Assembly (NCBI RefSeq): GCF_030695125.1
Contig: NZ_JAUYTP010000073.1
Coordinates: forward strand, 124,001-188,000
Source: Allobosea sp.
Lineage (GTDB): Bacteria > Pseudomonadota > Alphaproteobacteria > Rhizobiales > Beijerinckiaceae
Reading direction: 5' to 3'
Length of the DNA: 64,000 nucleotides
Positions within the stretch are counted from its first letter, which is position 1; each line of letters opens with the position of its first letter. Shown piece by piece: positions 1-64,000 of the stretch. The notes below the pieces were generated by a model that saw only the letters and a program-made list of their open reading frames with translations, was not told the DNA's origin and made no database searches. The position numbers and the translations under genes were made by a program.

Positions 1-112
1 CGTCGAGCGCGACCGAATCCTCGAGATCGAGGATCAGCGCATCAGTGCCGCTGGCGAGGCCCTTCTGCTGCTTGCGGGGGCTGTCGCCGGGGACGAAGAG
101 GAGCGAGCGCAT
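1..112 (-). CDS. CoA-ester lyase (CitE/malyl-CoA lyase family), N-terminal fragment
   Basis: Reading leftward from ATG at 112, the frame gives MRSLLFVPGDSPRKQQ..., then DALILDLEDSVALD, and runs off the window edge. The RSLLFVPGD start and the LDLEDSV metal-binding segment are typical of the HpcH/HpaI aldolase/citrate-lyase beta superfamily, whose members cleave or form malyl-CoA-like thioesters with Mg2+. The gene follows the MaoC dehydratase by 5 bp on the same strand, so the two are probably cotranscribed and may act on the same hydroxyacyl-CoA intermediates. Only about 37 codons are visible, so the substrate cannot be assigned. It is absent from the ORF track because it is incomplete. Confidence 0.8.
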   Translation of the reverse strand, partial: MRSLLFVPGDSPRKQQKGLASGTDALILDLEDSVALD

Positions 113-117
113 CAGGG

Positions 118-615
118 TCAGACGTCCAGGGTGACGGGGGCAGGGTGCCGGCGCATGAAGGCCTGGCGGCGGCACTGCGCCACCAGCGTGCCGTCCTGCT
201 TGTAGGCGCGATGATGAAACTCGACGATGCCGGCGTCGGGCCGCGAGCGCGATTCGCGCTTGGCGACGATCTCGGTGGTGACGTTGATCGTGTCGCCCTC
301 GAAGAGCGGGGCCGGGAAGGTGACGTCGGTCATGCCGAGATTGCCGATCGTCGTGCCGACCGTGGTGTCGTTGACCGAGATGCCGATCATCAGCCCCAGC
401 GTGAACAGCGAGTTCATCAGGGGCTGGCCCCATTCGGTCTCGGTCGCGCAGAAATGCGCATCGATATGAAGGGGTTGCGGGTTCAGCGTCATGTTGGAAA
501 ACAACATGTTGTCCATCTGCGTCACGGTGCGCGTCAGGCCGTGCTCGATGACGGCGCCAATCTCGAAATCCTCGAAATAGATCCCCCCGCGCTTGTGGCG
601 CTTCAGCTCCGGCAT
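118..615 (-). CDS. MaoC family dehydratase
   Basis: The protein has 165 residues from ATG at 615; the longer track ORF starts upstream without support. It has a single hot-dog/MaoC domain with the usual elements: an N-terminal FEDFEIG segment, DNMLFSN and NPQPLHID (hydratase-2-like catalytic Asp/His region), then GTTIGNLG and an FEGDTINV strand. MaoC proteins hydrate enoyl-CoA thioesters or dehydrate hydroxyacyl-CoA. Mesaconyl-CoA hydratases of the ethylmalonyl-CoA pathway are usually about twice this size, so a single-domain (R)-specific hydratase role with the adjacent CitE-like lyase is the safer reading. The substrate is unknown. Confidence 0.85.
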   Translation of the reverse strand: MPELKRHKRGGIYFEDFEIGAVIEHGLTRTVTQMDNMLFSNMTLNPQPLHIDAHFCATETEWGQPLMNSLFTLGLMIGISVNDTTVGTTIGNLGMTDVTFPAPLFEGDTINVTTEIVAKRESRSRPDAGIVEFHHRAYKQDGTLVAQCRRQAFMRRHPAPVTLDV

Positions 616-766
616 CGCTGCGTCTCCGTGACATTGCGGCAGCCGCCCGGCCGCCAGCGCGAATCCATCCCGATTAACCGTTCGCTTACCATAACCGGGC
701 CACTCTCCCCACAGCGCCGCAACGTCATGCGGCGGCCGCCGCCGGCGGGTTCGCCCGAGAGTGCCG

Positions 767-1855
767 ATGTTCCTGTTCTCCACCCCGCAGACGCGTGAAG
801 CCCAGCCGACCAACCCGGTCGTCAGCGCGATTCGCGACGGCGCGGCCAAGACCGGCGCCGGCTTCGATTATCTGCTGAAGACGGCGCAACGCGAATCGTC
901 GCTGGAGCCCGATGCCAAGGCCAAGACCTCGAGCGCGACCGGGCTGTTCCAGTTCATCGAGCAGACCTGGCTCTCCATGGTCAAGCAGGAGGGGCCCAAG
1001 CAGGGCCTGTCCAGCTATGCCGATGCGATCACCGAGTCGAGTGGCGGGCGCCTGACGGTTGCCGACCCCGCGGCCCGCGAAAAGATCCTCGAACTCCGCA
1101 AGGATCCGCAGGTCGCAGCCGTGATGGCGGGCGCGCTGACGCAGAAAAACCGTGACCAGCTTGCCGGGGCGCTCGGCCGCCAGCCGCATGCGGGCGAGCT
1201 CTACATGGCGCATGTGCTGGGTGCGCGCGGCGCCTCCGACCTGATCAAGGCTGCGGCCAGCGACCCGACCCGCGCGGCGGCGAAGGATTTTCCCGAGGCC
1301 GCCGCCGCCAATCGCAGCATCTTCTTCGACAAGACCGGCCGGGCGCGGGGTGCGCAGGAGGTTTATGGCGTGCTCGCCGCCAGCCACGCCAATACGCAGC
1401 TCGCGGCTTCGGCGACGGTGACGCAGGCGACGACCGGACAGGGCGACAAGCCCGCCGAGATCGCCGCCGCGCTGGCACCGGGGCGCGCCAAGGGGCTGAT
1501 CGGGCTGTTCTCGACCGAGGGCTCGCGCGCGCCGGTGTCGCAGGCGGTCGCCAATCTCTGGGCGACGCCGCGCAAGGACGCCAGCCGCACCGCCTCGCTT
1601 GATCCCGCCGACCGCTATTTCCCGCGCCTGACGGCTACCGACGCCACCGCCGTGGCGCCGACGGAGGCCGATGCGGCCGCCGCCAACGCCGCCGCCTCGC
1701 GCCTGGCCGGCCAGGCCATCGGCGCCCCGCTGCCGCCGACGCGGCCTGTCGAGCTGACGCAGCCTGCCGCCACAGCCCAGGAGCGGCCTGCCGCCAAGGC
1801 GCGTCGGGCCCCGCTCGATCTCTCCGCCTTCATGATCCAGCGGAACGCGCGATGA
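767..1855 (+). CDS. Lytic transglycosylase SLT-domain protein
   Basis: The protein has 362 residues from ATG at 767; an in-frame GTG lies at 761. The SLT-like domain occupies about residues 20-170: QRESSLEP carries the candidate catalytic Glu near residue 43, and KTSSATGLFQFIEQTW is the substrate-groove motif. The C-terminal half is Ala/Pro-rich and low-complexity. No signal peptide is apparent, so export is unclear; flagellar or other dedicated routes are possible. The domain is clearly paralogous to the one in the zinc-ribbon fusion at 32225, including ATGLYQFIEQTW and the VADAAERQRILDLR-like segment. The stop overlaps the next start by 4 bp (ATGA), which indicates translational coupling with the DUF2336 gene. 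Confidence 0.85.
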   Translation: MFLFSTPQTREAQPTNPVVSAIRDGAAKTGAGFDYLLKTAQRESSLEPDAKAKTSSATGLFQFIEQTWLSMVKQEGPKQGLSSYADAITESSGGRLTVADPAAREKILELRKDPQVAAVMAGALTQKNRDQLAGALGRQPHAGELYMAHVLGARGASDLIKAAASDPTRAAAKDFPEAAAANRSIFFDKTGRARGAQEVYGVLAASHANTQLAASATVTQATTGQGDKPAEIAAALAPGRAKGLIGLFSTEGSRAPVSQAVANLWATPRKDASRTASLDPADRYFPRLTATDATAVAPTEADAAAANAAASRLAGQAIGAPLPPTRPVELTQPAATAQERPAAKARRAPLDLSAFMIQRNAR

Positions 1856-3066
1856 TCGTTCGCCGCTTTCTGCTCTGGGCCCGCACGGCCAATGCCGAGG
1901 AGCGCGCCGGTGGCGCGGCCGCGCTGGCGGGCGCCTATCTGCGCTCCGGCATGACCGAGGAGGACCGGGCCGAGGCCGAGACCGCTCTGATCTCGCTGAT
2001 CGACGATCCCTCGCCGCGTGTGCGCCGCGCGATCGCCGAGGAGATGGCGTCGTCGGCGCGCGCGCCGCGCAATCTCGTACTCGGGCTGATCGCCGACCAG
2101 AGCGATGTCGCAGCCCTGGTGCTGGCGCATTCGCCGGTGCTGAGCGAGGCCGATCTGGTCGATGCGGCCGCGATCGGCGACACGCTCGCCCAGCGCGCCA
2201 TCGCGATGCGTTCCTCGCTCTCGGCGGGCGTCAGCGCGGCGCTCGCCGAAGTCGGCTGCGAGGAGGCGCTGGTGACGCTGGCCGGCAACCGCACGGCCGA
2301 CATTCCCGATTTCTCGCTGGAACGCATGGTCGAGCGGGCCGGCGACAGCGGTCCCTTGCGCGAGGCACTGCTGGACCGCGCCGATCTGCCGCCCGGCCTG
2401 CGCCAGTCGATCGCCGCGAAGGTCTCCGACGCGCTGTCGCGTTTCGTCACCGGCTGCGGTTGGCTGACGCCGGAGCGCAGCGCCCGTCTGGCGCGCGAAT
2501 CCACCGAACGCGTTGCGGTCGCGCTGGCGGCCGGCGGCGAGGACAGCGACGCGCCGGCCATCGTCGAGGTGCTCAGACTCAACGGGCGCCTGACGCCGGG
2601 GCTGATGCTGCGCTCGCTGCTCTCGGGCGAACCGGCTCTGGCGGAGGCGGCGTTCGTCGCCCTGTCGGAACTGCCCAGCGCGCGCGTCGCCGCGTTGCTC
2701 CGCGACCGTCGCGGCGCAGGCCTCAAGGCGCTCTATCGCAAGGCGGGGCTGCCGGCCTCGCTGCAGCCGGCCTTCACCGCCGCGATCATGGCGCTCAACG
2801 CGCGCGGCTTCGACACGGGCGGGGCCGGGCGCGGCCTCGACCGGTCCTTGTTGCGCGAGGTGCTGATCGCCTGCGAGGGGCTCGACGGTTCGGAAGCCCA
2901 TGCGCTGATGGGCCTGTTGCGCCGCATGGATGCCGAAGCCGCGCGCGAGGAAGCCAGGGCGATGGCCGATTCACTCGCCGACGACGCGGCGTTTGCCTAT
3001 CTCGTCGAGGCCGACCCGGCGCTGCTGGTCGAGCTCGAGATCGGGGACATCCGGCAGGCGGCCTGA
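1852..3066 (+). CDS. DUF2336 domain-containing protein
   Basis: The protein has 404 residues. The N-terminal two thirds resemble HEAT-like DUF2336 proteins of alphaproteobacteria: LISLIDDPSPRVRRAIAEEMA followed by PRNLVLGLIADQSDVAALVLAHSPVLSE. These repeats usually act as protein-binding scaffolds; no catalytic motif is visible. No signal peptide or membrane segment is seen. The gene is coupled to the lytic transglycosylase by an ATGA overlap. Function is unknown; a regulatory or scaffold role for the upstream muralytic enzyme is inference. Confidence 0.8.
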   Translation: MIVRRFLLWARTANAEERAGGAAALAGAYLRSGMTEEDRAEAETALISLIDDPSPRVRRAIAEEMASSARAPRNLVLGLIADQSDVAALVLAHSPVLSEADLVDAAAIGDTLAQRAIAMRSSLSAGVSAALAEVGCEEALVTLAGNRTADIPDFSLERMVERAGDSGPLREALLDRADLPPGLRQSIAAKVSDALSRFVTGCGWLTPERSARLARESTERVAVALAAGGEDSDAPAIVEVLRLNGRLTPGLMLRSLLSGEPALAEAAFVALSELPSARVAALLRDRRGAGLKALYRKAGLPASLQPAFTAAIMALNARGFDTGGAGRGLDRSLLREVLIACEGLDGSEAHALMGLLRRMDAEAAREEARAMADSLADDAAFAYLVEADPALLVELEIGDIRQAA

Positions 3067-3073
3067 GCGGCCA

Positions 3074-3490
3074 TCATCCCGTCTCCGCCGCCCGCTCCGC
3101 TTCCAGCTGAACGCAGTGGCGCATGACATCGGCGCCGGTCTCGTTCCAGGTGGTGATCCCGCCGGCCATGATGACCTGAACGAGACCCTCCGAGAGCTCA
3201 GGCAGCGTCAGACCAAGCTTCATCGCCGTGGCGGCGTGGTTCTTCGCGCCGTTCTTCTGGCCGATCAGCGTGTCGAGCAGGGCGAAGATCAGCTCCTTGG
3301 TCTTGAGATCGAGCGCGCCGCCTTCGTCCCGGTCGCGCATGATCGCGGCGCGGATCAGGCCATAACCCGCGAAGGCGGCGGGAGCATGCTGCGACAGAAG
3401 GCTGAAATTGTCCGGCACGCGCCCGAGGGTCGCCATGAAGCTGGCTGTTCCGATATCCGTCGCTGCAACGGTGATGTCGTCTCGGGTCAT
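3074..3490 (-). CDS. Carboxymuconolactone decarboxylase-family protein (AhpD-like fold)
   Basis: The protein has 138 residues from ATG at 3490 (MTRDDITVAATD). The helical CMD fold is suggested by DLKTKELIFALLDTLIG, then KNHAATAMKLGLTLPELSEGLVQVIMAGG, the usual two-helix block of this family. The redox CxxC pair of AhpD peroxidase partners is missing; the only Cys is near the C terminus. A peroxidase-reductant role is therefore unlikely, and a decarboxylase or uncharacterised activity remains. The gene ends convergently 7 bp from the DUF2336 gene. Confidence 0.8.
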   Translation of the reverse strand: MTRDDITVAATDIGTASFMATLGRVPDNFSLLSQHAPAAFAGYGLIRAAIMRDRDEGGALDLKTKELIFALLDTLIGQKNGAKNHAATAMKLGLTLPELSEGLVQVIMAGGITTWNETGADVMRHCVQLEAERAAETG

Positions 3491-3575
3491 GGCGCTGGGC
3501 TCCGGCTGGCTTGCGTCCAACGAAGCTAGACGCCCGCTGCGACCACGACCATTGCGTCGCACGCCGAGGGATCCC

Positions 3576-4349
3576 TCAATACCCGAACTGCTCGCGCAGG
3601 ATCCGCTCGTCGAGGCTGTGGCCGGGGTCGTGCAGCATGACGAGATCGACCTGGCGATCGATCTCGATCTCGACGCGCAACACATTGTCGATCTGGACAT
3701 GGTCGGCGACCGCGCTGACCGGGCGTTTCTCGGCTTCGAGCACCTCGATCGTGACCTTGGCGTGGTCGGGCAGGAGCGCCCCGCGCCAGCGACGGGGGCG
3801 GAAGGCCGAGATCGGGGTCAGCGCCAGCAGGGGCGCGTCGAGCGGCAGGATCGGGCCGTTGGCGGAGAGGTTGTAGGCGGTCGAGCCGGCCGGCGTCGCC
3901 AGCAGCACGCCGTCGGCGACGAGTTCGGGCAGGCGGACCTGGCCGTCCACCGAGATCTTCAGCTTGGCGGCCTGGTAGGAGCGGCGCAGCAGCGAGACCT
4001 CGTTGATCGCCTCGGCGTGAACCTCGGTGCCGTCCTTGTCGATGGCCCGCATCGAGAGCGGGTGGACGACACTGCGCTGCGCCTGCGCCAGTTTCTTGCG
4101 CAGGCCGCGCTCGCTGAACTCATTCATCAGGAAGCCGACGGAGCCGCGATTCATCCCGTAGATCGGCGTGCCGGTGCCAATGAAGCGATGCAATGTCTGC
4201 AGCATCAGCCCGTCGCCGCCCAGCGCCACGATGACGTCGGCTGTCGCGGTGTCGGCATTGCCGTAGCGCTCGGTCAGCTTGGCCAGGGCCGCCTGGGCCT
4301 CCGGCGTCTCGCTGGCGACGAAGGAGATGGCCTGAAAGCGCTCGGTCAT
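3576..4349 (-). CDS. nadK: NAD kinase
   Basis: The protein has 257 residues from ATG at 4349. NAD kinase phosphorylates NAD+ to NADP+ with ATP or polyphosphate in the cytoplasm. The hallmark GGDG motif is at about residues 44-47, followed by [13 protein letters not shown], the conserved NEV segment (INEVSLLRR), and [15 protein letters not shown], which forms the NAD site. The length fits the short alphaproteobacterial form. The gene ends 3' to a G/C-rich stretch with no obvious terminator and is likely monocistronic. Confidence 0.95.
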
Positions 4350-4443
4350 CGCGTATCCTGAAGGCGGCGCGCCGTGGCGGCGCAAGGCCGTGCCTTAGCA
4401 TGGGCGGCGGGACAATCGCGAGCCGGCATGAAACGCGGCCATG

Positions 4444-4469
4444 AAAAAGGCCGGGGTCGCCCCCGGCCT
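4444..4469 (-). terminator. Rho-independent terminator of the MBL-fold hydrolase gene
   Basis: On the minus strand a perfect 10-bp stem (AAGGCCGGGG / CCCCGGCCTT) with a 3-nt loop is followed directly by TTTTT. It sits 29 bp past the stop of the MBL-fold gene and is oriented for it. Confidence 0.9.
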
Positions 4470-4497
4470 TCCAGATCGGATCGGTCGAAACGTGGCC

Positions 4498-5481
4498 TCA
4501 GACCGCCGGGCTCCACTGCACCGGCACCATCTCGAAGCCGTTGCCGGATTTGGCGATGTGGCCGGTGGCCGGGAAGGGCGCGTGGTAGAACGCGACCTGC
4601 ATCTTGTCGGCGGCGACCATGTCGAGCAGCTTGCGGCGGGTGGCGGCGGCCTGGGGGCCGTCCATGTCGAACACGGCCGACCAGTCGGGATTGCGCACGA
4701 ACAGGGCCGGGTGGTTGGTGGTGTCCGACATCACCATCAGCGACTTGCCGCCCGAGGCGAGCGCGAAGGTGGTGTGGCCCGGCGTATGGCCATAGGCGGC
4801 GACCGAGGTGATGCCGGGGACGATCTCCTTGCCGGCCTCGAACTGCTTCACATCCTTGGCGATGGGCGCAAAGACGCGGCGGACATTGCCGAAGGCGCCC
4901 TTCATGGCCTCGGGCGCGGCGCTCATCTTGGCGTCGTCCATCCAGAAGGCCCATTCGGCGGCCGGCACCATGACCTCCGCATTGGGGAACATCGCGCTGC
5001 CGTCCTTGAGGCGGAAGCCGTTGATGTGGTCGCCGTGGAAATGGCTGAACACGACGGTCGAGACGTCCTTCGGGTCGAAGCCGGCAGCCTTGAAGTTGGC
5101 GGCCCAGGTGCCCGAGGTCGGAGCGCCGGAATCGCCGTTGCCGGTGTCGATCAGGGTGAGCTTGCCGCCCTGCTGCACGGCCAGCGTGGTGAAGCTGATG
5201 TTGAGCGCGTCGGCCGGCAGGAAGGCCTGCTCCATCGCCTTCTTGACGTCGGCGAGCTCGGCGTTGCGGACGAAGCCTTCGAGCGGACGGCGGCCGAAGC
5301 CGTCATTGATCGCGGTGAGGGTGATGTCGCCGATCTTGTAGCGATAGAATCCGGGGGCCTGGGTCACGGGAGCTCCTTGCGCATAGGCCGGGCTGAACGC
5401 CGGCAGGTCCAATGTGGTTGCGGCGGCCAGCGCGCCGGCTCCGGCGATGACGCCGCGGCGCGACAGGTTGAAATCGGTCAT
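4498..5481 (-). CDS. Tat-exported MBL-fold metallo-hydrolase
   Basis: The protein has 327 residues. The N terminus carries a twin-arginine signal (LSRRGVIAGAGALAAAT, cleavage near AYA-QG), so the folded metalloenzyme is probably exported to the periplasm by Tat. The zinc site HxHxDH is present as HFHGDH (H147, H149, D151, H152), with the third His in YGHTPGHT and the bridging Asp in VMSDTTNH. It belongs to the broad lactonase/hydrolase group of metallo-beta-lactamases; the substrate cannot be read from sequence. It appears monocistronic, with a strong terminator just downstream. Confidence 0.9.
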   Translation of the reverse strand: MTDFNLSRRGVIAGAGALAAATTLDLPAFSPAYAQGAPVTQAPGFYRYKIGDITLTAINDGFGRRPLEGFVRNAELADVKKAMEQAFLPADALNISFTTLAVQQGGKLTLIDTGNGDSGAPTSGTWAANFKAAGFDPKDVSTVVFSHFHGDHINGFRLKDGSAMFPNAEVMVPAAEWAFWMDDAKMSAAPEAMKGAFGNVRRVFAPIAKDVKQFEAGKEIVPGITSVAAYGHTPGHTTFALASGGKSLMVMSDTTNHPALFVRNPDWSAVFDMDGPQAAATRRKLLDMVAADKMQVAFYHAPFPATGHIAKSGNGFEMVPVQWSPAV

Positions 5482-5613
5482 GGTTTTGTCTCCCTCGGCT
5501 CGAGCAGAGCCTGCCGGACCCTAGCGGGCTGCGCGGCCGGTTCAATCGCCGGGGGCTTTCGCTGGGGCACCGAGCGGGTCAAGTTTTCGTGAGGGCCCGA
5601 GGGCAGGCCCGGC

Positions 5614-6042
5614 TTACGGGGAGGTCGGCTCGCCCTTGTCGGCGGCGGCGACGCCCTGCCGGCGCGCGAAGGCCCGCAGCATCGCGGCGCAGAGCGTCAA
5701 TGCGCCGATCGTGCCGCTCGCCGAGCACTCGGCCACGAGCGCCTGGAAGGCTGCGCTCTCGTCATGGACGATCGACTGGACGCTCCAGCGCCAGTCCGGC
5801 GCCTTGTGCCTGAGAAGGCCGATCGCGACGTCGATATTGGCACTCACCGAACCCAGCGTCTTCCAGAGCGGGCCCTCCTGGTAGAGGCCCCCGGGGGGTG
5901 TGCGGCGGCCGACGAGATGGCTCGGCTTCCGGCGGACCGTGTAGCCGAGCGCCTCGTAGATGTCGGCATCGAGCGTCCGGTCCGGCTTGGCCGTGGTTTC
6001 GCAGCGATCGGCGAGGGCAAGGAGATCTTCGGGTCTGTGCAT
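5614..6042 (-). CDS. Conserved phage-type protein of unknown function
   Basis: The protein has 142 residues from ATG at 6042. Its layout (TLDADIYEALGY near the N terminus, a central ANIDVAIGLL, and a C-terminal GALTLCAAMLRAFARR) resembles a small protein family that is common in alphaproteobacterial phages and prophages. The resemblance is from memory of the motif layout only. No enzyme motif, signal peptide or membrane segment is visible. It lies 104 bp beyond the 3' end of tRNA-Thr, a usual site for integrated elements, but no integrase is present. It may be a remnant of a lost element. Confidence 0.6.
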   Translation of the reverse strand: MHRPEDLLALADRCETTAKPDRTLDADIYEALGYTVRRKPSHLVGRRTPPGGLYQEGPLWKTLGSVSANIDVAIGLLRHKAPDWRWSVQSIVHDESAAFQALVAECSASGTIGALTLCAAMLRAFARRQGVAAADKGEPTSP

Positions 6043-6146
6043 GATCGCTTCAGGTTGGGAGCCGGTGCGATGATTCACGAGGTCGCGGCAGCACGATGGC
6101 GGGTTGCGGGCGGCTTGGCCCGGGACGAAGCCTGGAGCTAGGAGAC

Positions 6147-6221
6147 TGGTGCCGGCGGAGAGGATCGAACTCCCGACCTTCGGTTTACAAAACCGCTGCA
6201 CTACCGCTGTGCTACGCCGGC
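6147..6221 (-). tRNA. tRNA-Thr (anticodon TGT)
   Basis: The minus strand gives GCCGGCG...CGCCGGC with a perfect 7-bp acceptor stem, discriminator A and encoded CCA. The D arm is AGCACAGCGGTAGTGC, the anticodon loop is TTTGTAA (anticodon TGT), and the T loop is GTTCGATCC. The gene is 75 nt including CCA. Confidence 0.95.
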
Positions 6222-6313
6222 ATCTGGCGTAGCGGTTATCAGCCGGGCTCCGCCACGGCAAGATCAGCGGACGCATGATCGACCGCAAGATCGCTGACGC
6301 GTTCGCCGCCGCG

Positions 6314-6343
6314 AAAAAGCCCCGCCTTCGAGAAGGCGGGGCT
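6314..6343 (-). terminator. Rho-independent terminator of the MFS transporter gene
   Basis: On the minus strand an 11-bp stem (AGCCCCGCCTT / AAGGCGGGGCT) with a 4-nt loop is followed by TTTTT. It lies 28 bp past the MFS stop codon and upstream of tRNA-Thr. Confidence 0.9.
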
Positions 6344-6371
6344 CGCTGTCGCGCAGGACTGAGCGAAGGGC

Positions 6372-8045
6372 TCAGTTCTCGTGGGTCATGATGTCGCGAT
6401 CCTTGGTCTCGGGCACGAAGAGCATGCCGATGATGAAGGTCATCATCGCGATCACGATCGGGTACCAGAGGCCGTAGAAGATGTCGCCGGTGCCGGCCAC
6501 CATCGCAAACGAGGTCGCAGGCAGCAGACCGCCGAACCAGCCATTGCCGATATGGTAGGGCAGCGACATGCCGGTGTAGCGGATGCGGGTCGGGAAGAGT
6601 TCGACCAGCGCGGCGGCGATCGGGCCGTAGACCATCGTCACGTAGATGACGAGGATCGTCAGAATGGCGATGATCGTCAGCGACTGGGCGGAGTTCAGCG
6701 CGCTGAAGAAACCGACCTTGACGATGCGGGCATCGCCCGGGGCCGGGTAGCCGGCGGCGATCGCCTCCTTGGCCAGGGTGGCGGCAAAGGTCGCGTCGAT
6801 GGCCAGATCCTTGCCGTTGACGGTGACCTTGGCAGGCGTCCCGGCGGGAGCCGGGGCCTGGGTGTAGACGATGGCCTGGGTCGCGAGCGTCCGGCGGGCG
6901 ATGTCGCAGGGCGCGGTGAAGGTGCGCACGCCGACGGGATCGAAGACCGAGCCGCAGGTGGCAGGATCGGCGACGACCTGGACCTTGACGTTCTGATGCG
7001 CTGCGGCGAGGCCGGGGTTGGCGGCCGTGGTCAGTGCGCTGAAGAGCGGGAAATAGGTCAGCGCCGCGATCAGGCAGCCGGCGAGGATGACCGGCTTGCG
7101 GCCGATCCGGTCCGACAGCGAGCCGAAGAAGATGAAGCCGCCGGTGCCGAGGATGAGCGACCAGGCGATCAGCACGTTGGCCGAATACAGGTCGACCTTG
7201 AGGATGCTCTGGATGAAGAACAGCGCGTAGAACTGGCCGGTGTACCAGACGACGGCCTGGCCGGCGGTGAGGCCGAACAGGGCCAGCAGCGCGATGCGGG
7301 CGTTCTTCCACTGGCCGAAGGCTTCCGACAGCGGCGCCTTCGAGCCGGTGCCCTCTTCCTTCATCTTCTTGAAGGCGGGGGATTCCTGCATCTGCATGCG
7401 GATCCAGACCGAGATCGCGAGCAGGAAGATCGAGAGCAGGAACGGAATGCGCCAGCCCCAGGCGGCGAATTCGGCCTCGCCCATGTTGACGCGGATGCCG
7501 AGGATGACGAGCAGCGAGAGCAGCAGGCCCAGCGTCGCCGTGGTCTGGATCCAGGAGGTGTAGAAGCCGCGGCGGCCGGGGGGAGCATGTTCGGCGACAT
7601 AGACCGCCGCACCGCCATATTCGCCGCCGAGCGCCAGGCCCTGCAGCATGCGCAGCGCGATCAGGATGACGGGAGCCGCCCAGCCGATCGTGTTGTAGCT
7701 GGGCAGCAGGCCGACCAGGAAGGTCGAGGCGCCCATGATCACGATGGTGACGAGGAAGGTGTATTTGCGGCCGATCAGGTCACCCAGGCGGCCGAAGAAC
7801 AGCGCGCCGAAGGGACGCACCAGAAAGCCCGCCGCGAAGGCCAGCAGCGCGAAGATGGCGCGGGTGTTGGGATCGAAGGCCGAGAAGAAATGCGCGCCGA
7901 TCATCACGGCCAGCGAGCCGTACAGATAGAAATCGTACCATTCGAAGACGGTACCGAGCGATGACGCGAGAATGACGCGCTTCTCTTCCGCCGTCATGGG
8001 GCGGTTGGCGACCTTCGCCCCCGCGACGTTTGCTGCCATGGTCAT
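6372..8045 (-). CDS. MFS transporter, metabolite:H+ symporter (MHS/ProP-like) family
   Basis: The protein has 557 residues from ATG at 8045, preceded by GGGGAGA. It is a 12-helix inner-membrane carrier: the N-terminal LGTVFEWYDFYLYG is the MHS signature, and the GRLGDLIGRKYTF loop between helices 2 and 3 is the MFS motif, repeated in the second half as GSLSDRIGRKPVIL. About 110 extra residues are inserted between late helices (around ALTTAANPG to FFSALNSAQ) and include two Cys (TCGSV, APCDI). This insertion is typical of a subclade of MHS carriers. Likely substrates are organic acids or osmolytes; none can be assigned. The gene is monocistronic with its own terminator. Confidence 0.9.
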   Translation of the reverse strand: MTMAANVAGAKVANRPMTAEEKRVILASSLGTVFEWYDFYLYGSLAVMIGAHFFSAFDPNTRAIFALLAFAAGFLVRPFGALFFGRLGDLIGRKYTFLVTIVIMGASTFLVGLLPSYNTIGWAAPVILIALRMLQGLALGGEYGGAAVYVAEHAPPGRRGFYTSWIQTTATLGLLLSLLVILGIRVNMGEAEFAAWGWRIPFLLSIFLLAISVWIRMQMQESPAFKKMKEEGTGSKAPLSEAFGQWKNARIALLALFGLTAGQAVVWYTGQFYALFFIQSILKVDLYSANVLIAWSLILGTGGFIFFGSLSDRIGRKPVILAGCLIAALTYFPLFSALTTAANPGLAAAHQNVKVQVVADPATCGSVFDPVGVRTFTAPCDIARRTLATQAIVYTQAPAPAGTPAKVTVNGKDLAIDATFAATLAKEAIAAGYPAPGDARIVKVGFFSALNSAQSLTIIAILTILVIYVTMVYGPIAAALVELFPTRIRYTGMSLPYHIGNGWFGGLLPATSFAMVAGTGDIFYGLWYPIVIAMMTFIIGMLFVPETKDRDIMTHEN

Positions 8046-8425
8046 GGCGTATCTCCCCTGCGATGTCCCCGGCAGCGGGACGATCCGCGCTGCCCGTTGC
8101 CTGTCCCGTCTGTCGTCGATGGGATGCCGGCTGATCCGGCAGCGGAGCCATTGCTGCGCCATGCCGTTCCGGGCGGGACTGATGCGCTTCAGAAAAACAC
8201 TTTTCAATCAAGCACTTGGTCTTGCATACTTCGTCTTACGACTATAGGCGGGGACCTGGAGGCCGGCTGGCCCGGGCGCTTCGCGCGCGGTTTTCGCGGC
8301 CTTCGCGGCCAGTGGACGGACACGGCACCCCAGCGATCGACGCCGCTGCAGGCGGCTTCCCAAAGCGGGTGTTGCGCCTATACTCGGCCGCGGAGGCCTT
8401 CAGGATGCGGATGAGGAGGAGCGCC
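8046..8425. other. 380-bp divergent intergenic region
   Basis: The region separates the leftward MFS gene from the rightward secreted-protein gene. It contains a short direct repeat (listed separately) and otherwise no gene, tRNA or clear terminator. The track ORFs here overlap both directions and have no ribosome-binding sites or recognisable products. Confidence 0.6.
8214..8237. promoter_or_regulatory. Operator-like direct repeat upstream of the MFS gene
   Basis: ACTTGGTCTT and ACTTCGTCTT are separated by 4 bp (9 of 10 identical, 14-bp period). They lie in an AT-richer patch about 170 bp upstream of the MFS start. A binding site for a regulator is plausible but no regulator can be named. 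Confidence 0.35.
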
Positions 8426-8974
8426 ATGTCGCGCGCCACGACGATCGGCCTCGGCCTGCTGGCCGCGCTGCTGTTGACGCCCCTGACACCGGTCGAGGCG
8501 GAGGCCGCCGGCGCGGCGGCGCGTCCGTCCGCAACCGCGTCGAAAGCCATCGGCTCGGGCGCGTCGGGCATCCACCAGGTTTCGCGCAACCGCTGGGGCG
8601 GCGCGGACGGCCACCGCATCCGCGGTCACCGCCATGCATATGGGCATGGGCATGGGTCCGTCCGGCTGGGGGCGCTCGGCTATCCCGGGCCCTCGACCAA
8701 TCCGGTGTCGGCACGGTCCAGCCATAGGCTGTCTGATCCGGGCCTCGAGCCGGAGCGTGCGATCGACCGCCGGTCCTTCGAGCACATGCCTGTGCGCATC
8801 GGCATCGTGCGCGGGCCGACGCCGGAGCCGACGCTCTACCGGCTCGAGGGGCGCCGCGACCGGCCGGCGACGCGCGTCATCCGCATCAACGACCCCGAGC
8901 CGCGCGACGGGCGGCGCAGCCGCTTCGCCCATGCGGAGACGGGCGCCTTGCTGCTGATCGTGCCCGGCCGCTGA
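8426..8974 (+). CDS. Secreted hypothetical protein
   Basis: The protein has 182 residues from ATG at 8426, chosen because AGGAGGAGC lies just upstream. A Sec signal peptide is apparent (GLGLLAALLLTPLTPVEAEA). The mature part has a Gly/His/Arg-rich segment (RGHRHAYGHGHGS) and a C-terminal region with RIGIVRGPTPEPTLYRLEGRR. No known domain was recognised. A periplasmic or secreted location is inferred from the signal only. Confidence 0.65.
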   Translation: MSRATTIGLGLLAALLLTPLTPVEAEAAGAAARPSATASKAIGSGASGIHQVSRNRWGGADGHRIRGHRHAYGHGHGSVRLGALGYPGPSTNPVSARSSHRLSDPGLEPERAIDRRSFEHMPVRIGIVRGPTPEPTLYRLEGRRDRPATRVIRINDPEPRDGRRSRFAHAETGALLLIVPGR

Positions 8975-8993
8975 GCGGAGGTGACCTCGCGTC

Positions 8994-9797
8994 TCAGCGC
9001 CGCCGGCTGGCGGCGTAGAGCGCGATCGCGGTCGCGTTGGAGACATTGAGGCTGGTGATGGTGCCCGGCACTTCCAGCCGCGCGACCTGGTCGCAGAGGT
9101 CGCGCGAGCGCTGGCGCAGTCCCTTGCCTTCGGCGCCCATCACCATGACCAGCGGGCGCGTCAGGGCGACGTCGTCGAAGGGAATCTCGCCGTCCGAATC
9201 GAAGCCGATGCGCTGGAAGCCGCGCTTGCCGAGCTGGTCGAGCGCATCGCCGAGATTGCGCACCGCGATCAGCGGCACATGCTCGAGCGCGCCTGAGGCC
9301 GATTTCGCCAGCACGCCGGTGGCGGCCGGCGAATGGCGGATCGTAACGATGACCGCCGCTGCGCCGAAGGCCGCCGCCGAGCGCAGGATCGCGCCGACAT
9401 TGTGGGGATCGGTGATCTGGTCGAGGGCCAGCACGATCGCATCGTCGGCCAGGCTGTCGAGATCGGGCGAGGGCAGCGGGTCGCAGACGAGGTAGAGCCC
9501 CTGATGCACCGAATCGGGCGTCAGCAGCCGGTCGATCTCGGAGGGGCGCACGATCTCCGGCTCCAGCGGCAGATCGCCGATCTCCTCCTGCAGGCGCTTG
9601 ACGCCGTTTTCGGTGGCGAGCAGGCGGCGGTGGCGTCGCTTTGGGTTTCGCAGCGCCTCGATGACGGGATGGACGCCGTAGAGCACGGCCTCGTCGATAT
9701 CGCCGGGGCGATGGTGGAGCGTGCCGTCGGCGCGCCGGGGGCTGGTCTGGCGCGGCCGGTCGCTGCGGTCCGGCTTGGGACGAAACGGGGCTGGCAT
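8994..9797 (-). CDS. rlmB: 23S rRNA (guanosine-2'-O-)-methyltransferase RlmB (TrmH/SpoU family)
   Basis: The protein has 267 residues from ATG at 9797 with AGGAGAAG upstream. It methylates the ribose of a conserved 23S rRNA guanosine using S-adenosylmethionine. The substrate-binding domain begins with AVLYGVHPVIEALRNPKRR. The SPOUT domain carries ALDQITDPHNVGAILRSAAAFGA (motif 1), VMVMGAEGKGL (motif 2) and SLNVSNATAIALY (motif 3), which form the deep trefoil-knot SAM site. It is divergent from tRNA-Tyr, an arrangement I recall as common in alphaproteobacteria. Confidence 0.93.
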   Translation of the reverse strand: MPAPFRPKPDRSDRPRQTSPRRADGTLHHRPGDIDEAVLYGVHPVIEALRNPKRRHRRLLATENGVKRLQEEIGDLPLEPEIVRPSEIDRLLTPDSVHQGLYLVCDPLPSPDLDSLADDAIVLALDQITDPHNVGAILRSAAAFGAAAVIVTIRHSPAATGVLAKSASGALEHVPLIAVRNLGDALDQLGKRGFQRIGFDSDGEIPFDDVALTRPLVMVMGAEGKGLRQRSRDLCDQVARLEVPGTITSLNVSNATAIALYAASRRR

Positions 9798-9908
9798 CGG
9801 GCTTCTCCTGCGGCGCTGGCGCATGCCCTGACATGACATCCCCGGCTTGGCCAGCCTGGAATTGCCGGGAGGACGCGCGATGCCCATGGGGCAGAGGGCT
9901 TTTTGCCG

Positions 9909-9937
9909 TTGACAGGGGGCGGCCCGGTCACCATAAG
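9909..9937 (+). promoter_or_regulatory. Sigma-70-type promoter for tRNA-Tyr
   Basis: TTGACA at 9909-9914 is followed, after a 17-bp spacer, by CATAAG at 9932-9937. This places the transcription start about 65-70 nt upstream of the tRNA-Tyr 5' end. The -35 box is a perfect consensus. Confidence 0.6.
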
Positions 9938-10010
9938 TCCGGCCGCGCCTGTCGCCGTCACGCGAGTGACATGAGACATCGCCTGCGGCTTGGCCGCAAG
10001 CAGCGCGGGC

Positions 10011-10095
10011 GGGGGAATGTCCCGAGCGGCAAAGGGGGCGGACTGTAAATCCGCTGGCTATGCCTTCGCAGGTTCGAGTCCTGCTTCCCCCACCA
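10011..10095 (+). tRNA. tRNA-Tyr (anticodon GTA)
   Basis: This is a class II tRNA of 85 nt. The acceptor GGGGGAA pairs with TTCCCCC, followed by A and encoded CCA. The D arm is CCCGAGCGGCAAAGGG, the anticodon stem-loop is GCGGACTGTAAATCCGC (anticodon GTA), a long variable arm TGGCTATGCCTTC follows, and the T loop is GGTTCGAGTCC. Confidence 0.96.
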
Positions 10096-10112
10096 TCTCC
10101 TTTTCCGATCAG

Positions 10113-10157
10113 AACGGCGAACCGGGTCGCACCCAGCGATCGGGTTCGCCGTTTTTC
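10113..10157 (+). terminator. Rho-independent terminator after tRNA-Tyr
   Basis: An 11-bp perfect stem, AACGGCGAACC / GGTTCGCCGTT, with a loop of about 19 nt is followed by a T run (TTTTTC). It lies 17 bp beyond the tRNA 3' end. Confidence 0.85.
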
Positions 10158-10188
10158 GTTTGTCCTGGTGCTGCAGGCCGGGACGAAC

Positions 10189-10214
10189 GATCCTGCATCG
10201 AGATCCTGCATCGA
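10189..10214. repeat. Tandem 13-bp repeat, two perfect copies
   Basis: GATCCTGCATCGA occurs twice head-to-tail between the tRNA-Tyr terminator and the lipoprotein gene. The rest of 10158-10396 holds no recognisable gene. Confidence 0.8.
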
Positions 10215-10396
10215 TATCCGGCGCGCGCTCCGGGGATGGCGGCACCACGACACGCCGCCGCTCGGGAGAGCGTCGCGGCGTGCTCGCAGGCGATCGGGTT
10301 GGCCGCCTGATCGAGACGATTGCCCTGTCGGCGAAACCATGGCCTACTTCCGCAACTGTCGGGTCGAAACAACGTCAGGTTCGAGGCGGGGCGGGG

Positions 10397-10900
10397 ATGG
10401 TCACCAGTAACGTCAAGATCAGTTGCAGACAGCGTGTCGCCGGTCCGGCTTTGGCCCTATTCGCCGCTCTGGCGCTCGGCGGCTGCCTGTCCAGCGGAGA
10501 GGAGCGGACGGCGCAGGCCGTGGTCGTCGCCTCAGTCGCCGCGCCGAGCGACATCGGCATCGACAAGCTGATCGGGAGCTGGGGCATCGCATCCTTCCAC
10601 AACGAGAAGGACCGCAAGCGCACCGAGGCGCAGGCCAAAGCGAGCTGCAATCAGCCCTATGTCATCGCCAAGGGCGCTCGCAACGGCGTGATGATGCATG
10701 TCGCCGACGACGCCAAGCTCTACGAACTCAGGCTCAAGGCCGGTGCGGGCGGGCGGAATTTCCTCGGCTTCGAGGCGCCGCCCGGCGATCTCCAGGATCG
10801 CGAGATCCTGTCGGCGACCGATGCGATGCTGGTGATGCGCTTCGTCGATCCCGACGCGCATCGCCGCTATGGCACCTTCATCTATGTGCGTTGCCGCTGA
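10397..10900 (+). CDS. Lipoprotein of unknown function
   Basis: The protein has 167 residues from ATG at 10397. The N terminus is a lipoprotein signal (ALALFAALALGG-C lipobox, Cys about 33), so the mature protein is membrane-anchored. The globular part begins DKLIGSWGIASFHNEKDRKR and includes QPYVIAKGARNGVMMHVADDAKLYELRLK, a compact beta-rich pattern without a known motif. The stop lies 13 bp before the L,D-transpeptidase start, and the two are probably cotranscribed, suggesting an envelope role. Confidence 0.75.
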   Translation: MVTSNVKISCRQRVAGPALALFAALALGGCLSSGEERTAQAVVVASVAAPSDIGIDKLIGSWGIASFHNEKDRKRTEAQAKASCNQPYVIAKGARNGVMMHVADDAKLYELRLKAGAGGRNFLGFEAPPGDLQDREILSATDAMLVMRFVDPDAHRRYGTFIYVRCR

Positions 10901-10913
10901 GCGGGAGGACCCG

Positions 10914-11549
10914 ATGACTCACGACACCTTGCGCCCGGTTCGGACTGGGCTGGCGGCCGCGGCCTTGATGGCCTGTCTGGCGCTGCCGCAGACAGCGCAG
11001 GCCCAGCCGCGCCCGCCCGCCGCCGTGCAGGAGACGATGGATATCGGCGACGAGCCGGGCCGCGTCTCGACCGAGGAGGTCAGCATCACCGAGGGTCCCT
11101 ATGCCCGGCAGATGGTGCTGTTTCGCTCCAGCGAGCCACCGGGGACGGTGATCATCCAATCGGCCGAGCGCTTCCTCTATGTCGTGCAGGGCAATGGGCG
11201 GGCGCTGCGCTACGGCATCGGCGTCGGCCGCGAGGGCTTCCAGTGGTCGGGTCTGGTGCAGGTCAGCCGCAAGGCGGAATGGCCGGACTGGCGCCCGCCG
11301 CCGGAGATGCTGCAGCGCCAGCCCTATCTGCCGCGCTTCATGGCCGGCGGGCCGGGCAATCCGATGGGCGCGCGGGCGCTCTATCTCGGCTCGACGGTGT
11401 TTCGCATCCACGGCACCAACCAGCCCGAGACGATCGGGGAGGCGATCTCGTCGGGGTGCTTCCGGCTGGCCAATGGCGACGTCGCCGATCTCTATGAGCG
11501 CGTACCGCTCGGGACCAAGGTGATCATCCGGCACAAGGCGACGCTGTAG
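10914..11549 (+). CDS. L,D-transpeptidase (YkuD domain)
   Basis: The protein has 211 residues from ATG at 10914, preceded by GGGAGGA. A Sec signal peptide ends near AQA-QP. The YkuD catalytic region is FRIHGTNQPETIG followed by SSGCFRLANGDVADLY, containing the HXGT and SxGC(I/F)R(L/M) motifs with the nucleophilic Cys. These periplasmic enzymes form 3-3 crosslinks or attach lipoproteins to peptidoglycan. The length and single domain fit the short alphaproteobacterial group. It is probably in an operon with the preceding lipoprotein gene. Confidence 0.93.
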   Translation: MTHDTLRPVRTGLAAAALMACLALPQTAQAQPRPPAAVQETMDIGDEPGRVSTEEVSITEGPYARQMVLFRSSEPPGTVIIQSAERFLYVVQGNGRALRYGIGVGREGFQWSGLVQVSRKAEWPDWRPPPEMLQRQPYLPRFMAGGPGNPMGARALYLGSTVFRIHGTNQPETIGEAISSGCFRLANGDVADLYERVPLGTKVIIRHKATL

Positions 11550-11590
11550 CGCGCCGCCGCGCCCGCACGACACATCAGGGGGGGAACGTC

Positions 11591-12628
11591 ATGTCGCGGG
11601 TTTCATCAATGTGCCGGCGTGGGCTCGGCGTCTTGGCTGCCATGCTCTGGGCCGCGGCGGTGGCAAGCCCCACCGGAGCGGGGACGCTGGATACGGTGAA
11701 GCAGCGCGGCACGCTCGCCTGCGGCGTCAGCGAGGGGCTGAACGGGTTTTCGGCCAAGGACGCGCAGGGCCGATGGCGCGGGTTCGACGTCGATTTCTGC
11801 CGGGCGCTGGCGGCGGCCGTGCTCGGCGATGCGGAGAAGGTGAGCTTCACGCCCTTGTCGGCGAGCGAGCGCTTCGATGCGCTCAAGGGGGCGAAGGTCG
11901 ATCTGCTCTCGCGCAACTCGACTTGGACGCTCGGCCGCGAGGCAGAGCTCGGCCTCGCCTTCGCAGGCATCACCTATCATGACGGCCAGGGCTTCCTGGC
12001 CAAGCGCGCGCTCGGTGTCGACGGCGCGCTGGCGCTCGACAAGGCGAAGATCTGCGTCGAGACCGGCACGACCTCGCAGTTCAACCTGGCCGACTTCTTC
12101 CGCGCCAACGCGATGACCTATGAGGAGAAGCTGTTTCCGGGCGCGGCCGAGGCCTTCGCCGCTTTCGAAGCCGGCCAGTGCGATGTCCTGACCCGCGACC
12201 AGTCGGCGCTTTATGGCGAGCGGCTGCGGCTGGCCAGGCCCAGCGAGGCGATCGTCCTGCCCGACGTGATCTCGAAGGAGCCGCTCGGGCCGGTGGTCCG
12301 CGCCGACGACTTCGCCTGGTTCACCGTGGTGAAGTGGGTCAATTTCGCGTTGATCAACGCGGAGGAACTCGGCATTGCGGCCGGCAACCTCGACGATGCG
12401 CTGAAATCGCAGAAGCCCGATGTCCGCCGCTTCACCGGCGCCGAGGGCGGCTTCGGCAAGGCGCTGGGCCTGTCTGCCGACTGGGCGGTCAAGGCCGTGC
12501 GGGCGAGCGGCAGCTATGCCGAGATCTATGAGCGCAATCTCGGCACGGGCTCCAAGCTCGCCATTCCACGTGGGCTGAACCAACTCTGGAACATGGGCGG
12601 CGTGCTTTACGCGCCGCCGCTGCGCTGA
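11591..12628 (+). CDS. Amino-acid ABC transporter substrate-binding protein (AapJ/BztA-like)
   Basis: The protein has 345 residues with an AGGGGGGGAA ribosome site and a signal peptide cleaved near GAG-TLD. The SBP_bac_3 fold is shown by TLDTVKQRGTLACGVSEGLNGFSAKDAQGRWRGFDVDFCRALAAAVLGD and RFDALKGAKVDLLSRNSTWTLGREAELGL. The C-terminal LGTGSKLAIPRGLNQLWNMGGVLYAPPLR resembles the general L-amino-acid binding proteins. No permease or ATPase gene is adjacent in the window, so it is an orphan receptor or uses a transporter encoded elsewhere. Confidence 0.9.
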   Translation: MSRVSSMCRRGLGVLAAMLWAAAVASPTGAGTLDTVKQRGTLACGVSEGLNGFSAKDAQGRWRGFDVDFCRALAAAVLGDAEKVSFTPLSASERFDALKGAKVDLLSRNSTWTLGREAELGLAFAGITYHDGQGFLAKRALGVDGALALDKAKICVETGTTSQFNLADFFRANAMTYEEKLFPGAAEAFAAFEAGQCDVLTRDQSALYGERLRLARPSEAIVLPDVISKEPLGPVVRADDFAWFTVVKWVNFALINAEELGIAAGNLDDALKSQKPDVRRFTGAEGGFGKALGLSADWAVKAVRASGSYAEIYERNLGTGSKLAIPRGLNQLWNMGGVLYAPPLR

Positions 12629-12689
12629 AGCCTCTCGGCCGGCAAGGCTGACGCTGGCGGGCGCTGCGGGCGGCGGTTCAGGACGGTGC

Positions 12690-13418
12690 TCAATCCTGCG
12701 TCGAGAGGCGCCGGTACAGCGCGTTGGCCCGGTTCAAATGGTCGGACATGGCCAGCGCCGCCGCGTCGCCATCGCCCGCGGCGATCGCGTCATAAATGCG
12801 CCGGTGTTCCTCCAGCGTCAAGCGTTCGGCGCCGGGTGCGCGCACCAGCGAGCGGTAATAGACACCAAGCCAGGCCAGCATCGCCTCGACGGCGGCGACG
12901 AAGACCGGGTTGCCGGTCATCGCCGCGATCTGGCGATGGAAGGCGATGTCGCAGGCGAGGAAGTCGTCGAGCTCGGCCTGGCGATGCGCATCGAGCCGTT
13001 GGCGCAGCACCGCGAGACCGGCCGCGTCGACGCGCTGCGCCGCCAGCCGGGCGACTCCGGCCTCAAGCAGGACGCGCGCCTCCTTGAGATGGTCGAGCGT
13101 GCGCGGCTCGACGCTGAGCAGATAGCGCGCGGCGTCGGCCATCTGCCCGATCATCGCCTGGGCCGTGGGCAACAGGACGCGGGCACGCTCGCCATGGCTG
13201 ATCCCGACGATGCCTGAGCGTTCCAGTTGCTGCAGCGCCTCGCGGATCGAGGGACGGCCGACACCATAGGCGTCCATCAATTCGCGTTCGGAGGGCAGTT
13301 GCGCCCCGGGTGCGAACTCGCCGGCCTGGATGCGGGCGAGCAGGCGGTCGAGAACCTCCTGATGCAACTTGCGGCGGGGGATCGGTTCGGGCGTCACGGT
13401 CGGTGCGGTCTTGGTCAT
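12690..13418 (-). CDS. FadR-family GntR transcriptional regulator of the apionate module
   Basis: The protein has 242 residues. The N-terminal winged helix includes LPSERELMDAYGVGRPSIREALQQLERSGIV, a typical GntR recognition helix. The FCD effector domain has the metal-ligand pattern DIAFHRQIAAMTGNP and MSDHLNRA near the C terminus. It is the last gene of the leftward operon and overlaps the kinase gene by 4 bp, so it likely autoregulates the module through the duplicated site at 16079-16138. An effector such as apionate or a pathway intermediate is inference. Confidence 0.88.
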   Translation of the reverse strand: MTKTAPTVTPEPIPRRKLHQEVLDRLLARIQAGEFAPGAQLPSERELMDAYGVGRPSIREALQQLERSGIVGISHGERARVLLPTAQAMIGQMADAARYLLSVEPRTLDHLKEARVLLEAGVARLAAQRVDAAGLAVLRQRLDAHRQAELDDFLACDIAFHRQIAAMTGNPVFVAAVEAMLAWLGVYYRSLVRAPGAERLTLEEHRRIYDAIAAGDGDAAALAMSDHLNRANALYRRLSTQD

Positions 13419-14791
13419 GGCGGGGGAAGCGGGCCGCCGGCGCGGACGGCCGCAAAATAGTCGTCGCCGCCGATCTGGCCGCCTTTCAGCGCGAGTTCAA
13501 GCCCGTCGCGGCGGGGATCATCGGCATAAGCGCGGCAGAGCGGCGAGCCCGGCGCGATCGCGGCGATGGCCGACAGTGCGTCGATGCCGAGCGACAGCGT
13601 GGCATGGCCGGAGGTGTCGCCCCCGGCGATCAGGGCGCGGGTCACGCTGGATGCGTCGAGGATGGCGCCCAGAATGGTGCCGAGGCCCGCGCCGATGCGG
13701 TCGTTGACCGTCGCCATGTCGAGGCCGGCGCTGCGGCAGGCCTCGGCCATGGCCGGCACGGCGGGGTCGTCGGGGCCCTGCGCGGTGAAGACGAGGGGCG
13801 AGGCGCCTGTTCCGACCGCCGCCAGCGCTGCGGCGACCGCGCGGCCGCATTCCGCCTGCCAGGCTGCGGTATCCACAGCGCGCGTCGCGTCGAGCCGGAT
13901 GGGTTCGAAGCCGTGCTGCCCCGCATGGGCGATCTGGCCGGCGGTCACGGGCGAACAGGAGCCGGAGACGACGGCGATCTGTGCCACCGGTGCGGCGCGC
14001 AGCGTCGGCGGCGAGCGCGGGATCAGGCCGGCCGCGCGCCAATGCGCCACGAGCGCATATTCGACGCCTTGCGAACCGGCGACGAAGCGGCAGGCCGCAC
14101 GGTCCTGCCAGATCAACCGTCCCGCGGCGGCCAAGCTGGGTTCGTCGACGCCGTCGATCGCGATCACGGGGATGCCGTCGCCCCTGATGGCTGCCAGGAC
14201 GTCCGGCACCCGGTCGTTCTGGAGCGCGGGCCAGTCGATCAGGCCGATCCGCCTGTTGGTCTGGCGCGCCAGATGGCGGGTCAGGTCGGCTTCATCCATC
14301 GGCGTCACCGGATGGCGCGCCATCACCGGGTGCCGGTCGAGCCGGTGCCCGACGCCGCCGACGACGGCAAACAGGTTGCCGAAGAGCTGGTAGCGGCCGA
14401 TCGGCGGCGCCGCGACGAGAAGCGGCACCCAGCCAGGGGACAGCGTCGCCACGCCAAGATCGATCGCACGGCCGATCGAGCCGATCGCGGGGGCCGAGTC
14501 GAAGGTCGAGCAGGTCTTGTAGTGGATCAGCGGCGCGCCGATGCCGACCAACGAGCGGTAGATCGCCGGCAGATGCGCGTCCATCCAGGCCGGCGATTGC
14601 GAGCGCGCGATGCCGGCGATGCCGATGCAGCGGCGGTCGGCGAAGGCGGCCAGCCGTTGCGGGGAGGGGGGCTTGAGAAACATGACCGAATCGAGCCCGG
14701 CGAAGCTCATCACCTCCATCACGGCGGCCGAGCCGGTGAAGTCGTCGCCGTAATAGGCCAGCAGCGGGCCGGGCGGCAAAGCCTCGCTCAT
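13415..14791 (-). CDS. oiaK: DUF1537 four-carbon acid-sugar kinase family protein (3-oxo-isoapionate kinase-like)
   Basis: The protein has 458 residues from ATG at 14791; the longer track ORF is unsupported. The N-terminal domain begins with LAYYGDDFTGSAAVMEV, the characteristic DDxTG acid-sugar site. The C-terminal nucleotide-binding domain carries VVSGSCSPVTAGQI and the GGDTSGHATLSLGIDAL motif. DUF1537 enzymes phosphorylate acid sugars such as threonate, erythronate or 3-oxo-isoapionate. Linkage to a RuBisCO-like protein and an ApnO-like oxidoisomerase favours 3-oxo-isoapionate kinase. Both neighbours overlap by 4 bp, showing translational coupling. Confidence 0.8.
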   Translation of the reverse strand: MSEALPPGPLLAYYGDDFTGSAAVMEVMSFAGLDSVMFLKPPSPQRLAAFADRRCIGIAGIARSQSPAWMDAHLPAIYRSLVGIGAPLIHYKTCSTFDSAPAIGSIGRAIDLGVATLSPGWVPLLVAAPPIGRYQLFGNLFAVVGGVGHRLDRHPVMARHPVTPMDEADLTRHLARQTNRRIGLIDWPALQNDRVPDVLAAIRGDGIPVIAIDGVDEPSLAAAGRLIWQDRAACRFVAGSQGVEYALVAHWRAAGLIPRSPPTLRAAPVAQIAVVSGSCSPVTAGQIAHAGQHGFEPIRLDATRAVDTAAWQAECGRAVAAALAAVGTGASPLVFTAQGPDDPAVPAMAEACRSAGLDMATVNDRIGAGLGTILGAILDASSVTRALIAGGDTSGHATLSLGIDALSAIAAIAPGSPLCRAYADDPRRDGLELALKGGQIGGDDYFAAVRAGGPLPPP

Positions 14792-16053
14792 GCGTAGTGC
14801 CCCAGTGCAGCCGCCAGCGCCGGGCTGTCGAGGGCCTTGTCCTCCAGCGTGACGCCCGCGACCGCCGCGCTCCAGGAATCGCGCAGCGCCGCCACGCCGG
14901 CTCCGGGGCCGTCGGGATGGGCGAGGATGCCCCCGCCCGCCGCGAAGATCAGGTCGGTCGTGCCCAGCGCGCGCCAGGTGCCCTGCGCCTGCCGGATGGT
15001 CTGGCCGGAGGAGAACACCGGCATGATCGCATCCGCGCGATGGGGGAAGAGCGGTGCGAGGCAGGCCTTCGCCGAGGCGATGACGCTGTCGTCGGGCTCG
15101 CTGAACTTGTTGGCGAGCCCGTTGACGTGCATTTGGTCGGCGCCGGCCAGCCGCCAGAGCTTGTGCCAGGCGGTGTAGGTCCAACCCAGCGCCGGGCTGC
15201 GGGACAGATAGCCCCAGCCGTTACGATGGGCATGGATCGGCAGTTGCGAGAACTTCCCCAACTCGATCATGCCGACGAGGCCGACCGAGTTCAGGCTCGC
15301 CATCACGCAGGTGCCGCCCGCCTTCAGCACATGGTCGTGGCGGCGCTTCATCTGGTCGAGATCGCCGGTCAGGTTGAAGGCGACCATGGTCTTGCGGCCG
15401 CTGCGATCGGCCTGCGCCTCGACGACGCGCATCACCGCATCGACCCGCGCCTCGAACGGGCAGAGCGCTCCGTCCGACTGCAATTCGTCGTCCTTGATGA
15501 AGTCGATGCCGGCGCGGCAGAGCGTGTCGACCAGCGCCGCCGTCTCCTGCGGGCCGAAGCCGACGCTGGGCTTGATGATCGTCCCGATCAGCGGGCCGCT
15601 GGCGACGCCGGCCAGCCGTCGGGTGCCGGCGATGCCGAAGCGCGGCCCGCCATAGGCCTCGGCGAAGGCCCGCGGCAGGCGGATGTCGAGCAGCTTGAGG
15701 CCCGAAACCTGCCGCAGTTCGAAGAGGTTGCCGGCGATGGTGGCGAGGAGGTTCGGCAGCGAGGCACCGATGGTCTCGAGCGGCCAGGACAGGGTGACAT
15801 GGGCGCGGCGATAGCCCTCCCGCGGCGCCGGCGGGTCGGCCGTGGCGCCGGGCAGGGAGCGACGATCGGCGTGGTCGAGCAGTTCCAGCCGCTCGACGCG
15901 CGCGGCGGCGCGGGCGGTCAGCTCGGGTGTTTCGCCGGGCACCGCGATGAAGGTGCCGCTCGATTGCTCGCCCGCCATCGCCTCGGCGGTGCGGCGCGGA
16001 TCGCCCGGCGTCTCCAGCCAGTAATCCGCCTCGACGCGTTGCATCCCGTCCAC
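14788..16053 (-). CDS. RuBisCO-like protein acting on 3-oxo-isoapionate 4-phosphate (OiaX or OiaT type)
   Basis: The protein has 421 residues from GTG at 16053, with GGGAG 7 nt upstream; an in-frame ATG lies at 16044. It has the large-subunit TIM-barrel: TIIKP (K161), the carbamylation/metal triad in FIKDDE (K187, D189, E190), IHAHRNGWG, VFSSGQT and AAGGGILAHPDGPGAG for phosphate binding. Loop 6 is altered (HVNGLANKFSE), so CO2 fixation is not expected. Known RuBisCO-like proteins in apionate clusters either decarboxylate 3-oxo-isoapionate 4-phosphate (OiaX) or cleave it by transcarboxylation/hydrolysis (OiaT). No erythrulose-phosphate isomerase is nearby, which mildly favours the second. Confidence 0.85.
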   Translation of the reverse strand: MDGMQRVEADYWLETPGDPRRTAEAMAGEQSSGTFIAVPGETPELTARAAARVERLELLDHADRRSLPGATADPPAPREGYRRAHVTLSWPLETIGASLPNLLATIAGNLFELRQVSGLKLLDIRLPRAFAEAYGGPRFGIAGTRRLAGVASGPLIGTIIKPSVGFGPQETAALVDTLCRAGIDFIKDDELQSDGALCPFEARVDAVMRVVEAQADRSGRKTMVAFNLTGDLDQMKRRHDHVLKAGGTCVMASLNSVGLVGMIELGKFSQLPIHAHRNGWGYLSRSPALGWTYTAWHKLWRLAGADQMHVNGLANKFSEPDDSVIASAKACLAPLFPHRADAIMPVFSSGQTIRQAQGTWRALGTTDLIFAAGGGILAHPDGPGAGVAALRDSWSAAVAGVTLEDKALDSPALAAALGHYA

Positions 16054-16078
16054 GCCTTCGCTCCCGTCACTAAACTCA

Positions 16079-16138
16079 TGATGTCATCACACCAGATTGA
16101 CAGCATGAAACCCCCATGGGATCAACTCATCATACCAG
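16079..16138. promoter_or_regulatory. Duplicated operator-like sites between the RLP operon and the apnO-like gene
   Basis: TCATCACACCAG (16084-16095) and TCATCATACCAG (16127-16138) match in 11 of 12 positions, 43 bp apart start to start (about four helical turns). The left copy overlaps a perfect 11-bp palindrome, TGATGTCATCA (16079-16089); the right one lies inside CAACT-N9-AGTTG. The location, between divergent genes of one pathway with a FadR regulator, makes them the best candidate regulator sites. Confidence 0.55.
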
Positions 16139-16164
16139 TTGGACGCCTCTACGGGAGATGCAGC

Positions 16165-16992
16165 ATGACGGTGGTCGCCCTGTTCGGCGCCGGTGGCAAG
16201 ATGGGGATGCGGCTGGGCCGCAACCTTGCCGCCTCGCGTTTCACCATGCGGCCCGTCGAGGTCAGCCCGGCCGGCCGGGAAAGGGTGCGCGAGGCCTTCG
16301 GGCTCGCCTGCCTCGAGGCCGAAGAAGCGATCGCGGGGGCGGAGGTCGTCGTTCTGGCGGTGCCCGACACCCATGTCGGGGCGGTGGCGACGACGCTGCT
16401 GCCCAAGCTCGCCCCGGGCACGATCGTGGTGATCCTCGATGCTGCCGCCCCGCATGCCGGGCATCTGCCGGAGCGGGCCGACATCACCTATTTCGTGACG
16501 CATCCCTGCCATCCGCCGATCTTCAACGACGAGACGGACCCCGCCGCCAAGGCCGATCATTTCGGTGGCATCGCGGCGAAGCAGCACATCGTCAACGCGC
16601 TGATGCAGGGGCCGGACGCGCATTACGCGCTGGGCGAGGAGGTGGCGCGGGCGATCTGGGCGCCGGTGATGCGCTCGCACCGCGTCACCGTGGAGCAGAT
16701 GGCGATCCTGGAGCCGGGCCTGTCGGAGACGGTCTGCGCGACGCTGCTCGACGCGATGCGCGAGGCGATGGAGGAGGCAATCGCGCGCGGCGTGCCGCGC
16801 GAGGCGGCGCGCGACTTCCTGCTCGGCCATATGAACATTCTCGCCGCCGTCACCTTCGAGCAGGTGCAGGGCGTGTTCTCCGACGCCTGCAACAAGGCGA
16901 TCGTCTTCGGCAAGGACACGATCCTGAAGCCGGACTGGAAGCGGCTGTTCGAGCCGGAGGAGATCGCCGCCAGCGTGCGCCGCATCACCTGA
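16165..16992 (+). CDS. apnO: D-apionate oxidoisomerase-like dehydrogenase
   Basis: The protein has 275 residues from ATG at 16165 with GGGAG upstream. The N-terminal Rossmann fold starts VALFGAGGKMGMRLGRNL, a GxGGxMG NAD(P)-binding loop. The later part has THPCHPPIFNDET and a helical C terminus with LLGHMNILAAVTFEQV, as in the phosphogluconate-dehydrogenase-like family that contains ApnO. ApnO converts D-apionate to 3-oxo-isoapionate by oxidation and hydroxymethyl migration. Divergence from the RuBisCO-like and kinase genes supports this over a generic reductase. The assignment rests on family and context. Confidence 0.78.
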   Translation: MTVVALFGAGGKMGMRLGRNLAASRFTMRPVEVSPAGRERVREAFGLACLEAEEAIAGAEVVVLAVPDTHVGAVATTLLPKLAPGTIVVILDAAAPHAGHLPERADITYFVTHPCHPPIFNDETDPAAKADHFGGIAAKQHIVNALMQGPDAHYALGEEVARAIWAPVMRSHRVTVEQMAILEPGLSETVCATLLDAMREAMEEAIARGVPREAARDFLLGHMNILAAVTFEQVQGVFSDACNKAIVFGKDTILKPDWKRLFEPEEIAASVRRIT

Positions 16993-17012
16993 GCACCTGA
17001 CTCACCACACGA

Positions 17013-17130
17013 GCCCTCATCCTGAGGAAGCCCGAGGGCTGTCTCGAAGGATGGTCCAGATGGTTCGGGAGCCTCCTGAAGCACCCTTCGAGACGCCAGT
17101 CCTTGCGGACTGGCTCCTCAGGATGAGGGC
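17013..17130. repeat. Long imperfect inverted repeat (CCTCATCCTGAGG type)
   Basis: The outer arms GCCCTCATCCTGAGGA and TCCTCAGGATGAGGGC are perfect complements, and the inner arms GTCTCGAAGG / CCTTCGAGAC add a second stem, so the whole 118 bp can fold on itself. Such non-coding palindromes are scattered in Hyphomicrobiales intergenic regions. It lies between the ApnO-like gene and copA. Confidence 0.85.
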
Positions 17131-17180
17131 CGAGGGAATATTCGGCGAAACTCTATGCGTCATCGGTCCGCTTTGACCCC

Positions 17181-17211
17181 TTGACCTTCCCATGATGGGA
17201 AGCCCCATCTC
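17181..17211 (+). promoter_or_regulatory. CueR-type MerR-family promoter/operator of copA
   Basis: TTGACC at 17181-17186 adjoins the perfect palindrome CTTCCCATGATGGGAAG (17186-17202), which fills a long (about 19-bp) spacer before a weak -10 (CATCTC). This is the classic under-twisted layout read by copper-responsive MerR activators. The site also excludes the 17192 start given by the ORF track. Confidence 0.8.
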
Positions 17212-17245
17212 GTCCCCTTGCCCCGGACTCGGAGGCTCAGGCGAG

Positions 17246-19800
<2,555 letters not shown>

Positions 19801-19804
<4 letters not shown>

Positions 19805-19831
19805 ACCTCTAGTGACTACAGGGATTAGGGT
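19801..19831 (+). promoter_or_regulatory. ZntR/CadR-type MerR-family promoter/operator of the zntA-like gene
   Basis: The -35 TTGAAC (19801-19806) overlaps the copA stop codon. A 19-bp spacer holding the near-perfect palindrome CCTCTAGTGACTACAGG (one mismatch) precedes the -10 TAGGGT (19826-19831). This matches the geometry of zinc/cadmium/lead-responsive MerR promoters. It rules out the 19812 start of the ORF track. Confidence 0.8.
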
Positions 19832-19865
19832 CCCGCCGGTTCGCGATTCCCAGCACCGGTGCAGC

Positions 19866-22238
19866 ATGTCCCAGTCCCATCCTCACGGCTCCGATCACCC
19901 GCACAAGCAAGGCGCGTCCTGCTGCGGCGGGCATGAGCATTCTCACGCCGCGCCTGCTCAGCCGGCAGGCCCGGCGCATGTCCATGGACCGTCCTGCGGC
20001 CACGCTCACGACCATGATCACGGTTCGGCAGAACCCGACATCGCCGCCGCCGCGCGAGAGGCCGGCTCAGTGGTCTGGCGCGTGCAGGGCATGGATTGCG
20101 GCAACTGCGCCAACACGATCCGGACCGCGCTGGAGCGCCTGCCGGGCGTCTCCGACATCCGGATATCCGTGACCAAGGAGACGCTTTCGCTGGGGCTCGA
20201 CGAGATGCTGACCAGCGCGACGGTGATCGAAAGCCGGATCGCGGCGCTCGGCTATGTGCCGAGCCGTCTCGACGCCGCGCAGCCGGGCGGTGGCGCGGGG
20301 ATTGTCGGCACGGCGCCGGTGGCCTGGTGGCGGCAGGCCAAGGGCCGCCTCGCGCTGGTGTCCGGCGGGCTGGTCGTGCTGGCCTATCTGGTGGGGCTCG
20401 TGGCCCCGGGTTGGCATGCCCCGCTGTTCATCGTCGCCAGCCTCGTCGCAGCCGTGCCGATCGCGCGGCGGGCGCTGGCCTCGGCGCGGGCCGGGGCCCC
20501 GTTCACGATCGAGATGCTGATGACGATCGCGGTGGTCGGCGCGCTGTTCATCGGCGCGGCCGAGGAGGCCAGCATCGTCGTCTTCCTGTTCTGCGTCGGC
20601 GAGGTTCTGGAGAGCGTCGCGGCCGACAAGGCGCGTGCAGGCATCCGGGCGCTGGCGGATCTGGTGCCGCAGACGGCGCTGCTCGAGGTCGAGGGCCAGA
20701 TCACGGAAGTGCCGGCGGCAACGCTGCGGATCGGCCAGAGCGTGCTGGTGCGCCCGGGCGACCGCATCCCGGCCGACGGCACGGTGCTGGTCGGGCTCTC
20801 CAGCGTCGACGAGGCCTCGATCACCGGCGAATCGATGCCGCGTCCGAAGGAGCCGGGCGCCGAGGTGTTCGCCGGGACGATCAACCACGAGGCGGCGCTG
20901 ACGGTCCGCGTCGGGCGCGCCGCCCAGGACACGATGATCGCCCGCATCGTCGCGCTGGTCGAGGAGGCGCAGGATGCCAAGGCGCCGACGGAGCGCTTCA
21001 TCGACCGGTTCTCGCGGCTCTACATGCCGTTCATCGTCGGCCTCTCGGTTCTGGTCGCGGTCGCGCCGCCCCTGCTGGCGGGGGGCGAGTGGAGCCCGTG
21101 GATCTATCGCGGGCTGGCGCTGCTGCTGATCGGCTGCCCCTGCGCGCTGGTGATTTCGGTTCCCGCCGCCATCGCCGCGAGCCTGGCGGCCGGCGCGCGG
21201 CGCGGCCTGCTGATCAAGGGCGGGGCAGTGATGGAAAATCTCGCGGCGATCCAGGCCGTGGCCTTCGACAAGACCGGCACGCTGACGCTCGGCAAACCCG
21301 CCGTCACCGACGTCGTCGCGCTCGTCGGCGAGGCCAGCGCGGTTCTGGCGCTGGCGGCGGCGATCGAGCGGCGCTCCAGCCATCCGCTGGCTGCGGCGAT
21401 CGTCACGCGTGCCGACGGTGATGGACTTCCGGCGCGCGAGGCTCTGGATGTCGCCGCCGTGCCAGGCAAGGGCATGGCCGGTACGATCGCCGACCGCGCC
21501 GTCTTCGTCGGGGCGCCGCGCCATGCCGCTGGCTGGGCACCGCTGGACGACGAAATCCTGGCGCGCATCTCCGGGCTTGAAGGCGAGGGCAAAACGGTCG
21601 TCGTGGTCGTCGACGGCGCGCAGGCGATCGGCCTGATCGCGCTGCGCGACGCGCCGCGGCCCGATGCGGCGGCGGCAGTGGCGGCCCTCAAGGCGATGGG
21701 CATCCAACCGGTCATGCTCACCGGCGATAACCGGCTCGCCGCCGAGGCGATCGGGCAGGCTCTCGGCCTCGAGGTGAAGGCGCAGATGCTGCCCTCCGAC
21801 AAGGCCGAGGCCATCCAGGCGATGGCCGCCGCGCGCCGCACCGCCATGGTCGGCGACGGCATCAACGACGCCCCGGCTCTCGCCAGCGCGCAGGTCGGCA
21901 TTGCTATGGGCTCCGGCACCGGCGTCGCGCTGGAGGCGGCGGATGCGGCGCTGCTGCATGACCGCGTCGGCGATGTGCCGGCGCTGATCGGTCTGGCGCG
22001 CGCGACGATGGCCAACATCCGCCAGAACATCGCGATCGCGCTCGGGCTGAAGGCGCTGTTCCTCGTCACCACGGTGATCGGGGCGACCGGCCTGTGGGTG
22101 GCGATCCTGGCCGATACGGGCGGCACCGTGCTGGTCACGCTGAATGCGTTGCGGCTGCTCGGTTATTTCAGGGGTGGGAGGCACGCCGCCCCGCCGTCGG
22201 TGGCGGAAACCGACCTGCGACTGCACGCGACGGGTTGA
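19866..22238 (+). CDS. zntA: Zn(2+)/Cd(2+)/Pb(2+)-exporting P1B-2 ATPase
   Basis: The protein has 790 residues from ATG at 19866. The first 60 residues are His-rich with Cys (SCCGGHEHSHAAP, CGHAHDHDHG), a likely metal buffer, followed by one heavy-metal domain with GMDCGNC. The ion site is GCPCALVISVPAA (about 422), the Zn-type signature, with TGESMPRPKEP, DKTGTLTLGKP, SSHPLAAAI and [20 protein letters not shown]. It should extrude divalent metals. It is transcribed from its own MerR-type promoter rather than only by read-through from copA. The His-rich tail is N-terminal rather than C-terminal. Confidence 0.93.
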   Translation: MSQSHPHGSDHPHKQGASCCGGHEHSHAAPAQPAGPAHVHGPSCGHAHDHDHGSAEPDIAAAAREAGSVVWRVQGMDCGNCANTIRTALERLPGVSDIRISVTKETLSLGLDEMLTSATVIESRIAALGYVPSRLDAAQPGGGAGIVGTAPVAWWRQAKGRLALVSGGLVVLAYLVGLVAPGWHAPLFIVASLVAAVPIARRALASARAGAPFTIEMLMTIAVVGALFIGAAEEASIVVFLFCVGEVLESVAADKARAGIRALADLVPQTALLEVEGQITEVPAATLRIGQSVLVRPGDRIPADGTVLVGLSSVDEASITGESMPRPKEPGAEVFAGTINHEAALTVRVGRAAQDTMIARIVALVEEAQDAKAPTERFIDRFSRLYMPFIVGLSVLVAVAPPLLAGGEWSPWIYRGLALLLIGCPCALVISVPAAIAASLAAGARRGLLIKGGAVMENLAAIQAVAFDKTGTLTLGKPAVTDVVALVGEASAVLALAAAIERRSSHPLAAAIVTRADGDGLPAREALDVAAVPGKGMAGTIADRAVFVGAPRHAAGWAPLDDEILARISGLEGEGKTVVVVVDGAQAIGLIALRDAPRPDAAAAVAALKAMGIQPVMLTGDNRLAAEAIGQALGLEVKAQMLPSDKAEAIQAMAAARRTAMVGDGINDAPALASAQVGIAMGSGTGVALEAADAALLHDRVGDVPALIGLARATMANIRQNIAIALGLKALFLVTTVIGATGLWVAILADTGGTVLVTLNALRLLGYFRGGRHAAPPSVAETDLRLHATG

Positions 22239-22263
22239 CTTCCGGCCGTCTCTGGGGAATTTC
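22235..22263 (+). promoter_or_regulatory. Promoter of tRNA-Gly overlapping the zntA stop codon
   Basis: TTGACT (22235-22240) contains the zntA TGA stop, and a 17-bp spacer leads to AATTTC (22258-22263). The transcription start would fall a few nucleotides upstream of the tRNA 5' end. Confidence 0.45.
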
Positions 22264-22273
22264 GAAGGGCGAT

Positions 22274-22347
22274 GCGGGTGTAGCTCAATGGTAGAGCAGC
22301 AGCCTTCCAAGCTGAATACCCGGGTTCGATTCCCGGTACCCGCTCCA
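22274..22347 (+). tRNA. tRNA-Gly (anticodon TCC)
   Basis: The gene is 74 nt including encoded CCA. The acceptor GCGGGTG pairs with TACCCGC (one G-T pair), the D arm is AGCTCAATGGTAGAGC, the anticodon loop is CTTCCAA with anticodon TCC, and the T arm is CCGGGTTCGATTCCCGG. Confidence 0.96.
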
Positions 22348-22419
22348 GCTTTCTCGCCATCATCCGCCCGCGCGCGAAGCCGCTGGCGGTCTCTCACTGG
22401 TTCTGCGGTATAGCGACGC

Positions 22420-23217
22420 TCAGGCGGTTTCGGCCTGCGCGGCGGCCTCGACGCGGTTCTTGCCGCGCAGCTTGGCCTCGTACAGCGCGCGGTCGGCCCG
22501 TGACAGAAGCACCCTGACGGTGGTGTCCTCGCCGCCCGCGGACATGCTGGTGCCGAGGCTGACCGTGAGGGGAATCGTGTCCTCATTCCAGGCGATCGGG
22601 TTCGACTGGACCGATTGGCGAATGATCTCGGCGTAGTGGGCCAGCTCTCGGGATGATAGCCCGGTCACGAGCACTGCGAATTCGTCTCCGCCCTGTCGGC
22701 CGACGCTCGCGTTCGGCACGGCTTCCATGACGGTCTTCACGATGCTCGCGACATGACGAATGGCGATATCGCCGCAATCATGGCCATGGGTATCGTTGAC
22801 CTGCTTGAAGCTGTCGATGTCGCACATCAGGGCGCAGACAGGCTGATGCCGCGAACCTGCCTGCGCGATCAAACCGGCGCCGGCTGCGTCGAAACCACGG
22901 CGATTGAGCAGGCCGGTCAGCGGATCGCCGTTGGCAACGGCGTCCAGTTCCGCCCGTGCGAGGTTGAGTTCGCGCAGGGTGACAAGCAGCATGTAGACGA
23001 TCACCGGACAAACGATCCCGGGAATGAGAATCGAATAGGCGATGGCGTTGACCCAGACCTCGTGCTCCGAAATCGTCGCGCCCGGTTCTCCCGTCATCGT
23101 CATCTCCAAAATGGTGATGGTGATGATGACCGATAGTCCGATCGAAGACAGCGTCAGAACAAGCAACGCGCGCCAGATTTGATTCCATGACGAGATGGAA
23201 ATTCTACGAGACAACAT
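22420..23217 (-). CDS. Membrane diguanylate cyclase (GGDEF domain)
   Basis: The protein has 265 residues from ATG at 23217 (AGAGGA upstream). Two membrane helices (about residues 14-36 and 56-80) precede a GGDEF domain with GDPLTGLLNRRGFD, CDIDSFKQVNDTHGHDCGD and the active-site GGDEF at 176-180. The enzyme makes c-di-GMP from GTP. The inhibitory I-site RxxD expected nine residues before GGDEF is absent (VPNA), so product inhibition by the usual route is unlikely. No other sensor domain is present; the short periplasmic loop may sense. It stands alone, opposite in direction to tRNA-Gly. Confidence 0.92.
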   Translation of the reverse strand: MLSRRISISSWNQIWRALLVLTLSSIGLSVIITITILEMTMTGEPGATISEHEVWVNAIAYSILIPGIVCPVIVYMLLVTLRELNLARAELDAVANGDPLTGLLNRRGFDAAGAGLIAQAGSRHQPVCALMCDIDSFKQVNDTHGHDCGDIAIRHVASIVKTVMEAVPNASVGRQGGDEFAVLVTGLSSRELAHYAEIIRQSVQSNPIAWNEDTIPLTVSLGTSMSAGGEDTTVRVLLSRADRALYEAKLRGKNRVEAAAQAETA

Positions 23218-23393
23218 TGCCAGTCCTCTGCTGCGTCAACACAACTCAAAACAATGAATCATCTATAAATATCGACAGTTATGAGTGGCGACTGGCGGGT
23301 ATGTCTTCTTCGTGTTTGGAGGCTCTTGGGTTGGGTTGACTCTTGGGCTGGGCGAAGGGTGTGGTAGGCTCCTCCATCCATGAGAGAAGCGCC

Positions 23394-23789
23394 ATGCGTC
23401 TGGTTCCGGCGTCGATCGTGATCCTGTCCCTCGCCGCCGCGGGCGCCGGAGCTTCGGCGCGTGAACTCGCCGGGCGCTTCGGCTATCTCGGCGAGTGGGA
23501 CGTCAGCGCCAGCCTAGCCGAGGAGAAGGCGGGGCGGGCCGGGGCGCCGGCCTTCTCGGGCCCGGTGCTGATGAAGCACAACGCCGTCTGCGGTCCCGGC
23601 GAAACGCCGGAGAAGACCGGCCATATCCGGATCAGCCTGCGCGGCCAGCGCTACACCGCGCAAATGACGCTGGCCGGAGCCTCTTGCGCCTTCACCGGCA
23701 CCTTGTCGGAGAGCGCGCACAGCTTCGTCACCTGCGGCAGCGACCGGCAGATTCCGCTGCGCCTCTGGTTTCGGGGCACACGCCCCTAA
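23394..23789 (+). CDS. Small secreted hypothetical protein
   Basis: The protein has 131 residues from ATG at 23394 with GAGAGAAG upstream. The signal peptide is IVILSLAAAGAGASA. The mature part has GRFGYLGEWDVSASL, VLMKHNAVCGPGETPEKTGHIRISL and three Cys (AVC, ASC, VTC), giving a beta-rich periplasmic protein. No domain is recognised. Its stop overlaps the convergent caspase-FGE gene by 4 bp. Confidence 0.7.
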   Translation: MRLVPASIVILSLAAAGAGASARELAGRFGYLGEWDVSASLAEEKAGRAGAPAFSGPVLMKHNAVCGPGETPEKTGHIRISLRGQRYTAQMTLAGASCAFTGTLSESAHSFVTCGSDRQIPLRLWFRGTRP

Positions 23790-25633
23790 GGTTCGCGCAG
23801 GACCCTGAAGCCGTTGGTGAAGAAGCGCACATCGGCCTCGTATTTGAAGCGGGCGGCCGAGCGCAGATAGCGCGGATCGTTGTTGAAGGAGCCGCCGCGC
23901 AGCACGCGCTCGCGGCAGCCGGGCGGGTTGACGGCGGTGCCGTCGCGCGGGGTCGCCCGGTAGCTGTCGCTCCAGCAATCGGCGACCCATTCGGCCGCAT
24001 TGCCCGCCATGTCGTAGAGGCCGAAGCCATTGGCCGGGAACTGGCCGGTCTCGACAGCCTGCCGGCGGGTCGGCTCATTGCAGCCGACGCAGTTGGCGCG
24101 CTCCTTCACCATCGTCGCGCCCCAGGGATAGGTCGTCGTGGTGCCGCCTCGGGCGGCGTACTCCCATTCGGCCTCGCTGGGCAGGCGATAGCGCTGGCCG
24201 GTCCTGGCGGAGAGCCAGGTCAGGTAGGCGTTGGCGTCGTTCCAGTGGATGTCGGTGACCGGGCGCTTGCCGCGGCCCAGCCCGCGATCATTGGGGCGAT
24301 GGGTGCAGCCGCCCTGGTCGATGCAGGCGTCCCACTCCTCGAACGTCACCTCACGCAGGCCGAGATAGAAGGCGTTGCGGATGGTGACGGTGTGGACGGG
24401 CTTCTCGAACTCGTAGAGCTCGTTGGCGCCCATTTCGAACGTACCGGGCGCGATCAGGGTGAGTTCCGGGCAGCCCTCGCAATCGCGCAGCGTGCGCAGT
24501 GTCGCAGGGGGGGCCGCGGGCGCGGCCGGGCGGGCGGGTTCGCGCACCGCCGCGACCGGCCCTGCCGGCGGGCGGGCCGCCGGTGGTGATGGCGGCGCGG
24601 CGGGCGGGGAGGCGGCGGCGGCGTTCTGCCGTGCGGTGAACTGCTGCTCGCGCGTGCGGGCGAGACTGGCGAAGCGGCCATCGGGATAGGCTTCGAGATA
24701 GGCGCGGTACTCGGCCGGGTTCTCGCTCGAACGGATCGATTCCCAGAAGGCGAGCTCATAGGCGTCCTGCCGGGCGGCGGGGGATTCCGGCGGCGGCAGC
24801 GGGATGACGGCGCGGTTGTTCTGGGCGATCTGGGCGGGGCGCGCGAGCGGGGTGACGACCAGCCCCGCTGGCGGCTCCGAGGACGTCCAGATCTGCTGGC
24901 TGCGCCGCGTCAGCCGCGCGACGGCGTCGCGGGTGCGCGCCAGCGCCGCGGTCATGTCGAGGCCGGGCGTCCGGATGGCCTTGATCCATTCGTCGATCGC
25001 GGGATTGCCGCGGGCGCCGCCATCCGCAACGGTGCGGCCGGGCGCGGTGGTGAACATCACGCTGATCGCGTCCATGCGCTCGACCGCGAGCAGGCCTTTG
25101 GAGGGACCGGAGAGGTCCGCCTGCCAGGGGTTGTCGCGGCTGGCGTCGAGCACCACCAGCGCGCTGGCGGGCCGCGCCACGATCAGCGCGTCGAGCAGCA
25201 GGTCGAGATCGACCGCGGCCTGCGCGATCTCGGAGGCCGAGCGCAGGCGGGCATCGACCGGGACCAGGAAATTGCGGTTGCGCAGCTGCACCGCATGGCC
25301 GGCGTAAAACACGATCGCCTGGACGCCCGGTCGCAGCCTGCCGGCAAAACCCGCGATCGCGGCCTGCAGCGCGGGCCCGTTGGCGTCATCGGCCGTGACG
25401 ATGTCGAAGCCGCCGGTGCGCAGCGCAACGGCCACGGCGCGGGCGTCGACCGCCGCTTCCGGCACGGGCGCCTGCGGGTAACCGGCGTTGCCGATGACAA
25501 GGGCGACGCGGCCGGAGGCGGCGTCGCCAGTCTGCGCGCGTGTCGGGGACGCCAGCAGCAGCGCGGCGCAGGCCGCCAGCGACGCGCATCGCAACCAGGA
25601 CAGGCAGCGCAACCAGGACATGCCGTGCTTCAT
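23786..25633 (-). CDS. Secreted caspase-like / formylglycine-generating-enzyme-like fusion, probably catalytically dead
   Basis: The protein has 615 residues with a signal peptide ending near TRA-QT. The peptidase C14 fold spans about residues 41-270 (GRVALVIGNAGYPQAPVPEA, VFYAGHAVQL), but the usual DACR nucleophile is LDASRDNP: Ser165 (codon AGC) replaces Cys, and GHG is GHA at His113. A Pro/Ala-rich linker leads to a SUMF1 domain from about 395 (PGTFEMGANE, RLPSEAEWEYAARGG, GFGLYDMAGNAAEWV, VLRGGSFNND). The two Cys that follow GGS in true formylglycine enzymes are absent. Both domains therefore look like binding modules. The gene lies at the edge of the T6SS region. Confidence 0.85.
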   Translation of the reverse strand: MKHGMSWLRCLSWLRCASLAACAALLLASPTRAQTGDAASGRVALVIGNAGYPQAPVPEAAVDARAVAVALRTGGFDIVTADDANGPALQAAIAGFAGRLRPGVQAIVFYAGHAVQLRNRNFLVPVDARLRSASEIAQAAVDLDLLLDALIVARPASALVVLDASRDNPWQADLSGPSKGLLAVERMDAISVMFTTAPGRTVADGGARGNPAIDEWIKAIRTPGLDMTAALARTRDAVARLTRRSQQIWTSSEPPAGLVVTPLARPAQIAQNNRAVIPLPPPESPAARQDAYELAFWESIRSSENPAEYRAYLEAYPDGRFASLARTREQQFTARQNAAAASPPAAPPSPPAARPPAGPVAAVREPARPAAPAAPPATLRTLRDCEGCPELTLIAPGTFEMGANELYEFEKPVHTVTIRNAFYLGLREVTFEEWDACIDQGGCTHRPNDRGLGRGKRPVTDIHWNDANAYLTWLSARTGQRYRLPSEAEWEYAARGGTTTTYPWGATMVKERANCVGCNEPTRRQAVETGQFPANGFGLYDMAGNAAEWVADCWSDSYRATPRDGTAVNPPGCRERVLRGGSFNNDPRYLRSAARFKYEADVRFFTNGFRVLREP

Positions 25634-25669
25634 TCCCCTGCGATGCCCTCGTGGCCGAACTGCGCGATC

Positions 25670-26152
25670 TCAGCGAACATAGATCGTGATCTTGCGCGAC
25701 ATCACCGGGGGATCGTGCGGCACGTGGTTATGGTCTCCCAGCAACAGCTGCAAGGTATGCCGGCCCTTGGGCAGTGTCACGACCACCTCGGTCTGGCCGT
25801 TGCCGAGATGGAGATTGTTGTTGTCGGCCGGAATGGGCTGATCGAACGGACCGGGCTCGGTATTGATCAACAAATGGTGATGACCGGCATTGGGCCATTC
25901 CGTTCCCGCGGGCGCGACGCCCATTTCCTTCAGCCCCATGCGCACGGTGAAACGCTCGGGCACACGCAAACCGTCGAGCGGGTAATGGAAATAGACCTGG
26001 GCGCCCTTCGGCGAGGGCTGGCGTGGCTCCGGCTGGGCCCAGGCGGCGGATGTCGCGAGAGAAGCGAACAGCAAGGCGAGGGCGGTGCTGCGCGGGAAGC
26101 GCCGCGTGACGGGGCGGTCCACCCGGACGGTAAGGCTGCGCTGGGTTTTCAT
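25670..26152 (-). CDS. Periplasmic single DUF4399-domain protein
   Basis: The protein has 160 residues with a signal peptide ending at AWA-QP. It has one DUF4399 domain: VYFHYPLDGLRVPERFTVRMGL, NAGHHHLLIN, NNLHLGNGQTE and HTLQLLLGDHNHVPHDPPV. The histidine clusters (HHH, HNHVPH) suggest a metal site, but this is inference. Its start overlaps the stop of the triple-domain gene by 4 bp. Databases often call such proteins RodA-like, which is not supported. Confidence 0.82.
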   Translation of the reverse strand: MKTQRSLTVRVDRPVTRRFPRSTALALLFASLATSAAWAQPEPRQPSPKGAQVYFHYPLDGLRVPERFTVRMGLKEMGVAPAGTEWPNAGHHHLLINTEPGPFDQPIPADNNNLHLGNGQTEVVVTLPKGRHTLQLLLGDHNHVPHDPPVMSRKITIYVR

Positions 26153-27435
26153 CGACGCCTCGCCGGTCTCTTGCCGCCCGGAGCCACCAGAACCTTGATC
26201 CGCTCCGAGATCACCGGCGGATCATGCGGGACATGGTTCTCGTCGGTGAAGATGAGCTGGAGCGTGTGCTCGCCCATGGGCAGGGTGATCCGGCGCTCGG
26301 TCTGGCCGCCGCCGAGATGGATATGGTTCAGATCGGCGGGGATCGCCTGGTCGAGCGGCGGCGTCGGCGCATTGATGATGAGGTGGTGGTGCCCGGTGTT
26401 GGGCTTGGCGACGCCGGCGGGCGCCACGCCCATGTTGCGCAGCCCGAAGCGGACGGTGGTGTTGGGGAAGATGGCGTCGCCGTCGCGCGGATAGATGAAG
26501 TAGACGGCGGCGTCGTCGGGGGCGGGCGTCAGCGCCGGGCGGGTCTCGGCCGGTGCGGTCGGCTGGATCGCGGAGGCGACCTGCGCGCCCTCGACCACGC
26601 GGACGCGGATGCGCGGCGACATCAGCGGCGGATCATGCGGGACATGGTCATGGTCGCCGAGCAGGAGCTGCAGCGTGTGCTCGCCCGGCGGCAGCGTGAC
26701 CTCGGCCTCGGTCTGGCCGCGGCCGAAATGGATATGGTTGAAGTCGCTGGGGATCTCGTGGTCGAGCGGCGGCAGCCCTGTGTTGATCAGCAGGTGGTGA
26801 TGCCCGCCATTGGGGTGCTTGGTGCCGGCCGGCGCGAGCACGACCCCCTCCGCACCGAAGCGAATGCGCGAGCGTGTCTGGATCGTGGCGCCATCGACGA
26901 GATCGACGAAGAACACCCTGGCGTCCGGCGCCGCCGTGACGCGCCCCTTCTCCTGCGCCTCGTCGCTGACCTCGACCGTGATGCGCGGCGACATCACCGG
27001 CGGATCATGGGGAACGTGGTCGTGATCGGCGAAGAGCAATTGCAGCGTGTGGCGCCCTGGCGTCAGCACGATCTCGACTTCGGTCTGGCCGTTGCCGAGA
27101 TGGATATGGTTGAAGTCGCTCGGGATCGGCTGATCCAGCGGGGGCAGTTCAGTGTCGATCAGGACGTGATGGTGCCCGGCATTGGGCTGCGGCGGGCCTG
27201 CAGCCGCGACCTCCATCCCCTCCAGCGCAAAGCGTATGACCACCTTGCCGGGGATGCGCGCGCCCTCGGTCAATCCGATGAAATCGAGCCTGGCATCGGC
27301 GGGCGCCTTGCTGCGGGGGCGCGGCGGGTCCTGCGCCAGCGCGGGTGGCGGCAGGGCGGCGATCACGCTCAGCAGGAGCGCTGCCAGCAGCCATGCCAGG
27401 GCCGGCGACACGAGACGGAGCCGAACACTGTGCAT
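26149..27435 (-). CDS. Periplasmic protein with three tandem DUF4399 domains
   Basis: The protein has 428 residues with a signal peptide (LAWLLAALLLSVIAALPPPALA). Three DUF4399 repeats of about 100 residues each carry NAGHHHVLID / NGGHHHLLIN / NTGHHHLIIN, then HIHLGNGQTE, HIHFGRGQTE or HIHLGGGQTE, and D(H/E)(D/N)HVPHDPP. With the overlapping downstream gene, four such domains are produced together, which suggests repeated ligand or metal binding in the periplasm. The gene is transcribed divergently from the caspase operon (177 bp apart). Confidence 0.83.
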   Translation of the reverse strand: MHSVRLRLVSPALAWLLAALLLSVIAALPPPALAQDPPRPRSKAPADARLDFIGLTEGARIPGKVVIRFALEGMEVAAAGPPQPNAGHHHVLIDTELPPLDQPIPSDFNHIHLGNGQTEVEIVLTPGRHTLQLLFADHDHVPHDPPVMSPRITVEVSDEAQEKGRVTAAPDARVFFVDLVDGATIQTRSRIRFGAEGVVLAPAGTKHPNGGHHHLLINTGLPPLDHEIPSDFNHIHFGRGQTEAEVTLPPGEHTLQLLLGDHDHVPHDPPLMSPRIRVRVVEGAQVASAIQPTAPAETRPALTPAPDDAAVYFIYPRDGDAIFPNTTVRFGLRNMGVAPAGVAKPNTGHHHLIINAPTPPLDQAIPADLNHIHLGGGQTERRITLPMGEHTLQLIFTDENHVPHDPPVISERIKVLVAPGGKRPARRR

Positions 27436-27611
27436 CGGCGTCTCCCTGTCGCATGCGCCCGCTCAACCGAAAGTTACCAGCGCCGTGCCGCTTGGGCAAG
27501 CCAAATAGCCTTTCCATCAGGGACTTGGGCCGGGTTCGTCACGGGCGAATCCAGTTCGCCGGACTGGATTTTCGCCTGATGCTGCGCTAGCTTGCGGTAG
27601 GGAAGGGCCTC

Positions 27612-29132
27612 ATGATCCTCGCTGCCGGACTGCGTGTTGTGATCGGATGCGCGCTGCTGATGCTGGCTTTGCCGGCCGCGGCCAGCGAGCGCAGGGTCGC
27701 GCTCGTCATCGGCAATTCGAGCTATGCCAACGCCCCCGTCCTGCCCAACACCGTCAACGACGCGCGCGACATGGCGGCGTCGCTGCGCAAGGTCGGCTTC
27801 GAGGTGGTCGACGGTGTCGATCTCGACAAGCGCGGCATGGACCAAGCGGTGACGCGTTTCGCGCGGCTGGCGCAGGATGCCGACGCGGTGATGTTCTACT
27901 ATGCCGGCCACGGCCTGCAGTTCAACGGTGAGAACTACCTCGTGCCGATCGAGGCGCGGGTCGAAGACGAGATCGGCGTCCAGTACGAGACGACGCGGCT
28001 CAACGACGTCGTGACGGCGCTGAACTTCTCGCGCGGCGTCAAGATCATGGTGCTCGACGCCTGCCGGAACAATCCCTTCGTCGGCCAGCTCGCCAAGCGC
28101 CAGGCGACGCGCGGCTTCGCCGTCGGCAGCGGGCTCGCCCCCGTGGCGCGGGCGCAGGGCATGGTGATCGCCTATGCCACCCAGGCCAATGACGTCGCCG
28201 CCGACGGGGCGGGGCGCAACAGCCCGTTCACGGCCGCCCTGGTCCGCGAGATCGAGCAGCCGGGGCTCGAGGTGGCGACGATGTTCCGGCGCGTTCAGAA
28301 GAGCGTCTATGACGCGACCAATGGCCGCCAGACGCCGGAGTTGTCGCTCTCGCTGCTCGGCGATTTCTACCTGAACCGCGAGGAGACCGACAGTGACGTC
28401 TGGCGTCGCATCCGCGTCAACGAGGATCCGGCGGTCTATCACGACTTCATCGCGCGTTACCCGACGAGCTTCTTCACCATCGATGCGCGTACGCGGCTCG
28501 ACCTGATCGAGCGACGTGCCGGCGAGGCGAAGGAGCGCGAGGCGCTGGCGCGCGAGTTCGCTGCGCGCGAGCGTGCTTTGCTCGATCGTGTCGAGCGGGC
28601 CGAGAAGGTGCGCCAGCAGGCGGCGATCGATCTTGCCAGGCGCGACGGCGAGGGGGCGCAGGGTGCGGCGCCGGCTGTCGCCGCGCGGCCTGCCGGCGCC
28701 CTGGTCGGAACGGTGCGCCCTGTTCCCCTTCCCGGTCAGAGCGGCCAGGCGCGGGCGGAGCGGGAGCGACTCGCCGAGGAGGTGGTGCGCCGCGAGCGCG
28801 AACTCGCCTCGCTCGAAACCGAGAAGCGCCGCCTGGCCGACGAGCGCGTGCTGCTCGAGCAGGCGATGGCGGCGCGGATGGGCAGCCTGACCATGTCGCC
28901 GCCGGATCAGCCGAGCCTCTCGCGGTTGGCCCCGCCCTCGGTCGAGCGTTCGCTGACCGAGCGCACCGCGGCGCCGCCGCCTGCCATCGCGGCGCCGTCA
29001 GCCGCGCGTCCGCAGGCCGTGCGGGCGCAGAACGCCCGGCCCAGCGCCGCGGCCTGCAGCGAAATCCTGCTGCGCGCCCAGCTCGGAGAGCTGACCGCGC
29101 AGGCGAAGGAGCAACTGCTGCTGTGCCGCTGA
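27612..29132 (+). CDS. Secreted caspase-family (C14) protease with coiled-coil C terminus
   Basis: The protein has 506 residues with a signal peptide ending near AAA-SER. The C14 domain has the intact dyad: His100 in YYAGHG and Cys151 in LDACRNNPF; ALVIGNSSYANAP and DVAADGAGRNSPFTAAL are also typical. After about residue 290 a charged segment (RAGEAKEREALAREFAARERALLDRVERAEK, ERLAEEVVRRERELASLETEKRRLADERVLLEQ) is predicted coiled coil, and the C terminus has a paired Cys (AACSEILL, LLLCR). It is the first gene of the operon running to 34170, next to the T6SS. Its substrate is unknown. Confidence 0.88.
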   Translation: MILAAGLRVVIGCALLMLALPAAASERRVALVIGNSSYANAPVLPNTVNDARDMAASLRKVGFEVVDGVDLDKRGMDQAVTRFARLAQDADAVMFYYAGHGLQFNGENYLVPIEARVEDEIGVQYETTRLNDVVTALNFSRGVKIMVLDACRNNPFVGQLAKRQATRGFAVGSGLAPVARAQGMVIAYATQANDVAADGAGRNSPFTAALVREIEQPGLEVATMFRRVQKSVYDATNGRQTPELSLSLLGDFYLNREETDSDVWRRIRVNEDPAVYHDFIARYPTSFFTIDARTRLDLIERRAGEAKEREALAREFAARERALLDRVERAEKVRQQAAIDLARRDGEGAQGAAPAVAARPAGALVGTVRPVPLPGQSGQARAERERLAEEVVRRERELASLETEKRRLADERVLLEQAMAARMGSLTMSPPDQPSLSRLAPPSVERSLTERTAAPPPAIAAPSAARPQAVRAQNARPSAAACSEILLRAQLGELTAQAKEQLLLCR

Positions 29133-29168
29133 TCCACCGCGCCCCACTCTCCCTCGCCCGTCGCTGAA

Positions 29169-30389
29169 ATGAGCGGCCACCTGGTCCCGTCCTGGATGCT
29201 GCGTCGGTGGTGGGCCGCGATCGCGCGCGGCCCGATATCGGTTCTGCTGGCCCTGATGGCCATGCTGGTGCTGACCGTTGGCGCGCGGGCCCAGCCGGCA
29301 CCGCCCGTCCCGGCGCCGTTTCCCGAAGCGCTGCAGCGGGCGGCGGCCGATCTCTTCGGCAAGGCCAACCTCAGTGGCGATCGCATCGAACTGGTCATCG
29401 ATCCGCTGATCGACGCCGCATCGGGCGCGCAATCGGCGGCGACGCGCGCGATGCAGGAGGCGCTGATCGCGATGGTGCGGACCTCCTATCCGCGCTTCGT
29501 CGTGCAGCCCTTCACGGCGGAGGTTCTGGCGCGCGATCCGGTCGTGCTGGTCGGCACCTTCACGGCGATCAGCCAGGTCGGGGCCGATGGCCCGAGGGAT
29601 GCGTTCCGGATCTGCCTTACGCTGGCCGATCTCAAGTCCCGCACGGTGGTGTCGCGCGGGGTGGCGCGTGCGACGCCCGAGAACGTCGACGTCACGCCAA
29701 CGCTGTTCTTCCGCGATGCGCCGGTCTGGGCGAAGGACCAGGCCACCGACGCCTATGTGCAGACCTGCCAGGGCACGCCGCTGGGCGCGGGGCTCGACCC
29801 GGCCTATGTCGACCGCCTCGCCGCCAATGCGCTGATCCAGGACGGCATCGCCGAATACGAGGCCCAGCGTTTCCGCGAGTCGCTGGCGTTCTATCGCGCC
29901 GCCCGCAGGCTGCCGGGTGGCGACCAGCATCGCGTCCGGATCGGCACCTATCTCGCCAGCGCCAAGCTCGGTCGGCGCGACGATGCGGTCGATGCGTTCG
30001 GCGATCTCGTCGATTACGGGCTGTCCACCGACCAGCTCATGGTCCGGCTCCTGTTCCGGCCCGGCTCGACCCAGTTCATCGACAACCCGCAGACGACCGA
30101 GCCCTATCCGATGTGGCTGAGCCAGATCGCGACGCGCGTGCGCCAGAAGGGCGCCTGCCTCGAGATCGTCGGCCACAGCTCGCGCACAGGCACGCCGTCC
30201 CTGAACGAGCGGCTCTCGGTCCTGCGGGCGCAGTTCATCATGGACCTGCTGCTGACCGGCATGCCCGACGGACGCAGCCGGATGATCGCGAGCGGCCGTG
30301 GCTTCAAGGACAATCTCGTCGGCACCGGCAAGGACGACGCGAGCGATGCGCTCGACCGCCGGGTGGAGTTCAAGGTTATCGGCTGCTGA
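29169..30389 (+). CDS. OmpA-domain envelope protein
   Basis: The protein has 406 residues with an N-terminal signal/anchor (LALMAMLVLTVGARA). The middle part (about 60-200) contains LVGTFTAISQVGADGPRDAFRICLTLADLKSRTVV and then a short TPR-like segment (YEAQRFRESLAFYRAAR). The C terminus is an OmpA/MotB peptidoglycan-binding domain with LLFRPGSTQFID, CLEIVGHSSRTGTPSLNERLS and DRRVEFKVIGC. It probably tethers a complex to the cell wall. It is second in the caspase operon (37-bp gap). Confidence 0.85.
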   Translation: MSGHLVPSWMLRRWWAAIARGPISVLLALMAMLVLTVGARAQPAPPVPAPFPEALQRAAADLFGKANLSGDRIELVIDPLIDAASGAQSAATRAMQEALIAMVRTSYPRFVVQPFTAEVLARDPVVLVGTFTAISQVGADGPRDAFRICLTLADLKSRTVVSRGVARATPENVDVTPTLFFRDAPVWAKDQATDAYVQTCQGTPLGAGLDPAYVDRLAANALIQDGIAEYEAQRFRESLAFYRAARRLPGGDQHRVRIGTYLASAKLGRRDDAVDAFGDLVDYGLSTDQLMVRLLFRPGSTQFIDNPQTTEPYPMWLSQIATRVRQKGACLEIVGHSSRTGTPSLNERLSVLRAQFIMDLLLTGMPDGRSRMIASGRGFKDNLVGTGKDDASDALDRRVEFKVIGC

Positions 30390-30520
30390 AGGCGGTGCGC
30401 GGTGCGGCCTCCGGCGGCGCCGCGGGGCGGCTGTCCTTCGAACGGAGGAGGCGCGGCGGCCCAGGTCAGGCTTCGATGCCGGAGGTGGTCCGCAAGGGGC
30501 AACAGGGACGGGCGGCGCGG

Positions 30521-32077
30521 ATGAACGGCACGGACATCAACCCCTATGACGCCGTCGCCTATCCCGGGCATGCCTTCGCGCAGACCCATCCGGCCCGGCT
30601 GGCGACGATCGCGCACGCCCATGGCATGGCGGCCGCGCCTGCCGCGGCGATGCGGGTGCTTGAACTCGGCTGCGGGCGGGGCGGCAACCTGCTTCCGATG
30701 GCCGCCCAATATCCCGGTAGCGCGTTCGTCGGCATCGATCTCAGCGGCAGCGCGATCGCGCTGGCGCAGCGGGCCACGACGGAGCTTGGCCTCGGCAACC
30801 TGGCCTTCCACCACCGCAACATCATGGATGTCGGGCCCGAGCTCGGGCGGTTCGACTACATCCTGGTCCATGGCGTCTATTCCTGGGTGCCCGATATCGT
30901 GCGCGAGCGGATCATCGCGATCTTCGGCGAGTTGCTGGCGCCGCAAGGCATCGCCTATGTCAGCTACAATGCCCTGCCGGGCTGCCGGCTGCGCGATCTC
31001 GCCCGCGACGTGATGCTCTATGCCACGCGCGACATCGCCGAGCCGCAGGAGCGGGTGCGGGTGGCGCGCGCGGCGCTGAAAGCCGTCGCCGAAGCCAGCG
31101 ACGCCGAGACGTTCCACGGGGCGGCGCTGCGGCAGAGGCTGCAGCAACTCGACGACACGCCCGACAATGTGCTGTTTCACGACGATCTCAACCCGGGCGC
31201 GCGCGCCTTCGCGCTGCATGAGGTGCTGGGCGCCGCCGAGCAGCACGGCCTGCAGTTCCTGGCCGAAGCCTCTTTCCCCAACATGTATGGCGCTGCCAAG
31301 GGGCCGGCGCAGGCGATGCTGGCGGGCATCCCCGTCGAGGAGGCGGCCCGCCGCGAGCAGACGCTCGACCTGCTGATCGGGCGGGCCTTCCGCGAGACGC
31401 TGCTCTGTCGGCAGGACGTTCCGCTGCGGCGCGGGGTCAAGCCCGGCGCCTTGAAACCCTATCACCTGGCGGCCCAGGCCCGGCTGGTCGAAGCCGGGGA
31501 GGGCGAGGAGACGCGGTCGGGCGTCGATCGCTTCGCCTTCGACGCGGGGGTGAAACTCTCGGTCGACCTGCCGCTCTGCAAGGCGGCGCTGCGGCGGCTG
31601 GGCGCGGCGTGGCCGGCCGGTGTCGCCTTCGACGATCTCGTCGCCCAGGCGGTGGCGGATGTCGGCGCTGCCTTGCAGGGCGATGTCGCGGCGGAGATCG
31701 CCCGGCTCGACGAGGCGCTGCTGGCGATCTTCAAGGCTGGCCTGCTCGACATCAGGCTCGAGCCCCCGGCGCTGACGACGACGATTTCGGAACGGCCGCT
31801 GGCAAGCGCGGTGGCGCGCTGGCAGGCGACGACGTCCCGGGAGGTCACGGATCTGCGCCATCGCATGGTGGCGCTCGATGGCGTCGTCGTCCGAAAATTC
31901 GTGGGCCTGCTCGACGGCTCGCGCACGCAGGAGACCATCCTGAGCGATCTCAACGCCTTCCTCGACGAGGCGCATGGCTCGGGGCGCGATGTCGGCGATT
32001 TGCCCCGACTCGCCACGGCCGAGGCGGTGGCGGTCCACCTGAAGGATGTGGCGCGGCTGGGGCTGCTCGTTTCCTGA
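30521..32077 (+). CDS. Class I SAM methyltransferase with MethyTransf_Reg domain
   Basis: The protein has 518 residues from ATG at 30521; an alternative ATG lies at 30476. The methyltransferase begins NPYDAVAYPGHAFAQTHPARLATIAHAHGM, with SAM motif I LELGCGRGGNLLPMA, FVGIDLSGSAI and FDYILVHGVYSWVPD. The middle region (about 210-310) is a methyltransferase-regulatory domain, and the C terminus is helical. The target is unknown. No signal peptide is seen, so it is cytoplasmic while its operon neighbours are exported. A role in modifying a T6SS component is speculation. Confidence 0.85.
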   Translation: MNGTDINPYDAVAYPGHAFAQTHPARLATIAHAHGMAAAPAAAMRVLELGCGRGGNLLPMAAQYPGSAFVGIDLSGSAIALAQRATTELGLGNLAFHHRNIMDVGPELGRFDYILVHGVYSWVPDIVRERIIAIFGELLAPQGIAYVSYNALPGCRLRDLARDVMLYATRDIAEPQERVRVARAALKAVAEASDAETFHGAALRQRLQQLDDTPDNVLFHDDLNPGARAFALHEVLGAAEQHGLQFLAEASFPNMYGAAKGPAQAMLAGIPVEEAARREQTLDLLIGRAFRETLLCRQDVPLRRGVKPGALKPYHLAAQARLVEAGEGEETRSGVDRFAFDAGVKLSVDLPLCKAALRRLGAAWPAGVAFDDLVAQAVADVGAALQGDVAAEIARLDEALLAIFKAGLLDIRLEPPALTTTISERPLASAVARWQATTSREVTDLRHRMVALDGVVVRKFVGLLDGSRTQETILSDLNAFLDEAHGSGRDVGDLPRLATAEAVAVHLKDVARLGLLVS

Positions 32078-32224
32078 GGCGCCGTCCTGCGGCTGGCGGC
32101 GGACGGCACGCCGTTGTCGCGGCCATGCGGCTCGCATATCCTGACGCAGCGGTATCCAGCAGGGGCGATGGGCCCACTCGCCCGACCGCGGCTTTCCAGG
32201 GACCGGCAGTGCTGGCGAGGCCCG

Positions 32225-33841
32225 ATGAGTGAACGCTTCAGGCAGTTCCAGGCCGTCTTTCCGGAAGAGGCCTGCCTCGACGCTCTGATGCGCGCGCGCC
32301 ATGGCGGCAGCAGCCTGACCTGCCCGGCCTGCAGCCGTCCTGGCCGTTTCGAGCCGCGCGTGAAGCTACGCGCCTGTTCCTGCGAGCATTGCAACTACAT
32401 GCTCCAGCCCGGGGCCGGTACGGTGCTCGACAATCGTCGCACGCCGCTGCAGCTCTGGTTCTTCGCGCTCAAGACCATCGCCGAACTGGGCGACAAGGCG
32501 GCTGCCGGCGTGATCGAGCGGGAGGCGCGGGTGCCCGCGCTCACCGCGCGTCGGCTGGTCGCCGAATTGACGGCCCTCGACGCCCGTGGCGAAGACTGGT
32601 TCGAGGCTTTGCGACGCGGTGTCTCCGGCGAGCGACCTGTCGCGATCACGAAGGCTGTTTCCGGCACCCTCGATTCCACGGACTCGATACCGAAGCCGCT
32701 CGCGTCGCCCGGGCCTGAAATCGCGGCGCGCGGCGTGTCGGGGCGGGCGATGATGATCGGGGTCGCGGTCGGGATCGTCTGTCTCACTGCGGCCGTGCTC
32801 GGTATTGCCCTGAACAAGATGGGGCAGGGGGAGGCTCCCCCGGATCCGGACATGGTCGCGAGCCTGGCCGCTCCGGCGCTGCAGACGGCGGCGCGTCCCT
32901 CGCTGATCCTGTCCTCGGTCGAGAGCGATCTGGAGGCGGCGCGGCAGGCGACGGAATTTGCGCTGAAGGCCGATCCGACGCTGGCCGAGATCAAGGCTCA
33001 GGTCGAAGCGGCGCCGGAAATCCCGGTCGTGCCGCTGACGCAGCCGCCGTCCAACATCCTCCTGGTGCCGCCGAAACTGCCCGCCGGCCAGGCGGCGCCG
33101 GGCCTGCGCTCGCGCATTCCGCAGGCGCCGATCACGACCGGCGGCGACCCCGAGCAGTTGCTGACCTTCGGGCCGATCCGGATCCGGCGGCATCTCGTCG
33201 AGACGATCGTGCGCGCCGGCAAGGTGGTGGGCGCGGATCCGACGCTGCTGATGGCGGTGGCGGACAAGGAATCGTCGTTCTCGACCTCGGTTCAGGCCAA
33301 GACGTCCTCGGCCACGGGCCTCTACCAGTTCATCGAGCAGACCTGGCTCGGCGTCGTCAGCGAATTCGGAACGAAGCACGGTCTGGCGGCGGAGGCGAAG
33401 CTGATCGGGCGCAATGGCCGCCAGTTCGTCGTGGCCGATGCGGCCGAGCGCCAGCGCATCCTCGATCTCAGGCGCGAGCCCTATCTCTCGGCGCTGCTGG
33501 CCGGCGAGATGCTGAAGCGCGATACGCTGCGGCTGGAGAAGGCCATGGGCCGCCACCTCACCGGTGGCGAGATTTACCTGATCCATTTCCTTGGGCCGGA
33601 CGCCGCCCAGACCTTCATCGAGACGATGGAGGAAAAGCCCGACGTCAAGGCGGCCGATCTGCTGCCGCGGCCGGCCCAGGCGAACCGGCCGATCTTCTAT
33701 GCGGATGCCGGCGGCGAGACCAAGACGCTGTCGGTCTCCGAGGTCCACCGCAAGTTCAACGAGATGATCAAGGTCAGGCTCGACCGCTACAAGACGGTGC
33801 GCCCTGCCGCGCCCCAGCAGGCGGAGCGCGCGAAGAAGTAG
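32225..33841 (+). CDS. IS1595-like zinc-ribbon / transmembrane / lytic transglycosylase fusion
   Basis: The protein has 538 residues from ATG at 32225. The N terminus resembles the zinc ribbon and helix of IS1595-type transposases: CPAC at 33-36, CEHC at 53-56, then GAGTVLDNRRTPLQLWFFALKTIAE and an HTH-like REARVPALTARRLVAEL. One membrane helix (about 175-197) follows, then a linker and a periplasmic SLT domain (ADKESSFST with Glu about 348, KTSSATGLYQFIEQTW). The transposase DDE core is absent, so this is a domesticated module. Orientation suggests cytoplasmic ribbon and periplasmic muralytic domain, perhaps opening the wall for the T6SS. Confidence 0.83.
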   Translation: MSERFRQFQAVFPEEACLDALMRARHGGSSLTCPACSRPGRFEPRVKLRACSCEHCNYMLQPGAGTVLDNRRTPLQLWFFALKTIAELGDKAAAGVIEREARVPALTARRLVAELTALDARGEDWFEALRRGVSGERPVAITKAVSGTLDSTDSIPKPLASPGPEIAARGVSGRAMMIGVAVGIVCLTAAVLGIALNKMGQGEAPPDPDMVASLAAPALQTAARPSLILSSVESDLEAARQATEFALKADPTLAEIKAQVEAAPEIPVVPLTQPPSNILLVPPKLPAGQAAPGLRSRIPQAPITTGGDPEQLLTFGPIRIRRHLVETIVRAGKVVGADPTLLMAVADKESSFSTSVQAKTSSATGLYQFIEQTWLGVVSEFGTKHGLAAEAKLIGRNGRQFVVADAAERQRILDLRREPYLSALLAGEMLKRDTLRLEKAMGRHLTGGEIYLIHFLGPDAAQTFIETMEEKPDVKAADLLPRPAQANRPIFYADAGGETKTLSVSEVHRKFNEMIKVRLDRYKTVRPAAPQQAERAKK

Positions 33842-33888
33842 ACGGACGTGGCCGCCGGCCCGCCCGAACCGCAGAGGAGACCAGGACC

Positions 33889-34170
33889 ATGGCGGCCAAC
33901 CGTTTCGAGCAGGTGGACGAACCGCAGCCGGACGCGATCACGCTCAGTCTGAGCGCCGGCGACGGCGAGACCCACGGCCAGATTTCCTGTCCGGCCGAAC
34001 TGGCGGGCGGGCATCTCGTCAACGACTTCCTGAGCGACCCGATGCCGCCGGTCGATGCCTTCCGGGCCGCGGTGCGGCTCGCCAACGAGATCCGGGCGCC
34101 GATCGTCGTCGCGGATCCGCAGGGGCTCTGGCAGGACGATTGGGGCGTGCTTTACCGCGAGGCCGACTGA
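33889..34170 (+). CDS. Small hypothetical protein
   Basis: The protein has 93 acidic residues with no signal peptide, membrane helix or known motif; it includes AGGHLVNDFLSDPMPPVDAFRAAVRLANEIRAPIVVADPQG. It lies 47 bp after the zinc-ribbon transglycosylase on the same strand (GGAGACCAGGACC upstream of ATG) and converges on ppkA. Probably the last gene of the caspase operon. Confidence 0.65.
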   Translation: MAANRFEQVDEPQPDAITLSLSAGDGETHGQISCPAELAGGHLVNDFLSDPMPPVDAFRAAVRLANEIRAPIVVADPQGLWQDDWGVLYREAD

Positions 34171-34190
34171 GCGGGCGCATCGGCGACCGG

Positions 34191-36272
34191 TTACTCGATC
34201 CGGAAATAGCGCACGCCCAGCCCGAGCGGTTCGCCCTGGCGCAGGACGTCCTGCTGGAGGCTGGCGAAGAAATCCGTCGACGGGGTGGGGTTGGGGCCCG
34301 ACAGGGCCGGCAGCGGTGCCGTGCTGACGAAGGTCAGGACGGTCTGGGGCCGCGGCCCGCCCCCGGCCGATTCCAGCTTGAGGTTGAAGGTGGCGCGCCG
34401 TCCGTCGCGGCGCAGATAGCTGCCGAGATTGTAGACGAGCCCGTCGTCACCGATCAGCACGACGGCGACGTTGCGGCCGCCGTCATTGTCGATGGTCCCG
34501 CTCAGCACCTCGCCGCTCTTCATGTTGAAGGCGTTGATCTGGAGCCGCGGGGTGCGGTCGATGTTGTCCCCGAGCGCGCGCAGGAAATCCGCCATCGGGC
34601 ATTGCGCCGCCGTGATCGGCCGCAGATGGATCTGCGCCTCGAAGCCCTGCGCCGCCTTGAAGGTGGTGTCGAAGGCGACGAAGGGCTCGGTGCGGTTGCC
34701 AAAGCCCTCCAGAACCGCGCGCGTCGCGGTCAACTCGGTCGGCCAGAGGAAGAAGCACGGGCCGCCGTCATAGGTCGCGATGTAGCGCTGCACGCGCTCG
34801 ATCGGCGGGCGGGGCGGCTGAGCGACCGCGATCTGGGCCGGGTCGCTGCGCCCCGGCGCTGCGGGCGGTGTCTCCGGGCGCGGTTGCGCGGCAGGCGGCA
34901 CGGCCGGCGTCGCCGGCGGGCGCGCCGGCTCGGCCACGGTCGGCTGCGGCATGCGCGGATCGGGCCGGGTCGGGGCCGCGACCGGCGGCGGGGCGACGAC
35001 GGCGGTCTGCGGCTCGGGTCGCGGCGGCGAGGGCTGCGTCGGCTGCGGTTGTGGCTGGGGCTGGGGCGGTGCGGCGGCGGCGGCCGGCGGCTCGTTGAGC
35101 GCGGGCGGCGGGTTCGGGGGCGGCTGCGTCACAGGCGGCGGGGTCACCACGACGGGTGTCGGTACGGCGGGCGGCTCGATCAGCTCCGGCACGCGGTTCT
35201 GGGCCTGCGCCGGGTTGGGTGTCTGGGCCGGGGTCTGGGCCTGGGCCGGCGGGTCGCTGCGGGTTTCGTTGAGAGCCGGAGGCGGGGCGCTGCCGCGCGG
35301 CGGCTCGTCGTTCAGCAGGGTCCAGCCATAGAATCCGCCGCCCGCCAGCAGGGCGAGCGCGGCGATGCCGGCGACGGCGCGCAGCGGGGACCTGCCGGCC
35401 GCGGCCGCGGCGGCCGGCGCCTGCGGCTGCCAGGCGGCGACCTCCGACATGTCGGCGAAGCGCTCGGCCGGGTCGGCGGCGAGCATGCGGGCCAGGAGCG
35501 GGCGGATGCGGGCGTCGATGCCCGAGAGGTCGGGCAGGCGACGGCGCTTCTCGAGGATCTGGACCTGGCTGCCGCCCATGTCGAGCGGCTTGCCGGTCAT
35601 CGCTTCGGCGAGGACGAGGCCGAAGCTGTACATGTCGGAGCGGCCGGTGACGTCGCCGCCATAGAGCCCGAGCTGCTCGGGCGAGACGTAGTTGTACTTG
35701 CCGGCGAAGCCCGAGCCGATGACCGTGCCTTCGCCCAGGATGCTGGAGCGGGCGATGCCGAAATCGATGATCTTGGCGCGGGCGATGCTGCCGCCGGGCA
35801 GGATGATGTTGTCCGGCGAGACGTCGCGGTGGACGATGCCCAGCAGATGGGCGGCGTGGAGGCCCGGTCCTATGCGCCGGCGCAGCACATCGACCTCGTC
35901 GAGGCTCAGCGGCGCCTGCTTGATGCGCTCCGAGAGCGGCTGGCCGTCGACGAACTCCATCGCCAGATAGGGCGACTGCGTCCCCGGATCGATGGTGAAG
36001 ACGTAATAGCGGACGATGGCTTCGTTGTAGAGGTTGTGCAGGGCGGCGGCCTCGCGCCGGAACAGGGCGAGCGCCGCCTCGTCGCGCGCGAGTTCCGGGC
36101 GGATCATCTTGATCGCCACCGCGTCGCCGGTCTGGATGGCGCGGCCCTTGTAGACCTCGCCCATGCCGCCGACCCCGATCAGCCGCTCGACCTCGTAGAT
36201 GCCGTTCAGGGTGGTCCCGACGGAGACGGCGCCGGCGCGGGGCGCGAAGATGGTGCGCTCGGAGTCGCTCAT
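34191..36272 (-). CDS. ppkA: T6SS-associated Ser/Thr protein kinase
   Basis: The protein has 693 residues from ATG at 36272. The kinase domain has the Gly loop GVGGMGEVYKG, VAIKMI lysine, catalytic HRDVSPDN, DFG in IIDFGIARSS and SPEQLGLYGG. A helix (AVAGIAALALLAGGGFYGW) anchors it in the inner membrane, followed by a roughly 150-residue Pro/Gln/Ala linker and a periplasmic C-terminal domain (CFFLWPTELTATRAVLEGFG, DGLVYNLGSYLRRDGRR). PpkA phosphorylates TagH/Fha or TssL to activate T6SS assembly. It overlaps pppA by 4 bp as the last gene of the tssK operon. Confidence 0.92.
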   Translation of the reverse strand: MSDSERTIFAPRAGAVSVGTTLNGIYEVERLIGVGGMGEVYKGRAIQTGDAVAIKMIRPELARDEAALALFRREAAALHNLYNEAIVRYYVFTIDPGTQSPYLAMEFVDGQPLSERIKQAPLSLDEVDVLRRRIGPGLHAAHLLGIVHRDVSPDNIILPGGSIARAKIIDFGIARSSILGEGTVIGSGFAGKYNYVSPEQLGLYGGDVTGRSDMYSFGLVLAEAMTGKPLDMGGSQVQILEKRRRLPDLSGIDARIRPLLARMLAADPAERFADMSEVAAWQPQAPAAAAAAGRSPLRAVAGIAALALLAGGGFYGWTLLNDEPPRGSAPPPALNETRSDPPAQAQTPAQTPNPAQAQNRVPELIEPPAVPTPVVVTPPPVTQPPPNPPPALNEPPAAAAAPPQPQPQPQPTQPSPPRPEPQTAVVAPPPVAAPTRPDPRMPQPTVAEPARPPATPAVPPAAQPRPETPPAAPGRSDPAQIAVAQPPRPPIERVQRYIATYDGGPCFFLWPTELTATRAVLEGFGNRTEPFVAFDTTFKAAQGFEAQIHLRPITAAQCPMADFLRALGDNIDRTPRLQINAFNMKSGEVLSGTIDNDGGRNVAVVLIGDDGLVYNLGSYLRRDGRRATFNLKLESAGGGPRPQTVLTFVSTAPLPALSGPNPTPSTDFFASLQQDVLRQGEPLGLGVRYFRIE

Positions 36273-37078
36273 GGCGTGTCGGTCTCCTGCATGCGCCTGT
36301 TCGGCATCCACCGGGTCGTCCGGTCGTCCCTGCGGCTATAGCGCATGATGATCACCGTAACGTTGTCGCGCGCTCCGCGCTGCAGGGTGAGCTGCAGCAG
36401 GGCGTTGCAGGCCTGCTGCGCGCCCCTCTCCTCGACCGCTTCCAGGATCTCGGCCTCCGCGACATGCTCGGTCAGGCCATCGGAGCAGAGCACGAAGACG
36501 TCGCCATCCTCGATCTCGCCGCTGTCGAGGTCGAGTTCGGGCACGTCGTGGACGCCGATCGCGCGGGTGATGACATGGCGTCGCGGCGAGAGCCTGGCTT
36601 CCGCGGCGGTCATCACGCCGCGCTCGACCAGTTCCTGGACCTCGGTGTGGTCGCGCGAGATCTGCAGGATCTGGCCGGCACGGATGAGGTAGATCCGGCT
36701 GTCGCCACACCAGACGCAGGCGAAGTGACGCTCGTGGACGAGCAGGACCGCCAGCGTCGAGCCCATTGCCGCGCCGTTGCCCTCCGCGATGTGGCGGCGC
36801 AGCGTCGCATTGGCGTCCAGCACGCCATTCTCCAGCCGGGCCAGCAGGTCGGGCGCCGACTGGGTCTTGCCGATGCTCTCGATCGCGGCGGCCACCGTGG
36901 CGCTGGCGAGCGCGCCGTTCTCATGACCGCCCATGCCGTCGGCGACCGCCCAGATGCCGAATTCGGGCCGGACGACGAGATTGTCCTCGTTGGCGCTGCG
37001 GATGCGGCCGACATGGCTGACGGCGCCGGTCTCGAAGGCCGATGCGGTCTGGCTCGGATTCTGGCTGAGATCGCTCAT
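36269..37078 (-). CDS. pppA: T6SS PP2C-type protein phosphatase
   Basis: The protein has 269 residues. PP2C metal motifs are intact: SANEDNL, WAVADGMGGHENG, GSTLAVLLVHE, CGDSRIYLIRAG, LCSDGLTEHV and ARDNVTVIIMR. It reverses PpkA phosphorylation of TagH/TssL and so resets the secretion machine. It overlaps ppkA and tagF by 4 bp each, so kinase, phosphatase and TagF are translated together. In some alphaproteobacteria TagF and PppA are one fused protein; here they are separate. Confidence 0.93.
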   Translation of the reverse strand: MSDLSQNPSQTASAFETGAVSHVGRIRSANEDNLVVRPEFGIWAVADGMGGHENGALASATVAAAIESIGKTQSAPDLLARLENGVLDANATLRRHIAEGNGAAMGSTLAVLLVHERHFACVWCGDSRIYLIRAGQILQISRDHTEVQELVERGVMTAAEARLSPRRHVITRAIGVHDVPELDLDSGEIEDGDVFVLCSDGLTEHVAEAEILEAVEERGAQQACNALLQLTLQRGARDNVTVIIMRYSRRDDRTTRWMPNRRMQETDTP

Positions 37079-37782
37079 GACACGGCCCGCCCCGGTTCGA
37101 GGAACGCATCGAAATGGCCGGTCAGCAGGCCGGCGAAGAGATAGGGGTCGGGCAGCCCGTGCCCGACCAAAGCGAGCGGCTCGAAATTCTCGCCGCCAAC
37201 GGTCCAGAAGCAGGTCGAATGGGCATAGGCGCGGGCGTGATCCTCGACCCGCAGGGCGGCGAGCCGGGCGGGAAAGCCGGCCGCGTCCAGCGCGGTGACG
37301 ATGGTGCCGTCCGAGAGGCGCACCATATCCTGCGGCGGCGGCGCGAGCAGCGAGTCATTGGGGACGGCTAGCCGCGCCAGGCGCTCCGAGACGGCCTCGA
37401 AGCTCGCCCCCGGATCGAGGGCCTGCAGCAGGAAATCCTCGATCCCGGCATACCAGGCGTCCTGCGGGTCGAGTTCCGGATGCGGGATCGCGCCGCCGGG
37501 CTGCGCCAGGGCGAAGACGGTCAGCGGAAAGTAGCGGCCGACGCCGTCGACGGAGGGCATGAAGGCCCCGGCGACGGCCTGCCCGCACAGGCCCTGGCCG
37601 ATCCAGAAGCGCCAGATCGGCGCGTTGAGGAAGGCCTCCTGCCAGCGTCCGGCCAGCGCGAGCCGGCTCGCGGTCAGCCCGCCCTGGAGCCAGGCCTCGT
37701 AGACCTTGAGGAAGGCCGCCGGCGCGTTCACCGCGATGAAGTCGCGCTTGGCCGGCAGCTTCCCGAACAGGCCGCAGCTCAT
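37075..37782 (-). CDS. tagF: T6SS-associated protein TagF
   Basis: The protein has 235 residues. The N-terminal GLFGKLPAKRDFIAVNAPAAFLKVYEAWLQGGL and WRFWIGQGLCG with GRYFPLTVFA are the DUF2094/TagF signature. TagF is a post-translational repressor of T6SS assembly that binds TagH/Fha and works independently of or alongside the PpkA/PppA switch. It lies 4 bp after tssM and overlaps pppA. Confidence 0.92.
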   Translation of the reverse strand: MSCGLFGKLPAKRDFIAVNAPAAFLKVYEAWLQGGLTASRLALAGRWQEAFLNAPIWRFWIGQGLCGQAVAGAFMPSVDGVGRYFPLTVFALAQPGGAIPHPELDPQDAWYAGIEDFLLQALDPGASFEAVSERLARLAVPNDSLLAPPPQDMVRLSDGTIVTALDAAGFPARLAALRVEDHARAYAHSTCFWTVGGENFEPLALVGHGLPDPYLFAGLLTGHFDAFLEPGRAVS

Positions 37783-37786
37783 CGCC

Positions 37787-40700
37787 TCAGATCCCCGACG
37801 GGCAGCGGATCTCCCGCAGGGCGGGCAGGATCAGCGGGTTCTTCAGCGAGCCGACGCCGAACTGATAGCCGACCTGGCGCCCGCCCGCCGCCAGCGTCAG
37901 CCCGACATTGTCGCCCTGGCGCAGCACAGAGCCGGTGTCGAGCAGGCGGAAGAAGGACCAGACGCCGTCGCGCTCGAACAGCTTGATTTCGCCGGATGGC
38001 GCGCTTGGCCCCGAGGAGAAGAAGCCGCCGCCGAAGACGCCGCCGCCGCTCGCCCCGCCCAGCGTCAGCGTGATCGCGGTGCGGCCGATGCCGGCGCCCG
38101 GCCACATCACCGGGGCGGGCGTGTTGACGCCCTGCTGGCTCGTGACGGTGAAGCCGTTGATCTCGAGCTTGGCATTGGCGGCATCCGCCGAGAGCGCGGT
38201 CGGCACCACGATCATCTGGAAGGAGGGCAGGTTGCCGCCGGTCGGGAAGAAGGCTTCCCGAATCTCGCTGGCGCGCTGGAACTCGCGCAGTGTCGTCGCG
38301 GAGAGCGAGCGGGCGACGCGGCTGTCGGCGCGCCAGCTCCACTGCGCCTTGGAGCTGTCGACATAGGGTTCGAGCCGCTCCTTGTAGAACTTGTCCATGA
38401 TGCCGCCGGGCGCGAACAGGCGGGCGAAATCGGCCAGCGGCACGTCGCGCGCGCTGCCCTTCACGAAGGGATAGCGGTTGGTCAGGATCTCCGTGCAGAC
38501 GCGGCTGACCTGATCGCCCAGCGCCTGGCGCAGCAGGGCGACGGTGGCGCCGGTGGCATCGCCCTCGAAGTCGTTGACGGCCGACACGACCATAGCGCCG
38601 AAGGGGGCGGGGTAGCGCGAGGAATTGGCGCGCAGCGTCGCGATCAGCGGCACCAGCGCGGCATTGGCCGCAGCCGCCTGGGCCGGGTTGGTCGCGGCGG
38701 TGGCTAGGTTCTGGTTGATCTCGGACAGGACCTGCAGGAGCTGGTCGACCGGGCGGCGGCCGAGATCGCCCTCGACCAGGACATGGAAGGGCTTGAACTG
38801 GGCCTCGATATCGGCGCCGAGCGCCTCGTTGCCGCCGCCGCCGAGCACGCGCTCGACGCCGGGCGCGCTGAGCGGGAGATTGGTGCCCAGCCGGCTCAGC
38901 GCCTCGCTCGCGCGCTTCTCCAGAACATCGGTCGCGGCCGCTGCGGCCGCCTTGCGGGGGGAGGCGCGCTCCTTGGTGAGCTGCGTCTCGTCGCGGACGG
39001 ATTCGAGGATCTGCTTGAAGGGCGAGGTCGGCGCGGCCATCGCGCTGAGCGCGACATATTGCGGCTTGTCGGCGTTGAGCGGGCGCAGCTTGAGCCGCGC
39101 CAGGGTGCGCTGCCAGGAGGCGACGAAATCGCGGCTGTAGAGCTTGAGCAGGTCCTGGAAGAGCGTGGCGTATTGCGAGATGATCGCCTGCTGGTCGACA
39201 TTCTCGCCCAGCACCCAGCGCTCCTTCTCGATGCGGTCGCCGATGTCGCCGAGGCGGTCGACGAAGGCGTTCTGGAAGCCGTCATAGGTGTAGAAATAGG
39301 GCACGCGGACCGCGTCGAGGTCTTCGCCGCCGACGCCTTCGAAAGCCAGGCGCACGTCGGAGCCGCCGCGGCGGGCCGCGACCCAGTCCTTCTGGCTCTG
39401 CGAGCGGGCCTGGGTGCGCAAGAGCTCATAGGCGCGTTCCGCGATGCTGAGGCGGCGCAGCGTGCGCTGGCTGTTCTCGATCAGCGACTGGTTGAGCTTG
39501 ACCAGCGGCTCGGCCTCGCCGTCGTCGAGATCGAGCATCGCGACCAGATGCTCCTCCAGCGCCTCGCGGCCCTTCGCGTTGGCGGCGCCGGGGAAGAGGT
39601 TCTCGGCCCAGTCCAGCCGCATCCAGGCGATGACGAGGTCGCGGTCGAGCTTCGCCTGGCCGCCGACCATCATGTAGACCTTGAGCGCCTCGTAGACGAA
39701 GCCGGGATTGGTCTGGTTGGCCTCGAGCTGCTCCTCCAGCCGGAAGATAATGCGCGAGCGCAGCATCCGCTCCAACGCCTGCTGATAGGTCAGTTCGGCC
39801 GCGTTCTGCAAGCGGGCGCGCTGGCTGAGGCCGAAGGTGGCGGCGGTCGGCGTCGGCTCCTCGCGGGTGGCGTAGCCCGCCGGCAGGTGCCGCAGCTTAT
39901 GCAACAGCGGCAGGACGCGGCTGAAATTGCGTTCGGAGATCGTCGTCTCCTGCAGCACCGGGGCGGCGCTGGAGCGGTAGTCGGAGAGGCCGTAATTGGT
40001 TGCGGTGATCAGGTCGCTGTTGCGCGAGAAGCTCGTCCACCACAGGCCGAGCGCGGCGAGCGAGACGAGTGCCACCGTGGCGAAGCCGGCGGCCCGCAGC
40101 AGGGTGGCGCGGCGCGCGGCGCCGAGGTCGGTCGAGACCCAGCCTGACTCGCCGATGATGACCTTCTGGATCAGGTCGGTCAGGAAATAGCTCTTGCCGC
40201 GGCCGGAATAGGCGCCGGCGCTGGCGTGGCTGCTGCCGAAATTGCGCGAGAGCGCCCCGATCAACTGGTCGATCGGCGTGCCTTCCTGCGTGCCGGAGGT
40301 GAAATAGAAGCCGCGCAGCGTCGCATTGGCATGATAGCGCGTCGGCTCGAAGACGCGGCCGAGAAAATCGGTAATCGAGCGCTTCAGCGTCGCCATCTGG
40401 CTCGGGAAGCCGAAGATCTGGGCACGCGCGGTCGGGTTGGCCTCGTCCTGCAGCCGGTCGGGGAGGCGCTCGTTCAGCCGCTCGATCAGCGCATCATATT
40501 CGGGTGCGACGTCGCCGATCATGTTGCGGGTCTTGTCGCCGGTCTGGAAGGTGTGTCCCCAGACCATCCGGCGCTGCGGCTCGGAGAGCCCGCCGAAATA
40601 CTCGTTGAAGCCGGCGATCAGGTCGGCCTTGGTGAAGACGGCATAGACCGGGAAGTCGACCTTCAGCCGCTCGTTCAGCTCGAGCAGCCGGTTGCGGATC

Positions 40701-41401
40701 GCGTCGGCATGGGCGGCGATCTCCTCGGGGCTCGACGTCAGCAGATCCTCGACGCTGATCGCCACCATGACGCCGTTGATCGGCTGGCGCGGGCGATGGG
40801 TCTTGAGCAGATCGAGGAAGGCAAGCCAGCTCGCCTTCTCGGCCTTCGCGTCGGTGTCCTGCGTGGTGTAGCGGCCGGCCGTGTCGATCAGCACGGCCTC
40901 CTCGGAAAACCACCAGTCGCAATAGCGGGTGCCGCCAACGCCGGCGATCGCGGCCGGCGCCGCGCCACCGCGGGCGAGCGGGAATTTCAGCCCGGAATTG
41001 ACCAGCGCGGTCGTCTTGCCGGCGCCGGGCGGGCCGATGATGACGTACCAGGGCAGGTCGTAGAGATAGTCGCCGCCATCCTTGCCGCGGGCGCGGCGCA
41101 GCGTCGCCAGCGCGTCGCGCATCGAGGCCGACAGCGCGGCACCGTCGCCTGTCGCCTCCTGCTGCTGTTCCAGCGCCTCGGTGAGCGCGGCGGTGGCGCG
41201 GCGCCGGCGGATCACGATCAGCGCGATCCAGGCCAGCGCGCCGAGCGCCAGCAGCAGGACGATCGGCAGCCGCACCCAGACCGAGTCGAACGGGCGGACG
41301 TCGCCGACGGCAAGGAACGGCGCGCCGAACCAGACGAGCAGGCCAAGCGCCAGCGTCCCGACGGTGATGGCGGCGATTCTGAGCCAGGTGGCGAGGTTCA
41401 T
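37787..41401 (-). CDS. tssM: T6SS membrane complex protein TssM (IcmF)
   Basis: The protein has 1204 residues, the usual size. Two N-terminal membrane helices (about 8-30, 45-64), a cytoplasmic NTPase domain with Walker A GPPGAGKTTAL (123-131) and SVEDLLTSSPEEIAAHADAIRNRL, a third helix (FATVALVSLAALGLWW, about 430) and a long periplasmic part follow. It spans the envelope with TssL and normally TssJ, which is not encoded in the window. Intact Walker A suggests NTP binding. It follows tssL by 14 bp. Confidence 0.95.
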   Translation of the reverse strand: MNLATWLRIAAITVGTLALGLLVWFGAPFLAVGDVRPFDSVWVRLPIVLLLALGALAWIALIVIRRRRATAALTEALEQQQEATGDGAALSASMRDALATLRRARGKDGGDYLYDLPWYVIIGPPGAGKTTALVNSGLKFPLARGGAAPAAIAGVGGTRYCDWWFSEEAVLIDTAGRYTTQDTDAKAEKASWLAFLDLLKTHRPRQPINGVMVAISVEDLLTSSPEEIAAHADAIRNRLLELNERLKVDFPVYAVFTKADLIAGFNEYFGGLSEPQRRMVWGHTFQTGDKTRNMIGDVAPEYDALIERLNERLPDRLQDEANPTARAQIFGFPSQMATLKRSITDFLGRVFEPTRYHANATLRGFYFTSGTQEGTPIDQLIGALSRNFGSSHASAGAYSGRGKSYFLTDLIQKVIIGESGWVSTDLGAARRATLLRAAGFATVALVSLAALGLWWTSFSRNSDLITATNYGLSDYRSSAAPVLQETTISERNFSRVLPLLHKLRHLPAGYATREEPTPTAATFGLSQRARLQNAAELTYQQALERMLRSRIIFRLEEQLEANQTNPGFVYEALKVYMMVGGQAKLDRDLVIAWMRLDWAENLFPGAANAKGREALEEHLVAMLDLDDGEAEPLVKLNQSLIENSQRTLRRLSIAERAYELLRTQARSQSQKDWVAARRGGSDVRLAFEGVGGEDLDAVRVPYFYTYDGFQNAFVDRLGDIGDRIEKERWVLGENVDQQAIISQYATLFQDLLKLYSRDFVASWQRTLARLKLRPLNADKPQYVALSAMAAPTSPFKQILESVRDETQLTKERASPRKAAAAAATDVLEKRASEALSRLGTNLPLSAPGVERVLGGGGNEALGADIEAQFKPFHVLVEGDLGRRPVDQLLQVLSEINQNLATAATNPAQAAAANAALVPLIATLRANSSRYPAPFGAMVVSAVNDFEGDATGATVALLRQALGDQVSRVCTEILTNRYPFVKGSARDVPLADFARLFAPGGIMDKFYKERLEPYVDSSKAQWSWRADSRVARSLSATTLREFQRASEIREAFFPTGGNLPSFQMIVVPTALSADAANAKLEINGFTVTSQQGVNTPAPVMWPGAGIGRTAITLTLGGASGGGVFGGGFFSSGPSAPSGEIKLFERDGVWSFFRLLDTGSVLRQGDNVGLTLAAGGRQVGYQFGVGSLKNPLILPALREIRCPSGI

Positions 41402-41415
41402 GGGTTCGCCCTCCC

Positions 41416-42849
41416 TCAGCCCTGCCGCTGGATCACGATTTCGACGCGCCGGTTCTTGGCGCGGCCTTCGCGGCTGGCATTGTCGGCGATCGGGGCATCG
41501 GCGCCCTTGCCCTCGACGCTGATCCGGTCCGGCTTGCTCAGCTTGGTCTGCAGCAGGTCGCCGACGGCCTTCGCACGGGCCTGGGAGAGCTGCAGGTTGG
41601 AGGCAAAGCGCGCGGTCCGGATCGGCACATTGTCGGTATGGCCGACGACCTTGACGGCGCCTCCCTCTGTCTCCAGCACGGTCGCGATCCGCTCGATCAG
41701 GGGCTTGAACTCGGCGCGCACGGCCGCCTGGCCGGGCTCGAACAGGGTGATGTCGACGAGCCGGACGATGATGACGTTCGGCGTGACCTGGCAGACGATC
41801 GGCGGCTGCACCGCGCCGCAGACCTTGGGCGGCTCGGGCGGCGGCGGCACGGGCGGCGGCGGGGCCGAGAACACCTTGCGGACGAGGCCGAGCTCGCCCT
41901 TGGGGTGGACCGAGAGCATGGCGGTCGCGGCCGCCTCGGCATTGCCCGAGAGCAGGAAGCGGAACACGAAATAGAGGCCGAGCACGGCGACGCCGGCAAG
42001 CGCCGCCACCGACCAGACCGGAACCTTGAAGCGCGCCACCTGCGAGGCGACGGCCTGCCCGCGCCAGCGCGGCGAGAGTTCGGGGTCGGGCTGCTTCACC
42101 CGGCGCAGCGTCTCGAACAAATTGCGCTGGATCATCTGGAGATTGGCGGCCCCGCCGGCGGAGGTGCGGTGGATGCCCTGGAAGCCCAGCGCCAGGCAGG
42201 CATGCATCAGTTCGAGCAGGTCGTAGTTGACGGATGGGTCGGCCTTGGCGCGGTCGAGTTCCTCGAAGAAGCGCACGCCGCCGACCCGCTCGCCGAAGAA
42301 CTTCGAGAGCATGCTGTACTGGGTCCAGACATGGCGGTCCTCGCCGGGGATGTTCTGGACGATGTCGTCGGCGGCTGCGCAGAGGACGTATTTGGCGGTC
42401 CGCGTCTGCTCGGCCGAGGCGCCCGCGGCGCGAACCTCATGCTCGAAGGCCTCGATCGTCTCCGTGACCTGGCCGAGCAGCTGTGCGGGGGGCGCGCTGC
42501 TGAGCTGCGAGCGCAGCCGGCCGAGCAGCAGGAGGAGGGGCGACGCGGCGCGCAGCAGCGGGTTGGCGTTGGGCGTCAGGAGCTGGCCGCGGCCCGGCAG
42601 CGGCCCGGCGGCGGGGCCGGGTGGCGGCGCCGGGCGCGGCGGGGCCGGCTGGGCGGCCGAGATCCAGTCGTCGCTGCCGCCGGGAACGCCGGGCGAGGCC
42701 GCGGCGGGCGGGGCATAGGGGGTGGGCGCCGCCGGCGTGGCTTGCGCCGGGCGGGAGGGCAGGGGCGCGCGGCGTCCGGCCGGGTTCGGCCTGATGATGG
42801 TCCGGTCGGAACGGCCGAACGGATCGGACGGCGAACCGGGATCGCTCAT
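41416..42849 (-). CDS. tssL: T6SS TssL, long form (DotU plus OmpA-like domain)
   Basis: The protein has 477 residues. A Pro/Ala-rich cytoplasmic tail (about 1-85), then the DotU domain (NPLLRAASPLLLLLGRLRS, SKFFGERVGGVRFFEELDRA, LLELMHACLALGFQGIHR), a membrane helix (VWSVAALAGVAVLGLYFVF) and a C-terminal OmpA-like domain with VVGHTDNVPIR and GRAKNRRVEIVIQ that anchors it to peptidoglycan. This self-contained anchor may lessen the need for a separate TssJ or TagL. It overlaps tssK by 4 bp. Confidence 0.95.
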   Translation of the reverse strand: MSDPGSPSDPFGRSDRTIIRPNPAGRRAPLPSRPAQATPAAPTPYAPPAAASPGVPGGSDDWISAAQPAPPRPAPPPGPAAGPLPGRGQLLTPNANPLLRAASPLLLLLGRLRSQLSSAPPAQLLGQVTETIEAFEHEVRAAGASAEQTRTAKYVLCAAADDIVQNIPGEDRHVWTQYSMLSKFFGERVGGVRFFEELDRAKADPSVNYDLLELMHACLALGFQGIHRTSAGGAANLQMIQRNLFETLRRVKQPDPELSPRWRGQAVASQVARFKVPVWSVAALAGVAVLGLYFVFRFLLSGNAEAAATAMLSVHPKGELGLVRKVFSAPPPPVPPPPEPPKVCGAVQPPIVCQVTPNVIIVRLVDITLFEPGQAAVRAEFKPLIERIATVLETEGGAVKVVGHTDNVPIRTARFASNLQLSQARAKAVGDLLQTKLSKPDRISVEGKGADAPIADNASREGRAKNRRVEIVIQRQG

Positions 42850-44183
42850 CGGCGTCCCTCGAGCACGGCCCAGAGTTCCAGCTCGAGATCGGGCCAGTCA
42901 CCGGAGAAATGCATCCCGATCGAACTCGCGGTCGAGAATTCCGGCCAGAGCGGCGATGTCCGGTCGAGATAGAAATAGACATGGTCGGTCAGCGCGCGGA
43001 TCTGCGGCGGCGGAGTCGGCAGATGGACGAGGCTGATGCCCGGCAGATGGGCATGGACGATCTCGTTCATCTTGGTGTTGGGGCCGACCTTGAAGAGCTG
43101 CGGGAACTGGGCCTGGATCTCGGTGAGGGGGCGGCGTGCCGCGACCTCCAGAACCAGCGTCGCGTTGCGGACGAGGCTGCGGTCGCGGATCGTCGACATG
43201 AAGGCGTTGGGCGCGCGCTCGGTGATCTCGAGCCGGATCGCCCGGCGGCCGAGATTGGCGGAGAGGAAGTCCTGGATGTCGCGCACCAGCGGGGTGAAGC
43301 AGGCCTCGAGGTCGTCATGGTCATAGGCCGGGTAGTCGCGGGCGCGGCGCTCTGCGGTGGTGAAGGTCGCGAGTTCGCCGGCCAGCCCCAGAAAGCTCTC
43401 GAACAGCCGCTCGGGATGGACGTAGCGCGATTGGCGCAGATGGCGCAGTTGCGGGATTTGCCGGTTCAAGAGCTGCAGCATGAAATAGTCGGCGCTCTGC
43501 AGCCCGCCTCCGGCCGTCGGGTCGGCGGCATAGCGGGCGAGTTCCTCGAGCTTGTTGTCGATCCAGCCGATGACCCGGTCGAGCCAGCCCTCGATCACCG
43601 GATAGGCCGAGCAGACGAGGACGGGCGGGGCGAACTTCTCGTCGAAAAGGACGGCGCGGTCGCGCACCTCGAGGATCCGGCCGAGCGCGAGGCCGACATA
43701 GCCGGCCTTGGCGGTCTTGCGCAGCTCCAGGCTCAGGCGCGGATGGGCGACGTCGATCTCCTCCTCGATCCGCAGCGAGGCAGTGGAATCGATCAGCATC
43801 TCGGTGGCCGGGACATAGCGGCTGGCGCTGCCGTTCAGCGCGTCCTCGACCTCGCGGGTGTTGGGGGAGGCCAGCGGCAGCGAGAGCCAGACGATCTGGC
43901 CGGCGGCGTTCTCGGGCACCTCTATCGCCAGCGGCAGGGGGCTGTTGTCGGGCATCGCGAAAGGCGTGCCGTCCGGCATCACGCCGGCGGCGCGGCGCAG
44001 CCCGATCCGGCTCTGCTGGGCGAGGTCGCGGTCGATCTCCAGCACCGAGAATCCCCATGGGTAAGGGGTGGCGTGCCGGACGCGGTTCTCCAGCAGGTTC
44101 TCAAGATACCGGTCGTTCTGCTGGAAGTGATGCGGCCTGAGGAAAAGCCCTTCCGACCAGACGACCTTGCTGTACCACGACAT
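42846..44183 (-). CDS. tssK: T6SS baseplate protein TssK
   Basis: The protein has 445 residues from ATG at 44183, giving the typical MSWYSKVVWSEGLFLRPHHFQQNDRY start; a GTG at 44198 is possible. TssK links baseplate wedges to the TssL/TssM membrane complex. The HPERLFESFLGLAGELATF and HAHLPGISLVHLPTPPPQI segments are family-typical. First gene of the leftward operon, divergent from the PAAR gene across 178 bp. Confidence 0.94.
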   Translation of the reverse strand: MSWYSKVVWSEGLFLRPHHFQQNDRYLENLLENRVRHATPYPWGFSVLEIDRDLAQQSRIGLRRAAGVMPDGTPFAMPDNSPLPLAIEVPENAAGQIVWLSLPLASPNTREVEDALNGSASRYVPATEMLIDSTASLRIEEEIDVAHPRLSLELRKTAKAGYVGLALGRILEVRDRAVLFDEKFAPPVLVCSAYPVIEGWLDRVIGWIDNKLEELARYAADPTAGGGLQSADYFMLQLLNRQIPQLRHLRQSRYVHPERLFESFLGLAGELATFTTAERRARDYPAYDHDDLEACFTPLVRDIQDFLSANLGRRAIRLEITERAPNAFMSTIRDRSLVRNATLVLEVAARRPLTEIQAQFPQLFKVGPNTKMNEIVHAHLPGISLVHLPTPPPQIRALTDHVYFYLDRTSPLWPEFSTASSIGMHFSGDWPDLELELWAVLEGRR

Positions 44184-44361
44184 CCGGGTCTCGCTCACTC
44201 AAAAGCATGCCAGCAACCTTATACGGGTCACCCACAAGCGTCACCAAGCGAATGGTAACTGCAAGCAAGGCTGCGGCCATCATTGCAACGAAGGATGCAC
44301 GGTTGCGCCAGGACGGGCAGTCCAGCAGAATCGCGCCCACACTGGCGAAGAGGAGCCCCCG

Positions 44362-44862
44362 ATGCCGACAGGTCCCGCCGCCCGCATTCTCGATCTGGTG
44401 CTGCATCCGCTGCCGGGCGTCCTCCAACCCGGGCCGGGCAGCCCCAATGTCCTCATCGGCGGGCTGCCGGCCTGGCGCGGCGTCTCGGCGGCGGCCGCCG
44501 CCGCGATCCAGGCGGCGCGCCAGGTCTCGGATGCGGCCATCGCCACCGCCGAGGCGGCGACGCTCGCCGCCGCAGGCACCCCCGGCGCGCCCGCCGCGAA
44601 GCTGGCCGAGGAAACCGCCAAGGCGACCGCCGCCACCACGATGGGCTCGATGATCACCGGCGCCGCCGGCGGGGCCGACATCCACAATTGCCTGACACTG
44701 CTGCCGGCGCCGCCGCACGGGCCCGGCGTCGTCATCGACGGCTCGCAGACGGTGCTGATCAACAATCTCTCGGCCTGCCGGGTGGGCGACACGATCATCG
44801 AGGCGGTTGGTCCGCCCAACAAGATCGTCATGGGGATGACGACGGTCATCATCGGCGGCTGA
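44362..44862 (+). CDS. PAAR-repeat spike-tip protein with Ala-rich insertion
   Basis: The protein has 166 residues from ATG at 44362 (AGGAG upstream). PAAR elements are split: PGSPNVLIGGLPAWR early, then IHNC, DGSQTVLINNLSACRVGD and PPNKIVMGMTTVIIGG. Between them lies an Ala-rich segment of about 70 residues (AAAAAIQAARQVSDAAIATAEAATLAA...) predicted to be helical. PAAR proteins sharpen the VgrG spike. No toxin domain is attached, so it is a structural tip or an adaptor. The gene faces away from tssK. Confidence 0.88.
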   Translation: MPTGPAARILDLVLHPLPGVLQPGPGSPNVLIGGLPAWRGVSAAAAAAIQAARQVSDAAIATAEAATLAAAGTPGAPAAKLAEETAKATAATTMGSMITGAAGGADIHNCLTLLPAPPHGPGVVIDGSQTVLINNLSACRVGDTIIEAVGPPNKIVMGMTTVIIGG

Positions 44863-44936
44863 CGGGGCCGGTCGCCTCGGCTAGGAGGGGCAGGCGCGCG
44901 GCTCGCGCGACTCTTTTCCAGCCAAGGAGATCGACC

Positions 44937-45296
44937 ATGACCATCGACCGCATCGGAGTGACGCAGCGCTGGTGCGATGCCGCGATCTTCAACGGCATCG
45001 TCTTCCTCGCCGGCCATGTCGCCGAAAAGACCGAAGGCCGCCCGCTGGGCGAGCAGACCACCGAGGTCCTCGCGCTGCTGGAGGAAACGCTGGAGGCCGC
45101 CGGCAGCGACAAGAGCCGCATCCTCAGCGTCCAGATCTTCCTCACCGACATCTCGAAGATCGCCGAGATGAACGAGGTCTGGGACGCCTGGGTGCCGAAG
45201 GGCACCGCGCCGGCGCGCGCCACCGTCGAGGCCAAGCTCGCCTCGCCCGGCCACGACATCGAGATCACGGCGGTGGCGGCGAAGAAAAGCTCTTAG
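44937..45296 (+). CDS. RidA family protein
   Basis: The protein has 119 residues from ATG at 44937 with AAGGAGATCG upstream. The YjgF/YER057c/UK114 fold is seen in CDAAIFNGIVFLAGHVAEK, ETLEAAGSDKSRILSVQIFLTDIS and APARATVEAKLASPGHDIEI. RidA proteins deaminate reactive enamines/imines; the Arg of the active site (PARATVE) is kept. It sits between PAAR and tagH and is probably a bystander metabolic gene within the T6SS locus. A palindromic repeat follows. Confidence 0.88.
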   Translation: MTIDRIGVTQRWCDAAIFNGIVFLAGHVAEKTEGRPLGEQTTEVLALLEETLEAAGSDKSRILSVQIFLTDISKIAEMNEVWDAWVPKGTAPARATVEAKLASPGHDIEITAVAAKKSS

Positions 45297-45325
45297 CTCC
45301 CAGCCTGTTTCGCACCGAAACACCG

Positions 45326-45432
45326 CGTCATCCCGGACAAGCTGCGCAGCAGCGCCGATCCGGGATCCATCACGGAGCGCCGGAGCCCTCCGATGGATCC
45401 CGGCGCTCCGCTTCGCTTCGGCCGGGATGACG
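45326..45432. repeat. Dispersed palindromic repeat (GTCATCCCGG type), copy 1
   Basis: CGTCATCCCGG and CCGGGATGACG bound an element that also contains CCGGGATCCATCA and an ATGGATCCCGG arm. It lies between convergent ridA and tagH stops. Copy 2 is at 62180-62276. Confidence 0.85.
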
Positions 45433-45481
45433 GCGTGGTTCCGGTGACGTGCCTCGAAGCGGCGCCGTCTGACGGAAGCCG

Positions 45482-46843
45482 CTACTTTCCCCCGCGGTCG
45501 TAGCACTCGGCGAAATAGAGCATGAAGGCGTCCACGAGCCCGTCTTCATACGGCGCGGTCTTGGCGTCCCAACGGGCGACATAGGCGTCCCACATCTTGG
45601 CCTTGCGCGAGCCGAGCAGGGAATCGAGACCGCGCTCCTGCGCCGTGCTCTCGGCGATGGCCTGGGGATCGAGATCCTCGACGAGCATGCGCAACGCATG
45701 CTGCATGGCCGAGTAGGTCTTGATCTGGTGGGCCTTGAGGTCCTTGAAGCTCTCGTCGAAGGCCTTCTGCGCGCTGAGATAGCCGCTCTTGGGCCGACCG
45801 AAGATCAGCTGCAGCGCATCGTCCACCGTCGGCGAGAATTTCAGCGGGTTGTTGTCCTGCGCCTGGATCATCGTCTGGTTGGCGCTGCGCGCGATGCGCT
45901 TGCTCTCGGCGCGGGCCGCGAGCAGCAGCTTCAGCTCGACCGCGACCAGGCGCATCAGGCCGCCGAGCTGCTCGGCAAAGGCACCGGGGTCCTGCCAGGC
46001 GAGGTCGTCGGTGGCGAGGCCGGCGCCCTTGGCGAAGCGCTGGACGAATTCGGCCGCCGAGATGGCGGGCATGCCGCCCGGCGGCATGGCGGGAGGCGGC
46101 GATGGCGCTGCGAAGGGCGCGGCGGCGTGCGGCAGCGGTGCGGTCGGCGGCGCGGCCTGGGCAGGCGCGTCGCTCCAGGGGTCGCCCGGCGGCAGCTCGG
46201 CGGTCAAAGGACGCCGCGGTGTCGGGATCGGGGCCGGCTGCAACTCGGGCGCGGCCGGCGGCGCCTGATAGGGCGCCCAGGCGAAGTCGTCTCCCGGCGG
46301 CGGGGACGCAACAGGGGGGAGCGGAGCGGGCGCGGGAGAGGCGGCCGGCGTCGGGATATCCGCGGCCCAGTCGATGAAGCCGTCATGGACGGGCCGGTGC
46401 CGGCTCGGCGGCAGCAGGTCGCGACGCGGAATCGGCGGCGCAACGTCGCCGCTGGCCGACCAGAGCGAATCCGGATCGGGAGCGCGGTCCTGCGACGGGG
46501 CGGCCGCGGGCTCGGCTTGGGCGGCCTCGTCGATGGCGACCGCGATGACGTAATGGCCGATCTCGAGCCTGTCGCCGTGCTGGAGGCGATAGGGCGACTG
46601 CACGCGCTGGCTGCCGCCGTTGACATAGGTGCCGTTGGTCGAGACGTCACGCAGCCAGTACGCCCCATCGCGGAAGCGCACCTCGCAATGGCGGCCGGAG
46701 ATTGCGCGCGTCGGGTCCGGCAGGCACCAGTCGAGATGCTGGTCGCGCCCGATGTCGAGCCCCCTTGCGCCACTGAGGGTCACGGTCAGCGGGCCGCCAT
46801 CGGGCAGGGCGGTCTCGTTCTCGATGGTCAGGGTCAGCGGCAT
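45482..46843 (-). CDS. tagH: T6SS FHA-domain scaffold TagH (Fha/ImpI)
   Basis: The protein has 453 residues. An N-terminal FHA domain (GLDIGRDQHLDWCLPD, ISGRHCEVRF, DVSTNGTYVNG) recognises phosphothreonine. A Pro-rich linker (about 100-260) leads to a C-terminal type VI FHA-associated domain (FSPTVDDALQLIFGRPKSGYLSAQKAFDESFKDLKAHQ). It is the phospho-switch receiver for PpkA/PppA and the partner of TagF. It is separated from the kinase by the tssK operon but transcribed leftward with vgrG. Confidence 0.92.
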   Translation of the reverse strand: MPLTLTIENETALPDGGPLTVTLSGARGLDIGRDQHLDWCLPDPTRAISGRHCEVRFRDGAYWLRDVSTNGTYVNGGSQRVQSPYRLQHGDRLEIGHYVIAVAIDEAAQAEPAAAPSQDRAPDPDSLWSASGDVAPPIPRRDLLPPSRHRPVHDGFIDWAADIPTPAASPAPAPLPPVASPPPGDDFAWAPYQAPPAAPELQPAPIPTPRRPLTAELPPGDPWSDAPAQAAPPTAPLPHAAAPFAAPSPPPAMPPGGMPAISAAEFVQRFAKGAGLATDDLAWQDPGAFAEQLGGLMRLVAVELKLLLAARAESKRIARSANQTMIQAQDNNPLKFSPTVDDALQLIFGRPKSGYLSAQKAFDESFKDLKAHQIKTYSAMQHALRMLVEDLDPQAIAESTAQERGLDSLLGSRKAKMWDAYVARWDAKTAPYEDGLVDAFMLYFAECYDRGGK

Positions 46844-46897
46844 GGCGGGGAATCCGGGCGCGGCGCACGGTCGGCCGCCGTCTTTCGCGGGCTGTGC

Positions 46898-47452
46898 TCA
46901 GGAGGTCGGCTTGCCGTCGTCATCAGCCAATCGAATGCATGCTTCGACGCAATTGCGCAATGCGGCCTGGTGCTCGCGGCCCGTGAGACGGCCGAGCGCC
47001 GTCAGCACCGCGATGCGTGCCATCTTGGCGGTGAGGTCGGGCGGGCAGGGAACGGCATGGCCCGCCACCATGCTGCCGCCGGAGTAGCCCGCGGCGAAAG
47101 CGACCCAGGTGCCCGGCGAGGCGCTGTCGCCCGCATCGGCTGCAGCCAGCGCGGCCCGGCGCGTCTCGTCGCGGGGATCGCGGACCCAGGCCTCGGCGGC
47201 CGCCAGCCCCTGGTCCTGCAGCGCGCCCGGGGCCTGCATCGCGCGCAGCGCCTGCGCCGCCCACCAGACCGCCTCGCGGCGCGGCAGGACGAAGGCGCAA
47301 AAGCCGATCGCTTCGGCGGGCGCCGGGCCCAGCGCCAGTGCCCGGGCGAACGCCAGAGGATGCTCGACGCTCGGCCGGGTCGCGACGACCTTGCCGAGGG
47401 CAGGGAAGGTCTCGAACACCTCCCTGGCGGTGCTGAAGCGCAGGCGGGACAT
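46898..47452 (-). CDS. T6SS-linked protein of unknown function between vgrG and tagH
   Basis: The protein has 184 residues, mostly helical (FETFPALGKVVATRPSVEHPLAFARAL, AAEAWVRDPRDETRRAALAAADAG, LTGREHQAALRNCVEACIRLADD). No signal peptide or membrane helix. It may belong to a conserved T6SS-associated family (DUF6931-like, from memory). It lies 6 bp after vgrG and 54 bp before tagH. A VgrG-linked adaptor or an immunity-like role is possible; no activity is readable. Confidence 0.7.
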   Translation of the reverse strand: MSRLRFSTAREVFETFPALGKVVATRPSVEHPLAFARALALGPAPAEAIGFCAFVLPRREAVWWAAQALRAMQAPGALQDQGLAAAEAWVRDPRDETRRAALAAADAGDSASPGTWVAFAAGYSGGSMVAGHAVPCPPDLTAKMARIAVLTALGRLTGREHQAALRNCVEACIRLADDDGKPTS

Positions 47453-47458
47453 CGGCCC

Positions 47459-49312
47459 TCAATTGATCTTCACGAGAGCGCCGTTGACGATGACCATGGC
47501 GTCGCTCAGCACCTCGGTCTTGGCGACGCTCTTGATGGTGATGGTCGGCGACGAGATCTCGATGCTGGCGGGCAGCATCTTGATCGTGCTTTCGCCGACC
47601 TTGAGGTTGATCTCGGTCAGCGCCTCGACATCGAGCTTGCCGTTCTGGACATGGAGCTTGTCGTTGCCGTTCTTCAGCGTGGTCTCGCGCGAATAGCCGC
47701 CGTCGGCATAGTCGGGGCCGATCTCGCGGGTCTCCTTGTTCTTGACCAGGACCTCATGGTCCTTTTCCGCCTGCAGGCTGAAGACCTCCGCGCCCTTGCG
47801 GTCCTCGAACTTGATCTCGTTGTAGCAGTCGGCAAAGCCGGCGCCGTCGGTCGATTCCGATTTGAGGCCGGACTGGGTCTTGTTGCCAGGCAGATCATAG
47901 GGGGGCTTGTGCTGGTCGTTGACGACCGTGCCGGTGACCAGCGGCAGATCGGGATTGCCTTCCAGGAACTCGACCACGACCTCCTGGCCGATGCGGGGGA
48001 TGACCTGCCCGCCCCAGTTCCGGCCCGACCACATCTGCGCGACGCGGGTGCGGCAGGAGGTCGAACCGTCCTCGCGGTCCCAGTGGAAGCGCAGGAAGAT
48101 GCGGCCGAACTCGTCGACGTCGATGTCGCCCTCCTCGCCTTCGTTGCCCTCGCCGACGACCTTGGCGGTATGGGGGCCGTGGACCGTCGGGCGGGGCGTC
48201 GCGAGCGGCGCGCGGAAGCGCCGGTCGCTCTTCTGGAGCTCATAGGAGCCGCCGTAGAGCGACTCGTCGACGCTGCCCGAGCGGTAGCTCTGTCCGCTGA
48301 AGGTGTGTCTTGCCCGGACGACGAGATACTCGATGTTCTCCGAGGCGGTCTGGTGCGCCGCCAGCGTCATCAGCGAGCCTGGACAGAGGCTGGGGGCATC
48401 GCCCGACGCATGGCGGCGATCGTCTGCCGCCTGCTGCGCTTGGGCGCGGACGCGGGCGAAATGCTCGCCCTCGTCACGGACGGTGTAGGTGCGCGGGTAG
48501 TCATAGGCCTCGTAGGACTTCGCCTTGTCGAAGCCCTCCTCGGCGCGGGCCGTCAGATCCGAGCCTGATTGCTCGAAATCGTAGTCCTTGAGGGCGATCT
48601 TGCCGGTGCGCAGCCGCCGCATCGTCGACCAATGCGTCATGTGCTCGATATGGCGCGGGTTCCGGCTGGAGGCCGGCATCAGCGGGTAGGCCGATCCGGC
48701 GCCCGCGAAGCTGGGCTGGGCCGCGGGCTGGACGCGGTCATGCGAGGAGCGCGAATCCGACAGCACCAGCTTGTGATCGCCATCGATATGCTTGAAATAA
48801 TAGTAGATCCCGTACTGCTCCATCAGCCTGAGTACGAAAGCGAGATCGGTTTCGCGATACTGGACGCAGTATTCGATCGGCTGCAGCGCGTCGCTGGTCC
48901 TGTCCTCGAAACTCGCGCTCTCCTCCTTGCCGAAGATCTGCTTGATGATCTCGATCGCGGTCTTGTTCTTGAAGATCCGGCAGTCGGCCCGCTGCGACAG
49001 GAGCCACAGCCAGGGCCGCAGCGTGAAACGGTAGAGGTAGAGGTCGTTTTCCTTGCCGACCCATTCGGCCGCGACCAGCGTGCCGTTGAAGATCCGGTCG
49101 GTACCGTTCTTGAGCGCCATCTTGACCGAGCACTTCTGGCTCATGATGCTCTGCAGGTCGGCGTTCTCAGTCTTGCTGCTGGCCTCGACAGAGAATGTAA
49201 AGAGTTCGCTCAAAGCTTCGTCGGCTTCAAACTGGACAAGTGAAAACACGTCTTGCCCAAGCGGCGTCGTGAACGAGGCCATTCTTTGCAATTGTCGGAG
49301 ATCGGCGGACAT
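47459..49312 (-). CDS. vgrG: T6SS spike protein VgrG (TssI)
   Basis: The protein has 617 residues from ATG at 49312; the track's TTG is 3 nt earlier. The gp27-like region starts FTTPLGQDVFSLVQFEADEALSELFTFSVEA, with VQYRETDLAFVLRLMEQYGIYYYF; the gp5 OB fold has EIDVDEFGRIFLRFHWDRE-like GDIDVDEFGRIF and RVAQMWSGRNWG and PRIGQEVVVEFLEGNPDLP. The C terminus is a short beta-helix (KLDVEALTEINLKVGES) ending ALVKIN, with no effector extension. It forms the secreted spike trimer. Confidence 0.95.
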   Translation of the reverse strand: MSADLRQLQRMASFTTPLGQDVFSLVQFEADEALSELFTFSVEASSKTENADLQSIMSQKCSVKMALKNGTDRIFNGTLVAAEWVGKENDLYLYRFTLRPWLWLLSQRADCRIFKNKTAIEIIKQIFGKEESASFEDRTSDALQPIEYCVQYRETDLAFVLRLMEQYGIYYYFKHIDGDHKLVLSDSRSSHDRVQPAAQPSFAGAGSAYPLMPASSRNPRHIEHMTHWSTMRRLRTGKIALKDYDFEQSGSDLTARAEEGFDKAKSYEAYDYPRTYTVRDEGEHFARVRAQAQQAADDRRHASGDAPSLCPGSLMTLAAHQTASENIEYLVVRARHTFSGQSYRSGSVDESLYGGSYELQKSDRRFRAPLATPRPTVHGPHTAKVVGEGNEGEEGDIDVDEFGRIFLRFHWDREDGSTSCRTRVAQMWSGRNWGGQVIPRIGQEVVVEFLEGNPDLPLVTGTVVNDQHKPPYDLPGNKTQSGLKSESTDGAGFADCYNEIKFEDRKGAEVFSLQAEKDHEVLVKNKETREIGPDYADGGYSRETTLKNGNDKLHVQNGKLDVEALTEINLKVGESTIKMLPASIEISSPTITIKSVAKTEVLSDAMVIVNGALVKIN

Positions 49313-49391
49313 CAACGAAACCTCACGGTCTTGGATGCTATTTTGTTATTGACGTAGCGAATGCAGCGAGTCATGCTTTGCGCATTCTATG

Positions 49392-49408
49392 TTGAGCCGC
49401 CGGCTCAA
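49392..49408. promoter_or_regulatory. Short perfect hairpin between vgrG and the OmpA gene
   Basis: TTGAGCC-GCC-GGCTCAA lies 20 bp upstream of the OmpA-domain gene's start, after its ribosome site's AT-poor region. It could be an operator or an mRNA leader hairpin for that gene. Confidence 0.35.
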
Positions 49409-49428
49409 GGCTAAACGGGAGGGGGGCC

Positions 49429-49983
49429 ATGCGCAAGCAAGCCACGATGACAGCCGTCGCCATCCTTTCCGCTGGTTTGAACATGTGGCCAGCGCTGCCG
49501 GTCCAGGCGCAGACCTACAAGGCCGACGATATCATCAAGCATTTCACCCCGGCGCAGCCGCCGGCGCCGGGCACCACCCGCGGGCTGTGCATCGGCACGG
49601 AGGCCGATTGCAGCCGCGCCGGCCATGCTGTGAAGCCGGCGGCGGTGGCCGCATTCGATCTGGTCGTGCGGTTCAAATACAATTCCGACGTGATCGAGCC
49701 CGAGGCGCGGGGCAATCTCGACGAGTTCGCCAAGGCGCTGAAGGCGCCCCAGCTGGGCGCGAGCCGCTTTGTGGTCGAAGGGCATACCGACGCCGCCGGG
49801 ACCCCCTCCTACAATCTCGAGCTGTCGGAGCGGCGCGCGCAGGCCGTGGTGCGCTATCTCGGCGAGCGCGGCGTCGATGCGGCCAAGCTCGAGGCACGTG
49901 GCTACGGCCAGAGCAAGCCCATCGTCGCCGATCCGTTCGCCGGCGAGAACCGCCGGGTCGAGACGCGGCTGAAGAGCGAGTGA
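49429..49983 (+). CDS. Periplasmic OmpA-family protein
   Basis: The protein has 184 residues (GGAGGGGGG upstream of the ATG). The signal peptide ends near VQA-QT. After a Pro-rich stretch with two Cys (GLCIGTEADCS) comes an OmpA/MotB domain: FKYNSDVIEPEARGNLDEFAKAL, VEGHTDAAGTPSYNLELSERRAQAVVRYL and ENRRVETRLKSE. It binds peptidoglycan and probably anchors or guides the T6SS. First gene of the rightward operon before tssA, 67 bp apart. Confidence 0.88.
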   Translation: MRKQATMTAVAILSAGLNMWPALPVQAQTYKADDIIKHFTPAQPPAPGTTRGLCIGTEADCSRAGHAVKPAAVAAFDLVVRFKYNSDVIEPEARGNLDEFAKALKAPQLGASRFVVEGHTDAAGTPSYNLELSERRAQAVVRYLGERGVDAAKLEARGYGQSKPIVADPFAGENRRVETRLKSE

Positions 49984-50050
49984 GCCAAGGTGCCGTGCCT
50001 CTCGGATCTTTCCGGCGGTCGGTCGGCCGCATGCGTAACCGGTGAGGACG

Positions 50051-51472
50051 ATGGCTTTGAATTTCGCTGAGTTCGCGGGCGCGATCTCCGATGACGATCC
50101 GAGCGGGCCCGATCTCGAGGACGACGCCGATTTCATGAACGTCACGGCGCGGCTGGAGGTCGCGCTGCCGGCGCAGTATTTCAGGCGCGACGATGATGGC
50201 CGGCAGATCGCGTTCGACCGCAGCCAGATCGAGTTTCCGGCCGCCTTTTCCGATCTCGGCAAGCTGTTGGAGCGCTCGCGCGACCTGAGGGTGCTGGTGC
50301 TGGGCGGCAAGCTCGCGATCCTCAACCGCGACGTGCCGGGTTTCGCGGCCTGCCTAACCACCATCGCGAGCCTCCTCGCGCAGCAGTGGGAAACGGTGCA
50401 TCCGCGGGCCCTGGACGGCGACTACGTCATGCGCGAGGTCGCGCTGCAGAGCCTGGACGAGCTGCCGACGGTGGTGCTGCCGCTGCAGCATGCGCCGCTC
50501 TTCGTCAGCCGGCGCATCGGGCCCTTCGCCTTCCGCAGCCAACTCGTCGCCACCGGCGAGACCAGGCTGGTCGAGGGCGAGCAGCATCCCGACCAGGGTA
50601 TGATCCAGGCGGCGCTGGGCGATATCGATATCGACGATCTGACCGCGTCGCTCGCGCGCATCCGCGCGATCGCGGAGGCGCTCGCCGCCATCCGCGCGAT
50701 CTGGCAGGAGAAGATGGGGGCCGATCATGCTCTCAGCTTTCCGCGCCTGTCGGCGCTCGTCGATCAGATCGTCGCCTTCCTCGATGCGGCGGCGGTCCGG
50801 CGCGTGCCCGGTCACCAGGCGATGCCGGCGGCGGAACCGACGCCGGGCGCGGCCGCTCCGGCAGGCAGTGTCAGTGTCGTGCCGGGGGGCTGCGGCGACA
50901 TCCTCCAAGTGAAGGATACGCTGGCGGCCTGCCTCGGCTACTTTCGCCGCATGGAGCCTTCCAGCCCGGCGGTTCTCCTGATCGGCCAGGCGCAGCAACT
51001 GATCGGCAAATCCTTGATCGAAGTCATCCAGATCATGTTTCCCGAACACTTCGGCCAGGCCGTGATCGAGATCGGCGACCGCACCCTGTTCCGGCTGCCG
51101 CTGGAGCGCCTGGGCGCTCCGGAAGAACAGGCGGAGGATGACGGGTATGACGACGGAGAAGACGCGGCCGACCCTTCGGACGAGGCGTCCTTCGACGAAG
51201 ACGGCGGCGAGGCGGATCACGGGTCTGGCGAGGCCTCGCGCCAGCCGGCGGAGGACGCCGGGCCAGCGGTGCCGCCGGCACGGCACGTCGCCAGCCGCGC
51301 CGAGGCGGTGGCGGGCATGCGGGCGGTTGCGGCTTTCTACCGCCAGAATGAGCCGTCGCATCCGACGCCGCTGCTGATGGACAAGGCCTGTGCCCTGGCG
51401 CAGCAGGATTTCATGGCTTTGCTGAGCAACATCCTGCCCGATGTGGCGATGATGCCCGAGGCCGACAGTTAG
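50051..51472 (+). CDS. tssA: T6SS cap/priming protein TssA
   Basis: The protein has 473 residues from ATG at 50051. The ImpA N-terminal domain has DDDPSGPDLEDDADF, LGKLLERSRDLRVLVLGGKLAIL and a WETVHPRALDGDYVMREVAL block. A long acidic insert (EDDGYDDGEDAADPSDEASFDEDGGEA) precedes a C-terminal AFYRQNEPSHPTPLLMDKACALAQQDFMALL segment. TssA primes or coordinates sheath polymerisation. Followed by 122 bp to tssB. Confidence 0.9.
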   Translation: MALNFAEFAGAISDDDPSGPDLEDDADFMNVTARLEVALPAQYFRRDDDGRQIAFDRSQIEFPAAFSDLGKLLERSRDLRVLVLGGKLAILNRDVPGFAACLTTIASLLAQQWETVHPRALDGDYVMREVALQSLDELPTVVLPLQHAPLFVSRRIGPFAFRSQLVATGETRLVEGEQHPDQGMIQAALGDIDIDDLTASLARIRAIAEALAAIRAIWQEKMGADHALSFPRLSALVDQIVAFLDAAAVRRVPGHQAMPAAEPTPGAAAPAGSVSVVPGGCGDILQVKDTLAACLGYFRRMEPSSPAVLLIGQAQQLIGKSLIEVIQIMFPEHFGQAVIEIGDRTLFRLPLERLGAPEEQAEDDGYDDGEDAADPSDEASFDEDGGEADHGSGEASRQPAEDAGPAVPPARHVASRAEAVAGMRAVAAFYRQNEPSHPTPLLMDKACALAQQDFMALLSNILPDVAMMPEADS

Positions 51473-51550
51473 GTGAGAAGTTTGTATTCCGCTTGAACCG
51501 CGTGCCAGTCTGGCGCGACTATATCGATAGAGACCAAGAACGGTTAGGTT

Positions 51551-51570
51551 GTCACGCAACGTCTCGTGAC
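51551..51570. promoter_or_regulatory. Inverted repeat upstream of tssB
   Basis: GTCACG-N8-CGTGAC, perfect 6-bp arms, 25 bp upstream of the tssB start in the longest gap of the tssA-tssB region. A regulatory role is a guess. Confidence 0.3.
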
Positions 51571-51594
51571 GCGCTTGCAGAGGGGGCTGGTCCG

Positions 51595-52128
51595 ATGGCC
51601 GGAGATTCAGGACAGAAGTTCATCCGTCGCAACAGGCCGCCGCGGGTCCACATCACCTATGAGGATCCCTACAATGCGGAACAGAAGGTCGAGCTGCCCT
51701 TCGTCATGGGCGTGATGGCCGATCTTTCGGGCAATGCTTCGGGCGTCGAGAAACCGGAGATTTCGCAGCGCAAGTTCCTCGACTTCGACATGGACAACTT
51801 CGATCAGCGCATGGCCGCGATCGAACCGGGCATCGCCTTTGCCGTCCCCAACAAGCTCGGCGACGGTGGCGACAAGCTCTCGGTGGCGCTGAAGTTCTCC
51901 AAGTTCGACGATTTCAACCCGGCCGCCGTCGCCCGCCAGATCCCGGCGATGGCCAAGCTGCTGGAGGCGCGCGAACAACTCGCCAACCTGGTGCGGTTCA
52001 TGGACGGCAAGATGGCCGCCAGCGACCAGATCAAGGCGCTTCTGGCCGATCCGCAGCTGATGGCGGCGCTCAAGGACAAGCTTGGCGACAAGCCGTCCGC
52101 GGCTGCAGCCACCGAAGACAACAAGTAA
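51595..52128 (+). CDS. tssB: T6SS sheath small subunit TssB
   Basis: The protein has 177 residues from ATG at 51595, with AGAGGGGG upstream. QKFIRRNRPPRVHITYEDPYNAEQKVELPFVMGVMADLSG is the family start; KFLDFDMDNFDQRMAAIEPGIAFAVPN and LKFSKFDDFNPAAVARQIPAM follow. It forms the contractile sheath with TssC. 15 bp precede tssC. Confidence 0.95.
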   Translation: MAGDSGQKFIRRNRPPRVHITYEDPYNAEQKVELPFVMGVMADLSGNASGVEKPEISQRKFLDFDMDNFDQRMAAIEPGIAFAVPNKLGDGGDKLSVALKFSKFDDFNPAAVARQIPAMAKLLEAREQLANLVRFMDGKMAASDQIKALLADPQLMAALKDKLGDKPSAAAATEDNK

Positions 52129-52143
52129 GCGAGCGAGGCGGCA

Positions 52144-53649
52144 ATGGCAGCGGAAGCACAATCCCAGCAGCCCGGCGGCGCAGCCACCGAGGCCCGTGAT
52201 CTCGACGAGTTCGCCTCGGTCCTGAAGCAGAGCTTCAAGCCCAAGACCGAGCGGGCGGCGACCGAGGTCGAGGCCGGCATCGCGACCCTGGTCAACCAGG
52301 CGCTCTCGGACTCGACGCTGATCAAGAACGACGTGCTCGACACGATCGAGGAGATGATCGCCAGGCTCGACGCCAAGCTCACCGAGCAGATGAACGAGGT
52401 GCTGCACGCACCCGAGTTCCAGAAGATCGAGAGCGCCTGGCGCGGGCTGAACTACCTGGTCTTCAACTCGGAGACCGACGCGCAGCTCAAGATCAAGGTG
52501 ATGAACGTCTCGAAGAACGAGCTGTATCGGAACCTGAAGACCTATCCCGGCGCGCGCTGGGACCAGAGCCCGCTGTTCAAGCAGGTCTATGAGCAGGAGT
52601 TCGGCCAGCTCGGCGGACAGCCCTTCGGCTGCCTGATCGGCGACTACCACTTCAGCCATGTGCCGACGGATGTGCAACTGCTGCGCGACCTCTCCAAGGT
52701 CGCGGCGGCCGCCCACGCCCCCTTCTTCGCCGGCGCCGAGCCGACGCTGATGGGCATGGACTCCTGGACCGAGCTGTCCAACCCGCGCGATCTCAGCAAG
52801 GTCTTCGACACGCCCGACTATGCGGCCTGGAAGGGCCTGCGCGATGCGGCCGACTCCCGCTATGTCGGGCTGTGCCTGCCGCGGGTGCTGTCACGGGTTC
52901 CCTACGGCGCCAAGTCGGAGCCGGTCGAGGAGTTCGCCTTCGAGGAGGACACCGACGGGCACAAGGGCGAAAACTACGCCTGGATGAACGCGGCCTATGC
53001 GATGGCCGTCAACATCAACCGCGCCTACAAGGAGTATGGCTGGTGCACGCGCATCCGCGGGGTGCAGTCGGGTGGCGAGGTGCTCAACCTGCCGACCCAC
53101 ACCTTCCCGACGGACGATGGCGGCATCGACCTGAAATGCCCCACCGAGATCGCGATCAGCGACCGGCGCGAGGCGGAACTGGCCAAATCCGGCCTGATCC
53201 CGCTGATCCATCGCAAGAATACCGACAAGGCCGCCTTCATCGGGGCGCAGTCGCTCTACAAGCCCAAGGCGTTCTCGGGCCCCGACGGGGTCGCGGCGAC
53301 GGCCTCGGACAACCTGTCGGCGCGGCTGCCCTACATGTTCGCGGTGTCGCGGTTTGCGCACTACCTGAAGTGCATGGTGCGCGACAAGATCGGTTCCTAC
53401 AAGGAGAAGGAGCCGCTGCGGCGCTGGCTGCAGGAGTGGATCACCGACTATGTCGACGGCGATCCGGTCAATTCCAGCGAAGAGACGAAGGCGAGGCGCC
53501 CGCTCTCCGATGCGCGCATCGACGTCTTCGAGGACGAGGAGAACCCCGGCTACTACTCGGCCAAGTTCTATCTCCGGCCGCATTTCCAGCTCGAGGGCAT
53601 GGATATCGGCCTGAGCCTGGTCTCACGCCTGCCAGCTCCCAAGACCTGA
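52144..53649 (+). CDS. tssC: T6SS sheath large subunit TssC
   Basis: The protein has 501 residues. AEFQKIESAWRGLNYLVFNSETDAQLKIKVMNVSK-type core (here HAPEFQKIESAWRGLNYLV), GGQPFGCLIGDYHFSHVPTDVQLLRDL, FAGAEPTLMGMDSWTELSNPRDL and a C-terminal FYLRPHFQLEGMDIGLSLVSRLP are TssC-typical. It assembles with TssB into the sheath recycled by TssH. A 142-bp leader separates it from hcp. Confidence 0.95.
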   Translation: MAAEAQSQQPGGAATEARDLDEFASVLKQSFKPKTERAATEVEAGIATLVNQALSDSTLIKNDVLDTIEEMIARLDAKLTEQMNEVLHAPEFQKIESAWRGLNYLVFNSETDAQLKIKVMNVSKNELYRNLKTYPGARWDQSPLFKQVYEQEFGQLGGQPFGCLIGDYHFSHVPTDVQLLRDLSKVAAAAHAPFFAGAEPTLMGMDSWTELSNPRDLSKVFDTPDYAAWKGLRDAADSRYVGLCLPRVLSRVPYGAKSEPVEEFAFEEDTDGHKGENYAWMNAAYAMAVNINRAYKEYGWCTRIRGVQSGGEVLNLPTHTFPTDDGGIDLKCPTEIAISDRREAELAKSGLIPLIHRKNTDKAAFIGAQSLYKPKAFSGPDGVAATASDNLSARLPYMFAVSRFAHYLKCMVRDKIGSYKEKEPLRRWLQEWITDYVDGDPVNSSEETKARRPLSDARIDVFEDEENPGYYSAKFYLRPHFQLEGMDIGLSLVSRLPAPKT

Positions 53650-53791
53650 CCGCCACCTGACCAGCCGGTGACGTCAGCCCAGAAGGCCCCAGGCGCCCGT
53701 GTCGTTCGCGACCGGGCGCACAGGAGAACTGCGTCCAGTATCCGGGTTTTCCGACCGAGTTTCCCCACATTCCCAACCAGAGGAGATCATC

Positions 53792-54274
53792 ATGGCTACC
53801 GACTTCATTCTCGAGATCGACGGCATCAAGGGCGAGAGCCAGGACAAGAAGCTCAAGGACATGATCGAGGTCGACTCGTTCTCCTGGGGCGTGAGCAACG
53901 CCGGCTCCCATGCGTCGGGCCAGGGCGGCGGCGCCGGCAAGGCGAACTTCCAGGACATCCACTTCACCTCGTCGGTCGGCAAGGCCTCGCCGACGCTCGC
54001 GCTCTCCTGCGCCAACGGCAAGCACATCTCCAAGGCGGTGCTGCATGTCCGCAAGCAGGGCGAGGATCAGCAGGAGTACTACACCATCACCCTCGAGGAC
54101 CTGCTGGTGTCGAGCTACCAGTCCGGCGACGCCGCCGGCGGCACCACGGTCCCCACCGACCAGTTCTCGCTGAACTTCGCCAAGATCAAGTACGAGTACA
54201 AGCCGCAGAAGAAGGACGGCACGCTCGATGCTCCGGTCACCATGACCTGGGATCTGAAGAAGAACGCCAAGTGA
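53792..54274 (+). CDS. hcp: T6SS inner-tube protein Hcp (TssD)
   Basis: The protein has 160 residues from ATG at 53792 with GAGGAGAT upstream. MATDFILEIDGIKGESQDKKLKDMIEVDSFSWGVSN and FTSSVGKASPTLALSCANGKHI are the Hcp family pattern; SYQSGDAAGGTTVPTDQFSLNFAKIKYEYKP follows. It forms hexameric rings of the tube and is secreted. A hairpin lies just after the stop. The high expression expected for Hcp fits the strong ribosome site and its own leader. Confidence 0.95.
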   Translation: MATDFILEIDGIKGESQDKKLKDMIEVDSFSWGVSNAGSHASGQGGGAGKANFQDIHFTSSVGKASPTLALSCANGKHISKAVLHVRKQGEDQQEYYTITLEDLLVSSYQSGDAAGGTTVPTDQFSLNFAKIKYEYKPQKKDGTLDAPVTMTWDLKKNAK

Positions 54275-54280
54275 GACCGG

Positions 54281-54305
54281 CGGCGGACCGGACTGCGGTC
54301 CGCCG
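54281..54305 (+). promoter_or_regulatory. Hairpin immediately downstream of hcp
   Basis: A 10-bp perfect stem, CGGCGGACCG / CGGTCCGCCG with loop GACTG, begins 7 nt after the hcp stop. It lacks a T run, so it is more likely a partial terminator or 3' mRNA-stabilising structure than a complete terminator. Confidence 0.5.
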
Positions 54306-54401
54306 TCTGATCGATGGCCGTTGCGGAGAAGCGCCGCGACGGCCATCGTGCTTGCCTGACGTTTCGACAGGGCGTGCGAGCGGCCTATGGTGCGGGGTAC
54401 G

Positions 54402-54950
54402 ATGAACGGCCCGATCTCCAAGAAGCGGCTGCGGCCGCCGTTGATGTTTGCGTTTCGCGAGGCGCATCTGGACAAGGATGCGAAGGTTTCGCTCGATCTG
54501 CGCGATGCCGGCGGCGAGCGGGTGATCGCCCAGCGCCGTGCCGCGCCCCGCGCCGCCATCACGGAATCCAAGCTGCGCCGCGAGATCGCGATCGACCTCG
54601 ACGGGCTGGTCAACACGATCAATCTCGCCGCGTCGGTCGATCTGTCGCAACACGAGCATGTCGGCCGGTCGATCCTGAACCACGGCTTTCCCGATCTGGC
54701 GAGCCGGACGATCGACGAGCATCGCGTCGATCTCATCGCCCAGGACATGGTGACGGTGCTGCTCGGCTATGAGCCGAGGCTGATCCGGGACACGATCGCG
54801 GTCGAGCGCGACCAGTCGCTCGACAGGGCCGAACTGAAGGTGCGCTTTCTGGTTCGGGCGGACCTGAACTGCGAGCCGCTCAACATCCCCGTCCAGTTCG
54901 TCGCCGATCTCGAACTGGACACCGGCAAGATGGCGATCAGGAGCCGATAG
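54402..54950 (+). CDS. tssE: T6SS baseplate protein TssE (gp25-like)
   Basis: The protein has 182 residues from ATG at 54402 (GCGGGG upstream); an ATG at 54387 in frame is also possible. LRREIAIDLDGLVNTINLAASVDLSQHEHVGRSILNHGFPDLASRTID matches gp25/TssE, and LNIPVQFVADLELDTGKMAIRSR ends it. TssE initiates sheath assembly at the baseplate. The gap of 127 bp after hcp includes the hairpin. Confidence 0.92.
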   Translation: MNGPISKKRLRPPLMFAFREAHLDKDAKVSLDLRDAGGERVIAQRRAAPRAAITESKLRREIAIDLDGLVNTINLAASVDLSQHEHVGRSILNHGFPDLASRTIDEHRVDLIAQDMVTVLLGYEPRLIRDTIAVERDQSLDRAELKVRFLVRADLNCEPLNIPVQFVADLELDTGKMAIRSR

Positions 54951-54955
54951 GGACG

Positions 54956-56917
54956 ATGAACCAGGAGTTCCTCGACGCGTACAACCAGGAGCTCCGGCTG
55001 TTCACGGAGCATACGAAGGAATTCGCCGAAGAGTATCCCGGGATTGCCGAAAGGCTGGGCGGGCTCGTCGGCGAGCGCATGGATCCGATGGTCGGCGGCC
55101 TGCTCGAGGGCGCGGCCTTCCTGGCGGCGCGGGTGCAACTCAAACTGAAGCACGAGTTTCCCGAGTTCACCAACAACCTGCTCGAGCAACTGATCCCGAA
55201 CTACCTCGCGCCGACGCCGTCCGCGCTGCTGGCCGGCATCCGTCCGCCCTTCTCGGATCCCGGCCTGCGCGAGGGCATGACAATCCCGCGCGGCGCCTAT
55301 ATCGATGCGACCTATCTGGAGCGCGAGCGCCGCGTCGCCTGCCGCTACCGGCTCGGCGCCGACATCACGATGTGGCCCTTCGACATCGCGGCGGCGGAGT
55401 ACATCCCCGCGCCGGGGCCGTTGCAGGCGCTGGGGCTTTCGACCGACCATCGCGTGCTGTCGGGGCTGCGCCTGTCGCTGACCCACCGCACCATGGCCGA
55501 TGCGGCGCAGGAGCCCTCGGCCGCGCAGGCGCTGAAGACGCCGACGAGCTGGTTCTCGGGCTGTCGATGCAAGGATCTGACGGTCCACCTGCTCGGGGCC
55601 GAAGCCGATGCGGTGGCGCTGTACGAGCAGCTCTTCGGCGATTGCGTCGGCATCTATTTCCGCCATCTCGACGCGTTCGGCGATCCCGTGATCACGCCTG
55701 CCGACGGCGTGTCGCTGGAGCAGCTCGGCTTTCGCGAGGACGAGGCGCTGCTGCCCGGCGACACCCGGATCTTCCGCGGCTTCGATCTGCTGCGCGAGAT
55801 GTTCTGGTTCCCGCGCAAGTTCCTCGGTTTCAAGCTCGACGGGCTGGCGCGGATCATCCCAAAGCTGACGGCCAAGGCGGTCGACGTCATCTTCCTCTTC
55901 GACGAGGTCAATACGCGGCTGGCGGCGGCGGTGCAGAAGCCGATGTTTGCACTCTATGCTGCGCCGGCGATCAACCTGTTCGAGAAGACGGTCGATCGCA
56001 TGCCGGTCAAGAGCAACCAGCACGAATTCCATGTCGTGCCCGATCGCAGCCGCCAGCTCGACTATGAGCCGCACAGCATCCTCTCCGTTCATGCCCATTA
56101 TGTCGGCGGGCGCGAGAAGCAGCCGGTGCATCCGCTCTATTCCTCGCCGGAGGGCGCCTCGCCGACGCATGGGCTGCTCTATACGCAGCGGCGGCTGCCG
56201 CGACGCCGCTCGGTCGCCGAGCGGCGCACCGGCCGATCCTCGGACTACACCGGCACGGACATGTTCATCGCGCTGGTCGAGCCGGCGGGCGTCGCCGATA
56301 CCGCATCCGTCGCCGAGCTCAGCGTGCGGGCGCTCTGCTCCAACCGGCACCTGCCGGAGCATCTGCCGACGGGCGAAAGCGGGGCCGATTTCCGCCTGAT
56401 CGACAATGTCGCGCTCGATGTTGCCTGCCTGTCGGGCCCGACCCCGCCGCGCGAGCCGATCGTCTCCCAACTCCGGCTGCGCTCGGAAACGGCGAGCACC
56501 GGCGTCGTCACCTGGCGGCTGATCAATCTGCTCAGCCTCAACCATCTCGGCCTCGTGCAACGCGGCGCGGGGCAGAATGGCGAGGCGCTGCGGGAGCTTT
56601 TGTCGCTCTTTGCCGATCTCGCCGACAGCGCCACTGAGCGGCGCATACGCGGCATCAAGAGCGTCGACAGCCGGCCCGTCGTGCGGCGCTTTCCGCAGCG
56701 CGCCGGGACGGGGGCGGCGAGGGGGCTCGAGATCACCGTGGTGCTCGACGAGAAGGCTTTCGAGGGTTCGGGCGTCTTCCTGCTCGGGGCGGTGCTCGAC
56801 CGTTTCTTTGCCGAATACGCGGCGATGAACCATTTCACCCAGACGGTGATCCGCACCGTCGAGCGCGGCGAGGTGATGCGCTGGCCACCGCGCGCCGGGT
56901 CGAGGCGCATCCTGTGA
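54956..56917 (+). CDS. tssF: T6SS baseplate protein TssF
   Basis: The protein has 653 residues. FLDAYNQELRLFTEHTKEFAEEYPGIAERLGG, RMDPMVGGLLEGAAFLAARVQLKLKHEFPEFTNNLLEQLIPNYLAPTPS is the family hallmark; SWFSGCRCKDLTVHLLG follows. It forms the wedge with TssG and TssE. The stop overlaps the tssG GTG start. Confidence 0.95.
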   Translation: MNQEFLDAYNQELRLFTEHTKEFAEEYPGIAERLGGLVGERMDPMVGGLLEGAAFLAARVQLKLKHEFPEFTNNLLEQLIPNYLAPTPSALLAGIRPPFSDPGLREGMTIPRGAYIDATYLERERRVACRYRLGADITMWPFDIAAAEYIPAPGPLQALGLSTDHRVLSGLRLSLTHRTMADAAQEPSAAQALKTPTSWFSGCRCKDLTVHLLGAEADAVALYEQLFGDCVGIYFRHLDAFGDPVITPADGVSLEQLGFREDEALLPGDTRIFRGFDLLREMFWFPRKFLGFKLDGLARIIPKLTAKAVDVIFLFDEVNTRLAAAVQKPMFALYAAPAINLFEKTVDRMPVKSNQHEFHVVPDRSRQLDYEPHSILSVHAHYVGGREKQPVHPLYSSPEGASPTHGLLYTQRRLPRRRSVAERRTGRSSDYTGTDMFIALVEPAGVADTASVAELSVRALCSNRHLPEHLPTGESGADFRLIDNVALDVACLSGPTPPREPIVSQLRLRSETASTGVVTWRLINLLSLNHLGLVQRGAGQNGEALRELLSLFADLADSATERRIRGIKSVDSRPVVRRFPQRAGTGAARGLEITVVLDEKAFEGSGVFLLGAVLDRFFAEYAAMNHFTQTVIRTVERGEVMRWPPRAGSRRIL

Positions 56918-57984
56918 GCGACAGCGCCCCCCTGCAGCGCGAGCCGAGCTACGCGGATAAGCTCCAGGAGGAGCCCTGGCGCTTCGACTTCTACGCGGTC
57001 ATGCGCCGGCTGGAGCGCAGCTTTCCCGACAAGCCGCGGATCGGCGATGTGGCGGCCCGCCGCGACGAGTATGTCGCGCTCGGTGAGCAGGCCTATCTCG
57101 ATTTTCCGGCCTCGACGATCGCAGAGGCCGACCGCGATCTGCAGGGGCGCCTGCGCCTCTTCGTCAAGTTTCTCGGCCTGCTCGGTCCGCAGGGCGCGCT
57201 GCCGCTGGCGACCACCGAGGAAACCTATCACTGGCAGATCGCGCGCGACGACGCCTTTCCGCGCTTCCTCGACATCCTCAACCACCGGTTTCTGCAGCTG
57301 TTCTTCCGGGCCTGGGCGGATTCGCGGCCGATCGCGCAGCATGACCGTCCCGACCTCGACCGGTTCGCGGCTTATGTCGGCAGCCAGATCGGGCTGGGCT
57401 CGGCGCCTTATCTCAACCGCGACAGCGTGCCCGATGCGGAGAAGCTCACCCATGCCGGGTTGATCGGCGCCCAGGCGAAGTCGGCCTCGCGGCTGCGTGG
57501 GCTGCTGGCCGGGCTGTTCAAGGCGCAGGTCGAGATCGAGCAGTTCGTCGGGATGCGGCTGGTGTTCGACCCGGCCGACCGGACGAGGCTCGGCCACCGG
57601 CATTGCACGCTGGGTGGCGACGCGCTGCTTGGCGCCAGCGTCTACAGCGTCGAGGACAAGTTCCGGATCTGCATCGTCGCGCGCGATCTCGAGGAGTTCT
57701 CGCGCTTCCTGCCCAGCGGCGACCGCTGCGAGAAGCTGGTGGACGCCGTCTTCTTCCATCTCGGCGAGCCCTTCGAGTGGGATGTCGAGCTGGCGCTGCC
57801 GGTCGGGCAGGTCAAGCCGGCACGGCTGGGGCAGTTCGGCCAGCTCGGCTGGACGAGCTGGATGTCGCCGAACTGGGATGCCCCGCCCGGCGCCCTGCGG
57901 CGCGATGCGCGTTTCCACCCCGCCGAGCGCCTGCGCGAGCAACGCAGCCGGGCGCGTTCAAAACCCAACACCCGAACATCCTGA
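56914..57984 (+). CDS. tssG: T6SS baseplate protein TssG
   Basis: The protein has 356 residues and starts with GTG overlapping tssF (GTGA). WRFDFYAVMRRLERSFPDKPRIGD, LPLATTEETYHWQIARDDAFPRFLDILNHRFLQLFFRAW and LGQFGQLGWTSWM are TssG motifs. It bridges TssF and TssK in the wedge. A 17-bp gap precedes tssH. Confidence 0.94.
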   Translation: MSDSAPLQREPSYADKLQEEPWRFDFYAVMRRLERSFPDKPRIGDVAARRDEYVALGEQAYLDFPASTIAEADRDLQGRLRLFVKFLGLLGPQGALPLATTEETYHWQIARDDAFPRFLDILNHRFLQLFFRAWADSRPIAQHDRPDLDRFAAYVGSQIGLGSAPYLNRDSVPDAEKLTHAGLIGAQAKSASRLRGLLAGLFKAQVEIEQFVGMRLVFDPADRTRLGHRHCTLGGDALLGASVYSVEDKFRICIVARDLEEFSRFLPSGDRCEKLVDAVFFHLGEPFEWDVELALPVGQVKPARLGQFGQLGWTSWMSPNWDAPPGALRRDARFHPAERLREQRSRARSKPNTRTS

Positions 57985-58001
57985 CGTCCGAGGAGACCAT
58001 C

Positions 58002-60725
58002 ATGGCCGATATCAGTCTCGAAGCCGTCACAGGCAAGCTCAACCGGGTCGGCTATGAGGCCTTCATCCAGGCGCTGCGACAGGCCAAGGGCGCGGGCAAC
58101 CGCAATGTCGAGCTGGCGCACTGGCTCGCCCAGATCTTGCTGCGGCCCGCGACCGATATCGGCCTGACGGCGCAGCATTACGGCCTCGACATGGGCAAGC
58201 TCGCTGGCGATATCGGCGGCGTCATCGAGGGCTTCCGCAAGAACGAAACGGAGATGCCCGGCGTCGCCAACAACATCGTCGACGGGCTCGACCGCGGCTG
58301 GCACTACGCCACCCTGTTCTTCGGCGAGACGCAGATCCGCACCGGCCATGTGCTGGTGGCGATCCTGAAGTCGAACGATCTGCGCCGCGTGCTGACCGGC
58401 ATCTCGAAGGAGTTCGCCAAGATCCCGGTCGATGAGCTCGCCGCCGGTCACGCCAAGGTCTGGGAAGCCTCGGAGGAGGAGAACCTGCGGCCGATGGACG
58501 GCTCGGGCCTGCGGGCGGCCGGCACGCCCGGCGCCGAACAGGCCGAGGGCGCCAAGGGGACGACCGCGCTCGACCGCTTTTCGCAGGACCTCACGGCCAA
58601 GGCGCGCACGGGCACGATGGACCCGATCCTCGGCCGCGACGACGAGATCCGCCAGGTCATCGACGTGCTGATGCGCCGGCGCCAGAACAACCCGATCCTC
58701 ACCGGCGAGGCCGGCGTCGGCAAGACGGCCATCGCCGAGGGCTTCGCCCAGCGCGTGGCCTCGGGCGACGTGCCGCCGCCGCTCAAGGGCGTGCGCGTCT
58801 GCGCGCTCGACATCGGGCTGATGCAGGCCGGCGCCTCCATGAAGGGCGAGTTCGAGCAGCGCCTGCGCTCCGTCATCGACGAGGTGCAGTCCTCGCCGAC
58901 GCCGGTGATCCTGTTCATCGACGAGGCGCACACGCTGATCGGGGCGGGCGGAGCGGCCGGCACGGGCGACGCCGCCAACCTGCTCAAGCCCGCGCTGGCG
59001 CGCGGCACGCTGCGGACCATCGCGGCGACGACCTGGTCGGAATACCGCCAGTATTTCGAGAAGGACCCGGCGCTGACCCGGCGCTTCCAGCCGGTCAATG
59101 TCGACGAGCCGGACGTGGCGCGCTGCTGCACCATGCTGCGCGGGCTGATCGCCCCGATGGAGAAGCACCACAAGGTGCGCATCTCGGATGCCGCGATCGT
59201 CGCCGCTGTGACGCTGTCGCATCGCTACATCCCGGCCCGCCAGCTGCCCGACAAGGCGGTCAGCCTGCTCGACACGGCCTGCGCCCGCGTCGCGATCAGC
59301 CAGAGCGCGACGCCGGCCGCGATCGAGGATGCGCGCGTCGCCCTCGCCGCGCTGGCGCAGGAGAAGGCGGCGCTGATGGCCGACCAGGATCTCGGAGGCG
59401 ACACCGCCAAGCGGCTGGCCGAGATCGAGGTCGAGACCGCCGAAGGCCAGAGCAAGCTCGCTGCGCTGGAGGCTGCCTGGGCGAGCGAACTCACCATCGT
59501 CGAGGAAATCAAGGCGCTGCGGGCGAAGCTTGCGGAGACGCCGGCCGCGACCGCCGATCCCAAGGCCGATGTCGCCCAGCAGGTCGGGGCCGAGGAGTCG
59601 GGCGCGGAAGCACCGCCCCCGGCCGAGACGCCGGACCCGGCCGCGGCGCGCGCGGCGCTGGCCGAGAAGTTCGCGGCGCTGTCGGAGATCGACCCGGCGC
59701 AGCGCATGATCTACGCCCATGTCGACGAGCAGTCGGTCGCCTCGGTGGTCTCCGACTGGACGGGTATCCCGGTCGGCCGCATGGTCGCCGACGAGATCGA
59801 GACGGTGCTGAAGCTGGCGGAGACGCTGAACAAGCGCGTCGTCGGCCAGGATCATGGGCTTGCGATGATCGCGCGGCGCATCGAGACCAACCGCGCCAAG
59901 CTCGACAATCCCAACAAGCCGATCGGCGTCTTCATGCTCTGCGGCCCGTCGGGCGTCGGCAAGACCGAGACGGCGCTGGCGCTGGCCGAGCAGCTCTATG
60001 GCGGCGAGCAGAACGTCATCACCATCAACATGTCCGAGTTCCAGGAGGCGCACACCGTCTCGACGCTGAAGGGCGCGCCTCCCGGCTATGTCGGCTATGG
60101 CGAGGGCGGGCGGCTGACGGAGGCCGTGCGGCGCAAGCCCTATTCGGTCGTCCTGCTCGACGAGATCGAGAAGGCGCACCCGGACGTCCACGAGCTGTTC
60201 TTCCAGGTCTTCGACAAGGGCGTGATGGAGGACGGCACGGGTCGGCGCATCGACTTCAAGAACACGCTGATCATCCTCACCTCGAATGTCGGCACCGACG
60301 AGATCATGGCGATGGCCTCCGACCCGGCGCAGCGCGCCGACCCGGAGTCGATCGCGGTGGCGCTGCGGCCAGCGCTGCTCAAGGTGTTCCCGCCGGCGCT
60401 GATCGGGCGCCTGGTGACGATCCCCTACTACCCGCTCTCGCCGGAGATGCTGGGCGGCATCGTGCGGCTGCAGCTCGGCCGCATCGGCAAGCGCATCCGC
60501 GACAACCACGAGGCTGCCTTCGTCTATGACGACGCGGTGGTCGCGCACATCGTGGCGCAGTGCAACGACCCCGATTCAGGCGGGCGCATGATCGACAACA
60601 TCGTCACCAACTCGATGCTGCCGGCGCTCTCGCGCGCCATCCTCGGCCTCCAGCTCGAGAAGAAGCCGCTAACGGAGGCGAAGGTTTCGGTCGAGAACGG
60701 CGCCTTCGCCTACGCCGTGTCGTGA
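58002..60725 (+). CDS. tssH: T6SS sheath-recycling AAA+ ATPase ClpV (TssH)
   Basis: The protein has 907 residues from ATG at 58002 (GAGGAGACC upstream). N-terminal Clp_N repeat, AAA1 with Walker A GEAGVGKTAI and Walker B VILFIDEAHT, a middle coiled-coil region interrupted by a Pro/Ala-rich insert (AEETGAEAPPPAETPDP-type), and AAA2 with Walker A GPSGVGKTET, VVLLDEIEKAHPDV and the YVGYGEGG pore loop. It disassembles contracted TssB/TssC. The insert is unusual in length but does not touch the ATPase motifs. Confidence 0.96.
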   Translation: MADISLEAVTGKLNRVGYEAFIQALRQAKGAGNRNVELAHWLAQILLRPATDIGLTAQHYGLDMGKLAGDIGGVIEGFRKNETEMPGVANNIVDGLDRGWHYATLFFGETQIRTGHVLVAILKSNDLRRVLTGISKEFAKIPVDELAAGHAKVWEASEEENLRPMDGSGLRAAGTPGAEQAEGAKGTTALDRFSQDLTAKARTGTMDPILGRDDEIRQVIDVLMRRRQNNPILTGEAGVGKTAIAEGFAQRVASGDVPPPLKGVRVCALDIGLMQAGASMKGEFEQRLRSVIDEVQSSPTPVILFIDEAHTLIGAGGAAGTGDAANLLKPALARGTLRTIAATTWSEYRQYFEKDPALTRRFQPVNVDEPDVARCCTMLRGLIAPMEKHHKVRISDAAIVAAVTLSHRYIPARQLPDKAVSLLDTACARVAISQSATPAAIEDARVALAALAQEKAALMADQDLGGDTAKRLAEIEVETAEGQSKLAALEAAWASELTIVEEIKALRAKLAETPAATADPKADVAQQVGAEESGAEAPPPAETPDPAAARAALAEKFAALSEIDPAQRMIYAHVDEQSVASVVSDWTGIPVGRMVADEIETVLKLAETLNKRVVGQDHGLAMIARRIETNRAKLDNPNKPIGVFMLCGPSGVGKTETALALAEQLYGGEQNVITINMSEFQEAHTVSTLKGAPPGYVGYGEGGRLTEAVRRKPYSVVLLDEIEKAHPDVHELFFQVFDKGVMEDGTGRRIDFKNTLIILTSNVGTDEIMAMASDPAQRADPESIAVALRPALLKVFPPALIGRLVTIPYYPLSPEMLGGIVRLQLGRIGKRIRDNHEAAFVYDDAVVAHIVAQCNDPDSGGRMIDNIVTNSMLPALSRAILGLQLEKKPLTEAKVSVENGAFAYAVS

Positions 60726-60819
60726 GCAGGTTCCGGGCCCGCTCCGGCCCGGTCGCGACCGACCGTGAAAGTGCGCTATCGTCCCCGGCGGCGGAGCATC
60801 GGCAGGGAGAGGGCGGCGG

Positions 60820-62145
60820 ATGTTGCAACCAGCGCGGCTAAAGAGCCGGTCGGGCTCCGAAGGCAGGGCCGAGCGGCAGCACGATGCGTCGGATGGCTCG
60901 GCCCGCCGGCGCCGTAGACCCTCGCGCGTGGGGCGGTTCGGCCGCATCCTGGTGCTGCTGGCGGCCGTTCTCGGCATCGCCTGGGGTGGCATCGCGACAT
61001 GGCTGCTCTACCAGGAGAAGGCGGTGGTGGCCGCGCTCCAGCAGGAGCAGCAGATCCTCCAGGCGAGCCATGATGAGCGCATGCGGGTCCTGACCCGCCG
61101 CCTCGTGAGTTCGATCGCGACGCAGCGCGCACCCGGCGCCGCGCCACGCGAGGGCGGTGGCGACGATCAGCTCGCCGATCTGATCGCGCGGCAGATCGAG
61201 CTCGAGGCGCGGCAGAACCTGCTGGGCACGCTGACGGGCCAGGCGGTCGCGCCCGTGCTGCCCAGCGGCGGCGCGCAGGCGCCGGGCGGGGGCGGGGGGC
61301 TGGCGGCCGTCGATCCGTTCCAGGGCAACATCCTGGAGCATATCAACCCGGCCGTCGTCGCCCCGCAGAAGCGCCTGGCGGCCGTCGCGCTGCGGGCCGA
61401 GGAGACGATGCCGCTCCCCGAGCGCGTGGCGCTGCTGCAGCAATCGCTCGACCGCATCGACCAGGCGCAGGGCCAGCAGGTCTCGGCGCTGGGCCTGCGC
61501 CTCGCCGGGCGGGTGCAGGAGGTGAGGGCGGCGCTGGCCGATCTCGGGCTCGACGTCGGCAAGGTCCGGCTGCCCCCAGTGCGGCAGGCGATGGGCGGGC
61601 CGCTGATCCCGCTTTCGGTGACGATGCGCGCCGGCAGCTTCGAGCATCGCGTGCTGCAGCTCGGCGAAGCGCAGGCGACTTTCGGGCGCTGGCGCGAGCT
61701 GGCGCAGATCGTGCCGCTGCGCCGCCCGCTCGAGGGCGACGACAGCACGACGAGCAATTTCGGCATGCGCACAGACCCCTTCACCGGCGCGGCGGCGATG
61801 CATTCGGGCATGGATTTCCGCGGCGAGACCGGCACGCCGATCCGCGCCGCGGGCGCCGGCAAGGTGCTGCGGGCGGAGGTCGCGGGCGGCTATGGCAATC
61901 TGGTCGAACTCGACCATGGCAACGGGCTCACGACGCGCTACGCGCATCTCAGCGCGTTCGACGTCAAGCCGGACCAGATCGTCCCGCCCGGGGCGATCAT
62001 CGGCCGCCTCGGCTCGACCGGGCGTTCGACCGGCCCGCATCTGCACTACGAGACGCGACTGGCGGGCGAGGCGACCAACCCGCTGAAGTTCATCGAGATC
62101 GGCAACCGGCTGTCGCAGCCTTCGCTGCCGCCGGGCGTGCGGTGA
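60820..62145 (+). CDS. Membrane-anchored M23 peptidase-domain protein
   Basis: The protein has 441 residues. A basic N terminus and one membrane helix (LVLLAAVLGIAWGGIATWLL, about 44-64) are followed by a coiled-coil region (LLQQSLDRIDQAQGQQVSALGLRL) and a C-terminal M23 (LytM) domain with FGMRTDPFTGAAAMHSGMDF and HLHYETRL, so the zinc ligands H and HxH are kept. It cleaves peptide crosslinks of peptidoglycan. It lies 94 bp after tssH on the same strand, so it may be part of the T6SS operon, but M23 genes are widespread and this may be chance. Confidence 0.88.
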   Translation: MLQPARLKSRSGSEGRAERQHDASDGSARRRRRPSRVGRFGRILVLLAAVLGIAWGGIATWLLYQEKAVVAALQQEQQILQASHDERMRVLTRRLVSSIATQRAPGAAPREGGGDDQLADLIARQIELEARQNLLGTLTGQAVAPVLPSGGAQAPGGGGGLAAVDPFQGNILEHINPAVVAPQKRLAAVALRAEETMPLPERVALLQQSLDRIDQAQGQQVSALGLRLAGRVQEVRAALADLGLDVGKVRLPPVRQAMGGPLIPLSVTMRAGSFEHRVLQLGEAQATFGRWRELAQIVPLRRPLEGDDSTTSNFGMRTDPFTGAAAMHSGMDFRGETGTPIRAAGAGKVLRAEVAGGYGNLVELDHGNGLTTRYAHLSAFDVKPDQIVPPGAIIGRLGSTGRSTGPHLHYETRLAGEATNPLKFIEIGNRLSQPSLPPGVR

Positions 62146-62179
62146 GGCCTGCCAGGCCTGATGTGGACCCTCAGCGGTT

Positions 62180-62276
62180 ATCCTGGGCGACCGAAGGTCG
62201 ACCGGGATCCATCATCGGGCAGGACGTCGACCTCTGATGGATCCCGGCCTGCGCGGCTTCGCCGCTTGTCCAGGAT
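62180..62276. repeat. Dispersed palindromic repeat (GTCATCCCGG type), copy 2
   Basis: Outer arms ATCCTGG / CCAGGAT and the inner arms CCGGGATCCATCA / TGATGGATCCCGG make two nested stems. The core is shared with 45326-45432. It lies between the convergent M23 and glpD genes. Confidence 0.8.
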
Positions 62277-62302
62277 GACGGGTTGGTTTGGCTTGAAACG
62301 GC

Positions 62303-63811
62303 TCAGGCCGCCGCCGCCTCGGCCATGAAGGCCTCCAGCGCCTCCTGCTCCGGCACCGAGAGGCGCAAGCCGAGCTTGCTGCGGCGCCAGAGCACGTCGG
62401 CGGCCTGTTTCGCCCATTCTGCCCGCATCAGGTAGCGAACCTCGCGCTCGTAGAGATCGGCGCCGAAATGGCGGCCGAGATCGGCCTCATTGGATGCGCC
62501 CTGCAGGATGTCGCGCGCCCGGGTGCCATAGGCCCGCACCAGCCGCGCCAGCGTCGGGCGGGCGAGCCAGGGGTGGGCTGCGGCCAGCGCATCGACCTGT
62601 GCCTCATAGCCCTCGACGGGGAAATCGCCGCCCGGCAGCGTGCCGGTCACGGTCCAGGTCGGGCGCGCCGCCCAGGCGGCATGGGGGGCAAGCTTCTCCA
62701 GCGCGGATTCGGCGAGGCGGCGATAGGTCGTGATCTTGCCGCCGAAGACGGAGAGCAGGGGCGCCTGGCCCTGCGGCGCATCGAGCGTCAGAACGTAGTC
62801 GCGCGTCGCCTCCTGCGCCTTTGAGGCGCCGTCGTCGTAGAGCGGGCGCACGCCGGAATAGGTCCAGACGACGGAGGCCGGGGTCACCGGCTCGCGGAAA
62901 TACTCGCTTGCCGCGGCGCAGAGATAGTCGATCTCCTCGGGCGTTGCCTTCGCGTCGGCAGGGTTGCCGCGATAATCGCTGTCGGTCGTGCCGATCAGGG
63001 TGAAGTCGCGCTCATAGGGGATGGCGAAGATGATGCGCCCGTCGGCGTTCTGGAAGATGTAGCAGCGGTCGTGCTCGTAAAGCCGGGGCACGACGATATG
63101 GCTGCCCTGGACCATGCGGACCGCGGCCTTGGTGTTCGAGCGGACGACACCGCCGAGCACGTCGCCGACCCAGGGCCCGGCTGCATTGACCAGCGCCTTC
63201 GCCCGCACGCTGCTGCTGACACCGTCCCGCTCGCTCGTGATGCGCCAGAAGTCGCCCTCGCGATCGGCCGAGACGACGCGGCTGCGGGTGTGGATCGCGG
63301 CGCCCTTTGCGGCGGCGTCCATGGCGTTGAGCACGACGAGGCGCGAATCCTCGACCCAGCAATCGGAATATTCGAACGCTGTGGCCCCACTGTCCTTGAG
63401 CGGTTTGCCGGCCGCGTCCCGCGAAAGGTCGAGGGTCCGCGTCGCCGGTAGCTTCCTGCGGCCGCCGATATGGTCGTAGAGGAACAGGCCGAGACGCAGC
63501 AGCCAGGCCGGGCGCAGGCCCTTGTGATGCGGCAGCACGAAGCGCAGCGGCCAGATGATATGCGGGGCGATCGCCCAGAGCCGCTCGCGCTCCATCAGCG
63601 CCTCGCGCACGAGCCGGAACTCGTAATGCTCGAGATAGCGCAGCCCGCCATGGATCAGCTTGGTCGAGGCCGAGGAGGTCGCGCTGGCGAGGTCGTCCTT
63701 CTCGAAGAGGACGACGGAGGCGCCGCGCCCTGCCGCGTCGCGGGCGATGCCGCAACCATTGATGCCGCCGCCGATGACGGCGAGATCATAGATCGTGGGC
63801 GTATCGGTCAT
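62303..63811 (-). CDS. glpD: Aerobic glycerol-3-phosphate dehydrogenase
   Basis: The protein has 502 residues from ATG at 63811. The FAD-binding Rossmann fold starts DLAVIGGGINGCGIARDAAGRG, with the DLASATSSASTKLIHGGLRYLEHYEFRLVREAL signature, and the middle has GTTDSDYRG and GVRPLYDDG. It oxidises glycerol 3-phosphate to dihydroxyacetone phosphate at the inner membrane, passing electrons to quinone. The length is family-typical. No glpK or glpF is visible in the window. Confidence 0.95.
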   Translation of the reverse strand: MTDTPTIYDLAVIGGGINGCGIARDAAGRGASVVLFEKDDLASATSSASTKLIHGGLRYLEHYEFRLVREALMERERLWAIAPHIIWPLRFVLPHHKGLRPAWLLRLGLFLYDHIGGRRKLPATRTLDLSRDAAGKPLKDSGATAFEYSDCWVEDSRLVVLNAMDAAAKGAAIHTRSRVVSADREGDFWRITSERDGVSSSVRAKALVNAAGPWVGDVLGGVVRSNTKAAVRMVQGSHIVVPRLYEHDRCYIFQNADGRIIFAIPYERDFTLIGTTDSDYRGNPADAKATPEEIDYLCAAASEYFREPVTPASVVWTYSGVRPLYDDGASKAQEATRDYVLTLDAPQGQAPLLSVFGGKITTYRRLAESALEKLAPHAAWAARPTWTVTGTLPGGDFPVEGYEAQVDALAAAHPWLARPTLARLVRAYGTRARDILQGASNEADLGRHFGADLYEREVRYLMRAEWAKQAADVLWRRSKLGLRLSVPEQEALEAFMAEAAAA

Positions 63812-63818
63812 GCGCAGA

Positions 63819-64000
63819 TCAGGCCTTGTTGCTCTCGACGCCGCTACCCTGGGCGAGCCGGCGGGCCGCGCAGGCCGCCGCCGACACAGGCTGCTCCTTG
63901 CCGAGATCACCGGACGTGTCAACGCGACGAGCCTGCGGCCCGCCGTCCCGGCTTGCGCGAGTGACCCGAGAGCGGTCAGATGGCGGGGACTGCCTCACGC
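63819..64000 (-). CDS. Possible C-terminal end of a gene upstream of glpD (incomplete)
   Basis: On the minus strand an open frame of 60 codons runs from the window edge to TGA at 63819-63821, ending ...RLAQGSGVESNKA, 7 bp before the glpD start. The spacing fits an operon with glpD, but the composition is not decisive, no motif is recognisable, and random open frames are common at this GC content. Treat as tentative. Confidence 0.25.
   Translation of the reverse strand, partial: VRQSPPSDRSRVTRASRDGGPQARRVDTSGDLGKEQPVSAAACAARRLAQGSGVESNKA

What the first reader, a model, noticed from the sequence alone, without database searches (positions are those of the whole stretch)
27612..34170. Caspase-OmpA-methyltransferase-zinc-ribbon transglycosylase operon attached to a T6SS
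Five co-directional genes combine a secreted caspase, a peptidoglycan-binding OmpA protein, a cytoplasmic methyltransferase with regulatory domain, a membrane-spanning transglycosylase and a small acidic protein. They end convergently on ppkA. I know of no described system with this composition. It could be a T6SS-linked envelope sensing or self-defence module in which wall damage triggers proteolysis.
Basis: inference. Interest (0 to 1): 0.68.

Follow-up and report, generated by a model that had tools for sequence, protein, structure and literature searches.

The report
T6SS accessory genes: methyltransferase, transglycosylase, caspase
Beside a bacterial toxin-injection machine (type VI secretion system) of Bosea sit three genes that are inherited with it, among them a cell-wall-cutting enzyme fused to a DNA-binding piece of a jumping gene, plus exchangeable caspase-like proteases that recur next to this kind of machine across the order.

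Summary
The five genes are real, but not one unit. In Bosea, the methyltransferase, the zinc-ribbon transglycosylase and (in 19 of 20 loci) the small protein form a core convergent on ppkA. Methyltransferase and transglycosylase occur in all 45 Bosea genomes with this T6SS and in one more whose T6SS lies on other contigs; 21 genomes without it lack them (one distant methyltransferase). Caspase and OmpA protein are separable: both in 11 of 20 loci, neither in 7.

The transglycosylase is a chimera: an N-terminal zinc ribbon and helix-turn-helix from an IS1595-type transposase, one membrane helix, and a periplasmic GH23 domain with invariant catalytic Glu. Among 80 relatives, 49 of 51 with the zinc ribbon lie beside T6SS genes (the other two genomes have one); 0 of 29 without it do. 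The methyltransferase is an outer-membrane-type protein lysine methyltransferase, also T6SS-linked in five other lineages. Secreted caspases lie within 15 kb of tssM in 26 of 34 order members with this T6SS subtype, against 1 of 23 with a divergent subtype.

Best reading: a T6SS accessory island whose transglycosylase opens the wall for the apparatus. Damage-triggered proteolysis is untested. I found no published description; the library is partial.

The parts
27612..29132 (+). secreted orthocaspase (PF00656), intact His-Cys dyad; exchangeable accessory gene of the T6SS locus
29169..30389 (+). exported protein with C-terminal OmpA-like domain (sub-threshold Pfam match); travels with the caspase
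30521..32077 (+). PKMT-type protein lysine methyltransferase (SAM domain, PF10119, PF21782), predicted cytoplasmic; core gene
32225..33841 (+). T6SS-linked chimeric lytic transglycosylase: residues 1-134 IS1595-transposase-like zinc ribbon and helix-turn-helix, membrane helix about 170-200, GH23 domain about 311-500; core gene
33889..34170 (+). 93-aa conserved protein without known family; core gene, convergent on ppkA also in Microvirga and G357
34191..36311 (-). PpkA-like Ser/Thr kinase with C-terminal domain conserved in these T6SS loci
36269..37078 (-). PppA-like PP2C phosphatase
37075..37782 (-). tagF position (235 aa; named from position and conservation in T6SS loci, family not scanned)
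37787..44198 (-). TssM, TssL (long form with OmpA domain), TssK
45482..49315 (-). FHA protein TagH, DUF6931, VgrG
49429..56917 (+). OmpA-domain protein, TssA, TssB, TssC, Hcp-like, TssE-like, TssF
60820..62145 (+). M23 peptidase, second candidate wall-cutting enzyme at the far end of the T6SS cluster
23786..25633 (-). secreted pseudo-orthocaspase (Cys to Ser) with FGE-like domain; co-occurs with the caspase-OmpA block

Best explanation
The region is an accessory island of a T6SS. Shown by sequence: a core of methyltransferase, transglycosylase and small protein is inherited with one T6SS lineage, and caspase genes are exchangeable residents of the same flank. Inferred: the transglycosylase is a T6SS-dedicated lytic enzyme. 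It is held in the inner membrane by one helix, its GH23 domain opens peptidoglycan locally for the trans-envelope complex, and its cytoplasmic zinc ribbon and helix-turn-helix, taken from an IS1595-type transposase, place or regulate it at the T6SS, or bind DNA. Inferred: the methyltransferase methylates lysines of a T6SS or envelope protein. Inferred with least support: the periplasmic caspase cuts an envelope substrate when the T6SS is in use or the cell is attacked.
For: Co-inheritance in 67 Bosea-genus genomes: 46 with both genes, all with the T6SS; 21 without this T6SS, none with the transglycosylase (Fisher P 2e-16 before phylogenetic correction). Zinc-ribbon proteins 49/51 beside T6SS genes and 51/51 in T6SS-bearing genomes, in Bosea, Chelatococcus, Microvirga, Enterovirga and Methylobacterium; relatives without the ribbon 0/29. 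Catalytic KES motif in 80/80, CxxC-16-CxxC in 51/51. N-terminal domain homologous to true IS1595 transposases, one well-supported branch between the two sets. Known precedents for T6SS wall enzymes: MltE (PMC5841429) and TagX (PMC5061870). PKMT-type genes within about 20 kb of T6SS genes in five further lineages. Caspase within 15 kb of TssM: 14/18, then 12/16 in a second set chosen without looking at caspases (expected 0.5 each), against 1/23 for the divergent subtype.
Against: No experiment. Chelatococcus and Methylobacterium carry the transglycosylase without the methyltransferase or small gene, so the core is not obligate outside Bosea. Five Bosea genomes have a more divergent T6SS without it, so that subtype assembles otherwise. 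An M23 peptidase is also in the cluster and could be the wall opener. In one genome (L204) the zinc-ribbon enzyme is far from the T6SS. Enrichment P values ignore shared ancestry.
Confidence: 0.6

Rival explanations
1. The chimeric transglycosylase is a one-component membrane regulator of ToxR-like layout: the periplasmic GH23 domain senses or processes wall fragments and the cytoplasmic zinc ribbon-HTH binds T6SS promoters.
For: Layout cytoplasmic zinc ribbon-HTH, one membrane helix, periplasmic domain; the N-terminal domain descends from a DNA-binding transposase region and keeps its four Cys ligands in 51/51; the Methylobacterium ortholog also gives a weak MarR HTH hit.
Against: The catalytic Glu motif is invariant in 80/80, which a pure sensor would not need; DNA binding is not tested; the HTH could serve protein contacts.
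Confidence: 0.2
2. One reading: an envelope sensing or self-defence module in which wall damage triggers caspase proteolysis.
For: Caspases are secreted, have intact dyads and are enriched next to this T6SS subtype; a pseudo-caspase-FGE gene lies nearby, and FGE-like proteins are a reported T6SS immunity family (Lopez 2021, cited in PMC9612521, not read here); a weak similarity links the PpkA C-terminal domain to a DUF4384-bearing caspase.
Against: Caspase and OmpA are absent from 7 of 20 Bosea loci that keep the core; no sensor-protease link was shown; the DUF4384 similarity is weak (E 8e-4 in a small set).
Confidence: 0.12
3. The genes are bystanders that share a gene-rich accessory region with the T6SS and travel with it by linkage alone.
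For: The caspase-OmpA-DUF4399-FGE block comes and goes; the 5' neighbours differ between Bosea clades.
Against: Repeated T6SS linkage of caspases, PKMT-type genes and the ribbon-bearing transglycosylase in other families and at other positions of the cluster.
Confidence: 0.08

Closest known systems
T6SS peptidoglycan enzymes MltE (E. coli) and TagX (Acinetobacter)
   Same: Wall-cutting enzyme linked to T6SS assembly (PMC5841429, PMC5061870); MltE is also a lytic transglycosylase and a weak fold match.
   Different: Here a single-pass inner-membrane protein with a transposase-derived cytoplasmic domain; MltE is a lipoprotein and TagX an L,D-endopeptidase.
Outer-membrane protein lysine methyltransferases (Rickettsia PKMT1/PKMT2, Acinetobacter KmtA)
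   Same: Domain make-up and sequence; PF10119 and PF21782 both above cut-off.
   Different: Known substrates are OmpB and a trimeric autotransporter (PMC11784438); here the gene sits in T6SS loci and the substrate is unknown.
IS1595 / ISXO2-type transposases
   Same: Zinc ribbon and HTH of residues 1-147 align with true transposases.
   Different: The DDE domain is gone and replaced by a membrane helix and GH23 domain.
Alphaproteobacterial orthocaspases and pseudo-orthocaspases
   Same: p20-only caspases, including trypsin-QC-DUF4384 forms, as surveyed in PMC6426788.
   Different: That survey does not mention secretion systems; here they cluster with one T6SS subtype.
phiKZ gp144 lytic transglycosylase
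   Same: Closest solved relative of the GH23 domain.
   Different: Phage endolysin; no membrane helix or zinc ribbon.

Membership tests
T6SS gene cluster | TssM, TssL, TssK, TssB, TssC, VgrG, TssF by curated models next to the finding | tested here: met
   Hcp and TssE match just below cut-off
OM protein lysine methyltransferase (PKMT) | SAM methyltransferase domain + PF10119 + PF21782 above cut-off | tested here: met
OM protein lysine methyltransferase (PKMT) | methylates lysines of an outer-membrane protein | not testable with these tools
   needs mass spectrometry
GH23 lytic transglycosylase | catalytic Glu in the SLT fold | tested here: met
   PF01464 above cut-off
IS1595 transposase | zinc ribbon of PF12760 | tested here: inconclusive
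   below cut-off (ortholog E 2e-4), but homology to true IS1595 transposases E 1e-19
IS1595 transposase | DDE_Tnp_IS1595 domain | tested here: not met
   absent; hence not a transposase
T6SS-dedicated wall enzyme (works like MltE/TagX) | genetic association with T6SS | tested here: met
T6SS-dedicated wall enzyme (works like MltE/TagX) | needed for Hcp secretion and killing | not testable with these tools
   needs a mutant
Active orthocaspase | p20 domain with His-Cys dyad | tested here: met
Known anti-phage defence system (PADLOC) | complete set of system components | tested here: not met
   only partial domain matches: caspase, ZorB OmpA domain, mad2 methyltransferase domain
ToxR-like transmembrane one-component regulator | cytoplasmic DNA-binding domain, one membrane helix, periplasmic domain | tested here: inconclusive
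   layout present; DNA binding not testable

The most novel reading that the evidence does not exclude
A T6SS in which a domesticated transposase DNA-binding domain, tethered through the membrane to a wall-cutting enzyme, couples peptidoglycan remodelling to T6SS gene control or placement, while lysine methylation and a periplasmic caspase add two further layers of post-translational control next to the PpkA/PppA kinase-phosphatase pair.
Probability: 0.15. Interest if true: 0.85.

Novelty: new variant of a known kind. Interest (0 to 1): 0.62.

Why it matters
How T6SS machines get through the cell wall is known for only a few enzymes; this would add a dedicated, membrane-tethered one and a case of a transposase DNA-binding domain reused in an envelope machine. 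The caspase link gives bacterial caspases of this order, whose roles are mostly unknown, a concrete context that can be tested by simple deletions.

Tried and rejected
Five-gene single operon: rejected by neighbourhoods in 20 loci. G004 as a T6SS-free carrier: rejected, TssC is on another contig. Anti-phage defence system: only partial domain matches in PADLOC. Fold of the small protein: good model (pLDDT 88) but no significant PDB match. Whole transglycosylase model: poor overall (pLDDT 62) with a good N-terminal domain; only the GH23 part matched. PpkA C-terminal domain as DUF4384: weak, kept as a lead only. Paper searches for caspase or lysine methyltransferase with T6SS gave nothing relevant. 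An interim notebook entry is corrected here: 11 of 20 loci, not 13, have both caspase and OmpA.

Full report
Observation. The five genes exist as described, on the + strand, convergent on a ppkA-like gene; the flanking T6SS is confirmed by curated models for TssM, TssL, TssK, TagH, VgrG, TssB, TssC and TssF. The window lies in a draft genome of a genus whose named members are Bosea. The caspase and the OmpA-like protein have export signals, the methyltransferase and small protein have no hydrophobic segment, and the transglycosylase has one membrane helix at about 170-200.

What each gene is. The methyltransferase resembles rickettsial PKMT1/PKMT2 over its length (E 1e-65) and carries PF10119 and PF21782; relatives of this family methylate OmpB in Rickettsia and a trimeric adhesin in Acinetobacter (PMC11784438). 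The transglycosylase domain is closest to phiKZ gp144. Its N-terminal 147 residues match ORFs of about 300 aa in many genomes, one of which is a true IS1595 transposase with zinc ribbon and DDE domain. The four Cys ligands are invariant, and a tree of the domain separates T6SS proteins from transposases by one strongly supported branch (100/99), which fits a single domestication. The caspase has an intact His-Cys dyad. The small protein has no family and no fold match.

Is it one unit? In 20 Bosea loci, methyltransferase and transglycosylase are always adjacent and convergent on the ppkA side of the T6SS, with the small gene in 19; caspase and OmpA are both present in 11, caspase alone in 2, neither in 7, where several loci carry a different, divergently oriented caspase; such a caspase, read in one locus, is fused to an outer-membrane barrel. 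In Microvirga massiliensis (L191) caspase, methyltransferase, transglycosylase and small protein stand in the same order and direction, converging on ppkA.

Is it T6SS-linked? In 67 genomes of the genus, 45 have this T6SS by TssK at 88% identity or more; all 45 have methyltransferase and transglycosylase. One further genome has both genes, lacks TssK and TssM in its assembly, but has TssC at 91% on another contig. Of the 21 others, 5 with a divergent T6SS and 16 without a TssK match, none has the transglycosylase and only one has a distant methyltransferase. In a scan of a public genome collection, 80 relatives of the transglycosylase were kept: 51 with the zinc ribbon, of which 49 are beside T6SS genes and two are in genomes with TssC elsewhere; 29 without it, none beside T6SS genes. 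In Chelatococcus the enzyme is convergent on ppkA, and in Methylobacterium and Enterovirga it directly follows ppkA in the same direction.

Methyltransferase outside Bosea. PF10119 occurs in 31 of 348 order genomes and TssM in 58. Near T6SS genes it occurs in G357 (beside ClpV, with the small gene convergent on ppkA), G393 (beside tssB-tssC), G289, G116 and G337; it is not linked in G245, G267, G192 and G175. A rough chance estimate for 5 of 10 is about 2e-8.

Caspases. In 18 genomes with this T6SS subtype, 14 have a caspase gene within 15 kb of TssM (expected 0.6); part of this set had been looked at before. A second set picked only by TssM gave 12 of 16 (expected 0.5); the four misses have fragmented assemblies. 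With divergent TssM (38% identity or less) it is 1 of 23. The sets share ancestry, so the P values (1e-16 and lower) overstate the case, but hits come from at least eight families. Architectures vary: trypsin-QC-pseudocaspase-DUF4384, caspase-Sel1, caspase-barrel, pseudocaspase-FGE.

Mechanism. The best-supported step is that the ribbon-bearing transglycosylase serves the T6SS, most likely by opening the wall, as MltE and TagX do elsewhere (PMC5841429, PMC5061870). Why it keeps a transposase-derived zinc ribbon-HTH in the cytoplasm is open: recruitment to the machine, or DNA binding. The substrate of the methyltransferase is unknown; Hcp (8.9% Lys), TssB and TssC are the lysine-rich proteins of an otherwise lysine-poor locus, which makes them candidates only.

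Novelty. No paper found links PKMT-type methyltransferases or caspases with T6SS clusters; the library covers only openly licensed papers.

Noticed in passing
window 23786-25633 (-): Secreted pseudo-orthocaspase (catalytic Cys to Ser) fused to an FGE-like domain, beside two DUF4399 genes; co-occurs with the caspase-OmpA block in Bosea.
   Followed up: partly
window 60820-62145 (+): M23 peptidase at the far end of the T6SS cluster; M23 genes also lie beside ppkA in L116 and L128.
   Followed up: partly
L114, L118, L121: One family carries an active orthocaspase plus a trypsin-pseudocaspase (DUF4384 in L118) beside ppkA; in L118 and L121 a roughly 107-110 aa unknown gene lies between them and ppkA.
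   Followed up: partly
L047:14592-16787, L052: Caspase fused to an outer-membrane beta-barrel domain (L047; L052 carries a similar gene), divergent from the core, in Bosea loci.
   Followed up: partly
L122:7659-9314, L129:9642-11435: Separate proteins carrying the PpkA C-terminal domain without a kinase, next to ppkA.
   Followed up: no
window 46898-47452 (-): DUF6931 gene between VgrG and the FHA protein, conserved in most T6SS loci examined.
   Followed up: no
L168: Bosea sp. CRIB-10 has a split T6SS: the small gene is followed directly by fha, and TssK lies about 260 kb away.
   Followed up: no
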